Below are positions 1 through 64,000 of a stretch of 64,000 bases of DNA, one piece after another. Numbering within the stretch: the stretch's first letter is position 1; the number at the start of each line of letters is the position of its first letter. The position numbers and the translations under genes were made by a program. The notes beneath the pieces are model-generated. The model did no database searches and had not been told where the DNA came from. It was given only the letters and a program-made list of their open reading frames with translations. Source of the stretch: an uncultured Croceitalea sp. (GTDB taxonomy: Bacteria; Bacteroidota; Bacteroidia; Flavobacteriales; Flavobacteriaceae). The stretch is from positions 620,001 to 684,000 of the forward strand of contig CANLXH010000002.1 in assembly GCA_947495075.1 (NCBI GenBank), in the 5' to 3' direction.

Positions 1-1
1 C

Positions 2-2872
2 CAATCGGTATCAATGGAAAATGTAAGCATAAATCTAAGTGAAACTTCATACCAAGACTTTGTTTTAGAGGAAATGAGCGAAGCCTTAGAGGAGATTGTT
101 GTGGTAGGAGAAAAGAAGAAGAATACTAGTATTGAACAGACAATTAATTCAAAGTCAATTCAAAACACACCAACAATTACAAGAAGCATTCAAGATTTAA
201 CCCGGAACCTTCCAGAAGCTAATTTAAACTCTTTTGCTGGGGCCAGTAATCGTTTTAATAATTTAAATATTGATGGTGTTGCCAATAATGATGTTATTGG
301 TTTTCAGGAGCCTTCCAGTGGGGCTTCAGGCTCTTCAGCGAATGGAAGTCCTGGTAGTTTGGCGAGAACACAGCCCATAGGTTTTGGAGCCATTAAACAA
401 CTTTCTATTAAAACAGCTCCATTTGATGTGAGCATTGGTAATTTTTCAGGAGCTAATATTGATGTTGTTACAAAAAATGGAACCAATAAAAGACAAACTG
501 AAGCCTATGCTTTTGGTAACAATCAATTACTAGTTGGTCGTTTTTCTGATGGTATTGAGCAAAATGTACAGTCCTTCTCAGATTTTCAATTAGGTTTCTC
601 TACCGGAGGTGCCCTTAAAAAAGATAAGCTCTTCTATTTTGTAAATTTTGAACAAGCGAATTCTAATAATCCTGTTTTAAATGCTCCTGGAAGTAGTAGT
701 TCCAATATTTCCTCAGAAACAATTGACTTAATTGTAAACAAACTCCGAGACGATTATAATTATGACCCAGGAACTTCTACGAATGCTAGCCTAAAAACCA
801 ATAGCACCAAGTTATTTTTACGTTTTGACTTTAATATCTCAGACAATACCAAACTTACTTTACGCAACAACTACGTGAATAGTTTTGCTGACAATTTAGA
901 GTGGAACGAGTCAATCTTCAACTTTGGAAATCAAGGGTTTCGCCATAATAGCGTAGCAAATAGTTTTACTGCAGAACTTAACTCAAATTTTAAGAATAAC
1001 AGCTCCAATGTGCTTAGTATAGGCTATAATATTGGGCGGGAAAATCGTGATTTTGATGGCGAATTGTTTCCCCATATACAAATCTCTGACGCATCTAACA
1101 GAATCTTTGCAGGAACGTATAGAGAAGCATCTGTGTACAATACAGACTTAAATACCTTGCAAATTTCTGATAAATACACCTTATTTAGAGACAAACACAC
1201 GTTTACATTTGGTGGTTTAGCACAGTACAACGATATTGATTACGGGTTTTTATCCGCCTGGAACGGTCGCTGGGAATACAGTTCTCTAGACAATTTTTTA
1301 AACGATAGTCCTTCCCGTATACGTGGGGTTTACCGTTTGGAAAATAACACGTTTGATTTTGTACAGGACAACCCTTCAGCTACTGTAGATATTCTTGTGG
1401 CGGGACTTTATGCCCAGGATAGATATAGGTATTCAGATAAACTATCCTTAAGTCTGGGTCTACGATTGGATTCGCAATTTCTACTAAACGAAATTCCGTT
1501 AAGTGAAGAAGTAGGTCGTACTCTAGAGTTTAGCCAATTCAGTAATAAAATCAGAACATCACCGCATATTAACCCAAGGTTTGGTTTTGAGTATACATTT
1601 GATGACTCTAGGAATATTAAACTACATGGTGGCACTGGTCTTTTTACAGGTAGGTTACCTTATCTGTGGTTTGCTTATGCAGAATATATTTCTGGAACGC
1701 AATATTTTAATATCGATACCAGACCAAACGGAGTGCAGACCATTGTGAATGATGTTTCAGAATTAGCAGGAGATTCTCCTATCGCAGAAATTAACCTTGT
1801 AGACAATGATTTTGAATTACCACGAGAATGGAAAAGTAATTTAGGACTTAACGTTGCCTTACCAAATAATTACGATTTAACATTTGATGCGTCCTATACT
1901 AGAGTTTTAAAAGGAATTTTCTTTCAGTCTATAAACCGGCAAGACAACAAAAGTAATTTTGATGGTGCAGATAATAGGTCTTACTTTTTGGAGACTGGTG
2001 ACGCTATTAAAATCAATCCAAATTTTACCAATGTTTTTCTGTTGACAAACTCAGAAGCAGGATTCAGATACAATCTAACTTTAGGTCTATCTAAAACTAC
2101 CCAAAATTACAACGGATACATTGGCTATACTAATGGGAGAAGTAAAGACATTTCGAGTACCGTACGTAGTTCTCCTGCTGCAAATTTTGAATGGAACCAA
2201 TCTATAACTCCAAACGCACCAAGTTTATCTGCATCTAATTTTGATCTTAGGCATAAAATTGTGAGTTCACAATCCTATACGTTTAACTTGGGTAATAAAA
2301 GTCAGTTTGAAATTTCTGCTCTGTATAATGGAACTTCTGGGAGTCCTTTCTCTTTTGTTTACCAAGGTGATGCAAATAGAGACGGTTCCTCTAGAAATGA
2401 CTTGATTTATATTCCAAGAGACGCCTCAGAAATTAATTTAATTGATATTGTAGATGGTAACGGTACAGTTACTCAAACAGCTGCTGAGCAATGGGAACGT
2501 TTAAACGCATTTATTGAAAGTAATGATTATTTAAGAAGCAATCGCGGAAGTATTGCAGAACGTAACGAATCTAAGACCCCTTGGAATCATCGCTTAGATG
2601 CTAAACTAGGTTATAATATTAAACTAGCAGGTGCAAAAAGACTTCGCTTTTCAATGGATGTTTTTAATGCATTTAACTTAATCAACAAAAATTGGGGGAG
2701 ATTGGTTTTTGTACCTAATGTGGTAAACTCCAATTTTAGTTTACTCCGCTTTAGGGGAATTGAAAATAATCAACCCTTATTTCAATATACCAATACCGAT
2801 GATACGCCTTGGGTAGTAGACAACCAAAACTCGCGATGGCGAATGCAGTTTGGGGTAAGTTTTGGATTTTAA
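2..2872 (+). CDS. TonB-dependent receptor, Oar-like, 5'-truncated by window edge
   Basis: Outer-membrane TonB-dependent receptor of the large Bacteroidota group that carries an N-terminal carboxypeptidase-regulatory domain (Oar-like). The reading frame is open to the left edge, and the first ATG, at 14, lies in the middle of the domain linker, so it is not the real start: signal peptide and regulatory domain lie outside the window. What remains begins with the linker ending in EALEEIVVVGEKK, followed by the plug (residues about 30-155, with the NIDGVANND loop and the NFSGANIDVVTKNGTN stretch) and a long beta-barrel ending in FGVSFGF, an aromatic C-terminus typical of outer-membrane barrels. 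Substrate cannot be told from sequence; no SusD-like partner is adjacent on the right. It converges on the GT9 gene with only three bases between the stop codons. Confidence 0.9.
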   Translation, partial: QSVSMENVSINLSETSYQDFVLEEMSEALEEIVVVGEKKKNTSIEQTINSKSIQNTPTITRSIQDLTRNLPEANLNSFAGASNRFNNLNIDGVANNDVIGFQEPSSGASGSSANGSPGSLARTQPIGFGAIKQLSIKTAPFDVSIGNFSGANIDVVTKNGTNKRQTEAYAFGNNQLLVGRFSDGIEQNVQSFSDFQLGFSTGGALKKDKLFYFVNFEQANSNNPVLNAPGSSSSNISSETIDLIVNKLRDDYNYDPGTSTNASLKTNSTKLFLRFDFNISDNTKLTLRNNYVNSFADNLEWNESIFNFGNQGFRHNSVANSFTAELNSNFKNNSSNVLSIGYNIGRENRDFDGELFPHIQISDASNRIFAGTYREASVYNTDLNTLQISDKYTLFRDKHTFTFGGLAQYNDIDYGFLSAWNGRWEYSSLDNFLNDSPSRIRGVYRLENNTFDFVQDNPSATVDILVAGLYAQDRYRYSDKLSLSLGLRLDSQFLLNEIPLSEEVGRTLEFSQFSNKIRTSPHINPRFGFEYTFDDSRNIKLHGGTGLFTGRLPYLWFAYAEYISGTQYFNIDTRPNGVQTIVNDVSELAGDSPIAEINLVDNDFELPREWKSNLGLNVALPNNYDLTFDASYTRVLKGIFFQSINRQDNKSNFDGADNRSYFLETGDAIKINPNFTNVFLLTNSEAGFRYNLTLGLSKTTQNYNGYIGYTNGRSKDISSTVRSSPAANFEWNQSITPNAPSLSASNFDLRHKIVSSQSYTFNLGNKSQFEISALYNGTSGSPFSFVYQGDANRDGSSRNDLIYIPRDASEINLIDIVDGNGTVTQTAAEQWERLNAFIESNDYLRSNRGSIAERNESKTPWNHRLDAKLGYNIKLAGAKRLRFSMDVFNAFNLINKNWGRLVFVPNVVNSNFSLLRFRGIENNQPLFQYTNTDDTPWVVDNQNSRWRMQFGVSFGF

Positions 2873-2875
2873 GCC

Positions 2876-3931
2876 CTAACCTTTGTTGTTAATTATCGTG
2901 ACTATTTTTTGCGCTACCTTTTTTGGAGAAATAGTCTCCATAACTTTTTCATACCCTTGTGGTACTTTGTTTCCATAAATTGATGTGGGAATCATAGGAT
3001 ACTTTTCTATATCTGATGTTAACCCATTTTCTTCTGGCTGACCAAAAGGAGCAAAACCAGCATAAGGATGCGTTACACCCCAAAGCGTTACTACAGGAAT
3101 ACCATAGTTTGTAGCCAAATGTCCATTTCCACTATCCATAGAAAGCATAACGTTCAGATTGGAGATTAAGGCAAGTTCTTCTTTAAAGCTTAGCTTGCCT
3201 GCACAATTAACAACTTTTGATTCGTGGTTACTCTCAATCTCGTTTAGTAGGGAGGCTTCTTTTGTTCCACCACCAAAAAGCAAAATTTTGTTGGTTTTTT
3301 CTTTAGCTAATCTTAAAATTACTTCTTTCATCGAATTTAATGGATACATTTTACCGTTATGAGCTGCGAAAGGAGCTATACCTATCCATTTGTGGTTTTT
3401 ATCGCCAGTAACTCTAGTGATATCTGTACTTAATTCTTCTCGTTCTAATAATTTTACCTCAACTAAATCAACCAGAAAACCAAGTTTTGTAAAAACATCG
3501 GCATAGCGCTCGTGGGTAGTTTTCAATTGCTTGAAACTCTTATTTTTAGTTCTGGTCAACGCTTTTTTTTCGCGCCTTCCTTTATCAATTTGAACAAATG
3601 GAATTCCAGTTACTCTAAAAAAGACTTTTAAAATGTTACTGCGTAAAACGTTATGCAAATCGGCAACCGCATCAAACTTCAAAGGTTTTAATTCTTTGAA
3701 TAAGCGGTACAATCCTAAAATTCCTTTATGTTTTTCGTTTACATCAACAACAGACACGGTGACGTTTTCCATTTGAGAAAACAAAGGTTTAAAAAAAGCC
3801 CTGGTCAATACAGTTACCTTAAGATTAGGATACGAATTTGTAAGTGAAAGCAACACGGGCACGGTCATAGCAACGTCACCCATAGCGGATAATCTAATAA
3901 TAAGAATATGGCCTTGTTTATTTTTGTCCAC
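2876..3931 (-). CDS. Glycosyltransferase family 9 (heptosyltransferase-like)
   Basis: A GT9-family enzyme of the WaaC/WaaF type, which transfers heptose or a related sugar from a nucleotide donor to the LPS inner core at the cytoplasmic face. The N-terminal RLSAMGD motif (residues 13-19) and the C-terminal segment MDSGNGHLATNYGIP followed by LWGVTHP (about 262-290) are the usual acceptor and donor-side signatures. Length (351 residues) fits the family. The start is GTG; no ATG precedes the conserved motif, so GTG is needed. It overlaps the upstream DUF4254 gene by 14 bases, which suggests translational coupling. The donor sugar is not known: many Bacteroidota lack heptose, so 'heptosyltransferase' is only a family name. 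Confidence 0.85.
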   Translation of the reverse strand: MDKNKQGHILIIRLSAMGDVAMTVPVLLSLTNSYPNLKVTVLTRAFFKPLFSQMENVTVSVVDVNEKHKGILGLYRLFKELKPLKFDAVADLHNVLRSNILKVFFRVTGIPFVQIDKGRREKKALTRTKNKSFKQLKTTHERYADVFTKLGFLVDLVEVKLLEREELSTDITRVTGDKNHKWIGIAPFAAHNGKMYPLNSMKEVILRLAKEKTNKILLFGGGTKEASLLNEIESNHESKVVNCAGKLSFKEELALISNLNVMLSMDSGNGHLATNYGIPVVTLWGVTHPYAGFAPFGQPEENGLTSDIEKYPMIPTSIYGNKVPQGYEKVMETISPKKVAQKIVTIINNKG

Positions 3932-4520
3932 GAAGGATGGGATTTAGTTCCTCATCATTGTACATCTTCATTTGTTTGTAGACCTTCATATACTTTTTAC
4001 CTGTTTCAATATCTGCTAACAATTGGTCGATTGCTATAGAAAGGTCTTTTTTTTGTTCTAAAAGCACTTGAAGTTTAGTGCTACATTTTTCAATATGTGA
4101 TGGCGTAGCGTCCATTCTATTAGCTTCTTCTTGCATATGGTAAATTTTCAATGCAAGAATAGACAACCTATCAATGGCCCATGCCGGGCTTTCTGTGTTT
4201 ATAGTAGCATTGTTCTTTATTTCTACCGTTTGGTATTTTTTAAGAAAATAACTATCAATAAATTCTACCAAATCTGTTCTGTCCTGGTTGCTTGCATCAA
4301 TTTTTCGTTTTAAAGTTAATGCTGCATTAGGCTCAATTTCTGGGTCTCTTATAATATCCTCATAGTGCCACTGTACTGTATCAATCCAATTTTTTCGATA
4401 TAGCAAATGTTCAATTTTATCTTTATCATATGGATTTTCAAAAGCCTGGTCAACATCATCCAAAACATGGTATTTTTTGATACTCTCCTCAAATACAGCA
4501 AAAGCAGAACTACTAAACAT
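3918..4520 (-). CDS. DUF4254 domain protein
   Basis: Recognised as a DUF4254 protein of 200 residues, all alpha-helical in appearance, without signal peptide or membrane segment. The family is regularly found next to GT9 glycosyltransferases in Bacteroidota, as here, where it overlaps the GT9 gene by 14 bases. The conserved N-terminal part runs from about residue 10 to 75 (WIDTVQWHYEDIIRDPEI) and the C-terminal half is predicted coiled coil. Its biochemical role is not established; a part in LPS core assembly together with the GT9 enzyme is an inference from position only. Confidence 0.8.
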   Translation of the reverse strand: MFSSSAFAVFEESIKKYHVLDDVDQAFENPYDKDKIEHLLYRKNWIDTVQWHYEDIIRDPEIEPNAALTLKRKIDASNQDRTDLVEFIDSYFLKKYQTVEIKNNATINTESPAWAIDRLSILALKIYHMQEEANRMDATPSHIEKCSTKLQVLLEQKKDLSIAIDQLLADIETGKKYMKVYKQMKMYNDEELNPILRGQK

Positions 4521-4555
4521 GATAAAAATTTTAGCAAATATACCTTATCTCATTA

Positions 4556-5488
4556 TCATTTAATGATGTCAACCAAAAGCAATACGAATGGAAACAAAAC
4601 ACAAATAACCAGAACTAATTCTTTTAAACGTTTTCTTTTAAATGTTTCGATAAAATTAGTTGCGAAGACTGCTGCTGGAAAAAAAGAATATAAAATCAGT
4701 ATGTAATTATTTGCTTCTACAGTTTGAACAATAAATGTGATAATCGCTACTAAAAAATAAACTAAAAGAAGGCGTAAATGCACGATACGACCTACGCCTT
4801 GATATCCTTGCTTTATAAATACAATAAGAATTAAGGAAATAACCACAACAATATATACAAAGGGTTTGATGCTAAAATTCTGAATAAAATCGTTAGAAAA
4901 ATTCCTTGATATTGGAAATATGTAGTGTTCCTCTAAAAAACCAATGTTCTTTGTTAAAATTAGAAATGCCCACATCAGTAGTAGAAAAAAAGTAATAGCT
5001 ACTAATGGAACCAACCAATTTTTAAACTCCTTTGTGCCATAAACATATACCGCTAGAAATACTACTATTAAAAAAAGTAAAACCCAAGAGTCAAAAATAC
5101 TTGCCACACAAATCCATAATGTAGCATCAAATATCTTCTGCTTTACTTGTTTTAAATTTTTTAAGGCAAGTAATCTATTTATAGATAACATTAAAAATAG
5201 ATTGCAAAAAACAACTTCTTTATTATTTACAACTTGAGGAATTGCCATGCATAATAACACAAAAAACAACATGGAGAACGATGTGGGATTTGTTATCTTT
5301 CTAGTACGAACTATTTCCTGAACTCCTATTACTTGAAGTAGAATAGCTATAAGAAAAGATATAAGTAAAATAATATTACCAATCTCAACCTGTACTGTAA
5401 ACAGGTTTATGAGATAGAATACAAGTAAAAAAATCAATAAAACTAGATAGTTGATTGGTTTAGTTTTGCTAAAAAAACTTGATATCAT
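4556..5488 (-). CDS. DUF6427-family polytopic membrane protein
   Basis: A 310-residue integral membrane protein of the flavobacterial DUF6427 family. Hydrophobic segments follow each other along most of its length, roughly nine or ten of them, starting at residues 14-32 and 36-55 and ending at about 290-308, with short basic loops (VRTRKITNP, KNLKQVKQK, FKRKRLKE). No catalytic motif is visible and the function is unknown. It is the first gene of a minus-strand group with DUF4254 and GT9 and is divergent from the small DUF6341 gene, 39 bases away. The fixed association with envelope glycosylation genes suggests an envelope role, but nothing in the sequence proves it. Confidence 0.7.
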   Translation of the reverse strand: MISSFFSKTKPINYLVLLIFLLVFYLINLFTVQVEIGNIILLISFLIAILLQVIGVQEIVRTRKITNPTSFSMLFFVLLCMAIPQVVNNKEVVFCNLFLMLSINRLLALKNLKQVKQKIFDATLWICVASIFDSWVLLFLIVVFLAVYVYGTKEFKNWLVPLVAITFFLLLMWAFLILTKNIGFLEEHYIFPISRNFSNDFIQNFSIKPFVYIVVVISLILIVFIKQGYQGVGRIVHLRLLLVYFLVAIITFIVQTVEANNYILILYSFFPAAVFATNFIETFKRKRLKELVLVICVLFPFVLLLVDIIK

Positions 5489-5500
5489 GTTTGGTTTTAC

Positions 5501-5508
5501 TATTTTTG
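5501..5508 (+). promoter_or_regulatory. TAnnTTTG promoter box
   Basis: TATTTTTG, a match to the Bacteroidota -7 element TAnnTTTG, 19 bases before the ATG of the DUF6341 gene. No convincing TTG-type -33 element lies at the usual distance, so this is a plausible but unproven promoter. Confidence 0.4.
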
Positions 5509-5527
5509 CCTAGTAAATATAGCTAAG

Positions 5528-5749
5528 ATGAGTGCATTTTTTTATTGGATAGAGGACTTATTTGTAAACGTACTTTTTGCTCCGTATGACTTTTTCCGTT
5601 TTATGGAAAGCTGGTGGGGTGCTAATGCTATAAACTGGTTGTTTATGATTATCGGTTTTGTAGCTATGGTTTACTGGATGGGTCAGCTAAAAATATTTAA
5701 TGATAACGGAGAAGAAGACAAGAGTAGTACTTCGCATTCTTATATATAA
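5528..5749 (+). CDS. DUF6341-family small membrane protein
   Basis: A 73-residue protein with an amphipathic N-terminus (FFYWIEDLFVNVLFAPYDFF), one clear membrane segment at about residues 35-53 and a short acidic, polar tail. It belongs to the small flavobacterial family DUF6341, which is sometimes mislabelled as uracil phosphoribosyltransferase; nothing enzymatic is encoded here. It is divergent from the DUF6427 gene and convergent with purD. Function unknown; it may partner with the adjacent polytopic protein. Confidence 0.7.
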   Translation: MSAFFYWIEDLFVNVLFAPYDFFRFMESWWGANAINWLFMIIGFVAMVYWMGQLKIFNDNGEEDKSSTSHSYI

Positions 5750-5781
5750 TCCGGATTTCAGTAAACTTAAACTTACTGCCT

Positions 5782-7053
5782 TTAGAGGTCAAAACCGATA
5801 TCCTTTCGATAGTACATTCCATCAAAACCAATATCCTTCAGGGTTTTATATGAAGTTTTAAGTGCTTCTTGGTGGTTTTCTCCATAAGAAGTAACCGCCA
5901 GCACACGACCTCCATTAGTATGGACTTCATTTTCAAAAATCTTGGTTCCTGCATGAAAAACTATAGATTCATTCTGTTTGTCTAAACCACGTATTTCTTT
6001 TCCTTTTTCATAAGCTTCTGGATACCCTCCAGAAACGGTCATTACTGTAACAGCAGTCCTTTCATCAATTTCTAAATCTATACTATCTAAACCTTGATTA
6101 GCTACTGCTTCTAACACCTCAACAAAATCATTTTTAACCCTTGGGATTACAACCTCAGTCTCTGGGTCGCCCATACGCACGTTGTATTCGATTACCTTAG
6201 GGTCATTACCGACTTTTATCAAACCAATAAAAATAAAACCTTTGTAAGGGTATTTATCTTTCTTTAGTCCCTCCACAGTGGGTTTAACTATGCGTTCCTC
6301 AATCTTTTGAAAAAATGCTTCATCAGCAAAAGGAACTGGAGAAATTGCTCCCATTCCTCCTGTATTTAAGCCAGTATCCCCTTCTCCTATTCGTTTATAA
6401 TCCTTAGCCATCGGTAAAACCTTATAATTTTCGCCATCCGTCAGCACAAAGCAACTCAATTCAATTCCGTCTAAAAACTCTTCGATAACAACCGTTGCGC
6501 TTGCATTACCAAATTTAGCGTCTAAAAGCATCGATTTAAGCTCGTTTTTTGCTTCTGTAATGTCATTGAGTATTAAAACCCCTTTCCCAGCAGCTAGACC
6601 ATCCGCTTTAAGTACATAAGGTGGCTTTAGGCTTTCTAAAAACGAATATCCTTCTTCTAGATTTTTTGAAGTGAAACTTTGATAGGCTGCCGTTGGAATA
6701 TTATGACGCATCATAAACTCCTTAGCAAATTCTTTTGAGCCCTCTAAAGTTGCAGCCAATTTTTCTGGCCCTATAACCGCCACTTCTTTTAACTGAGTAT
6801 CATTTAAAAAGAAATCATGAATACCATTTACCAGTGGGTCTTCAGGTCCTACTAGAACTAAATCGATATTCTCTTTTAGCACGAGTTTTTTAATGGCTTC
6901 AAAATCGTTTACCCCGATAGCAACATTCTCTGCAATTTCATTAGTACCCGCGTTACCAGGAGCTACAAAAAGCTTAGTAAGTTTATTACTTTGTGCTATT
7001 TTCCAAGCTAGAGTGTGTTCTCTGCCACCGGAACCAAGAATAAGAATGTTCAT
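5782..7053 (-). CDS. purD: Phosphoribosylamine--glycine ligase (GARS)
   Basis: Cytosolic ATP-grasp ligase that joins glycine to 5-phosphoribosylamine, giving GAR in the second step of purine synthesis. The N-domain begins with GSGGREH (residues 7-13); the ATP-grasp core contains KADGLAAGKG (149-158), NTGGMGA and RMGDPETE. Length (423 residues) is standard. The longest open frame begins two codons earlier at a TTG (7059); the ATG at 7053 puts the conserved MNILILGSGG at the N-terminus and is preferred. It stands alone, not in a pur operon, convergent with the small DUF6341 gene and preceded by a palindromic repeat that separates it from the polysaccharide cluster. Confidence 0.97.
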   Translation of the reverse strand: MNILILGSGGREHTLAWKIAQSNKLTKLFVAPGNAGTNEIAENVAIGVNDFEAIKKLVLKENIDLVLVGPEDPLVNGIHDFFLNDTQLKEVAVIGPEKLAATLEGSKEFAKEFMMRHNIPTAAYQSFTSKNLEEGYSFLESLKPPYVLKADGLAAGKGVLILNDITEAKNELKSMLLDAKFGNASATVVIEEFLDGIELSCFVLTDGENYKVLPMAKDYKRIGEGDTGLNTGGMGAISPVPFADEAFFQKIEERIVKPTVEGLKKDKYPYKGFIFIGLIKVGNDPKVIEYNVRMGDPETEVVIPRVKNDFVEVLEAVANQGLDSIDLEIDERTAVTVMTVSGGYPEAYEKGKEIRGLDKQNESIVFHAGTKIFENEVHTNGGRVLAVTSYGENHQEALKTSYKTLKDIGFDGMYYRKDIGFDL

Positions 7054-7107
7054 CTCCAAATTTTTGGCTAAAATAGTTTAATTCAAGTTCAATCAATTAG
7101 TAAAAGT

Positions 7108-7180
7108 GTCATTTCGACCAAAGGGAGAAATCTCATCACCATTACTAGATTTCTCAGTCATTACATTTCTTCGAAATGAC
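7108..7180. repeat. Dispersed palindromic repeat, copy A
   Basis: A 73-base imperfect palindrome between the end of the polysaccharide run and purD. The ends are perfect inverted repeats GTCATTTCGA / TCGAAATGAC, and an inner pair GAGAAATCT / AGATTTCTC is also perfect. It resembles the REP/MITE-like elements common between genes in flavobacteria. Related sequences occur at 38149 and 40160. It could act as a transcription barrier after the long minus-strand operon. Confidence 0.75.
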
Positions 7181-7193
7181 ATTTTTGATTTTT

Positions 7194-8162
7194 CTAAAAT
7201 ATACGATGTTCTTTCTTTTGAAGCTCTTCTGTAGATAACGATTTAAAATATTCAAATACTTTCTTTAATCCTTCAGAACGATGTACTTTAGGTTCCCAAC
7301 CAAGTACTTCTTTAGCTCGAGAAATGTCTGGTTGCCGTTGTAGAGGATCATCTTGGGGTAATGGTTTGTAGATTATTTTTTGATCTGTCCCAGTAAGGTT
7401 AATAATTTCCTCAGCAAACTCTTTTATCGTTGTTTCATCCGGATTCCCAATATTCACAGGCTCCACATAATTGCTCATTAAAAGACGATAAATACCTTCT
7501 ACCTGATCATCTATGTAGGTAAATGACCTTGTTTGGGAACCATCTCCAAAAACGGTTAAATCTTCTCCTCGTAAAGCTTGTCCCATAAATGCGGGAACTA
7601 CACGACCATCATTCAATCGCATCCGAGAACCATAAGTGTTGAAAATACGAACGATACGTGTATCCAACCCATGATGACGGTGGTACGCCATGGTAATTGA
7701 TTCCATAAAACGTTTAGCTTCATCATAAACGCCTCGCGGTCCTATTGGGCTTACATTACCGAAATACTCCTCGTTTTGGGGATGCACCAAGGGATCGCCA
7801 TAAACCTCAGAGGTAGAAGCCACTAATATTGTTGCTCCTTTCTCTTTAGCCAACCCTAGTAAGTTCAATGTGCCCAAAGAACCTACTTTTAAAGTTTCTA
7901 TTGGTATTTTTAAATAATCAATAGGACTTGCAGGTGATGCAAAATGCAGGATATAATCTAGGTCGCCTTCTAAATGTACAAATGTGGAAACATCATGATG
8001 ATGAAACTCGAAGTTTTCTAAAGGAAATAAATGTGCTATATTTTTAAGGTCGCCCGTAATGAGGTTATCCATCCCAATTACATGATGCCCTTCGGCAATA
8101 AACCTATCGCAAAGATGAGAACCTAGAAAACCTGCAGCACCTGTTATTAGGGTTTTTTTCAT
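7194..8162 (-). CDS. NAD-dependent epimerase/decarboxylase, UDP-xylose-synthase-like
   Basis: Extended short-chain dehydrogenase closest in appearance to UDP-glucuronate decarboxylase (UXS), which makes UDP-xylose from UDP-glucuronate with NAD+ as tightly held cofactor. The glycine-rich TGAAGFLGS (residues 7-15), the STSEVYGDP stretch (116-124) and the YDEAK catalytic pair (Tyr146, Lys150) are present, as are the UXS-like [10 protein letters not shown] and [14 protein letters not shown] segments. Length 322 fits bacterial UXS. It is the last gene of the polysaccharide run. No UDP-glucose dehydrogenase is in the window, so the UDP-glucuronate source must lie elsewhere; a sister 4-epimerase activity cannot be excluded. 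Confidence 0.85.
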
Positions 8163-8170
8163 TTCTATAA

Positions 8171-9523
8171 TTAATATGCTTTTTCCTCACCAGCAATACC
8201 ATTAAGTATTGTTTGAAAAATAATTTTTAAATCTAATAGAAAAGACCAGTTCTCTACATAGAAAATATCAAACTTAATCCTGTTTTGAATATCGCTGTCT
8301 TTTTCAATTTCTCCGCGATAACCTCTCACCTGCGCCAGTCCAGTAATTCCTGGTTTTACAAAATGTCGCAACATGTATTTATCTACTTTATTTGCATATT
8401 CGTCTGTATGCTTTAACATGTGCGGTCTTGGCCCTACAACAGACATGTTTCCAAAAAGCACGTTATAGAATTGAGGAAGTTCATCAATACTAGTTCGTCT
8501 AATAAACTTGCCTATTTTAGTAACTCGCATATCATTTTTGCTTGCCTGAACGTTATCTGCATCCTTGTTCACAGCCATTGAACGAAATTTAAAGCATTGA
8601 AATTCTCTATTATCAAATCCTGTTCTCTTCTGAATAAAAAAGATTGGTCCCTTTGACTCTAATCGGATTAATAATGCCAACAATGGTGCAAACCAAATTA
8701 AAATTCCAAAAAACACAAAAAGTGAAAATAAAACATCAAAAGCTCTTTTAACAAATGCATTTATTGGGTTATGAACTGGTATATCTCGTAAAGAAAGTAT
8801 TGGCAAATAATCATAATATTCAAACTTTAATTTTTTGGAAAATATGTTCTTATTGTCTGGCAGAAATTTTAGCGTTTTAAGATTATTATCTGCAAAGTTG
8901 ATAAAGGCACTTATTTGAGTATTCGTAAGCTCTGATATGGAACAATAGATTTCATCTACATTATTTTTTACTATAAACCGAAAACAATCCATCATATTAA
9001 ATTCGTCTGTTTTAGGAGAAAATTGTCTTTTAAAATCATATCCATATTCAGTTCTTTCCGTAAAGACATTTATAAGTTGTTGCGTTTTTTTATTGTCTCC
9101 AATCACCACTACATTTCTAATATTGCCTTTTACCTTCTCTCTGTATTTCATTAAGAGGTAATAGCTGATAAACTTTAAAACAAATACTGCCACGAAAACA
9201 AAAGCGATGTATTTTGCTAGGGCCAGTCTACTCATATTTGGCTGCTTAAAAAACCCAATGAAAGCGTAAACAACTAGTCCATAAAAAAAGAACTGTCTAA
9301 AAATGAGTTTTAAAATATGAGTGACTTTTGTGTAGCGATAGATGACATAAAAATCTAAAGTAAAAGCAATAAATATCCAAGCTAAAGAAATGTAGGTGTG
9401 AAATAAAACTACCTCAATTATGTTTATTGGAAGTAAATAAGCTAGATAGTTAATAATTACAAGATCTAGCCCATAAGAGAAAGGGGTGATAAATCCAGAA
9501 TATCTGCCTTGTCTAAAAAACAT
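8171..9523 (-). CDS. Undecaprenyl-phosphate sugar phosphotransferase (WcaJ/PssY type)
   Basis: Polyisoprenyl-phosphate hexose-1-phosphate transferase that would start each polysaccharide repeat on the lipid carrier in the inner membrane. The N-terminal half has about four membrane segments and a Rossmann-like soluble region (about 130-235, [10 protein letters not shown]). The C-terminal bacterial sugar-transferase domain (about 257-450) starts with KRAFDVLFS and a membrane hairpin, then has the hallmarks [17 protein letters not shown] and MSVVGPRPH, and ends in [10 protein letters not shown] plus [11 protein letters not shown]. Length 450 fits the long PNPT family. It lies nine bases upstream of the UXS-like gene. 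The sugar (often glucose or galactose) is not predictable here. Confidence 0.9.
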
Positions 9524-9600
9524 ATTTTTAATTTAAAGCCTAAATATAAGTTTAATAGATTAGTTTCTTAAATGACGATGTTTCCTTTACAAGTATCTAT

Positions 9601-10701
9601 CTATTTACCTAGTTTAGAAGTTAAACATTTTTGCAAGTACTCTTCATACTTATTATTAATATGATCCCAATTTAGTTCTTGTTTTATTTTTTTTAAATTA
9701 TTTCCAATAAAGGAACTATATTTTTCTTTTTGCCTTTCAAGACAATTAACAATATCTTCTGAATTCTTAAAGTATAATGCGTCATCTCCAAGTACGCCTT
9801 TATTGAATTTGTTGTCATTCGCTATAATGAAGCAATTAGATGCCATTGCTTCTAGAAGTGAAGGGTTTGTCCCTCCTACTGAATGCCCATGAAAATAACG
9901 GTTAGAATAATATCTTAAATTATTTAAGTAATTTAAGTTGTATATGCCTCCTAAAAATCTAACATTCTTATTTGATTTAAACTTATCTTTTAAGTATTCT
10001 CCAAATTTAGTCTCATGTTTTCCTATTACTAAGAAGGGGCTTTTGTTTTTTTGATGAACAATACCATCAAGTATTACCTCTATATTGTTTTCAGGTTCTA
10101 ACCTTGCAATTAGAATGTCGTACTCATATTTTTCTACATCATATTTTTTTAAGATTTTTATGTCTGGCTTTTCAAAAAGCTCGGCACCATAAGCAATATA
10201 TTCAGAGTTTTTATTGTATTTTTCTTTGAGATATTCTTTAATGCCTATAGAATCAGAAACTAGAAAATCACTGGTTTTAATGGCTAAGCGCTCTGCAATC
10301 TTAAGAAAGCCTTTTACAGGTTTGGAATATTTGCTCCTTTTCCATTCAAGGCCATCCATATTAGTTACAATTACAGGTTTTTTTGGTAGTAACCATCCCC
10401 AAATCGAACTGCTGGTGTATCCTAGCTGTAAAATCACATCGAAATTTCTTTTTCTGGTGTCCATAATACAATATAAATCATAAATGAACTGCCCAGGTGT
10501 GCCTATACGGTCCTCAGGATCAATGCAATGTACAATGTTTACACCATTCCAAACCTTTTCTTGATAGGGATGAATATGAGAGTTATATACAAAAACCTCA
10601 TGGTCTTTACTTACTAAGTATTTAGAGAGATATTCTGCACATTGTTCAAACCCACCATGATTATTGGGTATGCCCCTTGTGCCTATTATAGCTATTTTCA
10701 T
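9601..10701 (-). CDS. Glycosyltransferase with DUF1972 N-terminal domain (GT4)
   Basis: Retaining GT-B glycosyltransferase whose N-terminal domain is of the DUF1972 type, seen in rhamnosyl- and related transferases of polysaccharide clusters. It begins MKIAIIGTRGIPNNHGGFEQ, with GTRGIP and GGFE as signature, and continues with VTNMDGLEWKRSKY. The GT4 C-domain has the GTNPSLLEAMAS donor-site stretch (about 279-290). Length 366. The first 41 bases overlap the end of the upstream ligase-like gene, an unusually long coding overlap within this operon. A rhamnosyltransferase role would match the rml genes in the same run but is inference. Confidence 0.85.
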   Translation of the reverse strand: MKIAIIGTRGIPNNHGGFEQCAEYLSKYLVSKDHEVFVYNSHIHPYQEKVWNGVNIVHCIDPEDRIGTPGQFIYDLYCIMDTRKRNFDVILQLGYTSSSIWGWLLPKKPVIVTNMDGLEWKRSKYSKPVKGFLKIAERLAIKTSDFLVSDSIGIKEYLKEKYNKNSEYIAYGAELFEKPDIKILKKYDVEKYEYDILIARLEPENNIEVILDGIVHQKNKSPFLVIGKHETKFGEYLKDKFKSNKNVRFLGGIYNLNYLNNLRYYSNRYFHGHSVGGTNPSLLEAMASNCFIIANDNKFNKGVLGDDALYFKNSEDIVNCLERQKEKYSSFIGNNLKKIKQELNWDHINNKYEEYLQKCLTSKLGK

Positions 10702-11953
10702 TCTTATATAAAATTAGAAACAATGTATTTAAGAAGATAAAAATCACTATCCCTTTATTTCTCGAAAGAAGACATTCAAAAAGAAAAATGATAGAAATCA
10801 ATATTAGAAAAAATAAATGTAATTGGTTTTTGTTCAAAATAGCCAAGCGAGCACTGTAATAAATGTATGCGCAAAAAAATAGAAAAACAAAAATTCCATA
10901 AGTCACTAAATATTGGAGGTATTGATTATGAAGGTTATATCCCTCAAACCAGCCAGGAGCCAGACCGTAAAGCATATAATAATAGTCAATATGATTTTGT
11001 ACATCTCCAATACCATAACCAAAAATTAATTTGCTGTCATCGATTACATGGAACGTCCCCATTTTGAACATTAAATATCGAAGTTCTAAATCGCTAACAT
11101 TTGACTTTTCATAATTGTCAAAAACTACAGCTTCTTCTACTTTATTAGTTGGTGAAAATTCAGAAATATCAAAATGTAGGCCTTGTAGAAATCTATCTGC
11201 TAGTTTTGGTGTTTTAACTACCACAAAACTTATTAGCAATATACTTGTAAACATTGCAGCTCTATAAGTCAAACTCCTAAAAACTCTATATAACTGAACA
11301 CAGTATAACATCGCAAAACAAAAAATGACAGCTTTTGATGCACAAAGAAAAAGTGCAAAAATGGAGAATGCCAGAACTAATACTATTATGAAACGCTTTT
11401 TTGATCTATAATCCTCCCTTATTAAATATTCATCAGTAATAAATAAGGTAGTAATACATAAATTTATAGCCATATACACTGGATGCAAATCAAAAAAACT
11501 ACCCAATTCATGAAAAAAAAGAACCTCAATACCTTCACCGTTGAAAATCCGAGTAATGCCAATAAAGACCAATATTAGCGTGCATACTAAAGTCGAAAGT
11601 GAAAATACTTTTAATGTTGATCTTATATTAATTTGTTTTGTCGAATTAATTACAATTAATGTCAAAACTATTAGTGGAAATAACATGTTTTTTTCAACTT
11701 GCTTTAGACCAGAGGCAACATCTTTGCTATAAAAAGTACTTGCCAGCACGATTAAAAAAAAACCCATAGGGAACACAAATTTAAATGACATTCCTTCTTT
11801 AAAAAGTTTGCCTTTTGAAATTATTAGCAAATATAGAGTGTACAAAAATCCTATGATAAGTGATATATTCCCAAGCTTTATGGTAAATGGTATGCCAATG
11901 GACATTAAAGCTAAAATCAAATCAGAAATTGAAATGTTTTTATTGGAATTCAT
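10661..11953 (-). CDS. O-antigen ligase/polymerase-like membrane protein (Wzy_C family)
   Basis: A polytopic inner-membrane protein of 430 residues with about ten or more membrane segments and a large periplasmic loop at about 225-330 that contains FGYGIGDVQNHI and GYNLHNQYLQYLVTYG. The HNQYL-type loop motif is typical of O-antigen ligase (WaaL) and Wzy proteins, which join or polymerise lipid-linked glycans in the periplasm. The longest frame starts with TTG at 11956; the ATG at 11953 is used here. It lies eight bases after the upstream glycosyltransferase and overlaps the next gene by 41 bases. Ligase and polymerase cannot be told apart by sequence. Confidence 0.8.
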   Translation of the reverse strand: MNSNKNISISDLILALMSIGIPFTIKLGNISLIIGFLYTLYLLIISKGKLFKEGMSFKFVFPMGFFLIVLASTFYSKDVASGLKQVEKNMLFPLIVLTLIVINSTKQINIRSTLKVFSLSTLVCTLILVFIGITRIFNGEGIEVLFFHELGSFFDLHPVYMAINLCITTLFITDEYLIREDYRSKKRFIIVLVLAFSIFALFLCASKAVIFCFAMLYCVQLYRVFRSLTYRAAMFTSILLISFVVVKTPKLADRFLQGLHFDISEFSPTNKVEEAVVFDNYEKSNVSDLELRYLMFKMGTFHVIDDSKLIFGYGIGDVQNHIDYYYMLYGLAPGWFEGYNLHNQYLQYLVTYGIFVFLFFCAYIYYSARLAILNKNQLHLFFLILISIIFLFECLLSRNKGIVIFIFLNTLFLILYKNENSYNRHKGHTQ

Positions 11954-11961
11954 CAAAAGCT

Positions 11962-13128
11962 TTAATTTTTTTGCAAAAAAAGCAGAAGTTTTCTTGCCTT
12001 AGAGGCCCATGAGTGGTTATTAATGTCCAATGGAAGTTTTTCATTTTTCATTTTTGATAATTCTTTAGAAAAATCTTCTTTTGTATCCACTACATATACA
12101 TGCTCTGTCAAGTCTTCTAGCCCATTGCCATTTGTACCCACCACTTTCTTGCCAGCCAATAAATATTCATAAGCTTTCATGGAGTCACCTCCGTGCTGTT
12201 TTTTCTTAATATTATAAGGAATAATGCATATATCAAAACTCCTTACATAGTTAGGGTAAACGTCATACTTTTTATCTCCCAAGAAGTAAACGTTTTTGCG
12301 TTTAATTATTTTCTTGTAGACATGCTTATCCAATATCTGGCCTACAAAAACAAAAGAGGAATTGGGGTTATCCAAGGTTATGAAATTAATTAATTCCGTA
12401 TTTATTAAATACGATATTTTACCACCAAAACCTACCCAAGGTCTTTTAATTAACTTCAAATCCTCCGGTAAATTTACTTTCCCCTCGGCAAAATTACCTT
12501 TGACGCCGTTTTTTAATAATTCAATATGTTTAACATTGAAATTCTGCTTATAAAAAGCAATATTCTCATTTGAATTAGTGATCCAATTAGCTATTTCTTC
12601 AGAAGTTAAGGCATATCCTCTAATAAGTTCTTTCTTTAAATGGGCATAACCTGGAAATTTTAGAAAATTATCCCATGCATCGAACACTTTACTGCTTGCG
12701 GACAGAGAAACCGCTAACTTATGTGCAAAAATATTTTGCGAAACTAGTGCTGGATTCTCAAATTTGAGATACTCGCAGGCTTCCATAATAAACTTTTTGT
12801 AGCTTTCCTTATCATAGGTATCTATAAACCATTTGAATCTGTGCAAGGCCTGACCTAAAATATCTTTAGAATGATAGTCTACTACAAAAATATTGTTGTC
12901 TATCTGAGTGAGGGTGCATCTTCCATCTTTTAAAACAAGATTCCCTTTAAGGCGCTTTTTAAAACCTTTATAAACTAGTTCCAATTTTGTAATTGGCCTA
13001 TTTATGACCAATATTCTATTAGAAAACTTATCGTTGGCCAAGGCCCGTATAAAATGTACATCTCTTGTCCTAAATCCTTCTTTTTCACTTTTCCTCCAAT
13101 CGTGAAAAGGAATTACCATTATGTCCAT
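11962..13128 (-). CDS. Glycosyltransferase (GT-B, GT1/GT4-like)
   Basis: A 388-residue soluble GT-B type protein. The N-terminal domain carries VIPFHDWRKSEKEGFRTRD and the middle has ELLKNGV, the usual inter-domain strand. The C-terminal donor domain holds RPWVGFGGKI, FVFVGQIL and HGGDSMKAYEYLLAGKKVVG (about 314-333), the acidic E-x7-E-like region of retaining glycosyltransferases. No membrane segment or signal peptide is seen. It lies in the polysaccharide run between the O-acetylation pair and the ligase-like gene. Donor and acceptor are unknown. Confidence 0.75.
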   Translation of the reverse strand: MDIMVIPFHDWRKSEKEGFRTRDVHFIRALANDKFSNRILVINRPITKLELVYKGFKKRLKGNLVLKDGRCTLTQIDNNIFVVDYHSKDILGQALHRFKWFIDTYDKESYKKFIMEACEYLKFENPALVSQNIFAHKLAVSLSASSKVFDAWDNFLKFPGYAHLKKELIRGYALTSEEIANWITNSNENIAFYKQNFNVKHIELLKNGVKGNFAEGKVNLPEDLKLIKRPWVGFGGKISYLINTELINFITLDNPNSSFVFVGQILDKHVYKKIIKRKNVYFLGDKKYDVYPNYVRSFDICIIPYNIKKKQHGGDSMKAYEYLLAGKKVVGTNGNGLEDLTEHVYVVDTKEDFSKELSKMKNEKLPLDINNHSWASKARKLLLFLQKN

Positions 13129-13161
13129 CGTTAAATATTATAAGTTAGAAAAATTTAAACC

Positions 13162-14847
13162 TTACATGGTAAGCATGTACCGCTCCACCCTGCAAGAAAT
13201 GACAACTTGGGGCTTATACAAATCTATGAGATTTTCGTTATAGATTTCATTTACGTATACAACCTCTGTAAAGTGTAACGAAATGAACTGCACGAGCTGT
13301 GTAGTAAAAGAATCTCTAAAAATCAACACTCTCATATTTTTAGAGGCTTTAGGGTTTCGCGTAACAATAGAACCTGGAGGAAAACGCGAATCAGGAATCA
13401 CCGCAAAATTAAAATCTTCATCCTTAAGATTATATTTTGGCATCAACTCATTATAGCCCCATATTTGGTCGACCCCCATTTGCTTGGTCAAATCCCCACT
13501 TCTTACATTTTTATATATAATATTGAACTTATCTTTATGAAAGGGTGTTAAACCCAAAATTGAAGATGTCTGTTCACAAAAGGCCTTATAGCCAATATAA
13601 GCACCATCAGAATTCCAATGTGTATCAAATTTTCTATAAAGTAGTTTGTCCTTTGCTTGTTCTAACAACGGTTTCCTCACATCAAAAAACTGCTCTTCCT
13701 TGGTGTTAAAATAAGTTATTATCTGATCTGCTAAGCTTTTAGTTCCAACTATCTGCTTGGTCATACTTGCGGGTAGTTTCCCCTTATAAATTGTATGCTT
13801 GTTAGGCCAGAATCCTTTTATATATTTTATGTTTTTCTTAGCCAAGGAATCTTTTCTAGCTCTAAACATTCTATAGTAACTAGCAAGATCATTTGCTGAG
13901 ATACGATTATTGTTCGTATAACTCGCATAAACTTCATCTTCAAGCGCGTTATAGAACAGAAAGTTGTCATGACCGAACTGAGCCAATTCCGGTTTAGGAG
14001 AGGACCTGAAAATATTGGTTTTGATTTGACCTGCTAAGGCTATCATTTGTGGTCTGAGCCCAAAATTATCATTGTAATACGTCTCGAATTTTTTTGGAAA
14101 TTCGATTAATGACCCCATACTTGGCCATTTGGATAATTCTCTTTTTTCCAAGTTGCTTTGTTCGAATTGTATTCCTGCAAATTGAACAAACAACGGTGAT
14201 ACAATAATGGTTAGAAATAGTATAGAAAAATAACTCGCTCTTGCTGGTTGTATGGAGTAAAGCAAAGTAAGGATAATAGCTAAGGTAAGAACTAGCGAAA
14301 ATAAATAGACCCATTTGTCTGCTATCATCCTTGCGGGAAATCTTAATTTATCAAGTCTTGAGCCGAGGTTAACGTCTGAAACCAGAAATGGATCATATCT
14401 GCCATCCTTCTCCTTTGTGAAATAGGTGTTCTTATCTTTAACGGTATAAATATTTGGTTTGAAAATGCTATCTATACGGTCTGTTAAAATAATTTTACCT
14501 GTCTCAGAGGAAAACGAAATTGTTTCGATTTTAATGGGAAGTTGTTTTTTATTTGCGCCAATATCTACTCTAATTCTATTTATTTTTTTGCCAATTGGAA
14601 TAGTAAAGTGCAAATTTTGTATTTCGTTACTTCCTTTTATTCTTAAGTAGGAGCTGTTATCATCACTCCAATTTTTAATGCCTTCTTGCAAGTAATAGAC
14701 GTAAAAAATATCATCCTTTGGCACATTGGCCTTTACTTCTACAAGTATTTTTGTAGGCTCCACCTGCTGGCTTTTAAGAAAATTAACAGTTAGATAAAAA
14801 CATAATGCTCCTATCCCAAACGACATAACATTTTTCAGAATTTTCAA
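13162..14847 (-). CDS. AlgX/AlgJ-like SGNH O-acetyltransferase with extra N-terminal domain
   Basis: Membrane-anchored periplasmic protein likely to move acetyl groups onto the polysaccharide, working with the adjacent MBOAT protein as AlgJ/AlgX work with AlgI. Order of parts: membrane anchor (about 8-25), a beta-rich domain (about 32-170) with PNIY (131-134) and YDPFL (151-155), two membrane segments (about 180-199 and 205-224), then an SGNH-like domain (about 250-561). Catalytic candidates are Asp408 and His410 in FDTHWN and Ser513 in FRDSF, where GDS is more usual. The start is TTG, overlapping the MBOAT stop as TTGA; an ATG 21 bases downstream would remove the basic residues before the anchor. 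The N-terminal domain is duplicated as a free lipoprotein at 21819-22322. Confidence 0.8.
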   Translation of the reverse strand: MKILKNVMSFGIGALCFYLTVNFLKSQQVEPTKILVEVKANVPKDDIFYVYYLQEGIKNWSDDNSSYLRIKGSNEIQNLHFTIPIGKKINRIRVDIGANKKQLPIKIETISFSSETGKIILTDRIDSIFKPNIYTVKDKNTYFTKEKDGRYDPFLVSDVNLGSRLDKLRFPARMIADKWVYLFSLVLTLAIILTLLYSIQPARASYFSILFLTIIVSPLFVQFAGIQFEQSNLEKRELSKWPSMGSLIEFPKKFETYYNDNFGLRPQMIALAGQIKTNIFRSSPKPELAQFGHDNFLFYNALEDEVYASYTNNNRISANDLASYYRMFRARKDSLAKKNIKYIKGFWPNKHTIYKGKLPASMTKQIVGTKSLADQIITYFNTKEEQFFDVRKPLLEQAKDKLLYRKFDTHWNSDGAYIGYKAFCEQTSSILGLTPFHKDKFNIIYKNVRSGDLTKQMGVDQIWGYNELMPKYNLKDEDFNFAVIPDSRFPPGSIVTRNPKASKNMRVLIFRDSFTTQLVQFISLHFTEVVYVNEIYNENLIDLYKPQVVISCRVERYMLTM

Positions 14848-16250
14848 AACCTAAAATAAATAAATGGGTTATACGTCGATTGGGCAAGTTCCATAATGGT
14901 AAAAATAAAGAATATCAAATAAAACGCATCTCGAAAGAATGTATTGAAAATGCCCATCTTGATTATACCATTATATTTATTAGAAATTAGTTTTCTAATT
15001 GGGGTAGCCAGGATAAAGCCTACCAGTATAACTATAGTACTATAGCTATCCATATACATTAGTGGAGAATAGTCGGTGCCTTTTGTAAAAGAGAACATTT
15101 TCCTTAAAAAAAGTAACGCTTGTGAAAAATCCTCGATTCTAAAAAACACCCATCCTATAAGTACTATGAACAATAAATAAATGTGTTTAATAAAGTCTAA
15201 ATTTTTGGGAATCCTAATTTTAATGTTTCGCTCCAACAAAAGAAATAATCCATGAAAAAGACCCCAAATAACAAAGTTCCAGCTAGCACCATGCCATAAT
15301 CCCGTAATAAAAAAAACAATAATTAGATTCAGGTAAGTCCTTAATTGTCCCTTTCTGTTCCCGCCTAATGGTATATAAAGATAATCCCTAAACCAAGTGG
15401 ACAGAGAAATATGCCATCTTCTCCAAAAATCCTGAATTGATTTGGCGACGTAGGGATAATTGAAGTTTTCCTTGAAGTTAAACCCCAGCATTTTGCCTAG
15501 TCCAATAGCCATATCGGAGTAACCAGAAAAATCAAAATAAATTTGAAGAGAATAACAGATAATCCCAAGCCATGCAACAGGAGTAGAAATATCGTCCGGA
15601 GCTATATTAAAGATTTTATCCCCTATAAGAGCGGATGTGTTAGCAATAATTACCTTTTTGCCCAATCCCCTTATAAATCTTCTTATTCCTTCTTTAAATA
15701 ATACTTTGGAAATTCTTCTCTCTATAATTTCCTTCTGTATATCAATATACCTAACAATAGGGCCCGCAATCAATTGTGGAAATAGAGAAATATACAGTCC
15801 TAAATGTATTAGGTTTTTCTGTGCCTTAACCTCTTTCCTATACACGTCTATTAAGTAAGAAATATTTTGAAAAGTAAAAAAAGAAACTCCTATTGGCAAT
15901 GCGACTTCTTTCAAATCCCAACCAATATCCATATTAATATTGTTCAAATTTTCTAAAATAAAATTAGCGTACTTAAAGTAAATAAGGATAGATAGATTTA
16001 TCGTAATTCCAATGGTTAGTACTAGGGTAGATATCCGTTTATTAACAATTTTCTGAATTAGTAAACCAACTAAATAATTTACACAAATGGAAGCAATCAT
16101 TAAAATTACTAAGTACTGCTCTCCCCAAGCATAGAAAAATAGACTGCTGAACAGCAAAAAAAGATTACGAACGTTTTTCTTTAACAGGAAATTTCCAATT
16201 ATGACAAAGGGTAGGAAAACAAAAAGAAAAATCGTTGAACTAAAAACCAT
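14844..16250 (-). CDS. MBOAT O-acyltransferase (AlgI-like)
   Basis: Polytopic membrane-bound O-acyltransferase of 468 residues with about eleven membrane segments. Its role in AlgI-type systems is to pass acetyl groups across the inner membrane to a periplasmic transferase. The family core FWRRWHISLSTWFRDYLYIP (275-294) and the proposed catalytic histidine His320 in GLWHGASWNF are intact, as is GLFHG (330-334). It is directly followed by the AlgX/AlgJ-like gene with a four-base TTGA overlap, so the two are probably made together. The alginate genes themselves are absent; the polymer acetylated is the one made by this cluster. Confidence 0.93.
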   Translation of the reverse strand: MVFSSTIFLFVFLPFVIIGNFLLKKNVRNLFLLFSSLFFYAWGEQYLVILMIASICVNYLVGLLIQKIVNKRISTLVLTIGITINLSILIYFKYANFILENLNNINMDIGWDLKEVALPIGVSFFTFQNISYLIDVYRKEVKAQKNLIHLGLYISLFPQLIAGPIVRYIDIQKEIIERRISKVLFKEGIRRFIRGLGKKVIIANTSALIGDKIFNIAPDDISTPVAWLGIICYSLQIYFDFSGYSDMAIGLGKMLGFNFKENFNYPYVAKSIQDFWRRWHISLSTWFRDYLYIPLGGNRKGQLRTYLNLIIVFFITGLWHGASWNFVIWGLFHGLFLLLERNIKIRIPKNLDFIKHIYLLFIVLIGWVFFRIEDFSQALLFLRKMFSFTKGTDYSPLMYMDSYSTIVILVGFILATPIRKLISNKYNGIIKMGIFNTFFRDAFYLIFFIFTIMELAQSTYNPFIYFRF

Positions 16251-16290
16251 ATCTGCGTAATATCAAATGGGTTAGGAAATTTTAAATAAA

Positions 16291-17523
16291 TTAAGTTGTA
16301 GTCTTATTTGTAATAGTCTTACGATTAAATAGGGTAACCAAAGTAAACATAATTGCAATATCGGACAATATGGTTGTGTAAACTGCATATATCAAAAAGA
16401 GTCCCAATGCAAAAATATAAGGAATCCCTGGCTCTATGTTCAAATAACGTGTAAGAAATACTATATAGAACAAAACTATTAAAAGGCCTAACAACCCTAG
16501 GTCATAATACGTCCAAATGAGTTGCGTAAAGTGTCTCGTCTGGGTAAACTTTCCTGTACGGATATCAAAATAGGAATAGGGTCCATCTCCCAAGTATTTA
16601 GTTTTTATTTTCTTTGCGGCGACCAGAATAATCTGAAAACGTTTTGCCGTACCCAATTCATAGAATTTCTCTGCACTCTCCAGTGAGAATTGCCTTTCCA
16701 AAGTGCCTCCAAGCTTGTTTTGGATAAACTGCTTTTCTCTTAAACTATAACCTGCTAAAATAATTGATCCAGTTAAAGCGAGAACGCTTATCTTAAAAAT
16801 AAGTGTCCCCTTATATTTCTTATAAATTGGTATAATTACAAATGTGGATATTAGAATCACCACAAACAACTTGGAAATATTAGACTCCGTTAGAAATAAC
16901 GTCGCTACCAGATATAACAAAGCCAATTTGGGAAATCTAATAATACCTTTTACATTATTTTCCCGAAATAAAATTATAGCGATGATTAGCAATAGGAATA
17001 CCCCAAGGGAATGGTCTGACTTAATAAAAAAACTGCCGAACATGAAATCAAACCATTCTATGGTTTGACCGCTATTATTAAATTGTATCAAAAAAGAGAA
17101 GAAATACTTCTGCACCAACATAATAGGCAGCTGAAATAAAGCTATTTGATAAAAGATTTTTAGTATCTTCTCATGGGAAATATAGTTTTCCTTATAATTT
17201 ATATAACTAAACAAATAAACCCCTAGAGGCAACAAAGGAAATATAAGATACGTCAAGGTCAACACTAAGGGGCTTTGCTTTAAAACAGCGGTGCCGAGCA
17301 CTACCCCAATATAAAATATTGCTACAAGTACTATCCTATTGAATACCACTTTTTGCCTAAAAATTGCATAAAACATATAGACAAAAAATAATAAGCCTGT
17401 CAAAAAAAAAGTGAGGATGGTGTTGGAAACACCTAGTAAGAATTGTAATAAACCTCCAAATATAAAAACGGTTCCTAAAATAAGACAAAAGACTAATTGG
17501 TATATATTTTTAAAATTTTTCAA
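16291..17523 (-). CDS. Polysaccharide polymerase-like membrane protein (Wzy candidate)
   Basis: A 410-residue polytopic protein with about eleven membrane segments and one long extracytoplasmic loop at about 255-330 (ERQFSLESAEKFYELGTAKR, then YLGDGPYSYFDI). Topology and position, between glycosyltransferase and O-acetylation genes, fit a Wzy-type polymerase; Wzy proteins share little sequence, so this rests on topology. The start is TTG, forming a TTGA overlap with the stop of the WecF-like gene; the next Met is residue 50, which would delete the first membrane segment, so TTG is strongly favoured. The window also has a second ligase/polymerase-like gene at 10661-11953. Confidence 0.6.
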   Translation of the reverse strand: MKNFKNIYQLVFCLILGTVFIFGGLLQFLLGVSNTILTFFLTGLLFFVYMFYAIFRQKVVFNRIVLVAIFYIGVVLGTAVLKQSPLVLTLTYLIFPLLPLGVYLFSYINYKENYISHEKILKIFYQIALFQLPIMLVQKYFFSFLIQFNNSGQTIEWFDFMFGSFFIKSDHSLGVFLLLIIAIILFRENNVKGIIRFPKLALLYLVATLFLTESNISKLFVVILISTFVIIPIYKKYKGTLIFKISVLALTGSIILAGYSLREKQFIQNKLGGTLERQFSLESAEKFYELGTAKRFQIILVAAKKIKTKYLGDGPYSYFDIRTGKFTQTRHFTQLIWTYYDLGLLGLLIVLFYIVFLTRYLNIEPGIPYIFALGLFLIYAVYTTILSDIAIMFTLVTLFNRKTITNKTTT

Positions 17524-18632
17524 TCTGAAGTTTTATCGTGAATTCTCATAATATCCCGCGCACCTTCTAAAATATTTTCGGCACCCCAATGCTCACGCAC
17601 CTTTTCTTTATTCATCTTTTTCTCCTCTAAATTAAGCTCTAACCCTGCCAAAGCCGTATCCTTGTCCAAATCAAAGACTATAAAATTAAGTTGTTTTAGA
17701 TAAGAGTATAAAGGACTTTTATTGTTTAGAAAAACACGCATTCCGCCAAAAAGGGCAAGCAAAATATTACCTAATCCCTGCTGTCTAATATGATACATAA
17801 TCATTGTATTACAAGAAAACACTAATTCAATGTAAGCGTCAAAAGTCATAAAATCTTTAATAGGTATAAATCTATTTTCAAAAATTTCATGGCCTTTCCT
17901 TTCTATTTCTTTTGCGTAGTTCATGTCCCCATAATTTAGCGGTACGATAACCCTAACTTTATTTTTTATTTTATGAAAGATATCTAAATGATTATTGGGT
18001 GGTGTAGCAGAATTACCTATTAGAATATCCTTGCCTAAGACAATTTCATTATCATTTAAAAGTACTGGTGTAAGACTGTCATAACTAAATTTAATAGGCT
18101 CTACATGTAATTTAAACTCGTTTTTAATAACTTCAAACTCGGGTGGTATAACCGTTGCAAGATAATTTAGGTTATTTAATGCTTTTCTCTCCTTGTTTAT
18201 AGTAGAAACGCCATATTTTAAATAATGAAAAGCATTGTATAGAAAACTTTTCTTTAAAAATGTTTTAAAACTATTTCTTAAAACCCTTTTAGTAAGTTCT
18301 TCATATTGCTGAAACGAACCAAAATAGTCATAAGCATCTTTACCCCAAACCATCCAAACGACTTTAACATGTTGTGGTTTGCGTTTTAATAAATGAGTTT
18401 TAATAGGTGTTAAATAGTGAATTGCCAATACGTCGCAATTGTCATATATCGTATCAAGGTCTAGTTTCCGGTAATTATTTGGGAGGATTTCAATTAGCTT
18501 AAGGTTTTTGGGATGTTTTAACTCTTTCGAATTTGAAAAAACTATATATTTATTTTTCCCTGCCCCTACAGTCTCAAAGGTTTCAATTGTACTATCAACA
18601 AATTTTTCGTCATCAAACAAATGAACTATCAT
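17520..18632 (-). CDS. WecF-like 4-acetamido-4,6-dideoxyhexosyltransferase (GT56)
   Basis: Recognised as a member of the family of TDP-Fuc4NAc:lipid II Fuc4NAc transferase (WecF/RffT), the enzyme that adds Fuc4NAc in enterobacterial common antigen. Supporting stretches are the N-terminal MIVHLFDDEKFVDSTIETFE, VWMVWGKDAYDYFG, ILIGNSATPPNNHLDIF (donor domain) and IPIKDFMTFDAYIELVFSCN with MIMYHIRQQGLGNILLAL near the C-terminus. Length 370 fits. It sits directly after the acetyltransferase and aminotransferase genes that could make the donor, and overlaps the next gene by four bases. The exact sugar (Fuc4NAc, Qui4NAc or similar) is inferred, not shown. Confidence 0.8.
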   Translation of the reverse strand: MIVHLFDDEKFVDSTIETFETVGAGKNKYIVFSNSKELKHPKNLKLIEILPNNYRKLDLDTIYDNCDVLAIHYLTPIKTHLLKRKPQHVKVVWMVWGKDAYDYFGSFQQYEELTKRVLRNSFKTFLKKSFLYNAFHYLKYGVSTINKERKALNNLNYLATVIPPEFEVIKNEFKLHVEPIKFSYDSLTPVLLNDNEIVLGKDILIGNSATPPNNHLDIFHKIKNKVRVIVPLNYGDMNYAKEIERKGHEIFENRFIPIKDFMTFDAYIELVFSCNTMIMYHIRQQGLGNILLALFGGMRVFLNNKSPLYSYLKQLNFIVFDLDKDTALAGLELNLEEKKMNKEKVREHWGAENILEGARDIMRIHDKTSD

Positions 18633-18643
18633 TTAAATAAGTT

Positions 18644-19288
18644 TTATTTCTTATGATTTAGAGTCTTGATTGCCTTTGCAGGTATTCCGACAACCACAGT
18701 GTTGTCCGGTACATCTTTAGTTACAACAGCTCCTGCTCCAATAACTGCATTCTGTCCGATTTTTATATCTGGCAATATTGTCGCACTTGTACCTACAAAG
18801 GTAAAATCCCCAATTTCACAGTTGCCAGATATATTTACATTAGGACAAAGCTCTACAAATTTGCCAATAGTACAATCATGACCAATAGTGACATTAAGAT
18901 TTACTAAGCATCCTTCTTTAATTATAACATCGTTTGTGATTACCACCCCGGAACCAATATTACAGCCTTTGTTAATTACGTTCCCATAATGTCCAATATC
19001 TGAATTTGGACTTATTGTAGAGCACAAATCACCTCCTAATTTGGTGAATTTAGAACAAACAATGTTTCTCAGTCTAGGGTTCCCTATCCCTATGGTAAAT
19101 TCATTTCCATTTTCAATAAAGTATTCCTTAACTCCTTCAATACTCTTTAATATTGGAAATTTATCAAATACCAATCCTCGTACCTCATCATTAACATCAT
19201 CATAAAATGCAAGATTATTTATTGAATTATTTTGATGTAATATTTCAAGTATTTCTTTTGCTAACCCCTTTGCTCCGATTATTATCAT
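18644..19288 (-). CDS. Sugar N/O-acetyltransferase, PglD/NeuD-type left-handed beta-helix
   Basis: A 214-residue acetyl-CoA-dependent acyltransferase. The N-terminal Rossmann-like part (MIIIGAKGLAKEI) binds the nucleotide sugar in PglD relatives, and residues about 90-205 are a hexapeptide-repeat left-handed beta-helix (IGSGVVI, IKEGCLV, IGKFVEL, IGDFTFV, IGQNAVIGAGAVVT). His137 in TIGHD matches the catalytic base of PglD. It overlaps the aminotransferase gene by four bases (ATGA), so the two are very likely one pathway unit: transamination of a dTDP-4-keto sugar, then N-acetylation. This would replace the GNAT-type WecD of enterobacteria. Confidence 0.87.
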   Translation of the reverse strand: MIIIGAKGLAKEILEILHQNNSINNLAFYDDVNDEVRGLVFDKFPILKSIEGVKEYFIENGNEFTIGIGNPRLRNIVCSKFTKLGGDLCSTISPNSDIGHYGNVINKGCNIGSGVVITNDVIIKEGCLVNLNVTIGHDCTIGKFVELCPNVNISGNCEIGDFTFVGTSATILPDIKIGQNAVIGAGAVVTKDVPDNTVVVGIPAKAIKTLNHKK

Positions 19289-20358
19289 AATTCTCTGTTT
19301 ATAATTTCACATATACTTTTTAAATTCTTTTTACTCAAGCCTACAAAAAGTGGCAAACATAAAATTCTAGAAGCAACACTCTCGGATATAGGCATATTTT
19401 CACCTTCTAAATAACAAATTCTGTTTAATGATGGATAAAAATATCTTCTAGGAAAAATATTATTGTTATTCAACATTTGTTTGACCTTAAGCATCAATTT
19501 TTCATTTTCAAAAATGATAGGGAAATAGCTGTAGTTCCATTCTGTATGTTCCCTGATTTTAATGCTCTTTAGATTTTGAAAATTTAAATTTTCTTGATAA
19601 TAATCGCATATCACCTTACGAGCTTCTATGATTTCATGCATATAAGGCAAAACCGCTAAGCCCATTGCTGCTTGAAGCTCAGAAATTTTCGCGTTAATTC
19701 CTAACCCATGAAATTTTTCAGGACCATCATGCCCAAAATTGTGACTATAAAACAATTTATGGTTAAGTTCTTTGTTATTGGTAAATACAGCTCCGCCTTC
19801 CCCTGTATGAAATAACTTAGTGGCGTGAAAACTACACGTGCTTACATCCCCATAATTAAAAATCGATTCCCCTTTGTATTTGACCCCAAAACAATGCGCC
19901 GCATCATAGATAATACTCAATTTATAATTATTAGCTATTTCTTTAATTATTTCAACATTACATGGATTACCAAAAACGTGAGTCGCCAAAATAGCCTTGG
20001 TGTTGTTGGTTATAGCGGCTTCTATCTTGTTTTCATCAATTGTTAGGCGTTCTGAATCTATATCTACAAATACCGGAGTAGATCTGTCCCAAAGAATAGC
20101 AGCTGTAGTAGCTACGTAGCTAAAAGGTGTTGTAATTACTTCTCCTTGATTAGCCAATAAGCGCAATGCCATTTGAATTGGAACGGTGCCATTGTTAGTG
20201 ATAATTATATTTTCTATACCTAGAAATGTTATGAGTTCCCTCTCCAAGGTCTGTACTAATTCTCCACGATTGGTTAACCATTCCTTATCAAATGCTCTTT
20301 TAACAAAAGCATTATATTCTTCAATAGGCGGTAAAAAAGTTTTTGTAACATTTATCAT
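19285..20358 (-). CDS. DegT/DnrJ/EryC1-family sugar aminotransferase (WecE/FdtB-like)
   Basis: PLP-dependent aminotransferase that converts a nucleotide-linked keto sugar to an amino sugar. Lys181 in SFHATKLFHTGEGG is the PLP lysine, Asp152 in YDAAHCFG the pyridine-nitrogen partner, and TTPFSYVATTAAI the cofactor/substrate loop. Length 357. The likely substrate is dTDP-4-keto-6-deoxyglucose from the rmlB product of the same operon, giving dTDP-Fuc4N or dTDP-Qui4N; the family alone does not fix stereochemistry. Its ATG overlaps the flippase stop by one base (TAATG) and its stop overlaps the acetyltransferase start. Confidence 0.9.
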   Translation of the reverse strand: MINVTKTFLPPIEEYNAFVKRAFDKEWLTNRGELVQTLERELITFLGIENIIITNNGTVPIQMALRLLANQGEVITTPFSYVATTAAILWDRSTPVFVDIDSERLTIDENKIEAAITNNTKAILATHVFGNPCNVEIIKEIANNYKLSIIYDAAHCFGVKYKGESIFNYGDVSTCSFHATKLFHTGEGGAVFTNNKELNHKLFYSHNFGHDGPEKFHGLGINAKISELQAAMGLAVLPYMHEIIEARKVICDYYQENLNFQNLKSIKIREHTEWNYSYFPIIFENEKLMLKVKQMLNNNNIFPRRYFYPSLNRICYLEGENMPISESVASRILCLPLFVGLSKKNLKSICEIINREL

Positions 20359-21797
20359 TAAGGCCGTCTGTTTCTAATTAATTGGGTTATATAGCTCAAA
20401 GCTTTCATTTTAAAAATATAGCTAATTCCTAAATAGATAGAAAAACCAAAAAACATTGTAATTAAAATTTTGTAAAAGTCTGAATCCACAACAAGATAAT
20501 AGTTTAATAGCTTTAACATGAAATATAAAACAACTGCGACAATTAGTGTTGGGGACAAATCCAAAACCTGACTTCTAACTGAGTAATCGATAATTCTTGC
20601 GCTATAGTAGCCGTTTATAATTATAGCTCCAAAAGAGGCTAAAACACTAGACCATAGCAAACCATAAATGCCAAAAATGAAACCTATAGATACGCACAAT
20701 AGAATAAATACTTTTTTAATAATTTCTAACCTTAAAAAAAGATCAGTTCTGCCAAATACTTTTAAAATATTTAAATTGAATACATTAATGGGGTAAAAGA
20801 TGGCCCCAATGCTTAAAATCTGAAAATAGGGTACGGCGGGTAACCACTCTGGTCCCAATATTAAATTAAAAATTGGTTTTGAACATGCAACAACTAAAAC
20901 CATTACACCGGAGGTAATAAAAAAAGTAGTTCTAAATATTTTGCGATACACTTCTTCTATTTTTTTTGAATCTTCTCTGATTAATGTTAACATTGGATAT
21001 GTTACCTTACTTATTATTCCAGAAAATATACTAACTGGCTGGTTACTAAAAGCTGAAGCCCTTTCATAGTATCCTAAAGCTTTAAGCGGGAAAAACTTTC
21101 CAATTAGAATGTTATATATATTGTTGAAACTTACATTCAAAATCGCAGAAATTAACAACTTGTAACCAAAATTGAAATGGTAGCTGACTTTTGTAAAATT
21201 AATTTTTAAAATAGGTCTCCATTTTGAAAATATCCATAACATTAAAGACTGGAATCCCTGTGTAACTAAATACATAACGACAATGCTCCAAACCCCATAA
21301 TCATTATAAGCCATTACAACACCTATTAAAGATCCTATTATAGATCCTGGCACGTTTAAGACTGTAAGCTTTTTAAACCTTAGTTCCTTTATTAGAATAG
21401 CCGTCTGGACCGAAGAAAATCCTGAAAATATAAGACACATGCTATATGCCTGTATTAAGTAAATCAATCTAGGTTGTTCATAAAAATGAGCTATGAAAGG
21501 TGCTGTAAAAAAAAGTAAAGAATATATTAATAAACATATTAAAATATTCATAAAAAAAACCGACGAGTAATCATCTTCTTCCAAGCTATCTGACCTTATT
21601 AAAGATTCTGACAGACCACTATCAACTAATGCGAGCCCAATTGCAATAAACAATGCCATCATCCCTACTAATCCAAATTCCTCAGGACCAACTAGTTTTG
21701 CTAAATAAATTGAAGTTACAAATGCAAGACCCCTTATCATCAATACATCTAAAGACATCCACATAAAACCTTTAAGAGTTCTCCTTTTCAACGACAT
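20358..21797 (-). CDS. Wzx-type polysaccharide flippase (MOP superfamily)
   Basis: A 479-residue inner-membrane protein with twelve to fourteen predicted membrane segments, of the WzxC/polysaccharide-transporter branch. The N-terminus SLKRRTLKGFMWMSLDVL, the KLVGPEEFGLVGMMALF segment (about 34-50) and the motif KALGYYERASAFSNQPVSIF in the middle are characteristic of this branch. It would move lipid-linked repeat units from the cytoplasmic to the periplasmic side. Position between the rml genes and the amino-sugar genes supports that role. No Wza/Wzc export genes accompany it. Confidence 0.92.
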   Translation of the reverse strand: MSLKRRTLKGFMWMSLDVLMIRGLAFVTSIYLAKLVGPEEFGLVGMMALFIAIGLALVDSGLSESLIRSDSLEEDDYSSVFFMNILICLLIYSLLFFTAPFIAHFYEQPRLIYLIQAYSMCLIFSGFSSVQTAILIKELRFKKLTVLNVPGSIIGSLIGVVMAYNDYGVWSIVVMYLVTQGFQSLMLWIFSKWRPILKINFTKVSYHFNFGYKLLISAILNVSFNNIYNILIGKFFPLKALGYYERASAFSNQPVSIFSGIISKVTYPMLTLIREDSKKIEEVYRKIFRTTFFITSGVMVLVVACSKPIFNLILGPEWLPAVPYFQILSIGAIFYPINVFNLNILKVFGRTDLFLRLEIIKKVFILLCVSIGFIFGIYGLLWSSVLASFGAIIINGYYSARIIDYSVRSQVLDLSPTLIVAVVLYFMLKLLNYYLVVDSDFYKILITMFFGFSIYLGISYIFKMKALSYITQLIRNRRP

Positions 21798-21818
21798 ACA
21801 ATCTAGTTTTTAGGCTCT

Positions 21819-22322
21819 TCAGAAATCAATTTGTATTTTTTTATGCAAAAGTGCTGTAGATTCTAAGAAAGGGTCGTATCTATTATCTAAGTTTTTTCTT
21901 TCGAAACCATTTTCTGATTTTATAGCATAAATATTGGGTGAGAAAAAACGATGTATTGATTTTTCATTTATGTCAATTGAATCTCTTGTTGTTCCTATTA
22001 TTATGGAGGTAATAGAAATAGGAGTTTCATGCTTATCCTCTCCCAAGTCAATTCTCAGCTTTTTAGGGATTTGATTGAGAATTATCTCAATGCTTTGTAC
22101 TTCTATAGATCCTTTAACTTTGGTCTCTATCATATTATCTTCACTATAGGTGTTGCTATGTTCTGGGATATAATAAAATTTAATTCTATCGTCCTCTAAC
22201 AATCTAAACATGATTTTTATGGTCAGCTCCTGACTAGTTTTAGTCATATCATTGCATCCTAAAAGAAAACAACATATGAGTAAAAGCCAATGAGATTTTA
22301 TGTTTACAGTTTTTCCATGCAT
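21819..22322 (-). CDS. Lipoprotein with the same domain as the AlgX-like protein's N-terminus
   Basis: A 167-residue predicted lipoprotein: hydrophobic segment at 11-22 followed by the lipobox LLGC with Cys23. The remaining roughly 140 residues match the periplasmic N-terminal domain of the AlgX/AlgJ-like protein encoded about 7 kb away in the same run. Both have RIDLGE / RVDIGA, then PI-I-I, FSPNIY / FKPNIY and NRYDPFL / GRYDPFL, with exactly 20 residues between PNIY and YDPFL in each. No SGNH domain follows, so it is a single-domain relative. It overlaps rmlD by 19 bases. Function unknown; a beta-sandwich carbohydrate-binding or partner-binding module of the acetylation complex is an inference. 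Confidence 0.75.
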   Translation of the reverse strand: MHGKTVNIKSHWLLLICCFLLGCNDMTKTSQELTIKIMFRLLEDDRIKFYYIPEHSNTYSEDNMIETKVKGSIEVQSIEIILNQIPKKLRIDLGEDKHETPISITSIIIGTTRDSIDINEKSIHRFFSPNIYAIKSENGFERKNLDNRYDPFLESTALLHKKIQIDF

Positions 22323-23155
22323 TTAGATAAACTTTGTCTCCATTCTTTAATAGGTTTTTTCAATAAGTTCTGGGCCTTAATTGTATTCATTACAGAATAT
22401 TGAGGCCTCAACGCTTTTACTTTATAGTCTATAGACGCAATGGGATAAACGACCGTATTGTTATTTGAGTACGCTATAATCGCCGTTGCAAAATCAAACC
22501 AACTTATATTTCCTCGGTTGCTAAAATGGTAGATCCCAAAATCCTTGGAATCTTTATGCACCAGTGCTATAATGAATTCTGCTAAATCCCTAGCGTATGT
22601 GGGAGATCCATATTGGTCTGAAATAACATCTAAGCGCTCCTTTTGTGCTCCTAATCTTAGCATTGTTTTTACAAAGTTGTTTCCGTATTCAGAATATACC
22701 CATGAGGTGCGCACTATAAAATACGAATCTAAATATTCTTTTATGTAATTTTCACCTTTCAATTTAGACAATCCATAAACATTCAACGGATTTGGTTCAT
22801 CGGTTTCTATATATGGCTCAATTTTTTTGCCATCGAACACGAAATCTGTTGAAACATGTATTAGAATACAACGATGTTTCGCACAAGTCTTTGCCAATAT
22901 TTGAACTGCCTCGGCATTGATTTTATAGCATGATTCTATTTCTGTTTCTGCTCTATCTACAGCAGTGTAAGCTGCACAGTTAATACAGTAGTCGAAATCA
23001 GTGTTATTGAAAAAAGCAGTAACCTTGTTTTCATTTGTGATATCCAATTGTTCGGAATCCGTAAAAACAAATTTATGGATGTTAGAATCTTTAACTAATT
23101 CTTGAATGGAACTACCTAGCTGCCCTTTTGCTCCGGTAACTAATATGCTCTTCAA
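22304..23155 (-). CDS. rfbD: dTDP-4-dehydrorhamnose reductase
   Basis: RmlD, last step of dTDP-L-rhamnose synthesis: NAD(P)H reduction of dTDP-4-keto-L-rhamnose. The Rossmann loop GAKGQLG (8-14), STDFVFDG (102-109) and the YGLSK catalytic pair (Tyr127, Lys131) are intact; length 283 is normal. The start is TTG, overlapping the rmlC stop as TTGA. No ATG lies upstream of the NAD-binding loop, which begins at residue 7, so TTG must be the start. The end overlaps the lipoprotein gene by 19 bases. Confidence 0.96.
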   Translation of the reverse strand: MKSILVTGAKGQLGSSIQELVKDSNIHKFVFTDSEQLDITNENKVTAFFNNTDFDYCINCAAYTAVDRAETEIESCYKINAEAVQILAKTCAKHRCILIHVSTDFVFDGKKIEPYIETDEPNPLNVYGLSKLKGENYIKEYLDSYFIVRTSWVYSEYGNNFVKTMLRLGAQKERLDVISDQYGSPTYARDLAEFIIALVHKDSKDFGIYHFSNRGNISWFDFATAIIAYSNNNTVVYPIASIDYKVKALRPQYSVMNTIKAQNLLKKPIKEWRQSLSKCMEKL

Positions 23156-23697
23156 TATTTTGCGTTTTTAAACGATGGGAGCTCTAAGTCCTTGGACGAT
23201 AAAATAATTTCATCCTTTGGAATTTTCCAATTTATGTTTAGTTCCTCATCATTATATATAATACCTGCCTCAGCATCTTTATTATAATAGTTATCACATT
23301 TATAGAAAAATTCTGCCGTTTGGGAAAGCGTTATGAAACCATGTGCAAAACCTCTAGGAATAAACAGTTGTTTTTTATTCTTATCACTAAGTTCCACAAC
23401 TACGTGTTCTCCAAAGGTCGAAGATTCTTTTCTTAAATCTACGGCTACATCCAAAACAACACCACTTAGTACACGAACTAATTTTGCCTGAGCATGTGTG
23501 CCTATTTGATAATGTAGTGCGCGAACTACGCCTTTTACGGAAAAAGATTGATTATCTTGAACAAAATTTATCGTCTTTTTAATTCCTTTGTTGAATCTTT
23601 CATTATTAAAAGATTCCAAAAAATACCCCCTTTCATCATTGAAAATGTTTGGTTCAAGTATAAAACAGCCCGCGAGCTTGGTTTCGATAAAATTCAT
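23152..23697 (-). CDS. rfbC: dTDP-4-dehydrorhamnose 3,5-epimerase
   Basis: RmlC, the cupin-fold epimerase acting at C3 and C5 of dTDP-4-keto-6-deoxyglucose. The catalytic histidine is His62 in VVRALHYQ; DVAVDLR (83-89) and PRGFAHGF (114-121) are the other family hallmarks. Length 181 is typical. It begins immediately after the rmlA stop codon and its own stop overlaps the rmlD start (TTGA). Confidence 0.97.
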   Translation of the reverse strand: MNFIETKLAGCFILEPNIFNDERGYFLESFNNERFNKGIKKTINFVQDNQSFSVKGVVRALHYQIGTHAQAKLVRVLSGVVLDVAVDLRKESSTFGEHVVVELSDKNKKQLFIPRGFAHGFITLSQTAEFFYKCDNYYNKDAEAGIIYNDEELNINWKIPKDEIILSSKDLELPSFKNAKY

Positions 23698-24564
23698 CTA
23701 TTTCTTCTTTAAAATGCCCAATAAGTTTTTACCGTAACCACTTTTCATTAAAGGTTCAGCAAGTTTTTTAAATTGGTTTTTATCTATATATCCCATTTCG
23801 AAGGCAGCGCCTTCTATTGCGCCAATTTTAAGTCCTTGGCGTTCTTCAATTACCTCAACAAACTGGGATGCCTGCATTAAAGATTGGAATGTACCTGTAT
23901 CTAGCCAAGCAGTACCTCTGTCTAAAATACTAACGTTTAGTTTTTGTCTTTCAAGATAGACTTTGTTAACATCAGTGATTTCTATTTCTCCTCTATGACT
24001 TGGCGAAATGTTTTTTGCAATTTCTATAACATTATTATCGTAAAAGTAAATTCCTGGAACTGCATAATTGGATTTTGGTTGTTCTGGTTTCTCTTCAATA
24101 CTTATTGCCTTTCCCTCTTCATTAAACTCTACTACTCCATATCTTTCGGGGTCATGAACTCTATAAGCATAGATAATTCCTCCATCTGGGTCATTATTTG
24201 ACTGCAATAACTTAGCAAGACCTGAACCGTAAAATATATTATCACCAAGAATTAAGGCCACCTTGTCATCTCCGATAAATTCTTCACCAATTATAAAAGC
24301 TTCGGCCAATCCATTAGGCGCCTCTTGAACAGCATATGAAAAACTACATCCGTATTTCTCACCATCACCTAATAAATCTTTAAATAATGGTAAATCTTTT
24401 GGAGTTGAAATAATCAAAATCTCTTTAATGCCAGCGTACATTAAGGTTGATAAAGGGTAATAAATCATTGGTTTATCATAAATAGGCATCAATTGCTTAC
24501 TTACCGACAAAGTGAGTGGGTGGAGTCTAGTTCCCGAGCCTCCAGCTAATATTATTCCTTTCAT
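23698..24564 (-). CDS. rfbA: Glucose-1-phosphate thymidylyltransferase
   Basis: RmlA, which makes dTDP-glucose from dTTP and glucose 1-phosphate and is the entry enzyme for both the rhamnose branch and the presumed amino-sugar branch. The nucleotide-binding signature GGSGTRL (8-14), [18 protein letters not shown] and LGDNIFYG are present; length 288 is standard. It lies 13 bases downstream of rmlB and abuts rmlC. Confidence 0.98.
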
Positions 24565-24577
24565 TTTTTATATGAAT

Positions 24578-25621
24578 TTATGAATACATTTTGTTGTAAT
24601 ACTCTTGATAGGCGCCAGAAGTAACACGTGACAACCATTCTTTGTTTTGTAGAAACCAGTCAACGGTTCTTTCTAATCCTTGCTCAAAAGTAACAGATGG
24701 ATACCAACCTAATTCTTTGTTTATTTTATTAGCATCAATTGCATATCTTAAATCGTGACCTGGACGATCCTTTACATATTCTATTAATTTCTCTGAGGAT
24801 CCAGCTGGCTTCCCAAGTTTCCCATCCATAATTTGACAAAGTAATTGTACCAATTCAATATTCTGCCATTCATTAAATCCTCCAATATTATAGGTTTCGT
24901 GGTTTTTCCCTTTATGAAAAACTAAATCTATGGCAGCTGCATGGTCTTCAACAAATAACCAATCACGCGTATACTTTCCATCACCATAAACAGGAAGGGA
25001 TTTCCCTTCAATAATGTTGTTTATAAAAAGGGGAATCAATTTCTCAGGAAAATGATTGGGTCCGTAATTGTTAGAGCAATTTGATATAACGTAAGGCAAA
25101 TTATATGTTTCGCCATAGGCCCTTACAAAATGATCAGAACTGGCTTTTGAGGCAGAATAAGGGGAATTAGGGTCGTAGGGAGTGGTTTCTGTAAAAAGTC
25201 CTGTTTGACCTAAGCTTCCATAAACCTCGTCAGTGCTGACATGATAAAACTTTTTACCATCCTTATCATCTTTCCAAAATTCTTTTGCTGCATTTAAAAG
25301 GTTGACCGTTCCTATAATATTGGTTTTAACAAAAGCTAGTGGGTCTTTTATAGAACGGTCTACATGGGATTCCGCTGCTAAATGAATAACCCCATCAAAA
25401 CGATACTCTTTAAATATTTCACAAACAGATGCTTCATCTACGATATCTCCTTTTAAAAATTTATAATTAGCAGCTTTCTCTATATCTTTAAGGTTTTCTA
25501 GATTGCCTGCATAAGTAAGCGCATCTAAATTGTAAATGTTGTAACTGGGATAAGTGTTTACAAATCTCCTAACTACATGAGAGCCTATAAATCCTGCGCC
25601 GCCCGTTATTAAAATGTTCAT
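24578..25621 (-). CDS. rfbB: dTDP-glucose 4,6-dehydratase
   Basis: RmlB, converting dTDP-glucose to dTDP-4-keto-6-deoxyglucose, the branch point for dTDP-rhamnose and 4-amino-4,6-dideoxy sugars. TGGAGFIGSH (6-15) binds NAD; Thr130, Asp131 and Glu132 in VSTDEVYG plus Tyr155 and Lys159 in YSASK form the active site. Length 347 is normal. It follows the Wzz-like gene by 24 bases. Confidence 0.98.
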   Translation of the reverse strand: MNILITGGAGFIGSHVVRRFVNTYPSYNIYNLDALTYAGNLENLKDIEKAANYKFLKGDIVDEASVCEIFKEYRFDGVIHLAAESHVDRSIKDPLAFVKTNIIGTVNLLNAAKEFWKDDKDGKKFYHVSTDEVYGSLGQTGLFTETTPYDPNSPYSASKASSDHFVRAYGETYNLPYVISNCSNNYGPNHFPEKLIPLFINNIIEGKSLPVYGDGKYTRDWLFVEDHAAAIDLVFHKGKNHETYNIGGFNEWQNIELVQLLCQIMDGKLGKPAGSSEKLIEYVKDRPGHDLRYAIDANKINKELGWYPSVTFEQGLERTVDWFLQNKEWLSRVTSGAYQEYYNKMYS

Positions 25622-25645
25622 TATTTATTCTTTTAAATATCTACC

Positions 25646-26626
25646 CTATTGATTTATTTCAGCTGCTTTAGTATTTAGGTATTTTATGGTTGAAATCAAA
25701 AAGAAAATTCCCAACAACACTAATGGAACTAAAACTAAACTTTGTCCAAAAACTGATTTTTGGACAACTTGCGTTTTTCCAAAATTAATCACCTTAATTG
25801 GGTCGGTTTGTTTTTGTAGCTCTATGTTTTTAGCCTCAATATCCTTAATCAAATCATTTTTTAAATTGAATAAGCCAGTAATATTAAGCTTCTCTTGATT
25901 GTCCAGAACTATGCGCTGATTACCTGATAATTCGTCTTCTTGAACCATTTTTTTAGAATAGTTGGCAATTAAGTTATCTACTTGCTTTAAAAGTATTTTA
26001 TTTTCTTCTATTCTACTTTCCGCATTTGTTTTGTAAATAGCTGTCAATCCTTCAAAATATTCATTAGTATTTAAGTAATCAATAATAGCTTTTGCAAAGC
26101 TTTGCCCAAAAGCCGAGTCCTCATAGCAAAAGGTAACTCTATGATTAAAAGAGCTTTTGTTTTGCAATTCTGCCCTTAAAATATCTGAAATTGCTTCTGT
26201 ATTTTCAAAGCTTTGTAATAATTCTAGATACTTAGTATCATTTTCAGAATTGGAACTTCCCTCTACTCGACTAATTTGAACTTTTAAACCTCTGAAATCT
26301 ATATTCTCGATACCAATACTCTTAAAAAATGTAGTGTCTTTTGCCTTTATGTTTGCTTGTATCTCATCAACTACATCATATAAATAGTTTTTACTTTCCA
26401 AATTTGGCCTAACTATTACCTCCGTTTTAAGTTGTTTAGAGCTAATTTTATTAAGTCCATACCCCAATGCCAAGCCAATTATTATTAGTCCTCCCAGTAT
26501 AAATATGTTCTTCTTCAAATAAAGAAAAACTCTAAGAAAACTGTTGAAAATATTTTTTAATCCATTTCCTATAAGGTGAAACAATTGTCCCAAATCTATC
26601 TCTTCAGAATTGTTATTATCTGCCAT
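25646..26626 (-). CDS. Wzz-like chain-length determinant protein
   Basis: A 326-residue inner-membrane protein with the architecture of polysaccharide co-polymerases: cytoplasmic N-terminus, membrane segment at about 40-60, a long periplasmic helical region (about 65-290) rich in coiled coil, and a second membrane segment at about 297-317. No Walker motif or tyrosine-rich tail follows, so it is a PCP-1-like or related protein and not a BY-kinase. It would set glycan chain length with the Wzy protein. It is two bases from the stop of the DUF6909 gene and 24 bases before rmlB. Confidence 0.75.
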   Translation of the reverse strand: MADNNNSEEIDLGQLFHLIGNGLKNIFNSFLRVFLYLKKNIFILGGLIIIGLALGYGLNKISSKQLKTEVIVRPNLESKNYLYDVVDEIQANIKAKDTTFFKSIGIENIDFRGLKVQISRVEGSSNSENDTKYLELLQSFENTEAISDILRAELQNKSSFNHRVTFCYEDSAFGQSFAKAIIDYLNTNEYFEGLTAIYKTNAESRIEENKILLKQVDNLIANYSKKMVQEDELSGNQRIVLDNQEKLNITGLFNLKNDLIKDIEAKNIELQKQTDPIKVINFGKTQVVQKSVFGQSLVLVPLVLLGIFFLISTIKYLNTKAAEINQ

Positions 26627-26628
26627 TA

Positions 26629-28314
26629 TTAGTTGCTAAAAAGTTGTTCTAAAATCTTGTCCGTTATTAAATACGTAGGCTTAACCCCTGTAGTCCCTAA
26701 ACCTCCAGATGCTAAAGTACTGCCTGTTTCTAAAGGATTATCAGAAGCATAGTAGGCATACCTTACTTTTACGTCTTTCTTTATACTCTTTCTTATTTGG
26801 GATGCAGATTGTATGGCTTTTTGATAATGTACCCCTTCCATTTCCAAACCAATTACATTCCATGTGGAATCATAAAAGAATTGTAGAATGTCTTTATTTT
26901 GTAAAGAAGTTCCTAAAACAGTTACCATTGTTCCTTCCAATACTTTTAGGCCAAAACCTTCAAAATCCTTTGTACAAAGTTCGTTTTTAAAAGGGTAATT
27001 GTCTGCAGTACCTTCAAAAATATGGGCAGAAGGTATCATTAAATCTCCTTTACCTCCCTCTAAAATCCCTGCTTTACCCATTACGGATACTGAATCTACG
27101 TTTAAAAACAATTTCTTGCCATTAACTTCATAAGGCTTAAGCAACTCATCAATAGTTTCATAAGCTTGCTCACCAAATGCATAATCCATTACAAATATAA
27201 TAGGTTTTTCTGCCTCTGGCGGGTCTTCTTTAAAGTCATAACAACAAGCTTCTTTACTTGCTTTTGCCATGTCAAAAATCTGAACATCTATATTAGCGCC
27301 AGACTTGTCATCTATATAAATCATCCCGTTGTTAACCGCAAGTTTGGTTACTTTTTCTCTTAAATCTTTATTAGATGATGAACTAAGTGTTTCGTAGATG
27401 TCCAAGGAACTTGTATCTGGAAATTCCTTCTTTAAAGCTTTCTTTGCAAACAAAGAGTTCATAACACTATGCATGTTTGCACTTATGATGTGGATTGGTC
27501 TGTGCAATAAACCATTCTTTTTTAAAGTTTCCTTTATGGTTTCCGCCCAGCGTTCTCCATGGATATGGTGCCCTATTCTTTCTCTTAAAAGTGGAGTAAA
27601 TGTAACCGTCCTTTTATCTCCTGTAGTTTCTTCTTCTATTGCTAATTTACCTAGCCAATAAACAATATTTAAAAAACGATCTGGACGATCTTTGGTTTTT
27701 AACTTATCATGCGTATCAGAAACTTCATCAAAAGATCTACCTAGGATATTTGCTGTATGGATTAATGCGACTTCTCTTTCTGCTTCTGCTTTCTCTTCTT
27801 TAAGAACAAACTCAACCAGTTTCTCCCAGTCACGGACAGTAGCTTTTCCATCCTCAATAAGCACACGATTACAAATCTTTCCAGATTCTACATATAGAAA
27901 AGTTAAGTGAGTAAGAATATCATAAATATCTGAACGCCCTCTGGTAATTTCAATATTCATTTGCTCGTCATCGATACGATAACAATTTCTTCTTCTCTTT
28001 GGCGGAACAATAGGTTTTAAGTGTGATTTTGAAAAGCCTTCATCTGAAGTCAAATTGATAAAACGACATTCTTCAATACCTATGGGAAGCCTTTCTAAAA
28101 CATAGATTAAACCATTTAATTCTGCTTTTTCTTCAGCAATGGTGCCATAAATCTCTGGTCGTAAAGAAAGAAGTGCGCTGCGTAATGCATTTCCAGAAAC
28201 TCCAGAAGGCTTGTAAAAACCTCTATTTAAGAGGTGGCGCATGGTTATATACAACCGTTCTATGGCGTTTGTTGATTCTTGCGCTCTTGTAGTCTCTTTT
28301 ACTTTTGTATTCAT
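26629..28314 (-). CDS. DUF6909 protein with nucleoside-phosphorylase-like C-terminal half
   Basis: First gene of the polysaccharide run, 561 residues, soluble. It looks like the flavobacterial family DUF6909, of unknown function. The N-terminal half is helical with a basic stretch (PPKRRRNCYRIDDEQM). The C-terminal half resembles the purine-nucleoside phosphorylase/nucleosidase fold: GILEGGKGDLMIPSAH, then GLEMEG (residues 489-494, the ribose-binding Met-Glu motif of the superfamily) and YASDNPL with Asp525 at the catalytic-acid position. This assignment is by motif order, not by alignment. The frame extends to an ATG at 28338, but that extra stretch holds the promoter-like box, so 28314 is preferred. 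The next gene follows after two bases. Confidence 0.7.
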   Translation of the reverse strand: MNTKVKETTRAQESTNAIERLYITMRHLLNRGFYKPSGVSGNALRSALLSLRPEIYGTIAEEKAELNGLIYVLERLPIGIEECRFINLTSDEGFSKSHLKPIVPPKRRRNCYRIDDEQMNIEITRGRSDIYDILTHLTFLYVESGKICNRVLIEDGKATVRDWEKLVEFVLKEEKAEAEREVALIHTANILGRSFDEVSDTHDKLKTKDRPDRFLNIVYWLGKLAIEEETTGDKRTVTFTPLLRERIGHHIHGERWAETIKETLKKNGLLHRPIHIISANMHSVMNSLFAKKALKKEFPDTSSLDIYETLSSSSNKDLREKVTKLAVNNGMIYIDDKSGANIDVQIFDMAKASKEACCYDFKEDPPEAEKPIIFVMDYAFGEQAYETIDELLKPYEVNGKKLFLNVDSVSVMGKAGILEGGKGDLMIPSAHIFEGTADNYPFKNELCTKDFEGFGLKVLEGTMVTVLGTSLQNKDILQFFYDSTWNVIGLEMEGVHYQKAIQSASQIRKSIKKDVKVRYAYYASDNPLETGSTLASGGLGTTGVKPTYLITDKILEQLFSN

Positions 28315-28327
28315 ATAGTGTTCTTTG

Positions 28328-28335
28328 CAAAAGTA
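28328..28335 (-). promoter_or_regulatory. TAnnTTTG promoter box before the polysaccharide run
   Basis: TACTTTTG on the minus strand, 13 bases upstream of the ATG at 28314. It is the only clear -7-type element ahead of the 21-kb co-directional run, which has hardly any gaps, so it may drive the whole set. A -33 element is not obvious. Confidence 0.4.
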
Positions 28336-28374
28336 CATGGAAATTCCTTGAAAAGTAAATTGGGTGATTAGGTT

Positions 28375-29868
28375 TTATAAAATGAAAGGGGCTATCCCTT
28401 CAGCCACCTTTCTGTCATTAGACAGTCGCTGTACTTTATTCTGCCCACCTAGTTTGCCCAATGTTTTCATGTAATTTTGAAAACCATCTTTAGAAACCTT
28501 TGTGACTTTAAGCTGCTGCAGAATTTTACCATCTATCAAATCAAAATAATAACTGTTCTGCTCTTGCATAGATTTATCGAGAATTAAACAAAATTTATCC
28601 ATATCCGTAGGTTGCTTTTCAAATTCAATGAACCACTCGTGATAAGGTAGTCCATTTTCTGGAGCTGTTTGAGGCGCAACTGTAAATTCATTTATTTGAG
28701 CATCAGTTGCTTCAATAGCTCTTCGCATGGCTTCCTCTACTTCTTTAGCGATAACATGTTCTCCAAAGGCAGAAATAAAGTGTTTAATGCGCCCCGAGAC
28801 GATTATTTTATAGGGTTTTAAGGAAATAAACTGAACGGTATCTCCTAAATTATACCCCCATAAACCAGCATCTGTACTAATTATCATGGCATAATTAACC
28901 CCTAATTCTACATCTTTTATGGTAATCCGTTCTGGGTTTTCTGAGAAAAAATCATCTGTTTTTACAAATTCATAGAAAATTCCGGCATTTAAAAGCAACA
29001 GCATTCCTTTTTCTTTCTGCGAATCTTGGTATGCAAAAAAGCCCTCACTAGCCGGAAACAATTCTATGCTATCGACTTTCCGTCCAATAAGGTTTTCAAA
29101 CTTTGAGCGATAAGGTTCGTAATTGACCCCACCGTAAATGAACAGCTTGAAGTTTTTAAAAAGTTCTCCTACCTTCTTACCCGTTTTAGTGTTTAGTTTT
29201 TCAAAATACATTTGTACCCAAGATGGTATGCCAGCAATAACAGACATATCTTCATTTTGAGTTTCTTTGATAATTTCATCCACTTTAGTCTCCCAATCTT
29301 CTATACAATTGGTTTCCCAACTTGGTAAACGATTTTTCTGTAAATAACCTGGAACATAATGAGCAGATATTCCTGAAAGCCTACCAAGTTTAATTCCATT
29401 TTTCTCTTCTAGAACTGGACTTCCTTGTAGGAATATCATTTTTCCATCTACAAAATCTGTATTTCCAGTCTCATGAATGTAGTTTAAAATAGCGTTTCTT
29501 GAAGCTTCTACTTGGTTTTTAATAGAGTTTTTAGTGATAGGAATATATTTTGCTCCAGAGGTTGTGCCAGAAGTTTTGGCAAAATAGATTGGTTTTCCAG
29601 GCCATAAAACGTCATCTTTCCCTTCTAGTATTTTCTCAATATATTCTTTTAGTTCTTCATAATCACGTATTGGAACCTGTTTAGCAAAATCACTATAGTT
29701 CTTAATTAAACTAAAATCGTGGTCTTTACCAAACTTGGTATTTTTGGCATTTGCAATAAGTGCTTTAAAAACCCTTTCTTGTGCTTCGTGCGGATTAAAA
29801 ATCCATTTGGTATTTTTTTTATCTATTCTTTTTGCGAAAAGCTTTGCTGCTATGGCTTTAAGTGACAT
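28375..29868 (-). CDS. GH3-family (ANL-like) protein
   Basis: A 497-residue member of the GH3 family, relatives of plant acyl-acid amido synthetases with the adenylate-forming fold. ATP-site motifs are visible: AKTSGTTSGAKYIPIT (P-loop-like), ELFPASEGFFAYQ and YNLGDTVQFIS followed by SGRIKHFISAFGEHV. The bacterial substrate is unknown; plant members link amino acids to jasmonate or auxin. It lies six bases after the M23 peptidase gene, an arrangement seen in other flavobacteria. Cytosolic, no signal peptide. Confidence 0.87.
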   Translation of the reverse strand: MSLKAIAAKLFAKRIDKKNTKWIFNPHEAQERVFKALIANAKNTKFGKDHDFSLIKNYSDFAKQVPIRDYEELKEYIEKILEGKDDVLWPGKPIYFAKTSGTTSGAKYIPITKNSIKNQVEASRNAILNYIHETGNTDFVDGKMIFLQGSPVLEEKNGIKLGRLSGISAHYVPGYLQKNRLPSWETNCIEDWETKVDEIIKETQNEDMSVIAGIPSWVQMYFEKLNTKTGKKVGELFKNFKLFIYGGVNYEPYRSKFENLIGRKVDSIELFPASEGFFAYQDSQKEKGMLLLLNAGIFYEFVKTDDFFSENPERITIKDVELGVNYAMIISTDAGLWGYNLGDTVQFISLKPYKIIVSGRIKHFISAFGEHVIAKEVEEAMRRAIEATDAQINEFTVAPQTAPENGLPYHEWFIEFEKQPTDMDKFCLILDKSMQEQNSYYFDLIDGKILQQLKVTKVSKDGFQNYMKTLGKLGGQNKVQRLSNDRKVAEGIAPFIL

Positions 29869-29873
29869 GATTG

Positions 29874-30743
29874 TTAGTTGAAATCAATGTAGTTTTGAGG
29901 ATTTAAAGGTTTTCCTTTTTTCCATAGCTCAAAATGTAAATGTGGTCCAGTGGTTAATTTTCCAGTATTTCCTACAGCAGCGATTACTTCTCCTGCTTTT
30001 ACAACATCCCCTTGTGATTTACTTAAAGACCCATTATGTTTATAAACAGAAATTAAATCATTTTTGTGTTCTACGATTATCACATATCCTGTATCAGTGG
30101 TCCATTCTGCAAAAATAACAGTACCATCACCAGCAGACTTTACTGGAGTTTCTTTTGGAGCAACAATATCTGTAGCATAATGCTTTTTCTGTAAATCATA
30201 TCCTTGAGTCACCGTACCACTAACCGGTGAAAATAAAGCTTCTCCATTATTTCCTATGTTCCTTTCAAAAAGGTTGTATTTATCTTCTAGTTCTACCTGT
30301 TCTCTTAAGGCCAAATCCTCGCGTATTGGTTTTAAATCAATTGTAGAAGGATCTAATTTAAACTGCTCAAACAAAGAATCTCTGTTTATCTCATTATTTT
30401 CAATATCTCCTCGAAGCACTAAGCGTACATTTTCTAAATACTTATTGGTATATTCTAGAACAGTTACTAAAGAGTCGGTTTTATAAGTGAGCTCGGTAGC
30501 TTGTCTTTTAAGTCTTGTCGAAGAATACCCAGGAATGTACTCTCTTAAAGGTGTAAATGCTACCAAAAGTGTTGTTAATCCAATTAATACAATAATAAAA
30601 AGCGTTCCAGTAACAAAAACATTTAAGCGGCTAAGTTTAAATGAAATCTTTTCTTCAAAAGTACTTTCATTAAGAATCACCAAGCGATACTTATGCAGTA
30701 GCTTGCGTTTTATTTCTTTGCCTTTTTTATGTTTCTTGGCCAT
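29874..30743 (-). CDS. M23 family metallopeptidase (LytM/EnvC-like)
   Basis: Membrane-anchored periplasmic peptidoglycan peptidase, 289 residues. A basic cytoplasmic N-terminus (KKHKKGKEIKRKLLHKY) is followed by one membrane segment at about 46-66, a coiled-coil region (about 80-160) and the LytM domain (about 175-285). Zinc ligands are present: the HYATD motif (HxxxD) and HLH in GPHLHFELW, so the enzyme should be active rather than a degenerate activator. The longest frame starts at a TTG at 30752 inside a promoter-like box; the ATG at 30743 is chosen. Divergent from tatA and upstream of the GH3 gene. Confidence 0.92.
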   Translation of the reverse strand: MAKKHKKGKEIKRKLLHKYRLVILNESTFEEKISFKLSRLNVFVTGTLFIIVLIGLTTLLVAFTPLREYIPGYSSTRLKRQATELTYKTDSLVTVLEYTNKYLENVRLVLRGDIENNEINRDSLFEQFKLDPSTIDLKPIREDLALREQVELEDKYNLFERNIGNNGEALFSPVSGTVTQGYDLQKKHYATDIVAPKETPVKSAGDGTVIFAEWTTDTGYVIIVEHKNDLISVYKHNGSLSKSQGDVVKAGEVIAAVGNTGKLTTGPHLHFELWKKGKPLNPQNYIDFN

Positions 30744-30749
30744 ATACAA

Positions 30750-30757
30750 CAAATATA
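30750..30757 (-). promoter_or_regulatory. TAnnTTTG promoter box for the M23 gene
   Basis: TATATTTG on the minus strand, six bases upstream of the ATG of the M23 peptidase gene; transcription would begin at or very near the start codon. It overlaps the alternative TTG start, which argues against that start. Confidence 0.4.
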
Positions 30758-30888
30758 ATCTTAGATTTTAATATGGACGCTATGACTTTAAATTTGTGAA
30801 ACTTTTAGCAAATCTCTAAAAATCAGCAAATACTACAATTCTTAGTTTAATTTTTCGTTATCAAAAATAGCAATGACTGCTTTTTTTG

Positions 30889-30896
30889 TAACTTTG
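30889..30896 (+). promoter_or_regulatory. TAnnTTTG promoter box for tatA
   Basis: TAACTTTG, 23 bases before the ATG of the tatA gene, at the distance expected for a short leader. Good match to the -7 element; -33 element not clear. Confidence 0.45.
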
Positions 30897-30919
30897 AATA
30901 CTTTTAAATCTCTTAGATT

Positions 30920-31114
30920 ATGATTGCTCAAAATATATTTCTTGGTTTAGTTGGCCCTTGGCAAATAGCTATTATCGTTTTATGCATTCTTTTGTTATTT
31001 GGGGGTAAGAAAATCCCTGAGTTAATGCGTGGCCTTGGTAGTGGGATTAAGGAGTTTAAAGATGCTTCTAAAGAAGATGAAAAACTCGAAGATAAATCTA
31101 ACGAAAACTCTTAA
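30920..31114 (+). CDS. tatA: Twin-arginine translocase subunit TatA/TatE
   Basis: A 64-residue Tat pore subunit. A short N-terminus leads into one membrane segment (about 13-28), then the FGGKKIPELMRGLGSGIKEF hinge and amphipathic helix, and an acidic tail (KEDEKLEDKSNENS). All hallmarks of TatA are present, including the FGxKKIPEL hinge. TatC is not in the window. The gene is divergent from the M23 peptidase, a common arrangement in flavobacteria. Confidence 0.95.
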   Translation: MIAQNIFLGLVGPWQIAIIVLCILLLFGGKKIPELMRGLGSGIKEFKDASKEDEKLEDKSNENS

Positions 31115-31323
31115 GTTTTCAATTTTAAATTTCTTTTGAAGACACCCATTTAGCGGGGTCTTATCGTTAAAAAACACCTTAAAAATACGATTCACCTCAT
31201 AATCTTCCCTTTTCACAACAAAAACTAATTCTTTTATGTGCGATGACGTAATTTCGACGTTGTTACTAAAATAGTTATGTCTTAAAAATACAGAACTATA
31301 CCATAGTTGAATGAAAGTTTATC

Positions 31324-33363
31324 ATGACTAAAATAAATTTCCTCCTTCTTTTTCTACTTACAATTGGACTTAATGCTCAAAAATTGTCTGGAGATGAAAT
31401 CGCCAATCTTGAGTTAGATTCAACTTCACAGATTGATACCACTATCAATATTGACACTACAAATAATACCAAGGTCGTTAAAAAAGAGAAAAGTAGACTT
31501 GTGAGAAAAGCTGATGAGCTTTTTGATAAGATGTGGTATGCAGAGGCTGCTAAATATTATGATTTGGCTATTGAAGAAAGTGAAGTTAAACCCTCTAAGT
31601 ATTTATTGTCAAGAGCTGGTGATTCTCACTATTTTAATTCTAATATTAAACAGGCTTACGAATATTACAATAAGTTATACAAGGACCATGAAAATGATAT
31701 CTCAGAAAATACTTTATTTAATTATGTGCATACCTTAAAAGGTACTGGAAGAAAGAGAAGAGCAAATCGTGTAATGGCGGTTCTAAATAAAAAAAACGCT
31801 AGAGACCTTAAAGAAGATGCTGTCTCACTAAGAGAAAGTTTAGAAACCGATTCTAGATTTAACTTAAAGAATCTTAAAATAAATTCTAAATACTCTGATT
31901 TCTCACCAGTATATTACGGCAAAGACAAACTACTTTATACTTCTGCAAAAGACACTTTATTTTTAAATACCAGAAAGTATAAATGGGATAATCAACCTTA
32001 TTTAGATCTGTATACTGCAAAAGTTGATACCGCTAATAATGATGCTTCTGGCACATATCGGTTTTCAAAAAATGTAAACACAAAGTACCACGAAGCATCA
32101 GCATGTTTTTCTCCAGATAAAAAAACAATCTATTTCACCAGAAATAATTATGGTAAAAAGAAAAAGATTAGAAGAGATAAGAAAGGTGTTAATCACCTAA
32201 AGCTTTACATGTCTACCAAAGTAGACGGAGAATGGACCGAAGCTGTAGAGTTGCCATTTAATAGCGACAATTACTCTACAGGTCATCCAGCACTAACCGC
32301 TGACGGCAAAAAATTATTCTTTGTTTCTGATATGCCAGGAGGATATGGAGGGACAGATATTTACGTAGTTGATGTAGAAGAAAACAATACGTTCTCTGAG
32401 CCAAGAAACTTAGGTATGGCAGTAAACTCTTCTAGGAAAGAAATGTTTCCCTTTATTACTAAAAATACCCTTTATTTTTCTTCAAATAGAGCAGCCGGTT
32501 TAGGTGGTTTAGATATCTACAAGTCTGGTTTTAGTGCAGAAGGTTTTGATAAAGCAGAAAATTTAGGTGCTCCTTTTAACAGTTCTAGGGATGATTTCTC
32601 TCTAATTATTGACGAAGAGACAGAGAAAGGATATTTTGCATCTAATCGCCCAGGCGGGAAAGGTAAAGATGATATTTATTCTTTTATTCCCACAAGAAAA
32701 GAAATGCCAAACCTAAACGAAATCTCAGGCTATATTATTGATAGAATTACAGGAGACTCCTTACCTAATGCAATGGTTTCACTATACAATAATGAAAATG
32801 TTAGAGTAGGTGAAATTAGAACTAATGAAAAAGGCAGCTTCCGTTTTAATAACCTTAAGTCGACCGTAGACTACACATTACAAACTATACTAGATGGTTA
32901 TTTTGAAGAAACAACCTCAATTGCTACAAAGGATAATGAAGTGATAGACTTTATACAGCCAATGAAACGTCTACAAGAAATGATTGTTGTTGAAAAAGGA
33001 GTTAAGAAGTTAAAAACAGAAATGATTTTCTTTGACTTTGATCGATTCAATATTAGAACAGATGCTTCAAAAGAACTCGACAAACTTGTTGAGGTGATGA
33101 CCGAATATCCAAGTATGGTTATTAAAATTGAATCTCATACAGATGCAATTGGTAATGCCGCTTATAACAAATACTTATCTGGTAAACGTGCCGCTTCATC
33201 TAAAGACTACCTCATCTCTAAAGGTATTGATGCTTCAAGAATTGAGAGTGCCATTGGATATGGTGAAGAAAGACTCCTAAATGATTGTGGTGATGGTGTA
33301 AGATGTAGCAAAGAAATGCATAGAAGAAATAGACGATCAGAATTTATTATAGTAAATATGTAA
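31324..33363 (+). CDS. PorE-like OmpA-family protein (TPR, PD40 propeller, CRD, OmpA_C)
   Basis: A 679-residue exported protein with the domain order of the type IX secretion component PorE: signal peptide (1-19), TPR-like helices (about 57-170), WD40/PD40 beta-propeller (about 190-460; blades marked by YFTRNNYG, LFFVSDMPGGYGGTDIY, YFSSNRAAGLGGLDIY, YFASNRPGGKGKDDIY), a carboxypeptidase-regulatory domain (about 468-540) and a C-terminal OmpA domain (about 560-679). The peptidoglycan-binding Asp and Arg are in SHTDAIGNAAY and RRNRRSEF. No lipobox is seen. It is probably anchored to peptidoglycan. Flavobacterial genomes carry many such paralogues, often next to sprF; this one is not. A strong terminator follows. 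Confidence 0.88.
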   Translation: MTKINFLLLFLLTIGLNAQKLSGDEIANLELDSTSQIDTTINIDTTNNTKVVKKEKSRLVRKADELFDKMWYAEAAKYYDLAIEESEVKPSKYLLSRAGDSHYFNSNIKQAYEYYNKLYKDHENDISENTLFNYVHTLKGTGRKRRANRVMAVLNKKNARDLKEDAVSLRESLETDSRFNLKNLKINSKYSDFSPVYYGKDKLLYTSAKDTLFLNTRKYKWDNQPYLDLYTAKVDTANNDASGTYRFSKNVNTKYHEASACFSPDKKTIYFTRNNYGKKKKIRRDKKGVNHLKLYMSTKVDGEWTEAVELPFNSDNYSTGHPALTADGKKLFFVSDMPGGYGGTDIYVVDVEENNTFSEPRNLGMAVNSSRKEMFPFITKNTLYFSSNRAAGLGGLDIYKSGFSAEGFDKAENLGAPFNSSRDDFSLIIDEETEKGYFASNRPGGKGKDDIYSFIPTRKEMPNLNEISGYIIDRITGDSLPNAMVSLYNNENVRVGEIRTNEKGSFRFNNLKSTVDYTLQTILDGYFEETTSIATKDNEVIDFIQPMKRLQEMIVVEKGVKKLKTEMIFFDFDRFNIRTDASKELDKLVEVMTEYPSMVIKIESHTDAIGNAAYNKYLSGKRAASSKDYLISKGIDASRIESAIGYGEERLLNDCGDGVRCSKEMHRRNRRSEFIIVNM

Positions 33364-33380
33364 TACATATCTAACCTCAA

Positions 33381-33420
33381 ACAAAAAACCACGTTTTAGC
33401 CAAAACGTGGTTTTTTGTTT
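33381..33420. terminator. Intrinsic terminator after the PorE-like gene
   Basis: Near-perfect hairpin 18 bases after the stop codon: a stem of about 17 base pairs (core CCACGTTTT / AAAACGTGG, extended by A/T pairs), loop AGCC, followed by TTTTTTGTTT. A-tract and T-tract on both sides make it potentially bidirectional. Confidence 0.92.
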
Positions 33421-33621
33421 ATGATGCTTTTCATCGAATAAATTAATCGATAAAATACTGAAACGTATAAACCACCTATCGAACAAATGACAACTCTTGT
33501 CTAGCATTTAAAATAATTTAGGTTGCTTACCCTAATTATAATTCCATTCGTCTTAAAATTATAATACGCTTCTTCATAAAACTCATCTTTACTCTTTTGA
33601 GCATGTATAAAAAACCTATTT

Positions 33622-33792
33622 ATGAAGAAACTATTACTTATTAAAGAAATTTATTTAGAAGGATTTAAAAATTTAGGGAGTATATTAATTGAGAAGTATT
33701 TTAAAATATTTTCTTGGTTCTGCTTTATTATGTTTTTTGTAGTTATTTATGCTTTTGTGTATAGAATAGCAACAGGATTTGCATTTGAATAA
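33622..33792 (+). CDS. Small single-pass membrane protein, possibly DUF6747-like
   Basis: A 56-residue frame in the gap after the terminator. It begins MKKLLLIKEIYLEGFKNLGS, a basic amphipathic helix, and then has one hydrophobic segment (about residues 31-48, WFCFIMFFVVIYAF) and ends YRIATGFAFE. The pattern (KEIYLE-FKN, EKYFK-FSWFC, ATGFAF) is like the small flavobacterial family I remember as DUF6747; the family name is uncertain, the small membrane protein itself is credible because of its ordered amphipathic-then-hydrophobic design. It stands alone, about 95 bases before the end of the convergent DUF4837 gene. Function unknown. Confidence 0.65.
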   Translation: MKKLLLIKEIYLEGFKNLGSILIEKYFKIFSWFCFIMFFVVIYAFVYRIATGFAFE

Positions 33793-33886
33793 TAAGGTAG
33801 CTTTCTATTTTAGATTTAAAGACAGGCTATAAGAACATTCTGATTATAAAAATAGGCCCAACATTAATTACATCGCACCTCTTTCT

Positions 33887-34879
33887 TTAAGACTGGGTGG
33901 TTTCTATTTTCAAGGTTTTCATTATAGCCTCTAATTCTAATAAATCGTCTCTTTTGTTTGCTGAAGGAGCAAAAATAAAACCTTCTAAAACCAACTTTCT
34001 ATTATTAGCCTTATCGCTTATTATATAGCTTAAGAACGGTCCGGCCATTGGGTATCCATTAATTTCCCATATGCCTCTAACCTCAGCTGCCATTAATCCA
34101 CCAACTTCAGCTGGGAAGACGTATGGTGCAAAAGCCCTTTCTGTTATCATAAAAGTACCGTCATAAGGTCCAGGGACGTATTTTTTCCCTATAGAATCTC
34201 GCATTTTTACAATATCTCGTACAAAAGTAGAATCGTTAGAAAAAGAATCCCAAGGCATACTATATGCTATAATATTCATATTGCCCTTTAAAATCTGCCT
34301 GTCTATCCAAACAAAGTTTTCTTCATGTTTTCCTACGCGATATACAGAAGGTATGTCTAAATGTATTCCCAATTCATCCTTAAGATCTGTTTCACTGTTT
34401 AATGACCTTTTAAAGCGTCTTTGTGCTTCGCTTATCTCATTATTTCTAAACGATGCTATAGCTTTGGGTCCTACACTATCTAAATTAGCAAGTAATTCTT
34501 CTGTAGTTCTGCCTTTTACCACTGCTACTTTTTGAGGTATCGCATATACATTAGATTTTACATGCCCTATAGATAAGCTATCTCTTTGTACATATAATAC
34601 GGATCTAGAATTACTAACTGCACCACTAAATACTTGCGGAGGAATCTGAGTTAAAGAAAAAATAGCTTCGCTCTGGGGTACTGCCAATACTCGGTCGGCA
34701 AAAATGGCTCTTACTTTATCGCCAACTTCACCTTGCCAAAGATTGTTGTCCATAACGACCATTAACGAGTTTACCGCTCCAGTCGAAGGTGGAAGATATC
34801 TTTTGTTTTCCGAATTTTCTTTACAAGAAGTACATGCCAAAGAGGCAATTAATAGAAGTGTTCCAAGTTTTCGCATCAT
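33887..34879 (-). CDS. DUF4837-family lipoprotein
   Basis: A 330-residue predicted lipoprotein: signal sequence ending LACTSC, with Cys19 as lipidated residue. The body matches the Bacteroidota family DUF4837 (GAVNSLMVVMDNNLWQGEVG near the N-terminus; YVPGPYDGTFMITERAFAP and the RGIWEINGYPMAGPFLSY segment in the C-terminal half). Role unknown. It is upstream of nothing on its strand but follows the LysM transglycosylase gene by about 100 bases, so they may be transcribed together. Confidence 0.85.
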   Translation of the reverse strand: MMRKLGTLLLIASLACTSCKENSENKRYLPPSTGAVNSLMVVMDNNLWQGEVGDKVRAIFADRVLAVPQSEAIFSLTQIPPQVFSGAVSNSRSVLYVQRDSLSIGHVKSNVYAIPQKVAVVKGRTTEELLANLDSVGPKAIASFRNNEISEAQRRFKRSLNSETDLKDELGIHLDIPSVYRVGKHEENFVWIDRQILKGNMNIIAYSMPWDSFSNDSTFVRDIVKMRDSIGKKYVPGPYDGTFMITERAFAPYVFPAEVGGLMAAEVRGIWEINGYPMAGPFLSYIISDKANNRKLVLEGFIFAPSANKRDDLLELEAIMKTLKIETTQS

Positions 34880-34981
34880 AATTCTAAAATAATCAATTTA
34901 TATAAACCGACTATACTAGAATGAGTCTAATGCTACTTTTAATGAGTATTTGGAGCTAAACTTTAAGTGTAATGTGCATCT

Positions 34982-36598
34982 TTAAGAAGAACAATTACAT
35001 AATCTTAATTTAGTTCCAGGCTTTAGATTATTTCCTGTGAGACCATTCCATTTTCTAAGATTGTCAATAGAAATTCCAGGGTATTTTCTTGAGATTGTCC
35101 AAAGAGAATCACCAGATTGTACTACATGGACCTTTGATGGGTCTTTAGGGAGTTTCCCTACAGGTTTGGAGGTTGTGTTTGTGGAAGCAACTGCGCTTTT
35201 GGTAGTAACTGGTTTTCTAGGGTAGATTGTTAGTCTTTGCCCTACTCTAAGATTATTGCTTCTAAGTCCATTCCAGCGTTTAATTTGGCTTACACCAACG
35301 CCGTAACGTTCCGCTATTTTACCAAGATAATCGCCACTTCTAACTTTATAACGAACTCTATCGTTATTCGTAATTAATTGTGGTAAAGGTTTCTCCGTGG
35401 TTTCTAGCTCTTTTTTGGCAAAAGCATAAATTGCTTCTTCATTATTTACAAATGCTCCTACATGTTTAATTGGTAAGCGCAAAGTATATGTTTTGCCTTG
35501 AACTTTAGGAATAATATTTAATTTATAGGCTGGATTTAATACTTGAAGTTCCTCAACAGAAATTCCCACCATTTTAGAAACTTGGTCAAAAGTAATTGTG
35601 TTTTTTACATGTATTGTATCTGTCTCAAAATAAGGACGTTCTACTTTCTTACCTTTTAAACCGTGTTCTTCTGCATACTCAAAAAGATACATAGTAGCTA
35701 AAAAGGCTGGAACATAACCTGCCGTTTCACGTGGTAGATTACCTCTAATATTCCAATAATTCTTATACCTTCCAGAACGTCTTATCGCTTTATTTACATT
35801 TCCAGGGCCAGAATTATACGCAGCTAATGCTAAATCCCAATCATTAAAAATTCCATGTAGTTTTTTTAAATATTTAGCAGCAGCGGTGGTTGAATTAATT
35901 GGATCGCTACGTTCATCCACATAACTACTCACATCTAATTTGTACATTTTTCCAGTACCATACATAAATTGCCACAGCCCAGTAGCTCCAACTCTTGATT
36001 TTGCCCTTGGGTCTAACGCAGATTCTACTATAGCCAGATATTTTATCTCTAAAGGCACATCATAGTTGTCTAATTCTTGCTCAAAAAGTGGAAAATAAAA
36101 TTGACTCTTGGTTAACATTTTTTCCATCAAGCCTCTTTTTCTAGAAAGAAAAGATTTAATAACACTCTCTAAAGAAGGATTATAAGCTATGTTAAAAGGT
36201 GTTTTTTCATTAAGCCTCTGTAATCTTGCCTTTAAAGTATCTGTTGGTAAATCTGTAATATATTCAGTGGTAGTATTTGAATCGCTTACTTCTGCATACA
36301 TCTCATTAAAATGAGAGGCGTTTTTATGCAACTCTGCAATCCACAAACTATCGTAAGTGTAAGCTTCCGCTAAGTCTTTAAGCCTGCTTTCTTCGCTCTT
36401 TTCTTCAATTGCTGGAACGTTAAGCGCGGTTTTATCACTTTCATCTTTAGAAATAGCTGCTTTTTTCTCTAGATTAACTAAAAGAGAATCAACTGTTTTA
36501 ACTGCAGTTGTATCTGCTTGTTGGGCGCTAACTGTAACTGTAGTCAAAAACAGCACAACGACCCAAAAATGAATTTGTCTTCGTGTCATTTTGGTCAT
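34982..36598 (-). CDS. Lytic transglycosylase with LysM repeats (MltD-like)
   Basis: Exported peptidoglycan lytic transglycosylase, 538 residues. Signal peptide 1-25 (VVVLFLTTVTVSAQQ). The SLT domain lies at about 165-300, with catalytic Glu192 in IVESALDP followed by GATGLWQFMYGTG and AAYNSGPGNVNKA. Then comes a degenerate LysM-like region (about 330-385) and two clear LysM modules: YKVRSGDYLGKIAERYG to LTIY (about 418-462) and VHVVQSGDSLWTISRKYPG to LRLC (about 491-535). The enzyme would cleave glycan strands in the periplasm or at the outer membrane. No lipobox, unlike E. coli MltD. Confidence 0.93.
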   Translation of the reverse strand: MTKMTRRQIHFWVVVLFLTTVTVSAQQADTTAVKTVDSLLVNLEKKAAISKDESDKTALNVPAIEEKSEESRLKDLAEAYTYDSLWIAELHKNASHFNEMYAEVSDSNTTTEYITDLPTDTLKARLQRLNEKTPFNIAYNPSLESVIKSFLSRKRGLMEKMLTKSQFYFPLFEQELDNYDVPLEIKYLAIVESALDPRAKSRVGATGLWQFMYGTGKMYKLDVSSYVDERSDPINSTTAAAKYLKKLHGIFNDWDLALAAYNSGPGNVNKAIRRSGRYKNYWNIRGNLPRETAGYVPAFLATMYLFEYAEEHGLKGKKVERPYFETDTIHVKNTITFDQVSKMVGISVEELQVLNPAYKLNIIPKVQGKTYTLRLPIKHVGAFVNNEEAIYAFAKKELETTEKPLPQLITNNDRVRYKVRSGDYLGKIAERYGVGVSQIKRWNGLRSNNLRVGQRLTIYPRKPVTTKSAVASTNTTSKPVGKLPKDPSKVHVVQSGDSLWTISRKYPGISIDNLRKWNGLTGNNLKPGTKLRLCNCSS

Positions 36599-36705
36599 AG
36601 TTTGTTTGGGACTAACGAAAATGCAGCTTTTTATTGAAAAAATAAAGGATTCTGGATAAAAGCATCAAAAATTAAGATAAAGTCCGTTAATCGATAACGT
36701 CTTTA

Positions 36706-37896
36706 CTAGCCTAATATTGCAGCGATACCTGGTAATGTTTTGCCCTCTAAACTCTCTAGCATGGCACCGCCACCAGTAGAAACATAACTTACCCTATCTT
36801 CAAAACCAAATTGCTTTACGGCGGCTACGGAATCTCCACCTCCTACAAGTGAAAAAGCACCATTTTGTGTAGCTTCATCAATAGCATTACCCACAGCGAT
36901 TGTTCCTTTTGCGAAACTTTCCATCTCAAAAACGCCAACGGGGCCATTCCAAAGAATAGTTTTTGACTTTAGAATTACTTTTTTAAAGTTTTCTAGTGTA
37001 GCTGGGCCTGCATCTAAACCTTGCCATCCGGCAGGTATAGTTTCAACTGCGACAATCTGAGTTTTGGCAGCATTGTCAAAAGCATCGGCCGCTAAAACAT
37101 CTACAGGCAAATGTACTTCTACTCCTTTTGTGGCCGCTAGTTTTAGAATATCGAGTGCTAGTTCCATCTTATCATCTTCACAAATAGAATCTCCTACTTG
37201 CCCGCCTTGAGCTTTAATAAACGTATAGGTCATTCCGCCACCAATGATAAGGTGGTCTACTTTATCCAAGATGTTTTCTATGATAGTTATTTTAGAAGAA
37301 ACCTTAGCACCACCTAAAATAGCAGTTACTGGTTTTTCACCAGTTTGCATTACTTTTTCTATTGCCTTAATTTCTTTGGCTAATAAATACCCAAAACACT
37401 TGTTATCAGCAAAGTAATTGGCAACTATAGTTGTTGAGGCGTGCGCACGATGTGCTGTTCCAAAAGCATCGTTAACATAAATGTCCCCATATCTGGAGAG
37501 TTGTTCCGCAAAAGTGGTGTCACCATTTTCTTCTTCGGCATAAAACCTCAAGTTTTCTAACAATAAAATTTCACCACTTTCTAAGTTCGCATAAGCTTCG
37601 TTTACTTTTTCGCCAACACAATCTTCGACAAATTTTACTTGTACCCCAATAATATCGGAAACTACATTACAAATGTGTTTTAAAGACATGTCTTCATTAC
37701 GTTGCCCTTTTGGTCGCCCTAAATGACTCATTAAAACAGCACTACCCCCATCTTCCAAAATCTTCAAAATTGTAGGTTTTGCCGCATCTATTCTACTGGT
37801 GTCCGTTACATTAAATTCAGCATCTAACGGTACATTAAAATCTACGCGGATTAAAGCTTTTTTATCTTCAAAATTAAAATCTTCGAGTGTTTTCAT
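36706..37896 (-). CDS. pgk: Phosphoglycerate kinase
   Basis: Glycolytic kinase transferring phosphate from 1,3-bisphosphoglycerate to ADP. The signature RVDFNVPLD is at residues 17-25, SHLGRPKG and the C-terminal GGGDSVAAV loop are intact, and the length (396 residues) is normal. A longer frame reaches 37944, but the extra 16 codons run through the promoter box and do not match the family, so the ATG at 37896 (MKTLEDFNF) is the start. No other glycolytic gene is adjacent. Confidence 0.98.
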
Positions 37897-37917
37897 GTGG
37901 TAACTAGGTTTGAAGAC

Positions 37918-37925
37918 CAAATGTA
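37918..37925 (-). promoter_or_regulatory. TAnnTTTG promoter box for pgk
   Basis: TACATTTG on the minus strand, 21 bases before the pgk ATG. A TTTG lies 16 bases further upstream and could serve as a -33 element, though the usual spacing is about 19. Confidence 0.55.
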
Positions 37926-38231
37926 AAGATTTCAATCGCTCCAAAGAAGTTAGTAAAACCCTATTTTCTAAAGAATTTGTAGTTTTTTTAAATACTCGCT
38001 TTTTACAATTTTCAATTCAAAATACTGAAAACAGAGTGGTTTTTGTTAAAATGAAGCTTGTGTTCTCGTATTATTTGATACAAGTGCTTCCCCACCAACC
38101 AAAATCAATGCTAAAATTCTTCAGACATGTCTGTAAAAATTATGTTTTGTCATTCCAGCAGAGCGCTGTGACGAGGAATCTCACAATGAGATTTCTCAAA
38201 TCCATTCAAAATAATAATTTATTATGATTAA
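37926..38231. other. Gene-free spacer between pgk and holB side
   Basis: About 300 AT-rich bases with no credible gene. A frame of 59 codons from 38051 runs through the repeat and looks spurious. Visible structure: a perfect 12-base palindrome CAGACATGTCTG at 38122-38133 and a partial copy of the dispersed repeat at 38149-38197. Confidence 0.6.
38149..38197. repeat. Dispersed palindromic repeat, copy B (partial)
   Basis: Starts with GTCATTCCAGCAGAGCGCTG and contains the hairpin GAGGAATCTCA-caa-TGAGATTTCTC (one mismatch, 38173-38197). It shares the GTCATT start and the AGATTTCTC arm with the repeat at 7108. The opposite terminal arm is missing, so this is a half element. Confidence 0.6.
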
Positions 38232-38522
38232 ATTCTTTTGAAAAACACGGCACTCCGGAAACAATTGAGTAATTGGCTAACCTTAATTATTGACTGCGAA
38301 GAGAATATCCTTTTTAATGAAGCGATTTCCTTTTGTTAATGGGGGATTACCAAAAAATTGCCTTTCAAGTTTAGTTTGTCTCAACAGGATATTATGGAGT
38401 TAGAGAATCAAATTTGGCATCATAAGCACAATCAGGATTATGTGATTATTAACGAATTTAACCTAAAGGATTTTATTTTGACTACCATAGATATGCTGGA
38501 AAACGAGCTAAAAAAACAATAA
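38232..38522 (+). pseudogene. Possible decayed coding remnant with one in-frame stop
   Basis: One reading frame is open for 35 codons (38232-38336), interrupted by a single TAA at 38337, then open for another 60 codons to TAA at 38520. The second part ends LTTIDMLENELKKQ and contains FKFSLSQQDIMELENQIW, with a protein-like composition (amphipathic helices, Trp, His). No start codon fits the upstream end, and I do not recognise the family. It may be the tail of a lost gene, or chance in AT-rich DNA; a translated 42-residue peptide from the ATG at 38394 is also possible. Confidence 0.35.
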
Positions 38523-38564
38523 CCGTAACTAAATTCTTCCTTAAAATCCTTTAACACTAAAACG

Positions 38565-38572
38565 TATCTTTG
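38565..38572 (+). promoter_or_regulatory. TAnnTTTG promoter box abutting holB start
   Basis: TATCTTTG ends four bases before the holB ATG. The same 8-mer precedes gltX. If used, transcription would start at or next to the start codon and give a leaderless messenger. Confidence 0.45.
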
Positions 38573-38576
38573 CTTT

Positions 38577-39728
38577 ATGCTATTTAAAGAAGTTTTGGGG
38601 CTCACCCATTTAAAAAAACATCTAACCACTACGGCAGAAGCTGGACGCATTCCACATGCACAACTTTTTGTGGGTGCAGAAGGGTCGGGAACTCTTGCTT
38701 TGGCCATCGCATACGCGCAATATGTGCTTTGCAAAAATACTAATGGCGAAAACGAAGGTGAAAACCAGGTTTGTAATACTAAATGTGCTTCTTTAACACA
38801 TCCTGATTTGCATTTTGCTTTCCCCGTTTCTAACTCGGATAAAGTCAAAACTCATGCGGTCAGTGATAACTATATTCAAGAATGGCGACAGTTTGTAAAA
38901 GAACAACCCTATGGAAACCTTTTTGATTGGTACCGTACTATTGGTATCGAAAAAAAACAAGGTCAAATTGGGGTTGATGAAGCCCAAGATATCGTTAAAA
39001 AACTCTCCCTAAAATCTTATGAGGGTGGTTACAAGATTCTACTAGTTTGGATGGCTGAGAAAATGAATATCGCTGCTTCCAACAAACTGCTAAAACTTAT
39101 TGAAGAGCCACCAAAAAATACCGTTATTCTTTTTATTACCGAAGATGAAGAGCAAATCATCAATACGATTAAATCGCGGTGCCAAGTTATTCATTTTTCA
39201 CCCCTTCCCCAAAGCGTAATAGCCAACGGATTAATAAAAAAAGGGCTTTCTGAGGCTGAAGCAAACCATTTGGCCCATGAAGCAAATGGAAACTTTAATA
39301 AGGCTCTGGATCTAATGAACAATGATTCTGAAGATTTGGTCTTTGAAAAATGGTTTGTACAATGGGTGCGCAGCGCCTTTAAGGCCAAAGGCAATAAAGC
39401 AGCTATTCACGAACTTATTCAATGGAGCGAAGAAGTTGCAAAAAACGGTCGTGAAGTTCAAAAGAAATTTCTACACTATTGCATTACCATGATGCGCCAA
39501 GCAATGCTATTGAACTTTAATGCCAATGATCTAGTCTATGCCAAGATTCATATGGCTGGGTTTGACCTAAAAAAGTTTGCCCCTTTTATACACGAAAACA
39601 ATATTCAAGATATCACAACAGAATTAGAAGAGGCAATTTTTCACGTGGAACGTAATGGAAATGCTAAAATAATTTTTACCGATTTATCTATAAAACTAAC
39701 CAGACTTTTGCACGCAAAAGTCACCTAA
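38577..39728 (+). CDS. holB: DNA polymerase III delta' subunit (clamp loader)
   Basis: Clamp-loader stator, 383 residues. The AAA+-like N-domain has FVGAEGSGTLALA at the P-loop position (32-44) but lacks the Walker lysine (Thr39 follows Gly38), as expected for a non-hydrolysing delta' subunit. A zinc-module-like set of Cys52, Cys66 and Cys70 follows, then the KLSLKSYEGGYKILLVWMAE and LLKLIEEPPKNTVILFIT strands and the conserved KSRCQ. The C-terminal third is the helical collar domain. A DoxX-like gene follows after 11 bases. Confidence 0.88.
   Translation: MLFKEVLGLTHLKKHLTTTAEAGRIPHAQLFVGAEGSGTLALAIAYAQYVLCKNTNGENEGENQVCNTKCASLTHPDLHFAFPVSNSDKVKTHAVSDNYIQEWRQFVKEQPYGNLFDWYRTIGIEKKQGQIGVDEAQDIVKKLSLKSYEGGYKILLVWMAEKMNIAASNKLLKLIEEPPKNTVILFITEDEEQIINTIKSRCQVIHFSPLPQSVIANGLIKKGLSEAEANHLAHEANGNFNKALDLMNNDSEDLVFEKWFVQWVRSAFKAKGNKAAIHELIQWSEEVAKNGREVQKKFLHYCITMMRQAMLLNFNANDLVYAKIHMAGFDLKKFAPFIHENNIQDITTELEEAIFHVERNGNAKIIFTDLSIKLTRLLHAKVT
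39637..39652. other. Degenerate parS-like sequence inside holB
   Basis: TTTTTCACGTGGAACG matches 13 of 16 positions of the parS palindrome seen at 42498 and 44866; the right arm CACGTGGAAC is perfect and the left arm is decayed. It codes FHVER, close to the FHVEQ encoded by the ybeY parS. Weak binding or coincidence; listed for comparison. Confidence 0.25.
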
Positions 39729-39739
39729 AACTAGTTAAT

Positions 39740-40138
39740 ATGCACCTTCATTTTTACGAGAATGCTACTGAGACTGTATTGTTGTTATTCTTAATTATCA
39801 CTTTTCTACAAAGCGGAATTGATAAGGTTCTCAACTGGAAAGGAAACCTCTCTTGGCTCAAAGAGCATTTTGCTAAATCTCTTTTTAAAAATATTGTGCC
39901 TTTAGTACTGAGTATTTTAACAGTTACAGAAATATTGGCTGGTCTATTATGTATAGCTGGCCTTATTCATTTACTACTACATGATGATAAAGTTTTTGCA
40001 CTTTACGGGACTTTAGTTTCTTCTTTAGCCTTAATCATGCTGTTCTTTGGTCAACGAATCAACAAAGACTACGCTGGTGCAATGACTATTGTAATTTATT
40101 TGGTGCCTACTGTATTTTTATTGTTTTTGTTGCAGTAG
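39740..40138 (+). CDS. DoxX-like membrane protein
   Basis: A 132-residue protein with four membrane segments (about 12-28, 48-68, 79-98, 109-130). The second half of segment one continues into SGIDKVLNWKGNLSWLKEHF, the DoxX-family pattern in which a polar residue group follows the first helix. DoxX-like proteins are linked to thiol/oxidative-stress or quinone functions in some bacteria, but no motif here fixes a role. Co-directional with holB, 11 bases downstream, so probably co-transcribed. Confidence 0.7.
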   Translation: MHLHFYENATETVLLLFLIITFLQSGIDKVLNWKGNLSWLKEHFAKSLFKNIVPLVLSILTVTEILAGLLCIAGLIHLLLHDDKVFALYGTLVSSLALIMLFFGQRINKDYAGAMTIVIYLVPTVFLLFLLQ

Positions 40139-40159
40139 ATAGCATGCTTAATCGTTTAT

Positions 40160-40276
40160 GTCAGTTCGAGTAATTTTAAGGAACGAGAAATCGTATCAAG
40201 AACAATTTTTCAACATTCTATTCTGCTTCTCTATACAAACCTTTTAGTTTTCAATAAAAGGTTTACTCGAAGTGAC
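40160..40276. repeat. Dispersed palindromic repeat, copy C
   Basis: A 117-base element with terminal inverted repeats GTCAGTTCGAGTAA and TTTACTCGAAGTGAC (one mismatch), lying between the convergent DoxX-like and OmpH-like genes. It shares the GTCA-TTCGA end with the repeat at 7108, and contains GAGAAATC just inside the left arm. Confidence 0.6.
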
Positions 40277-40295
40277 GAATTCTTTTAAACACAAT

Positions 40296-40322
40296 AAAAA
40301 AGCTCTTGCATATTGCAAGAGC
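40296..40322 (-). terminator. Intrinsic terminator of the OmpH-like gene
   Basis: On the minus strand GCTCTTGCA-ATA-TGCAAGAGC forms a perfect nine-base-pair stem followed by TTTTTTATT, about 44 bases after the stop codon of the OmpH-like gene. Confidence 0.92.
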
Positions 40323-40365
40323 CTTGAGTCTTATAAATAAAAGATTGCTTTGTATCTCGCAATTT

Positions 40366-40872
40366 TTATTTCTTGTAGCTATCGTTCAATATTTTAAGCA
40401 CTTCTTGTGTAAGGTCTTGTGCATCAGTGCCATACAATACACTTCCGCCATCGCCACCACCTAAAATATAAGTGTATCCATTGGCTTTACCGTAAGCTTT
40501 AATCTCTTTTTTAACTTTACTTACAACAGTATCCATTTCTACTTGGCCAGCGGTTTGCATCTGCTGTTCTTCTTGTTGCAATTGTTGCCCCATAAACTGC
40601 CCTCTCTGCTGTATTAAACCATACTCTTCTTGTGCTTTTTTCTGAGACATTTTTTGAGCTTTAGCTTGAAATGCTTGAACTTCAATCTGGAATGCTTGAG
40701 AAATACTATCTCTCTTTTTAGACAAAGCATCTGCCTTAGTTTTAAATTTGGCTTCAATATCTATTTTTTCTTGATATCCATCCATCAACTTTATGTTGTC
40801 CACGTAACCAATTTTATTCTGCTGACAAGCTGCCAAGAAAACAACCAATACAACTACTAGTAATCTTTTCAT
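40366..40872 (-). CDS. OmpH/Skp-like periplasmic chaperone, lipoprotein
   Basis: A 168-residue member of the OmpH (Skp) family, which holds unfolded outer-membrane proteins. Signal sequence with lipobox FLAAC (Cys16) makes it a lipoprotein, unlike soluble E. coli Skp. The family pattern is visible: KIGYVDNIKLMDGYQEK, a long charged coiled coil (about 40-120) and the C-terminal YTYILGGGDGGSVLYGTDAQ followed by DLTQEVLKILND. Single gene with its own terminator. Confidence 0.87.
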   Translation of the reverse strand: MKRLLVVVLVVFLAACQQNKIGYVDNIKLMDGYQEKIDIEAKFKTKADALSKKRDSISQAFQIEVQAFQAKAQKMSQKKAQEEYGLIQQRGQFMGQQLQQEEQQMQTAGQVEMDTVVSKVKKEIKAYGKANGYTYILGGGDGGSVLYGTDAQDLTQEVLKILNDSYKK

Positions 40873-41094
40873 CGTTTAAATTTTAGATTCGGCAAAAATA
40901 TAAAAAGGGTTGTCAAATCCTTGAAAGTTTATGATTTTATTGTTTTTAACAATAAATAGAAAAAATCTATTTTAATTCTAAATATCAATTTATTCTGTCT
41001 ATAATTTATTGCCTTTTTAAACGCGGTTATTTTGAATAAAAATCTATTTTAAATAGTGTTAATAGCTGTAATGGCAAAACACTCTTAAAAAGGC
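40873..41094. other. AT-rich spacer without gene
   Basis: About 220 bases between the OmpH-like start and the methyltransferase end. A short direct repeat AAAAATCTATTTTAA occurs twice (near 40962 and 41038). Nothing else recognisable. Confidence 0.5.
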
Positions 41095-41925
41095 TTAAAT
41101 GCGTTTTTTAAGGATATAAATGTGTGAAGAATATTCCTTAGATGTAATTGCCTTGATATTAGATTTTAAACCAACCCAAAAAGCTTTGAACATGTTTTGT
41201 TTTCCAGATTTATATTTTTCTGAAAGTAACGAAACATAAAAGGAATCAAATAGCATTGGTTTAATGTCTGTCAATTCCATATCATACTTTTCAAAAAGCA
41301 ACTCTATACTCTTTTTAGAAAAATGCCAAAGGTGTCTTGGCACGTCAAATGCTGCCCAAAATTTTCCGTAATGGTTTGCATCGTAAGATTTAAAATTTGG
41401 AACAGCAATTACCAAAGTTCCATTTTTCGATAATAAGGAAATTAATGTTTTAATCTGATTTTCCAAATCCGACAAATGTTCCAGTACATGCCAAAGCGTA
41501 ATTACCTCAAACTTATTATTAGAAATTTCATTTAATTCTGAATGAAGATGTACTCCTTTTTCACTAGCTCTATTTCTTGCAGAAGAGTTTGGCTCTACTC
41601 CTGCTATCTTCCAATTTTGCTTTTTTGCTGTAGCAAGAAAATCTCCTGTTCCCGCTCCAACATCTAAAAGTGTTCTATCCGAAGTTGAAAAAGAATTTAA
41701 TAGAGAAATCTTTTTCTTTAAACTATGGCTTTTTACGAGTTGATAAATCTTATCTACTAAATTCTTTTTAGAATCTGTATGTGAAATGTAGGCTTCGCTT
41801 TCGTAATACTTATCTAGATTATTGGGTGTTGGTTTGGTAATCAACATGTCCAAATCTTCCTCGTAAAAAAGTTCAAACTCTTCTTGAGAAATAGAATAAT
41901 CTTTAGTTTTTAAATACAACTTCAT
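41095..41925 (-). CDS. Class I SAM-dependent methyltransferase
   Basis: A 276-residue soluble methyltransferase of the Methyltransf_23 type. Motif I is LLDVGAGTGDF (residues 87-97), the acidic ribose-binding residue is Glu105 in VAGVEP-like IAGVEPN, and FEVITLWHVLEHLSDLENQI covers the post-I and motif II region; GTLVIAVPNFKSYDA is motif III. The family often acts on small molecules or sugars in cell-surface pathways. The first 23 bases overlap the upstream lipoprotein gene. Substrate unknown. Confidence 0.87.
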   Translation of the reverse strand: MKLYLKTKDYSISQEEFELFYEEDLDMLITKPTPNNLDKYYESEAYISHTDSKKNLVDKIYQLVKSHSLKKKISLLNSFSTSDRTLLDVGAGTGDFLATAKKQNWKIAGVEPNSSARNRASEKGVHLHSELNEISNNKFEVITLWHVLEHLSDLENQIKTLISLLSKNGTLVIAVPNFKSYDANHYGKFWAAFDVPRHLWHFSKKSIELLFEKYDMELTDIKPMLFDSFYVSLLSEKYKSGKQNMFKAFWVGLKSNIKAITSKEYSSHIYILKKRI

Positions 41926-42445
41926 TGTAGTTATGCGTAGAAAGGTATTCTTCTTTTAGGTTTCGAAGATAAGGCAAAACAACTTCCCTTGAAACGGAAT
42001 CTTCATGAAGACAATCTTTCTCTGCAGTACTAAAAACTTCAATAGCGATATACCAATTCCCAGACCTTGATTCATAAGAATCGGTAAGGATAGCATCGCT
42101 ATCAGATGCTATTAAAGCAGCATCAAGCACCATTGGCAATAAGTTTAATGTTTTGCTTGGTATTTCTACCTCATAAAAGGAAAGAAAGTATTCATTATCC
42201 TCTATTTTAAAAGGGACTTCTACATCTACATAATAATCTTCTAGATTGTATTTAGTATTAATGTAGTTGTAAAAAGCATCTGCTTCTTTTGGGTCTTCAA
42301 ATACAAAAGTAGTCTTCTCCGGCAGGCCTCTTTCAAAGCGCTTTCCTTTTGTTAATTTATAATCTGAAATACTTGGGGCAATACGGATTGGAATACAAGA
42401 ATTTAGGAGTAACAACCCTAATACTATCGTAAAAAGTTTTTTCAT
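41903..42445 (-). CDS. Hypothetical lipoprotein
   Basis: A 180-residue predicted lipoprotein: signal sequence and lipobox LLNSC (Cys17). The mature part has KGKRFERGLPEKTTFVFEDP and a C-terminal region with ESRSGNWYIAIEVFST. I do not recognise the family. Mixed alpha/beta composition, no membrane segment after the lipobox. It precedes the methyltransferase with a 23-base overlap, so both are expressed together, probably from the box at 42490. Confidence 0.7.
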   Translation of the reverse strand: MKKLFTIVLGLLLLNSCIPIRIAPSISDYKLTKGKRFERGLPEKTTFVFEDPKEADAFYNYINTKYNLEDYYVDVEVPFKIEDNEYFLSFYEVEIPSKTLNLLPMVLDAALIASDSDAILTDSYESRSGNWYIAIEVFSTAEKDCLHEDSVSREVVLPYLRNLKEEYLSTHNYNEVVFKN

Positions 42446-42489
42446 TTTGGTTTTGATTTAGCTGGAGAAACTATTTTCAAAAACCAAGC

Positions 42490-42497
42490 CAAAAATA
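42490..42497 (-). promoter_or_regulatory. TAnnTTTG promoter box next to parS
   Basis: TATTTTTG on the minus strand, 44 bases before the lipoprotein start and touching the parS palindrome that begins at 42497/42498. ParB bound there would cover the upstream promoter region. Confidence 0.4.
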
Positions 42498-42513
42498 TGT
42501 TCCACGTGGAACA
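42498..42513. promoter_or_regulatory. parS centromere-like site 1
   Basis: TGTTCCACGTGGAACA, a perfect 16-base palindrome (18 with the flanking A/T), fits the conserved ParB-binding parS consensus TGTTNCACGTGAAACA with one arm base made symmetrical. It lies in the 69-base gap between a lipoprotein start and the stop codon of the 158-residue membrane protein. Confidence 0.85.
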
Positions 42514-42514
42514 T

Positions 42515-42991
42515 CTAGTCTCTAAAATGAATTTCAATCTTAAGAAGCTTGCCTATTTTTTCTGCATTGGACTTAGCTAATTCATAGGATTTAGTTCTAT
42601 ACAAAGAAAAATATTGGGCTCCTTTAAATAACCTTACTACATAACTATGGTCATTAATTTGCTTGCCCATAGCAGCTATTGGACCCCATTCAGAATTCTT
42701 TACCCCAGTAGAAGAAAAAACCGTTACATATTCTGGTTTGAAAAAGTTTAATTGACTTTTAAAAATCGTTATTCCAAAGATTCTAAAATGCTTTTTATGG
42801 CTGTATGCATCATTTATTTCAAAAGAAATTGAATATGCTAATAAGAGCATGCCAATGCAAAACATACCTACAATAGGTTCTAGTTTATTGGAACCTTCTA
42901 ATAAAGCTAAGAACGCAAATATTAGCAATACAATTCCTAAAATTACAACGGTAAGTGGTTTCTTTTGTTTAAAAAAAAGAGCCTTTTTCAT
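42515..42991 (-). CDS. Hypothetical two-TM membrane protein
   Basis: A 158-residue protein with two membrane segments (about 13-31 and 37-56) and a C-terminal soluble domain of about 95 residues, beta-rich with a final helix (SYELAKSNAEKIGKLLKIEI), reminiscent of small PH-like membrane-associated proteins. I do not recognise the family. Its ATG overlaps the mnmG stop by four bases (ATGA), so it is translated together with mnmG. Function unknown. Confidence 0.65.
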   Translation of the reverse strand: MKKALFFKQKKPLTVVILGIVLLIFAFLALLEGSNKLEPIVGMFCIGMLLLAYSISFEINDAYSHKKHFRIFGITIFKSQLNFFKPEYVTVFSSTGVKNSEWGPIAAMGKQINDHSYVVRLFKGAQYFSLYRTKSYELAKSNAEKIGKLLKIEIHFRD

Positions 42992-44856
42992 CTCCCTAAA
43001 AAGACCAATAATACGCTAATATCCGAAGGAGAAACTCCACTAATTCGAGAAGCTTGTGAGATGGTAACCGGTCTAATTGCTTCCAGCTTCTCCCTTGCCT
43101 CGTAGGACAAGGATTTTAATATTCTATAATCAAAACCCTCAGGAATTTTAATGTTTTCTAAACGCAATAATTTATCTGCATTATTCTTTTCTTTGGCTAT
43201 ATAGCCAGAATATTTTACCTGAACTTCTGCTTGTTCTAATGCCTCTGTGTCTAAACCATGCTCGTTTACGAAATTAGAAACTGCATCTAATCGCAGCATG
43301 TGTTCCATGGTTACACTAGGTCTGGAAAAAACCTTGAACATCTTATCTGATTGTTTAACAGGAGCAGAAGAAACCTCCTCTAGGATAGGGTTTATTTCTT
43401 CTGGATTATAACTCGTATTCTTAAAGAAGTCTACGAATTTATCAGAATTAGTTTGCTTTTTCTCCATGCGTTCTAGGCGCTCTTTACTTGCCAACCCTAG
43501 TTCAAAGCTCTTAGGCGTTAACCTTAAATCTGCATTGTCTTGGCGCAATAAAGTTCTATACTCTGCCCTAGAAGTAAACATACGATACGGTTCTTCAGTT
43601 CCCTTGGTAATCAAATCATCTATTAAAACCCCAATATAGGCTTCATCTCTTTTTAGAATAAAAGATTCTTCTTCATTAATCTTTAAATGTGCATTTATTC
43701 CCGCCATTAAACCTTGAGAAGCAGCTTCTTCATAACCAGTAGTCCCATTAATCTGTCCAGCAAAATATAAGTTATTTACTAGCTTGGTTTCTAAGGTGTG
43801 TTTTAATTGTGTGGGTGGAAAATAATCATACTCTATAGCATAGCCCGGTCTAAAAAATTTTACATTTTCAAAACCAACAACAGATTTTAATGCTTTGTAT
43901 TGTACATCTTCTGGTAAAGAAGTAGAAAAGCCATTCACATAAACCTCGACAGTATTCCACCCTTCCGGCTCCACAAAAATTTGATGGGAACTTTTATCAG
44001 AAAACCTATTTATCTTATCTTCTATCGATGGACAATATCTGGGTCCAATGCTTTTAATTCTTCCATTAAACATTGGAGACCTATCAAACCCTTCGCGTAA
44101 TAAATCGTGTACCAATTCACTGGTATGTGTCATATGACAATCACGCTGTTCTTTTAACTTAGGAGTCTCCAAATAAGAAAACTTCTCAGGGTTGGTATCT
44201 CCTGGTTGTAAAATCATTTTAGAATAATCTAAAGAACGACCATCTACTCTTGGTGGTGTTCCTGTTTTCATTCTACCACTTTCAAAACCAAAATCAACCA
44301 ACTGCTCTGTAATACCTATAGCCGCTTTTTCTCCTGCTCTACCTCCACCAAACTGTTTTTCTCCAATATGGATTAAGCCATTTAAAAAAGTGCCATTTGT
44401 AAGCACAACTGCTTTTGCCCTAACACCTATCCCTAGAGAAGTTTTTACGCCAACAACTTTATCTCCTTCTACCAATAAGCCCGAAACCATCTCTTGATAA
44501 AAATCTGCATTAGGGGTATTCTCCAAAGCCAAGCGCCATTCTTCTGCAAATCGCATTCTGTCGTTCTGAGCTCTTGGACTCCACATTGCAGGTCCCTTAG
44601 ACTTATTCAACATCTTAAATTGAATTGCAGATTTATCTGTTACTATCCCGCTATATCCCCCAAGTGCATCTATCTCTCTAACAATTTGTCCTTTTGCTAT
44701 TCCGCCCATAGCAGGGTTACATGACATCTGACCAATAGTTTGGAGATTCATGGTTATCAATAACGTCTTAGAACCCATATTAGCAGCAGCAGCTGTAGCT
44801 TCTGCCCCAGCATGCCCTCCACCAACTACAATAACATCGTATTCTTTATCAAACAT
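42988..44856 (-). CDS. mnmG: tRNA uridine-5-carboxymethylaminomethyl modification enzyme MnmG
   Basis: FAD-dependent subunit of the MnmE-MnmG complex that modifies U34 of certain tRNAs (cmnm5U). The FAD-binding GGGHAGAEA is at 12-20; GGIAKGQIVREIDALGG, the GTPPRVDGRS stretch and the C-terminal helical domain ending VSPSDISVLLVFLGR are present. Length 622 is full. Its start codon is seven bases from the parS palindrome at 44864, so ParB bound there would cover the ribosome-binding region on the DNA. In many bacteria mnmG (gidA) lies near the replication origin. Confidence 0.97.
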   Translation of the reverse strand: MFDKEYDVIVVGGGHAGAEATAAAANMGSKTLLITMNLQTIGQMSCNPAMGGIAKGQIVREIDALGGYSGIVTDKSAIQFKMLNKSKGPAMWSPRAQNDRMRFAEEWRLALENTPNADFYQEMVSGLLVEGDKVVGVKTSLGIGVRAKAVVLTNGTFLNGLIHIGEKQFGGGRAGEKAAIGITEQLVDFGFESGRMKTGTPPRVDGRSLDYSKMILQPGDTNPEKFSYLETPKLKEQRDCHMTHTSELVHDLLREGFDRSPMFNGRIKSIGPRYCPSIEDKINRFSDKSSHQIFVEPEGWNTVEVYVNGFSTSLPEDVQYKALKSVVGFENVKFFRPGYAIEYDYFPPTQLKHTLETKLVNNLYFAGQINGTTGYEEAASQGLMAGINAHLKINEEESFILKRDEAYIGVLIDDLITKGTEEPYRMFTSRAEYRTLLRQDNADLRLTPKSFELGLASKERLERMEKKQTNSDKFVDFFKNTSYNPEEINPILEEVSSAPVKQSDKMFKVFSRPSVTMEHMLRLDAVSNFVNEHGLDTEALEQAEVQVKYSGYIAKEKNNADKLLRLENIKIPEGFDYRILKSLSYEAREKLEAIRPVTISQASRISGVSPSDISVLLVFLGR

Positions 44857-44861
44857 AATTT

Positions 44862-45284
44862 CTATTGTTCCACGTGGAACAATCCCATCATTTCATTTTC
44901 TTTTTCTCGCATTAGATTCTTTCCAGATTCTGTCTTATCCTCGTAGCCTAACAAATGTAAAACCCCGTGGCTCATTACCCTGTTTAACTCCTCTTCCAAA
45001 GTAACGTTATAGTCCTGTGCATTCTCTTTAACTCTATCGATGGATATAAATATGTCACCAGCGATTATAGCTTCTTCAGAATAATCAAAAGTTATAATGT
45101 CCGTAAGTGTATCGTGATTTAAATATTGAAGGTTGATTTGACTTAAATAATTATCATCACAAAATATATAATTAAGATTTCCTAGTACCGAATCCTCACT
45201 TCTTATAATCCTAGTAATCCAATCGGAATAATCTGATTCATTACTAATGCTAAAATCAGTTTCGTAGTTAAACTCAATCTTCAT
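44862..45284 (-). CDS. ybeY: Endoribonuclease YbeY (rRNA maturation)
   Basis: Metal-dependent single-strand endoribonuclease of the UPF0054 family, needed for 16S rRNA 3' maturation and ribosome quality control. The core motif is SHGVLHLLGYEDK: His106 and His110 are the first two zinc ligands, while the third, normally His, is Asp116. This substitution is, as far as I recall, usual in Bacteroidota. Length 140 is standard. The last five codons are the parS site. It overlaps the DUF4175 gene by 11 bases and is followed by mnmG after five bases. Confidence 0.93.
   Translation of the reverse strand: MKIEFNYETDFSISNESDYSDWITRIIRSEDSVLGNLNYIFCDDNYLSQINLQYLNHDTLTDIITFDYSEEAIIAGDIFISIDRVKENAQDYNVTLEEELNRVMSHGVLHLLGYEDKTESGKNLMREKENEMMGLFHVEQ
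44866..44881. promoter_or_regulatory. parS centromere-like site 2, inside the end of ybeY
   Basis: TGTTCCACGTGGAACA, identical to the site at 42498 and extended here to a 20-base perfect palindrome (44864-44883). It encodes the last residues FHVEQ of YbeY and sits just upstream of the mnmG start. Confidence 0.85.
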
Positions 45285-48200
45285 TTTTAAAATAGTTCTT
45301 AACCTTAAGCTTATAATTTTGCCGCAAAGGTAAGGCTTGTCTATTTAAAATTTCAATCGTGTTACTTTTACTCTTAAGTAAAGCCGGTTTGGTAGTAATA
45401 GGGTTATTAAACTTGTTAGTATTTGTATTACTTTCACGCTCTTTTTTCTCACCTTGCTTTAAAGCGGCATTCTCTAGTTTTAATAGTTGATGTTGTATTG
45501 TATTCATCTTATTTCTTGTACGCTGCGTTATTCCGTTTTCGAGCAAATCGTTCTCGAAATTTTCCATTTGGCGAACCAATTTTTTTGCTAATTCCTGTTT
45601 ATCTTTCTGCAATATATTCTCCAACTGTCGTTCTAACTTATTTCTAAGTACTTGTTGTTCCTTATATATTTCATAAATCTCTTTTAGTTCCTCCTCTGAA
45701 GGGCCATTGCTACTACCTTCTCCATCACCTTGTTTGTCCGCTCCTTGTTTGCCGTTTTTGCCATTGCCATTTTTACCTTCACCTCCATTCTTTCCTCCAT
45801 TACCATTTTCTCCAGAATTTCCTTCCTTGCCAGATTTGCCTTCCTTTCCACCTTGCCCTTCTTTTCCACCTTGCCCTTCTTTTCCTTCTTGGCCTTCTCC
45901 TTGTTCTCCATCTTTTCCTTGTTTTCCAGATTGTCCTTGTTGCCCCATCTTCTCCTGTAAATTCTTCTGTCCTTGAATAATATCTGGAAGTTGAGAGTCT
46001 CCTTGACCACTTCCTTGACCAGGATTCATGCTTTGTTGCATATTGTCTAATAGTTTAGCAAGAAAATCTGCTAATGAGTTAGAAGCCGTTAATACATATT
46101 GCTGATATGAAGCTCCTTGATAAATTTGATTTTCCGCAATACTCCCTAAAGATTTATCGATATTGTAATATACCTCTGTAATCTGCTCGTTTACAAATTC
46201 TGAAAGTTCTGCACGACGAAGAGAAAGCGCAAATAAGCTATCATCTACATGTTCAAACAATCCTCGTAATTGTTTTTGTTCACGAACCGTATTAGAGAAT
46301 TCAGAGATTTCTCCTCTAGAGTGTTGAATCTTATCAAATAAATTCTCTTGTTTAAAAGAAAATGTAATTAAGTTATCTAGAATTTGGCGTAACATCTCTG
46401 CATCTTCTGAAATTGATGAACCTCCCCCAGAAGATGAACTCTGTTGCAAACTTTCGCTCATTTCTTTTATCTTTTGAGCTGCAGATTTTTGTTTTTGGGC
46501 TGCCTTGTCTTTTGATTCTTGTTTCTCAGAGCTTTCTGAAGATTCTTCCATCCCCTGATGCTTATCTATTTCTTCTAAAGCATCTTCCTGGTCTTTTTTG
46601 ACACCTTCCTCTTTCTGCTTACTAATATCTAAACTTAAAGGTTTCTTAAGGGCTTGATTATCTTTTTTGAGCTCTTCTAGCTCTTTTGTTAGTTCATTAA
46701 AAAGTCTATTTAATTCTTCTTGTTGCTCTTTAGAAAATTCCTCGTCAGATTTAACTTCAGATAATTTTTCTTGGGTCTCAGCCAACTCATCTAATTCCTT
46801 TGCAAGCTGTGATGCTTTTTCGGTTACGTAGTATCTTTTTGTTAGTTCTAATAACTGTTCCAAACTACGTTCGCTGTTGCTTTGTTTTTTACTAAGTTCC
46901 TCCAGTCTTTTCTTTAAATCCTCTTTACTAATTTTGTCTGCTATCTTATTTAATTCTTCTAAAAGCTTTTTGTTCTTTTCTGCTTCTAACTCCTGTCTTT
47001 CTAAACGTTCTTTAAGCAGGTCGTTTAACTCATCATTCGTTTCGCTTTTATTTAAGTTGTCCTTTAACTCTTTGCTAAACTTTTGCATTAGGGATTCCTG
47101 ACGCTCTTGTTTCTGAAGAAAGTCCTTTATCTGATTCTGGTCGTTATAATTAAGCTTGCTATTTTCTTTTTGTTTGTCATTGATTTCCTTTAGGACTTCT
47201 TTTTGATCTTTAAAATCTTGAAGGGATTTATCTAAATTCTTTAAAATGCTCTTTTGAGATTCTAACTCCCTGTCTTTCAGTTTATTAACATCTAAAAGAG
47301 ATGTCCTAAATATTTGACTTTTAGTGGATTTGCCCTTTCGAAGACCATCATTATCAAAAACCTCAAAATACAGTTCGTAATCCACGCCTTCCTCTAAATT
47401 TAAACCAGAAGGAAAAGTATAGTAGAACTGCTCCACATTACTTTTTGTACTTATGAGATTCAGATTTTCTGCCTGTTGTGGCTTATTTTCTGGATAATAA
47501 ACTATTTTAATATTCTTTAAACCTATATCATCCGAAGCCAGCCCTGAATAATAAGAAAGATTCGGGTTTAACGAATCTAGCGTCTGTTCTACTTTTAGTG
47601 TTGGATACCCATCTCTTATAACCTCAATGCTATATCCCAAACTTTCATAATGCTTTACATTAATATTAGAAGTGGCTAACTCATATTCTAAATTAGCATA
47701 GACCGCTTTTGTCAACTTAAAGTTCCTTTTATCTTTTACAAATTCTATTAAAGTATCTTCTTCTATAAAATCCAATTTGTCTGTATGGAACCCATCAATA
47801 TTCCAAGTAATTCTTGTTCCTTCTGGAACAACCGCATTCCCTGTTCCTTTTAAGGTTTCAGTGCTCTTGTTTAAATAATTAGGATAATTGAGTTTCATTT
47901 CAAAATTTTGAATACCTGGAACTTTACCAACGGTTACACTGTAAATTTTGGAATCAAATCCGTTTGCAGAAAAATAAAAATCTGTCGATTTTAATGGTGC
48001 TTCAAAAGTAAATTGGAATCTTCCTTCACTTTCTTTCATCAATAATTCCTTACCGTCCATCACAATAGAAACATTCTCTGGCTTTATTTTTCCTTCAGTG
48101 ACCAAATTCAATGTTAGTGTTTCATCTTCTAGAATATTTAAATCATCATTTAATAATTGAAAAGAAAATGGCGCTGGTGGCTCATAAGCAATATCATAAT

Positions 48201-48735
48201 TTACGACGCGTTTATATGAACCAAAAAAGTCGGCAATGTTTCCTGAAACCCATATCAATAATAACAATACAAGGGGAACAAGAATAAACTTCACGTACCT
48301 TAAATTTTCTTTAAAATTAACTGCTTTCACAAACGGTACTAGCTCCATCTCTTGGGAACGTTGTTCAATCGCAGCAAGCAATAAATCTGACTCTTTATTA
48401 TCCTCGGCTAAATCTAAAAGGTTAACAAGTTTATCATCTACATTTGGAAAATGCTTTCCAATTAACAGAGAAGCCTCTCTATTAGAAATCCCTTTTTTTA
48501 TCTTAAATAAATAAAATAACGGTGTTAGAATGTACCGATATAACAAAACGAATCCTAGTCCAACAAAAATTAATAATAACACTAATCTAGGGGTAGAGCC
48601 AAGCCATAAAAAATATTCAACAGTAGTAATAGATAGAAAAAATAGAAGACCTAATGTAAAAAACAACAAACATCCTTTTATCAAAAGTTTTGTATAATAC
48701 TTTTTTACAAAGGCGTTTAGCTTAGCTAATATCAT
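45274..48735 (-). CDS. DUF4175-family giant membrane protein with collagen-like tract
   Basis: A 1153-residue envelope protein of the Bacteroidota DUF4175 family. Membrane segments lie at about 20-40, 48-67 and 148-165. Then follow a periplasmic beta-rich region with Ig-like stretches (about 170-490), a long charged coiled-coil region (about 500-780, rich in KELEEL/KEQ runs), a helical region (about 790-900), and a low-complexity tract at about 925-1012 with glycine at nearly every third position (units such as GKE, GQG, GKN, GEN). The C-terminus is helical again. The longest frame starts at TTG 48750; the ATG at 48735 is preferred. Function unknown; in this family gene order with ybeY and mnmG is common. 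Confidence 0.82.
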   Translation of the reverse strand: MILAKLNAFVKKYYTKLLIKGCLLFFTLGLLFFLSITTVEYFLWLGSTPRLVLLLIFVGLGFVLLYRYILTPLFYLFKIKKGISNREASLLIGKHFPNVDDKLVNLLDLAEDNKESDLLLAAIEQRSQEMELVPFVKAVNFKENLRYVKFILVPLVLLLLIWVSGNIADFFGSYKRVVNYDIAYEPPAPFSFQLLNDDLNILEDETLTLNLVTEGKIKPENVSIVMDGKELLMKESEGRFQFTFEAPLKSTDFYFSANGFDSKIYSVTVGKVPGIQNFEMKLNYPNYLNKSTETLKGTGNAVVPEGTRITWNIDGFHTDKLDFIEEDTLIEFVKDKRNFKLTKAVYANLEYELATSNINVKHYESLGYSIEVIRDGYPTLKVEQTLDSLNPNLSYYSGLASDDIGLKNIKIVYYPENKPQQAENLNLISTKSNVEQFYYTFPSGLNLEEGVDYELYFEVFDNDGLRKGKSTKSQIFRTSLLDVNKLKDRELESQKSILKNLDKSLQDFKDQKEVLKEINDKQKENSKLNYNDQNQIKDFLQKQERQESLMQKFSKELKDNLNKSETNDELNDLLKERLERQELEAEKNKKLLEELNKIADKISKEDLKKRLEELSKKQSNSERSLEQLLELTKRYYVTEKASQLAKELDELAETQEKLSEVKSDEEFSKEQQEELNRLFNELTKELEELKKDNQALKKPLSLDISKQKEEGVKKDQEDALEEIDKHQGMEESSESSEKQESKDKAAQKQKSAAQKIKEMSESLQQSSSSGGGSSISEDAEMLRQILDNLITFSFKQENLFDKIQHSRGEISEFSNTVREQKQLRGLFEHVDDSLFALSLRRAELSEFVNEQITEVYYNIDKSLGSIAENQIYQGASYQQYVLTASNSLADFLAKLLDNMQQSMNPGQGSGQGDSQLPDIIQGQKNLQEKMGQQGQSGKQGKDGEQGEGQEGKEGQGGKEGQGGKEGKSGKEGNSGENGNGGKNGGEGKNGNGKNGKQGADKQGDGEGSSNGPSEEELKEIYEIYKEQQVLRNKLERQLENILQKDKQELAKKLVRQMENFENDLLENGITQRTRNKMNTIQHQLLKLENAALKQGEKKERESNTNTNKFNNPITTKPALLKSKSNTIEILNRQALPLRQNYKLKVKNYFKNED

Positions 48736-48864
48736 TTTAAAACTACCCAAAATCCGCTTTATTTATTACCAAGATACCTTTTAACTGAAAATCTTATAGA
48801 AAAGATTTTGTTAAATACGACTATCTGTGTCGCTTTATGGGTTTTCATCATCATGTACAAACCC

Positions 48865-48872
48865 TATCTTTG
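48865..48872 (+). promoter_or_regulatory. TAnnTTTG promoter box for gltX
   Basis: TATCTTTG, 17 bases before the ATG at 48890, giving a very short leader. It lies inside the longer open frame that begins at 48827, which supports the later start. Confidence 0.55.
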
Positions 48873-48889
48873 TGGTTCAATTTTTAGAA

Positions 48890-50398
48890 ATGAGTCAAAA
48901 AGTTCGAGTTCGTTTTGCTCCTAGCCCCACTGGTCCACTCCATATTGGTGGTGTCCGTACAGCCTTATTTAATTATTTATTTGCAAAAAAACATGGTGGT
49001 GATTTTGTGCTTCGGATAGAAGATACTGACCAAAATAGATATGTTGAAGATGCTGAAAAATATATTGTTGATGCCTTAAATTGGTGTGGAATCCCGTTTG
49101 ATGAAGGACCACAAAAGGATGGGGGTTTTGGACCTTACCGCCAAAGTGAACGTAAGCACTTGTACCAACAATATGCTACAGAACTCATTGAAAAAGGGCA
49201 AGCATACTATGCATTTGATACTTCAGAAAAGTTAGATTTTCATAGAAAAGACCATGAAGCTAAAGGCAAAACATTTATTTACAACTGGCATAATAGACTA
49301 AAACTCGATAATTCACTTTCACTTTCTGCAGAAGAAACCAAAGTTAAAATCGAATCTGGAGACCCCTACGTAATTCGTTTTAAGTCTCCACAAGATGAAA
49401 AGCTTCACTTAAAAGATGTTATCCGTGGAGCTATTGAGATAGATACCAATGTGCTTGATGATAAAATTCTTTTTAAGAGCGATGGGATGCCTACCTATCA
49501 TCTGGCTAATATTGTTGATGACCATTTAATGGAAATTACCCATGTTATTCGTGGTGAAGAGTGGTTGCCTTCTTTGGCACTACACCAGTTATTGTACAAT
49601 GCTTTTGGTTGGGATGCACCACAATTTGCTCACTTACCATTAATAATGAAGCCTATTGGTAAGGGTAAATTAAGTAAGCGTGATGGTGAAAAAGGTGGCT
49701 TTCCTGTCTTTCCACTGTCATGGAACGAGTCTCAAGGCTACAGAGAGGCAGGCTACTTTCCAGATGCCGTTGTAAACTTCTTGGTAATGTTGGGCTGGAA
49801 TCCAGGCACTGAACAAGAGCTGTTTTCACTTAAAGAATTAGTGAACACCTTTAGTTTAGACCGTGTAAATAAATCTGGAGCACGTTTTGATCCTGAGAAA
49901 ACCAAATGGTATAATCATCAATATTTGCAAGATAAAAATGATGCTGAGTTAGCTAATTTGTTCCAGTCAGTGTTAGTTAATAAAGAAATTCCTAGCGGTG
50001 CTCAGAATAACGTATATGTTGAGCAAGTTGTTAGTCTCATAAAAGAACGTGCAGATTTTGTGTCTGATTTTTGGGAATTAAGTAGTTACTTTTTTGAAGC
50101 TCCTAAAACCTATGCAGAAAAGCCCGTAAAAAAGCAGTGGAAAGAAGATACTCCTGTACTCTTAGAAAAAGCAGCAGAAATTATAGCGCAAACCACAGAT
50201 TTTACCTCTACAACAATAGAGGATAATATAAAATCTTGGATTACCGATGGTGAGCTTTCTTTTGGTAAAGTAATGGGGCCGCTGCGTTTAGTTATTGTAG
50301 GCGATTTAAAAGGACCTCATCTATTTGATATTCTTGCCATGATAGGAAAAGAAGAATGTGTATCTAGGATTAACAACGCCTTATCTGTTTTAGGATAA
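48890..50398 (+). CDS. gltX: Glutamate--tRNA ligase
   Basis: Class I aminoacyl-tRNA synthetase, 502 residues. The HIGH-type motif is PLHIG (16-20) after FAPSPTG, and the KMSKS-type motif is KLSKRDG; the anticodon-binding helical domain forms the C-terminal third. A longer frame begins at 48827, but the 21 extra residues do not fit the family and contain the promoter box, so the ATG at 48890 (MSQKVRVRFAPSPTG) is the start. The stop codon and that of the convergent lipoprotein gene lie in one near-perfect inverted repeat (50390-50404). Confidence 0.98.
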   Translation: MSQKVRVRFAPSPTGPLHIGGVRTALFNYLFAKKHGGDFVLRIEDTDQNRYVEDAEKYIVDALNWCGIPFDEGPQKDGGFGPYRQSERKHLYQQYATELIEKGQAYYAFDTSEKLDFHRKDHEAKGKTFIYNWHNRLKLDNSLSLSAEETKVKIESGDPYVIRFKSPQDEKLHLKDVIRGAIEIDTNVLDDKILFKSDGMPTYHLANIVDDHLMEITHVIRGEEWLPSLALHQLLYNAFGWDAPQFAHLPLIMKPIGKGKLSKRDGEKGGFPVFPLSWNESQGYREAGYFPDAVVNFLVMLGWNPGTEQELFSLKELVNTFSLDRVNKSGARFDPEKTKWYNHQYLQDKNDAELANLFQSVLVNKEIPSGAQNNVYVEQVVSLIKERADFVSDFWELSSYFFEAPKTYAEKPVKKQWKEDTPVLLEKAAEIIAQTTDFTSTTIEDNIKSWITDGELSFGKVMGPLRLVIVGDLKGPHLFDILAMIGKEECVSRINNALSVLG

Positions 50399-50400
50399 TC

Positions 50401-50802
50401 CTAATTCAAGTCTTCATTGGTTAACATATAGTCATACTGATAAAAACGTTTTGACGGCTCACTTTGTTGCCAAAAGCTATCTATATTATAAATATTCTTG
50501 CCTGCTGAGTTTTCTTTGTAAACTCTTAAAATCTCATTTGATTCGGTCTGAATATAAATGGAATCGTACTGTGTTAAAACTGGGCTCAGAACACTCCCCG
50601 TTGTAGAAAAACCATCTTGAAACAATACTTTCTCATTAGTTGGTATTTCTAGTGTTTTATTTCTATCTGTAGCTGATACAAATATAATTGTTAAATTCTG
50701 TGAAGTTGTGTTCGTGATGTCTGCGTCCATTTGAGAAACAGGATCACAACCCATCATACATAAAACTAATACACCAATAAAAGCTATTTTTTTCATCATC
50801 AT
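50401..50802 (-). CDS. Hypothetical small lipoprotein
   Basis: About 133 residues, predicted lipoprotein: MMMKKIAFIGVLVLCMMGC with the lipobox Cys near residue 19. The mature part is short and beta-rich (DADITNTTSQNLTIIFVSA, then TNEKVLFQDGFSTTG). Three consecutive ATGs (50802, 50799, 50796) are possible starts; an upstream frame extends to 50826 but adds residues that would spoil the signal sequence. Family not recognised. Convergent with gltX, two bases apart. Confidence 0.65.
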   Translation of the reverse strand: MMMKKIAFIGVLVLCMMGCDPVSQMDADITNTTSQNLTIIFVSATDRNKTLEIPTNEKVLFQDGFSTTGSVLSPVLTQYDSIYIQTESNEILRVYKENSAGKNIYNIDSFWQQSEPSKRFYQYDYMLTNEDLN

Positions 50803-50885
50803 CGTGTTTAAAATATAACAACCCAAAAACGAATTCCCCTAACTACTTCTTTGTTATAAGTATGTTAAATCTTAAAGAGACCTAT

Positions 50886-51575
50886 TTAAACATAACCTGT
50901 TATTGCGGCAAGGAAACCAACTATAAGAGTTGCCATAAAAAAGCCAAAGCCAATAATATAGATTGTTAGTATTTCTGGATTGGTAGTGTTCTTATCGCTA
51001 AAATATTTATGTAAAAATGGAATTCCTAACACTGTGCCAAATATAAGTACTAATGTAAAAGGAGTGGCGCTTAAAAACGTTGCCTGTTTGTTGCTTTGTT
51101 TAACCACAGTTGCCAGTGCTGCGTAGTGGCAAATAATAGGATAGGCAATTATGATTCCACCAAAATTTATAACTTCTTGGGAAGCAGAAATTAAATATAA
51201 ATACTCCCTCCAACCGCTGTTTTCTAAATAGCTTTTAAGAAGCGGTGCCATGAGATTGAAAACAATAAATAGCCATACTATAATATAAGCAATTTTAAAC
51301 CATCTTCTACTTATGCCGATTTCTGTTTCTTGCACGGCATAGACTACGCTCCGTAGCCACAACATCCATAATAGCAGTAAAGCACCAAAAAAAGTAAAAA
51401 TAATACTTAAAAAAATAGTTGCTGTAGTTTGGTTTGCAGGAGAGTTTTGGGAGATAGTCCCAAAAGCTATAGTTACAATGGTATGTGCTAAAAATAGAAT
51501 TAAGGGGATTAACACCAAAAAGATGGCCATCTTTTTTGGGGTAAAACTAAAAACATAATCGTTTATTTTTTTCAC
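50886..51575 (-). CDS. Hypothetical six-TM membrane protein
   Basis: A 229-residue integral membrane protein with about six hydrophobic segments (about 16-38, 51-73, 92-113, 131-152, 166-187, 203-225), short loops and no visible catalytic motif. The frame opens with GTG at 51575; the next Met is residue 16, just before the first membrane segment, so GTG keeps the basic N-terminus KKINDYVFSFTPKK and is preferred. I do not recognise the family. It stands alone between two lipoprotein genes. Confidence 0.6.
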   Translation of the reverse strand: MKKINDYVFSFTPKKMAIFLVLIPLILFLAHTIVTIAFGTISQNSPANQTTATIFLSIIFTFFGALLLLWMLWLRSVVYAVQETEIGISRRWFKIAYIIVWLFIVFNLMAPLLKSYLENSGWREYLYLISASQEVINFGGIIIAYPIICHYAALATVVKQSNKQATFLSATPFTLVLIFGTVLGIPFLHKYFSDKNTTNPEILTIYIIGFGFFMATLIVGFLAAITGYV

Positions 51576-51647
51576 TTTCTATTTTGTAAGAAGGTATGTG
51601 TTTTAAAGCCTGTGTCAATGAAACAAAACGATTTGATGTACGTTTAA

Positions 51648-52274
51648 TTATTTATCCAATCGGTGTTTATTATACTTTAAGATAAGTCCTTCAACAGCTC
51701 TAAGCATCATGGGTTCTGCGTGAGTTGTCCAATTAAGGGCACCTTCTTTTTCTAAATCTGAATGTCTTTCGGTATCAATTGCATTTGCATTTGATGAAGA
51801 TATGAGAGTTCCGCTCTTTAAATCATATATTTTAATTGTCACCGAGGATTTATTGCTAGTGGTATAACTAGAGCTATGGTTATTGGTATAAAAGCTACTA
51901 GCATTATTTGATATAATTTCTCCTCTCACATTAATCAGAAAACCACAATTAGAATTTTTGTACAATTCTCGCAGCTCTGACCGAGTTGGTTCAAACTTTA
52001 TATCTGGTTTGACCAAGTTTTTATTTCTTAACGCTATTAAATCAATTAGCGAATCGCCAAGTATTTTTTTAAACTCTTCATAGGTTTCTTCGTAAAGTTT
52101 TTTGTTGTCTCTAATTTTTGAATTGGATTGCGTGTTATTAAGAATCCATTTGCCCGTGCTAAAATCTAGTTGTTTTCCAGAATCAAACTCATAGGTATAT
52201 TTTCCCCCGACACAAGATGAGTAAAGTAGAATTATTAAAATACAAAGCAGGTTTATGCAATTTCGGATGCTCAT
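51648..52274 (-). CDS. Hypothetical lipoprotein
   Basis: A 208-residue predicted lipoprotein; signal sequence with lipobox LYSSC (Cys21). The mature region has a helical part (KKLYEETYEEFKKILGDS), a central beta part with a Ser/Thr/Asn-rich loop (ASSFYTNNHSSSYTTSNKSS) and the C-terminal segment HAEPMMLRAVEGLILKYN. The shape recalls stress-related outer-membrane lipoproteins but I cannot name the family. Divergent from the SPFH gene across a 241-base spacer. Confidence 0.6.
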   Translation of the reverse strand: MSIRNCINLLCILIILLYSSCVGGKYTYEFDSGKQLDFSTGKWILNNTQSNSKIRDNKKLYEETYEEFKKILGDSLIDLIALRNKNLVKPDIKFEPTRSELRELYKNSNCGFLINVRGEIISNNASSFYTNNHSSSYTTSNKSSVTIKIYDLKSGTLISSSNANAIDTERHSDLEKEGALNWTTHAEPMMLRAVEGLILKYNKHRLDK

Positions 52275-52515
52275 ATAAAATACTTCCTTCGGTTCGTTGA
52301 TGTCTAATTGTTAATTCTACTAACAGAAAAGCTTAAATGAAAGTTAAAGATAATTTGGTTATATCTATGTTGTCAGTTTAAATAACATATGATGTTATAC
52401 ACAACTGTTCACAAAAATTGCCACAAGCATCATTTTGTAACAATTCTTTTATAAAAGCGACAAACCTATTACTCTCTTTTGTATTTTAATCACGTAAACT
52501 AAAAACACTATTACT
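52275..52515. other. AT-rich divergent spacer
   Basis: 241 bases between a minus-strand lipoprotein gene and the plus-strand SPFH gene. It contains one exact DnaA-box-like TTATACACA (52395-52403) followed by the near-box TGTTCACAA. No cluster of boxes and no clear promoter element; promoters for both genes must lie here. Confidence 0.4.
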
Positions 52516-53448
52516 ATGGGCAGTTATATTTGGATTCCAGTTGCATTTTTTATCATTTTAACCATACTCTCAGGCGTATTCATTGTTAAACAACAGACAG
52601 CTGTTATTATTGAGACCTTTGGTAAGTTTACCAGTGTACGACAATCTGGTATTCAATTTAAAATTCCATTTGTACAGCGTATTGCTGCAAGGGTTGGCCT
52701 AAAAATTCAACAATTAGATGTCATTATAGAAACTAAAACTTTAGATGATGTTTTTGTAAAACTCAAGGTTTCGGTGCAATATGTAGTTATTAAAAGCAAA
52801 GTATATGATGCTTTTTATCAATTGGAGTATCCGCACGATCAAATTACTTCTTATGTATTTGATGTTGTGCGTGCCGAGGTACCTAAAATGAAATTAGACG
52901 ATGTCTTCGTAAAAAAAGATGACATTGCTATTGCAGTAAAAGGTGAATTGCAAGATGCGATGCTAGAGTACGGTTATGACATCATCAAAACTTTGGTTAC
53001 GGATATTGATCCTGATGCTCAAGTAAAAGAAGCGATGAACAGGATTAATGCTTCGGAGCGTGAAAAAATTGCTGCGCAATTTGAAGGTGATGCTGCTCGT
53101 ATACTAATTGTAGAAAAAGCAAAAGCTGAAGCTGAAAGTAAAAGGCTTCAAGGGCAAGGTATCGCCGATCAACGGCGTGAAATTGCACGTGGATTAGAAG
53201 AATCTGTAGAGGTATTAAATAAAGTTGGTATTAATTCACAAGAAGCTTCTGCGCTTATTGTTGTAACGCAGCACTATGACACCTTGCAATCTATAGGCGA
53301 GGAAACCAATACCAATTTGATTCTTTTACCTAATTCTCCACAAGCAGGAAGTGATATGTTAAATAACATGGTTGCTTCTTTTACTGCAAGTAATATGATT
53401 GGTGAATCTATGAAGAAAACAAATACACCTAAAAAGGAAAATAAATAA
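52516..53448 (+). CDS. SPFH/Band 7 (stomatin/prohibitin-like) protein
   Basis: A 310-residue membrane-bound SPFH-domain protein, with one N-terminal membrane segment (about 5-24) and the SPFH/Band 7 domain (about 25-200), including FTSVRQSGIQFKIPFVQRI and VFDVVRAEVPKMKLDDVFVKK. A coiled coil rich in Ala/Glu (ASEREKIAAQFEGDAARI to AEAESKRLQGQGIADQRREI) follows, and a conserved C-terminal segment VVTQHYDTLQSIGEE. Such proteins form rings or membrane microdomains. No NfeD partner is next to it. Single gene, divergent from a lipoprotein. Confidence 0.93.
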   Translation: MGSYIWIPVAFFIILTILSGVFIVKQQTAVIIETFGKFTSVRQSGIQFKIPFVQRIAARVGLKIQQLDVIIETKTLDDVFVKLKVSVQYVVIKSKVYDAFYQLEYPHDQITSYVFDVVRAEVPKMKLDDVFVKKDDIAIAVKGELQDAMLEYGYDIIKTLVTDIDPDAQVKEAMNRINASEREKIAAQFEGDAARILIVEKAKAEAESKRLQGQGIADQRREIARGLEESVEVLNKVGINSQEASALIVVTQHYDTLQSIGEETNTNLILLPNSPQAGSDMLNNMVASFTASNMIGESMKKTNTPKKENK

Positions 53449-53508
53449 GTTTTTTAGCCTTTGAACTCAAGTTCGACCCTGACGCTTCTGCTGTTGGGGT
53501 TTAATTTT

Positions 53509-54786
53509 TTAGAAATATTGCCCAATACCAAAAACAAGTCCGTTTGTGGCATTGTTCCCTACGCCAAAGCCGTAGTCTAGCCTGAAGACCGCATTAAAAA
53601 TACGTTTATGTATAAATCGTATCCCCAAGCCTGGATAAAGTCTGGTAGAACTTCCATTGAACAATTGCGAAAATCCTTCCCCTGGATTTCTCCAAGAACC
53701 GGCATCGATAAAAGTATTACTCTGTATCACAAACCACCCTTTCTCATACAACGTATGGCGGTATTCCGTATTTAGGACAATGGCTGCCGTGCCACGGTCA
53801 ACCACATTACCAACGCCTCTAATATTTAGCTGATTGTCCAGTGTAAACGGTGCAAAAGGAGAATCTTCATTTCCTAGAGCAGCTGCCAAGCGCAAACGGT
53901 TAGCCCAGTTTCCTTTAGCACCTAATTTCTTGTAATAGATAACATCATTCCGTAACGAAAGAAAATCATTTAAAAACTCTTCTCCGGCGGTATCACCGTT
54001 TTGAAAATGGATGTACTGACCTATAAATTCGCTTTGGACACCATCAAAATATTGATAATCAATATCAATATCTACATATCTATACGCTGTTCTATAAAAC
54101 CATTTGTCGGCGTCGAGATTTGCAGGGGTACCTAGTATAGGGTCATCACCCTCGAACCTATAATTTTCTTTTACCCAAACCGCTCCTAGTTCTGCCTCGT
54201 TGTTAAAATCAAAAGAAAAAAGTAATTTTCCTTCCAGCATTTTAGAATTAAAACGGTAGTCTTTTTCACCTTCTTCAAAGAAAATAGGTTCTTCCCTCGT
54301 TATATCTTGGTAATTAAACCCAAGCCCAATCTTGTCACTAAACAAAAAAGGATGCTCCCAAAAAGCCCCATAGGAATTAAATACGTTCTTTTCATAAAAA
54401 CCACCTATTAACTGGTTATTACCCAAAAAGTTAAACTCGAACAGGGAGAGTCTATATGCAAAACTACCATCGCTGGCGGTAGAAATACGTGGACCGGGTA
54501 TTATGGTGAAATTCTCTTCAATAGTATAGGTCAACGTAACTCCATCACTATCTGTATTTTCTTTAAAACTGGCATTGGCTATTCCTGGCAAACGCTTTAA
54601 ACGTTCAATATCTAAATTTACCTTGTCCTTATCGTAAGGCTCGTTTTCCTTAGTCTTTATTAAACGACTTAAAAAAGCTTCTTTGGTTTTTTTTAGACCT
54701 TCAAATTCAATTTTTAATACTTTCCCTTCTTGAGCAGCTACCTGTAAAGACAGCAACACCAGCAAACTGGCTATTATTTTTTTCAT
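53509..54786 (-). CDS. BamA/TamA-like outer-membrane protein with a single POTRA domain
   Basis: Predicted Omp85-superfamily barrel, 425 residues. Signal peptide 1-18 (IIASLLVLLSLQVAAQ). A single POTRA-like domain spans about 20-95 (VLKIEFEGLKKTKEAFLSRL to GVTLTYTIEEN); the rest is beta-barrel, with LNIRGVGN at the place of the conserved VRGF/Y motif of strand 6-loop, and the aromatic C-terminus GIGQYF. BamA has five POTRA domains, so this is a small Omp85 relative. A frame extends to 54900; the ATG at 54786 is chosen because the signal peptide begins there. Function: assembly or transport, not further known. Confidence 0.8.
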   Translation of the reverse strand: MKKIIASLLVLLSLQVAAQEGKVLKIEFEGLKKTKEAFLSRLIKTKENEPYDKDKVNLDIERLKRLPGIANASFKENTDSDGVTLTYTIEENFTIIPGPRISTASDGSFAYRLSLFEFNFLGNNQLIGGFYEKNVFNSYGAFWEHPFLFSDKIGLGFNYQDITREEPIFFEEGEKDYRFNSKMLEGKLLFSFDFNNEAELGAVWVKENYRFEGDDPILGTPANLDADKWFYRTAYRYVDIDIDYQYFDGVQSEFIGQYIHFQNGDTAGEEFLNDFLSLRNDVIYYKKLGAKGNWANRLRLAAALGNEDSPFAPFTLDNQLNIRGVGNVVDRGTAAIVLNTEYRHTLYEKGWFVIQSNTFIDAGSWRNPGEGFSQLFNGSSTRLYPGLGIRFIHKRIFNAVFRLDYGFGVGNNATNGLVFGIGQYF

Positions 54787-55091
54787 CTTATTAATTCCTA
54801 AAAATCGATATGACGAAAAAAAAAGTGCTTCCATACTTTTGTCCAAGAGAAATCTAAAAAATGTTCTTGGTTTAGGTGAGAAATAAAAATATCCACACAA
54901 AAACCTCTGTATAGGTGTTTTTCTACAAGAATTTTAAAAAAGTTATTTTAAAGAGTTATAATCGCCTTTTAACCCAAAGAATATACTGTTGGGTTTCTTC
55001 TTTATAAAATCTCTGGAGACTTCATATCAAGAAGTCATTATAAATCACTAAAAACAATTGTAAATGCTGTTCTGTATAAGGAAATCCTATG
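54787..55091. other. Spacer between the BamA-like gene and glnS
   Basis: About 305 bases without a gene. Two small inverted repeats are visible: AACCCAA / TTGGGTT (about 54972-54996) and GACTTC / GAAGTC (about 55018-55035). Neither has a T-run that would make it a good terminator for glnS. Confidence 0.45.
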
Positions 55092-56777
55092 TTAGTTTCT
55101 GTTTTGGATTTTTGCCCAAGTATCTCTTAAAGTTACCGTTCGGTTAAAAACTAAATTTTCTGGTTTTGAATCAGTATCAACATTAAAATATCCTAACCGT
55201 TGAAATTGAAATCTTTCCCCAATTTTTGCATTTTTAAGACTAGGTTCTAAATATCCAGTAATTGTAGTTAAGGAATCTGGGTTTACAAAATCCATAAAAT
55301 CCCTTTCCTTGTCGCCATCCGGCGTTTCATTATTAAACAAACGATCATATAAACGAACTTCGGCTCTTATTGCATGCTTAATGGATACCCAATGCAGTGT
55401 ACCCTTAACTTTGCGCAAGCTCTCTTCTGTTCCACTACCGCTCTTACTTTTAGGGTCATAGGTACATTGAACTTCTGTTATGTTTCCTTTAGCATCTTTG
55501 GTACACGATTCTGCTTTTATAATATAACCGCTTTTTAAACGAACCTCTCCTCCAAGCTTTAATCTAAAGAACTTTCGGTTAGCTTCTTCTCTAAAGTCTT
55601 CTTGCTCAATATACAGCTCTCTAGAAAAAGGTACTTCTCTAGTGCCTGCATCCTGGTCTCCTGGATTATTCTCTGTCTCTAACCATTCTTCTTTATCTTC
55701 AGGATAATTTGTAATTATGAGCTTCAATGGGTTTAGAACTACCATGACACGTGGGGCAATTTCATTAAGATGTTCTCGAATATGAAACTCCAAGAGAGAA
55801 ACATCTACTACATTCTCCCTTTTTGCAATCCCAATAGTATGTGCAAAATTCCGAATTGATTCCGGTGTATAGCCTCTTCTTCTTAAACCAGATATTGTTG
55901 GCATACGAGGATCATCCCATGAAGAAACAACACCTTCTTCCACTAATCGAAGCAACTTTCGCTTACTAACAACCGTATGACTTAAATTTCTACGTGCAAA
56001 CTCACGTTGCTTTGGCTTTAATTTATTCGAAGATACCAATTGGTTTAAAAACCAATTATATAGTTCTCTATGTGGTAAAAACTCTAAAGTGCATAAAGAA
56101 TGAGATACTTCTTCTAAATAATCACTTTGCCCATGTGTCCAATCATACATTGGGTAAATACACCAATCGGTATTTGTTCTGTGATGGGCTTTATGCAAAA
56201 CCCTGTACAGTATTGGGTCTCTCATTATCATGTTTGGCGAGGCCATATCTATTTTAGCTCTAAGGACATGCTTTCCTTCCTCGAACTCGCCGTTTTTCAT
56301 TCTTTGGAACAAATCCAAATTTTCTTCTACTGACCTATCACGAAACGGCCCTGCCACTCCAGGTTCTGTAGGTGTTCCTTTTTGTTTTGCCATCTCCTCA
56401 GAAGACTGACTATCTACATAAGCTTTTCCTTCCTTAATCAACTGTATAGCCCAATCATAAAGCTGTTGAAAATAATCTGAAGCATAACACTCCTTATCCC
56501 ATTTATACCCAAGCCATTCTATATCTTTTTTAATTGCATCAACATAGGCTTTTTCTTCTTTTGCAGGATTTGTATCATCAAAACGAAGATTTACTGGTGC
56601 ATTATAGCTTTCTCCCAAGCCAAAATTTAAGCAAATTGAGCTCGCGTGACCAAGATGTAAATACCCATTCGGCTCAGGTGGGAAACGAAAACGCAAATCA
56701 TCTGGTTTGTAATTATTTGCTAAATCTTCTTCAACAATATGTTCGATAAAATTGAGGGCTTTTTCAGGCTTTTCCAT
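55092..56777 (-). CDS. glnS: Glutamine--tRNA ligase
   Basis: Class I synthetase charging tRNA-Gln, 561 residues. RFPPEPNGYLHLGHA carries the HIGH motif (HLGH, 41-44), followed by RFDDTNPAKEE; KMSKS-type motif is VVSKRKL; the C-terminal anticodon-binding beta-barrels are complete. Both GltX and GlnS in one window fit a direct Gln-tRNA pathway. The open frame reaches 56864, but the promoter box and 29 non-family residues lie there, so the ATG at 56777 (MEKPEKALNF) is chosen. Confidence 0.97.
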   Translation of the reverse strand: MEKPEKALNFIEHIVEEDLANNYKPDDLRFRFPPEPNGYLHLGHASSICLNFGLGESYNAPVNLRFDDTNPAKEEKAYVDAIKKDIEWLGYKWDKECYASDYFQQLYDWAIQLIKEGKAYVDSQSSEEMAKQKGTPTEPGVAGPFRDRSVEENLDLFQRMKNGEFEEGKHVLRAKIDMASPNMIMRDPILYRVLHKAHHRTNTDWCIYPMYDWTHGQSDYLEEVSHSLCTLEFLPHRELYNWFLNQLVSSNKLKPKQREFARRNLSHTVVSKRKLLRLVEEGVVSSWDDPRMPTISGLRRRGYTPESIRNFAHTIGIAKRENVVDVSLLEFHIREHLNEIAPRVMVVLNPLKLIITNYPEDKEEWLETENNPGDQDAGTREVPFSRELYIEQEDFREEANRKFFRLKLGGEVRLKSGYIIKAESCTKDAKGNITEVQCTYDPKSKSGSGTEESLRKVKGTLHWVSIKHAIRAEVRLYDRLFNNETPDGDKERDFMDFVNPDSLTTITGYLEPSLKNAKIGERFQFQRLGYFNVDTDSKPENLVFNRTVTLRDTWAKIQNRN

Positions 56778-56796
56778 CGGAATAAATTTGTAGTCG

Positions 56797-56804
56797 CAAA
56801 TGTA
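56797..56804 (-). promoter_or_regulatory. TAnnTTTG promoter box for glnS
   Basis: TACATTTG on the minus strand, 19 bases before the glnS ATG; the same 8-mer precedes pgk. -33 element not clear. Confidence 0.5.
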
Positions 56805-57021
56805 GGAAAAATGCAGTGTTTCACACGTTTTTCCAATGCACTCCAACAAAAAATTCGTGTTCACAACATATTTGGGGCACTGTACAACAATAAATTTCCA
56901 CTGCCCTTTATATGAACCATATTTGTATAGATTAATGTATAATCGTCTGAGGCAGCCAAATATGCCGTCTCACAAATCTTAAAAAGCAAGAAAAGCGACC
57001 CCAAAGCTAAACCATTGCCTT

Positions 57022-59280
57022 ATGAAAGATGTAAACCTTTGTAGAACACTTATGCTAAGCTTATGCATTATGCTGTTTATCAGCTCAATGACATTTGGTC
57101 AAGTATTAAACAAACCTGAACCTGCACCCAATCCAAATATTGGTGCTACCTCACCATGGACCGCAGCTTGTGCGTCTGTAGATTTTAATGAATACTTTGT
57201 AAACTTTACTTGGAGTCCACCATTAGTGGATGCTAACAATGAGTTTATTTTAGAATTGTCTGACGCTACCGGTAATTTTGACTCCGCAACAGAGTTGGAC
57301 AAAGTGAGTAATCAAAACACCACTTTTGATTTTGACTTTAGCTTTAATCTTGCGACGAATGTTCAAGGTGATGGCTATAAATTTAGAGTTAGAAGTACTA
57401 ACCCTGCATTAACAAGTCCAGAGTCTGATGCTTTCTCTATGTATTTTATAGGATACAAAGATCCTATTTTAATAAGTCAAGATGGAGACGGAACCATTCC
57501 TCCTGGGGGTGTTATTGAAAACTGTAACAATGGTAATGTCACACTTGCTGCCCACAATGTGCCAAACCCTGAGAATTACACCTATAAATGGTACAGAAGT
57601 GCTACTCTTTTAGGAGAAACAAGTAATACCATTACAGTAACGCAAGATGGAATGTACTTTGTTGAAATAGATTATGGACCAAACTGTTCAGGTTCTGCCA
57701 ATACCTTGTCCAATACAATAGAAATACAGACTGGAGCTTCTTCTGGCATTGCTATTGCTGCGTCTTCGGGAACTGCTTTGTGTGTAGGACAAACTGTAGA
57801 TTTAGTTGCTAATATAAATGACCCTTCATGGACTTATACCTGGTTTCTAGATGGAGCAGCAATTACTTCGCCTACTGTAGGTGATAGCTCTTATACTGTA
57901 GATAGCTCTACAACTAATTTTGATGGTGATTATACGCTACAAATAGAAGGAACTGGTATTTGTACTGAAACCACAAATGCCATTAGCATAACCGACGCAG
58001 GAAACTTTACAGTTTCCTTAAATAATGATACTAACATTGTACTACTCCCTAGCCGAACAAGAACTTTAAGTGCTTCGTCTACAGCTACCACACCAGGTTA
58101 TCAGTGGTATAGAGATGGAAGTCCTATTGCTGGAGCGACAAACGCTACACATGAAATCTCAACTGTTGGTACGTACTTTGTTAGAGTAACCGAAAACGGT
58201 GGTGCTTGTTCTGGAAACACAATAGATTCCGAAAATATTACAGTAGTGCTTCCAGCTAGTTTTGAATTTGTTGTTGCTTTTTCTAGCACTTACACTTCGT
58301 GCGAAAGTACAAGTGCCGTTATAGCATTAACGCAAATAAATGCTGTAGCTTCCAATGGAACAAAAACAGATGTTACTACAGACCTATCTGGGAATTTTTC
58401 ATACCAATGGACAAGAGGTGGAAATGCTGTAGCCGGAGAAACTAGTAATACTATTTCTTTAGCATCTGCAACAGAAAACGGAGATTATGCCTTAGAGGGT
58501 AATCTTGAGTCTTTTAATTCTACATCTAACGAACTTAATGCAACACTGGCTAGCGGTGAGACTGTTACTATTGCAAGTACGGATTTAGCACTTTGTGATG
58601 GTATCAATAGTATTACCATAACGGCAGATATGGATTTATCTTCCGAAATTTTTACATGGTCTAGAAATGGCAACACCGTTTCTACAACAGACCAAGACTT
58701 TACAGCGACAGAAACCGGTGTTTACGAGTTACAAGTGCAACGCACTGGATGTCCAATACGCTCTAACACAATTACGATTGTTCAATTTGATGAGTCTATT
58801 GTAACAACTGATTCTGAAGAGAATATCATCTTTCAAGAAGGAAGCTCACAAACCATTATGGCTTCTGGTGCTAATTCTTATGAATGGTATGATGAAAGCA
58901 ATACAAGAATCGCAAGTACAGACACTGTTACTCTTAGTGAAGAAGGAACCTATTTATTGGTTGCGTCTATTGGAAGTTGTTCTGTGTCAAGGACCTTTAC
59001 AGTTTCATTCAGAGACAACTTTGCGATACCTAATGTGATTACAGCCAATGGAGACGGAATAAATGATTTATGGGTTTTACCTAATACTTTTTCTAGAGAT
59101 CCAGACATTACTGTAACCATTTACAATGAAAACGGAGAAGAAGTATTGAATGAAACCGATTATCAAAACAATTGGCCACAATCATCTACTGCTTTTATCA
59201 AACAAAATATGATTTTCTATTACCGTATTAGAAACGGTGGAAAAACATTGAACCAAGGAACCATAACAGTTATTCGTTAA
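57022..59280 (+). CDS. Secreted Ig-like protein with type IX (type B) sorting domain
   Basis: A 752-residue surface or secreted protein. Signal peptide 1-27 (LMLSLCIMLFISSMTFGQ). A fibronectin/Ig-like start (about 40-145) is followed by about five PKD/Ig-like repeats, each with the Y-W pattern (YTYKWYRSATLLGE, WTYTWFLDGAAIT, YQWYRDGSPIAG, YQWTRGGNAVAG, FTWSRNGNTVS). The C-terminus (about 668-752), with NVITANGDGINDLWVL and the FYYRIRNGGKTLNQGTITV end, is the gliding-motility-associated type-B sorting domain exported by the type IX system. First gene of a plus-strand operon: the SprF-like gene follows after seven bases. A SprB-like adhesin role is inferred. Confidence 0.9.
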   Translation: MKDVNLCRTLMLSLCIMLFISSMTFGQVLNKPEPAPNPNIGATSPWTAACASVDFNEYFVNFTWSPPLVDANNEFILELSDATGNFDSATELDKVSNQNTTFDFDFSFNLATNVQGDGYKFRVRSTNPALTSPESDAFSMYFIGYKDPILISQDGDGTIPPGGVIENCNNGNVTLAAHNVPNPENYTYKWYRSATLLGETSNTITVTQDGMYFVEIDYGPNCSGSANTLSNTIEIQTGASSGIAIAASSGTALCVGQTVDLVANINDPSWTYTWFLDGAAITSPTVGDSSYTVDSSTTNFDGDYTLQIEGTGICTETTNAISITDAGNFTVSLNNDTNIVLLPSRTRTLSASSTATTPGYQWYRDGSPIAGATNATHEISTVGTYFVRVTENGGACSGNTIDSENITVVLPASFEFVVAFSSTYTSCESTSAVIALTQINAVASNGTKTDVTTDLSGNFSYQWTRGGNAVAGETSNTISLASATENGDYALEGNLESFNSTSNELNATLASGETVTIASTDLALCDGINSITITADMDLSSEIFTWSRNGNTVSTTDQDFTATETGVYELQVQRTGCPIRSNTITIVQFDESIVTTDSEENIIFQEGSSQTIMASGANSYEWYDESNTRIASTDTVTLSEEGTYLLVASIGSCSVSRTFTVSFRDNFAIPNVITANGDGINDLWVLPNTFSRDPDITVTIYNENGEEVLNETDYQNNWPQSSTAFIKQNMIFYYRIRNGGKTLNQGTITVIR

Positions 59281-59287
59281 CCTCATC

Positions 59288-61456
59288 ATGAGAAAGATTC
59301 AATCACTTATTATTCTCCTACTAGCACTTTTGTGTTCGGGTATTTATGCTCAAGAGGAAAATCCCTTTTTGACATATGAAGCCCCGTCTCAGAATCTGAT
59401 AAAGTTTAATAGGTTTTTAATTAACCCTACGTTTTCAACAGTTAGAGAAGATAAATCATATATAAATCTTTTTCATAGAAACCAATCGGTATCTTTTGAT
59501 GATAACAACCAAACCTACTATTTAAGTTATAGTGGTAGAATAGGTGATAGGAGTGGTCTTGGCGTTAGTTTATATACACAACGAGAAGGATTATTTAGCA
59601 ATGTAGGGCTTTTGGCAAATTATGCTTACGGTATTAAATTAAGTGAAAAAAGCAATTTTACTTTTGGTGCTAACTTCTCTTATTATACTAGTGGTTTTGA
59701 CCAGGATAGAGCAAATACCTTAGACCCAGACGATGTGCTTTTAAACAGCTTGGATGATAGCTCTCTAATATCATTTCAACCAGGTTTTAATATTTCTTAT
59801 GGCAAATTCGATTTTGGTGTGTTTGCGGAAAATCTTTTTGACTACAATCTAAAAACCAGTGAATCCAATACAGAATTTAATGAAAAAACTTATTCTGGTC
59901 ACCTACAATATACTCATCAGTTTAAAAATGCAAGTGGCATACTGGAAAGTGGAAGGTTAATGCCTTTAGCCAGGGTAAAAAGAATAGGAGAAGACGGTTA
60001 TACCCTTGGTGGGAATCTAATTCTTGATCTTCCTAAACTGGGGTGGCTACAAGCTGGTTATGATGATTTTTATGGTGCAGCAGCCGGTATTGGTTTCAAT
60101 CTAACCAAAAATATCTCTCTTGGGTACACCATTGAAAAGGGAATTAACAATGATCTTAGAAATTTTGGTACAACTCATGAAATTTCTCTTGCATACTCCT
60201 TTACGCCTAATCTAACAGAGGATAGGGTAATGCTGGAAAAAGATAATGAAGATTTGGTTGTAAATGATGAGCCAGAAATTGATGAAATCTCCTTAACGGA
60301 GAAAGATGCTTTAATTGCTGATCTTCAACAAAAACTAGCAGAAAACGATGCTATCCTAGATGAATTACTTCTTCGCCAAGACTCTATAGAAAAAACTAGA
60401 GAGGCTGATTTGGAACGTAGATTTAATATGGTAATGCGAATGGTTCAAAGAGAGACTAATGGCAATACTAATTTGAAAGATGAAGCTCGAAAGGCATATT
60501 TTCAAGATTCGGATAGCTTTGGTATAGCAAATAATACAAATACCAACAATCCTATTTCTAATCAAGGAATAACTAGCGCTGCTTCAACTAAAAAAGTAAT
60601 TTCTTTAAAAAAGCCTAAAAAAGAGACAAGTATTGCTAATAGAGAAAATACTGTCTCAACAACATCAGAAAAGGATGCTATCTCTTTAAAAAACAATAAA
60701 AGAAAAAACACTTCTTCAATTGCTGCAGCAACTGAAAAACCAAGCAGTATCGCTAAGGATAAAATTTATAAACCTAAAACTGTTACATCATCTAAAAAGA
60801 TAAATAGCAGATTAAAAGCTTTTGATATTCCAGACGTAGAAAGTGGTTATTATATAGTTGCAAACGTTTACAATGGGGAAAAATATATGAATAGTTTCAT
60901 GCGAGATTTAGAATCTCAGGGGCATACTGCAGATTATTTAGAAAACCCACGCAATGGACGTAAATATGTGTATTTAAAGAAATTTAAAACCAAGCAAGAA
61001 GCAATAAATGCTTATGCCTCAAAAATGGATGGATCCTACAACAAAGATATGTGGGTAATGAAAGTTAAAGGCACAGATAATGCTTATACAGATCTAGCAA
61101 ATAATGACTCTAAATATGGTTCTAACACACTACAAAAAAACATAGTTGAAAATAATAAACAGAATCCAAGCGAGGTAACCACTAGAACCTATAATTTAAA
61201 TGGTGTTGGTAGTGGATATTACATTATTGCAAACGTATTTGCTAATACTTCTAATGCAAATCGTTTTGTGAAAAAACTAAATGCACAAGGCTTAAATGCT
61301 GGTTACTTTATAAATCCGGAGAACAATTACAAATATGTCTACTTGAAAAAACACGAAACTTGGAATAATGCCCTTGTTTCTTACTACGATAGACTAGATA
61401 GTGCATACGATGACAAAATGTGGATTATGCGCGTAAAACCAAACTCCATTTCATAA
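59288..61456 (+). CDS. PorP/SprF-family outer-membrane protein with two C-terminal SPOR-like domains
   Basis: Outer-membrane partner for export or anchoring of type-B sorted proteins, 722 residues, about twice the usual SprF length. Signal peptide 1-21; PorP/SprF barrel about 25-310 (INPTFSTVREDKSYINLF, SGRIGDRSGLGVSLY). A coiled coil (about 345-385) and a Lys/Ser/Thr-rich linker (about 395-515) lead to two homologous SPOR-like domains: residues about 519-596 (SGYYIVANVYNGEKYMNSF to DMWVMKVKG) and 640-718 (SGYYIIANVFANTSNANRF to KMWIMRVKP). SPOR domains usually bind denuded peptidoglycan. It lies between two exported-protein genes and touches the next ATG (TAAATG). Confidence 0.88.
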   Translation: MRKIQSLIILLLALLCSGIYAQEENPFLTYEAPSQNLIKFNRFLINPTFSTVREDKSYINLFHRNQSVSFDDNNQTYYLSYSGRIGDRSGLGVSLYTQREGLFSNVGLLANYAYGIKLSEKSNFTFGANFSYYTSGFDQDRANTLDPDDVLLNSLDDSSLISFQPGFNISYGKFDFGVFAENLFDYNLKTSESNTEFNEKTYSGHLQYTHQFKNASGILESGRLMPLARVKRIGEDGYTLGGNLILDLPKLGWLQAGYDDFYGAAAGIGFNLTKNISLGYTIEKGINNDLRNFGTTHEISLAYSFTPNLTEDRVMLEKDNEDLVVNDEPEIDEISLTEKDALIADLQQKLAENDAILDELLLRQDSIEKTREADLERRFNMVMRMVQRETNGNTNLKDEARKAYFQDSDSFGIANNTNTNNPISNQGITSAASTKKVISLKKPKKETSIANRENTVSTTSEKDAISLKNNKRKNTSSIAAATEKPSSIAKDKIYKPKTVTSSKKINSRLKAFDIPDVESGYYIVANVYNGEKYMNSFMRDLESQGHTADYLENPRNGRKYVYLKKFKTKQEAINAYASKMDGSYNKDMWVMKVKGTDNAYTDLANNDSKYGSNTLQKNIVENNKQNPSEVTTRTYNLNGVGSGYYIIANVFANTSNANRFVKKLNAQGLNAGYFINPENNYKYVYLKKHETWNNALVSYYDRLDSAYDDKMWIMRVKPNSIS

Positions 61457-64000
61457 ATGAAAAATAGCTTTTTTCGATATATCCTATTCTTGGGCATAGG
61501 TTTACTTAGCTATGTTTCATATGGGCAAGAATACAATAATTTTGAGGTCAGATACCAAAATAATCTACGTGGTGATCTTACTTTTATTGGCAATAACATT
61601 TTAAATAGGGATAGTGGAACCGCGGGTGAGGGTCCTAATGACGCCTATAATAATCAGCGCAACAACGATAACGGTTCAACTAACAATGACAACAGTGGTT
61701 TCTTCAACTACAACGATTTTAAAAACATGCAATACATTGATGTAGATAGTGATCCATCTACATTTAGTTCAAGTACATCTACTTTTACCTTTGAACAAAC
61801 AGATTGTAATTTAATACGCTACGCAGGTTTATATTGGTCCGCAACTTATCCTAGCGCAACAGCTAATGGTTCGTACAACAGTTCTGGTTACACCGCTAAT
61901 ACTGTGGCAGTGGGAACTGGAAGACAAACTGACTTTAATCAAGTAAAATTTAGGGTTCCCGGAGGTGCATATGTAGATATTACTGCGGATGAAGTCCTTT
62001 TCGATGGTTTTACTAGCACGGATAATACCGTAAGACAAAACAGTCCTTATGCTTGTTATGCGGATGTTACTTCTTTAATAACCGCACTGGCTAATCCTGA
62101 AGGAGATTATACCGTTGCAAACATTAGGGCTACAACTGGAGGACTAACTCCAGGGGGAGGCACAACCGGTGGTTGGACGCTTGTAATTGTTTATGAAAAT
62201 CCAACAGTGACCGGTAAATTTATAACAACATTTGATGGTTTTGCAAGAGTAAACGGGACAAACACTATTGATATTGACTACAGCGGCTTTGAAACCATAC
62301 CAGTAGGTCCAGTAATCGCAGATTTGGGTGCAGCTACACTTGAGGGGGATTTTAGAATAGATGGCGATGGTTTAGGCATTGAAGCTTCAAGTAACACTGG
62401 TTTCACAGCAATAGGTAATGCGACTAACCCAACAGACAATTTCTTTAACAGTAACATTACGTTAGACGGAGTAGTAACTACCAATAGAAACCCTGCAAGT
62501 ACAAATACGCTGGGTTATGATACTGATATCTTCCGATTAAACAATGCTGTCAACTCCATAATCCCAAATGGTGAAACAGCAGCAACTTTCAGGTTCTCTA
62601 CTGATGGTGATCAATACTATCCTTTCTTTAATTCATTTAACGTTGAGGTTATTGAGCCAAATATTGTTTTAGAAAAAAAGGTAGAGGATATTGCAGGTAA
62701 TGATATCACTGGGGCGGGTGTTAATCTAGGTCAACTTCTGGATTATGTACTCTCTTTTCAGAATGTAGGAAATGATAATGCAACAGATTATACCATACGT
62801 GATATTTTACCAATAAATGTAACACTAGACGAAACCAACCTTACTCTACCAACTGGAGTAACATATGTTTATATGCCAGCAACAAGGGAGATTATCTTTA
62901 CAATTCCTAATAATTTAGTGGAAGAAAATGATCCCTCTTCTAGTATTAGAATGCGAGTTCAAGTAGCAGAAAATTGTTTCGATTTTATTGATGCTTGTAC
63001 AGATCAAATCCAGAATGTTGCATTTTCTACTTACCGAGGTGAAATTAATACAGCACAAATAACAGATGATCCGAGTGTTAACGATTTTGATTCTTGCGGT
63101 TTTGTAAATGCAGGTGCAACCAACTTTTTGTTAGATGATTTGGATGCCTGTGATTTTTCAAGAACGGTACAATTATGCGGTGATAGCGTAGTACTAGATG
63201 CAGGTGATAATTTTGATGCCTATTTCTGGTACGTAGATGAAAATAATGATGGCTTAATTGATGCTGGAGATACACTTATTTCTGGTGCAAATACAGACAC
63301 CCTTCTAGTTACTGAAGTGGGAACCTATATTGTTGATAAACAAGTTGCCGACCCATGTAAGGGTTTTCAGGAAATTATAACTGTAACACTGTTTGGGACT
63401 ACACAAAGTAACCCAATAACGGCATTGATAAATGACACTACTAATACCGTAGAGGGAGAAGTTGTAGTATGCCCAAATGATGGTGAAGAACTACCCGAAA
63501 TATTTCTTTGTGGTCTAAACGATACAGAACTTATTCAAATTAACATTCCTGATGCAGATAGTATTGAATGGGAACAATTAGACGAGGCAAGCTGTTCTGC
63601 TGCAACAGAAGATTGTGCCAATAAGAATAATACATGTACATGGAATATTATTGCAACCGGAAATGATTTTACAGCATCAGATGCTGGTCAATATAGAGTA
63701 GTAATTAACTATGCTAATGGTTGTTTTTCAAGATTCTATTTTAACATCTTTAAAAACCCACTTAACCCACAGTTTAATAGTAGTGATATTATTTGTACTA
63801 CTCCAGGAAATATAACGGTAACCAACATGCCGTTGGATTATGAGTTTCAACTTGTAGACACTACCAATGATAATATTCTAGTGCCATATAGTGCCAACAA
63901 CGGACCAAGTTTTACTATTGCAACCAATGGTGCATACCGCGTTGAAATGCGCCAACAAGGGGTGACAGACGGTTGCGTTTTTGTGCTAGATAATATTGGA
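61457..64000 (+). CDS. Large secreted DUF11/Ig-like protein, 3'-truncated by window edge
   Basis: Open frame without stop for 848 codons to the right edge. Signal peptide 1-23 (YILFLGIGLLSYVSYGQ). The N-terminal region (about 30-395) has RYAGLYWSATYP and GGWTLVIVYENP, stretches typical of large flavobacterial type IX substrates. A DUF11 repeat lies at about 400-510 (LLDYVLSFQNVGNDNATDYT, then IRDILPINV), followed by Ig-like/PKD-like parts (LCGDSVVLDAGDNFDAYFWY and so on) rich in Cys. A C-terminal type-B sorting domain is expected beyond the edge. The ATG directly follows the SprF-like stop, so translation is coupled. Confidence 0.88.
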   Translation, partial: MKNSFFRYILFLGIGLLSYVSYGQEYNNFEVRYQNNLRGDLTFIGNNILNRDSGTAGEGPNDAYNNQRNNDNGSTNNDNSGFFNYNDFKNMQYIDVDSDPSTFSSSTSTFTFEQTDCNLIRYAGLYWSATYPSATANGSYNSSGYTANTVAVGTGRQTDFNQVKFRVPGGAYVDITADEVLFDGFTSTDNTVRQNSPYACYADVTSLITALANPEGDYTVANIRATTGGLTPGGGTTGGWTLVIVYENPTVTGKFITTFDGFARVNGTNTIDIDYSGFETIPVGPVIADLGAATLEGDFRIDGDGLGIEASSNTGFTAIGNATNPTDNFFNSNITLDGVVTTNRNPASTNTLGYDTDIFRLNNAVNSIIPNGETAATFRFSTDGDQYYPFFNSFNVEVIEPNIVLEKKVEDIAGNDITGAGVNLGQLLDYVLSFQNVGNDNATDYTIRDILPINVTLDETNLTLPTGVTYVYMPATREIIFTIPNNLVEENDPSSSIRMRVQVAENCFDFIDACTDQIQNVAFSTYRGEINTAQITDDPSVNDFDSCGFVNAGATNFLLDDLDACDFSRTVQLCGDSVVLDAGDNFDAYFWYVDENNDGLIDAGDTLISGANTDTLLVTEVGTYIVDKQVADPCKGFQEIITVTLFGTTQSNPITALINDTTNTVEGEVVVCPNDGEELPEIFLCGLNDTELIQINIPDADSIEWEQLDEASCSAATEDCANKNNTCTWNIIATGNDFTASDAGQYRVVINYANGCFSRFYFNIFKNPLNPQFNSSDIICTTPGNITVTNMPLDYEFQLVDTTNDNILVPYSANNGPSFTIATNGAYRVEMRQQGVTDGCVFVLDNIG

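Follow-up and report, generated by a model that had tools for sequence, protein, structure and literature searches.

To our knowledge, the periplasmic handover of a polymer among flippase, polymerase, modifying enzymes and export is poorly understood. The stretch of DNA analyzed here, 64,000 nucleotides long and called the window below, raises a question that bears on this step: why should a small lipoprotein look like the N-terminal part of an O-acetylation enzyme encoded in the same locus, and what would a domain used in both ways do there? Our main finding, at the level of sequence, is a homologous domain that occurs in three architectures, carries signals for a place outside the inner membrane, and recurs in polysaccharide loci.

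A domain shared by a lipoprotein and an O-acetyltransferase

The lipoprotein gene lies on the minus strand at 21819-22322, and from its listed start it shares 19 bases with the end of rmlD, the gene upstream. Its 167-aa product has a signal peptide with a lipobox cysteine (FLLG followed by C), then a short linker, and then the domain, at about residues 32-163. Its relative is an AlgX-like SGNH O-acetyltransferase of 561 aa (13162-14847, minus strand), which matches PF16822 over residues 291-462 (E 8e-14; 52.4 bits against a gathering score of 26.5). In this protein the N-terminal domain (about residues 34-164) is followed by two transmembrane segments, placed by hydropathy at 181-199 and 208-226, and then by the SGNH part.

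The preliminary description had pointed to a resemblance between the two, and it holds up. BLASTP finds 47 identical residues among 152 (75 bits, E 1e-20), the motifs PNIY and YDPFL are identically spaced in both proteins, and RIDLG of one aligns with RVDIG of the other. The local alignment score of the pair is 194, compared to 33 on average and 69 at most over 2000 shuffles of the lipoprotein, while the top score of the lipoprotein with the 47 other ORFs of the window is 50. Throughout the genome to which the window belongs, only two proteins match the lipoprotein domain at E <= 1, the lipoprotein and the fused protein (E 2.1e-18). Judged by these comparisons, the lipoprotein is homologous to the N-terminal region of the AlgX-like enzyme, and the window does contain, as had been proposed, a module with export signals that is once fused to an enzyme and once lipid-anchored.

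Extent of the domain family

Used by itself as query, the lipoprotein matched 14 of 149 genomes of the family, four of these matches being spurious. These were the four weakest (G035, G061, G005 and G093; E 0.006-0.0099) and were dropped, the first three being other proteins by eye and G093 having no match to the domain; G061 does hold a true Wzy_C fusion at another place in its genome. A 12-row profile, run against 397 sampled genomes of one bacterial family, detected the domain in 51. One of them, G227, with a partial match within a 1302-aa frame, was left out, and the other 50, including that of the window, were studied together with nine added genomes. Together they give 59 regions with 66 proteins; one more region, from G093 and the sixtieth, carries no copy. 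The regions are about 20 kb long with the copy mostly central, and since contig ends cut five of them (L071, L074, L076, L096 and L116), absences in these five are weak. The alignment comprised 65 of the 66 proteins (without L075, and with L097 represented by the first of its two domains), and the tree comprised all 67 domains. Conservation is low, with a mean column identity of 31% across the domain family.

Pfam, NCBIfam and PHROGs gave no significant match to the domain in 65 members, the best E values (0.0048, 0.0043 and 0.0074, respectively) being weak and scattered. The PDB held no match to the lipoprotein at E <= 10, and the best result of a profile search there was a 30-residue match to BtSGBP-B (E 0.042). 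Membership in a known family was ruled out on the strength of these searches. A viral origin was likewise discarded, as the viral contigs searched with the lipoprotein contained no relative and BFVD gave no fold match at E <= 0.001. No named close relative of the window lipoprotein was found; another member, L111, from a genome of the same family, is identical to a named Flavobacterium record and, used as query, matched seven Flavobacterium loci and one 'Flavobacteriaceae bacterium', for which reason we regard the family of the window as Flavobacteriaceae. In the literature, titles and abstract openings describe no such domain and the available portions of PMC5156936 and PMC6519341 do not mention it, which leaves its undescribed status unproven. 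With no significant Pfam or NCBIfam match, this domain of about 135 residues appears to be without a name, as the preliminary description had supposed.

The first profile was positive in 10 of 395 genomes of a phylum sample, and 11 of 296 genomes were positive in an order sample, all of them within the same bacterial family. A larger profile was positive in five of 198 phylum genomes; one of these, outside the family (E 0.0067, partial, with two internal stops), was not counted. The domain is likely restricted to the Flavobacteriaceae, a family in whose genomes these samples are rich.

Three architectures

The domain appears to be usually a free lipid-anchored protein, and sometimes part of an O-acetyltransferase or of a Wzy_C enzyme. 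Free copies make up 53 of the 66 proteins, and are not independent because eight of the nine added genomes share one genus. They are 164-222 aa long, except for L097 (358 aa), and a lenient pattern finds a lipobox-like cysteine in each of the 53. The exceptional lipoprotein, encoded at 9356-10432 of its region, carries two copies of the domain in tandem.

The remaining 13 proteins are long, and comprise ten SGNH fusions and three Wzy_C fusions. The SGNH fusions align over their length with the window SGNH protein at 27-37% identity, and three of them besides the window's match PF16822. The Asp-x-His and Asp-Ser motifs are invariant in all ten (D408, H410, D512 and S513, presumably catalytic), and according to an MBOAT profile an MBOAT gene adjoins each one. 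These traits liken them to AlgX/AlgJ-type systems (PF16822 plus MBOAT), from which they differ by the extra N-terminal domain and the transmembrane segments after it. That this domain is not part of the AlgX family as such, as had also been stated, is supported by 11 of the 15 PF16822 proteins found in 149 genomes, which lack it.

The three Wzy_C fusions (L089, at 13450-15189 of its region, L098 and L075) exceed the PF04932 cut-off, with 38.1, 55.3 and 32.3 bits against a gathering score of 31.7, and differ from the Wzy_C family in that the domain lies in an N-terminal extension between hydrophobic segments. None of their N-termini was part of the original 12-row profile, which they match with an hhalign probability of 98.3 (E 2.1e-14). 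By hydropathy, five of six fusions tested have the domain flanked by an N-terminal hydrophobic segment on one side and the following such segment on the other; in the fused protein of the window, the first hydrophobic segment is below the threshold used. Architectures may be combined in a genome: in G247 (region L089), about 10 kb separates an SGNH fusion from a Wzy_C fusion, and free and SGNH-fused copies co-occur in four genomes, with match starts 7.5 kb apart in the window, 8.9 kb in G120, 1.7 kb in G240 and 13.4 kb in G377.

Two further arrangements concern MBOAT genes. One directly adjoins the Wzy_C fusion of L098 (8498-10222). In L073, L078, L088, L102 and L103, they lie beside proteins of 474-520 aa that lack the domain (that of L088 has no Pfam match), possibly another kind of acetylation partner.

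History of the fused and free copies

The lipoprotein had been described as 'duplicating' the enzyme's domain. Taken as a local duplication, this does not agree with the 67-row domain tree, in which the free copy of the window is sister to a free copy from a different genome (100/96), and the fused one belongs to a group (98/90) with four more SGNH fusions and a single long-branched Wzy_C fusion of unsure placement. Because the tree places free and fused copies apart, a recent local duplication was ruled out as the origin of the window pair. A tree of the SGNH parts, rooted at midpoint, separates ten fused proteins and one bare protein from ten bare ones (branch 100/100), so that the SGNH fusion may have arisen once and then have been lost once. 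The domain tree demands more changes, at least three for the SGNH label by starred branches; the domain is short, however.

Predicted fold and location

The mature part of the free copy is predicted to be a beta-sandwich. Among the solved structures listed for the predicted lipoprotein, CBM36 and CBM60 rank top by Z score (8.7 over 104 residues and 8.3 over 98), at 6-7% identity, a resemblance that we do not take to make the domain a member of their fold. CBM36 and CBM60 are found on plant-polysaccharide hydrolases, whereas the domain studied here sits on assembly proteins. The PDB profile search found no sequence relation to them, nor does either occur among the best 25 of 43 weak Pfam families for the 65 members, one of which touches CBM65_1 (E 0.012).

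Surface-exposed lipoproteins of Bacteroidota have an acidic export signal right after the cysteine, as described in PMC5080379. A loose pattern recognizes such a signal in only two of the 53 free copies (L109 and L114), and that of the window, which reads CNDMTKT, is without it. As the signal is not seen in the other 51, the free lipoprotein probably faces the periplasm.

Genomic surroundings of the free copies

In surface polysaccharide loci, free copies recurrently follow dTDP-sugar genes, a Wzz-like gene or a sulfate-activation block, and precede a flippase or the glycosyltransferase section of the locus. Within the fetched stretch, which mostly reaches about 10 kb to either side, all 53 have rml, Wzz-like or flippase genes, and 51 have a flippase. 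A flippase is the next gene for 23 of the 53, compared to 26 of 830 other genes of the same regions (49 of 883 pooled); counted by genus, the figure is 15 of 40. In 52 of 53 cases the gene that follows shares the strand of the free copy; the median gap is 22 bases. In the window, a Wzx-type flippase gene (20358-21797, minus strand; PF13440, E 1.9e-82; NF058658, E 3.3e-82, under its cut-off) lies directly downstream of the lipoprotein gene after a gap of 21 bases. The labels cysQ, cysD, DUF2061, GH3, NeuA, NeuB, UGDH and Wzz-like, and several other cluster names in the regions, are assumptions of ours.

A putative role in polysaccharide assembly

We give roughly even chances to the reading that the domain is a periplasmic glycan-handling module, with putative binding, in the Wzx/Wzy-type surface polysaccharide assembly of Flavobacteriaceae. 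Glycan binding and presentation seem to us the most likely role because the contexts share a membrane anchor, export signals and loci that look to be of the Wzx/Wzy type, and because the fused enzymes have such a polymer, or its lipid-linked unit, as their substrate. The domain would bind the lipid-linked repeat unit once this has been flipped, or the chain as it grows. A fused domain, working in cis, would present the chain to the enzyme that carries it, be it O-acetyltransferase or polymerase/ligase; working in trans, a lipid-anchored copy would capture or guide the chain for whatever later enzymes the locus has. In the window, the acetylase has its own copy, and the flippase-adjacent free lipoprotein might handle the unit or chain more generally. 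The earlier idea that the module could 'hold the polymer' fits a predicted fold that resembles CBM36/60 as well as the settings in which the domain occurs, with a polymerase/ligase, an O-acetyltransferase or a flippase nearby, the holding itself being putative. Presence in only 51 of 397 genomes would suit an accessory for particular polymers better than a factor of assembly in general.

That one domain is found on an O-acetyltransferase, on a polymerase/ligase and as a free lipoprotein often beside a flippase points to a shared handling step. With more reserve, we propose that it may be an overlooked Wzx/Wzy component, a capture module that passes on the flipped unit or chain, in trans beside the flippase and in cis within the polymerase/ligase or O-acetyltransferase. 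Where a cell has both kinds of copy, free and fused, as the one behind the window does, the work would then be divided between chain handling and acetylation. The domain also provides small soluble units for testing.

The main alternative, somewhat doubtful but to be weighed, is that the domain docks proteins to one another, tethering the enzyme or the lipoprotein to a polymerase or flippase and leaving the sugar untouched, in a role like that of AlgF. According to PMC10641220, AlgF, described for alginate acetylation, has two beta-sandwich domains, does not bind polymannuronate, and contacts AlgJ and AlgX. The likeness lies in export, in a beta-sandwich (predicted in our case) and in work alongside an SGNH O-acetyltransferase (PMC10641220); the differences are that our proteins usually have one domain, are lipid-anchored when free, and mostly have no MBOAT gene nearby. 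Docking would also agree with the location of the domain between hydrophobic segments in fusions, hence near the membrane, and with its low conservation, which fits partner-specific surfaces. However, the domain is found with two enzyme families that are not related, and in loci whose gene content varies widely; the polymer is their common factor. The AlgF family is absent among the best 25 of 43 weak Pfam families for the 65 members, a weak argument against docking, and its absence among the 50 structure matches listed excludes nothing.

Compared to glycan handling, it appears improbable that the free lipoprotein is an accessory of sulfated-polymer synthesis that accompanies PAPS supply and sulfotransferases. 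A cysN-type gene (labeled from a cluster with one member scanned, which has GTP_EFTU domains) lies directly upstream of 16 of the 53 free copies and near 21, and sulfotransferase-type genes are also near 21. In addition, APS kinase was found in 31 of 51 domain-bearing genomes versus 134 of 346 others (Fisher p 0.0036, hand-counted and uncorrected for kinship). Yet the fetched stretch of 32 of the 53 free copies has no cysN-type gene, 27 have neither MBOAT nor cysN nearby, and the APS kinase search gave no match in the window's own genome. Moreover, sulfotransferases act in the cytoplasm, whereas the lipoprotein is outside.

Least probable of all is a specific recruiter of the O-acetylation complex, as the preliminary description had suggested: all ten SGNH fusions adjoin an MBOAT gene and four genomes have a free copy as well as an SGNH-fused one, but an MBOAT gene lies within the fetched stretch of only nine of the 53 free copies, and fusion to Wzy_C proteins adds a third context to the two first described, so that the domain would not be mainly an acetylation recruiter.

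Other genes of the window and of related loci

In the window, the MBOAT partner of the SGNH protein is encoded at 14844-16250 (PF03062, E 6e-32), and a Wzy_C polymerase/ligase without the domain is encoded at 10661-11956 (PF04932, E 8.1e-11). The product of 16291-17523 has no Pfam or NCBIfam match, and we take it by eye to be polymerase-like. Next to it are a WecF-like (GT56) glycosyltransferase (17520-18632; PF07429, E 4.2e-16, with the NCBIfam WecF models under cut-off) and two genes at 18644-20358, for a NeuD/PglB/VioB-type sugar acetyltransferase (TIGR03570, above cut-off) and a DegT aminotransferase (PF01041). Upstream of the lipoprotein gene are four dTDP-sugar genes, rmlD, rmlC, rmlA and rmlB (22304-25621; PF04321, PF00908, PF00483 and PF16363), the names rmlA and rmlB being our assumption, and a gene for a protein called Wzz-like from its position and a weak match only (25646-26626; PF02706, E 0.05, under cut-off; no NCBIfam match). 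All of these are on the minus strand. The genes at 17520-20358, beside the rml genes, suggest a dTDP-linked acetamido sugar, for example Fuc4NAc, in the repeat unit.

In other regions (L022, L027, L069, L092, L101 and others), a cysQ-DUF2061-cysC-cysD-cysN block, with labels that are mostly our own, stands directly before the lipoprotein gene, in part with sulfotransferase-type genes near; these are candidate loci for sulfated surface polysaccharides of Flavobacteriaceae. Finally, the window encodes at 26629-28338 a DUF6909 protein (Pfam), whose cluster is present in 30 of the 60 regions, often immediately upstream of the Wzz-like gene.
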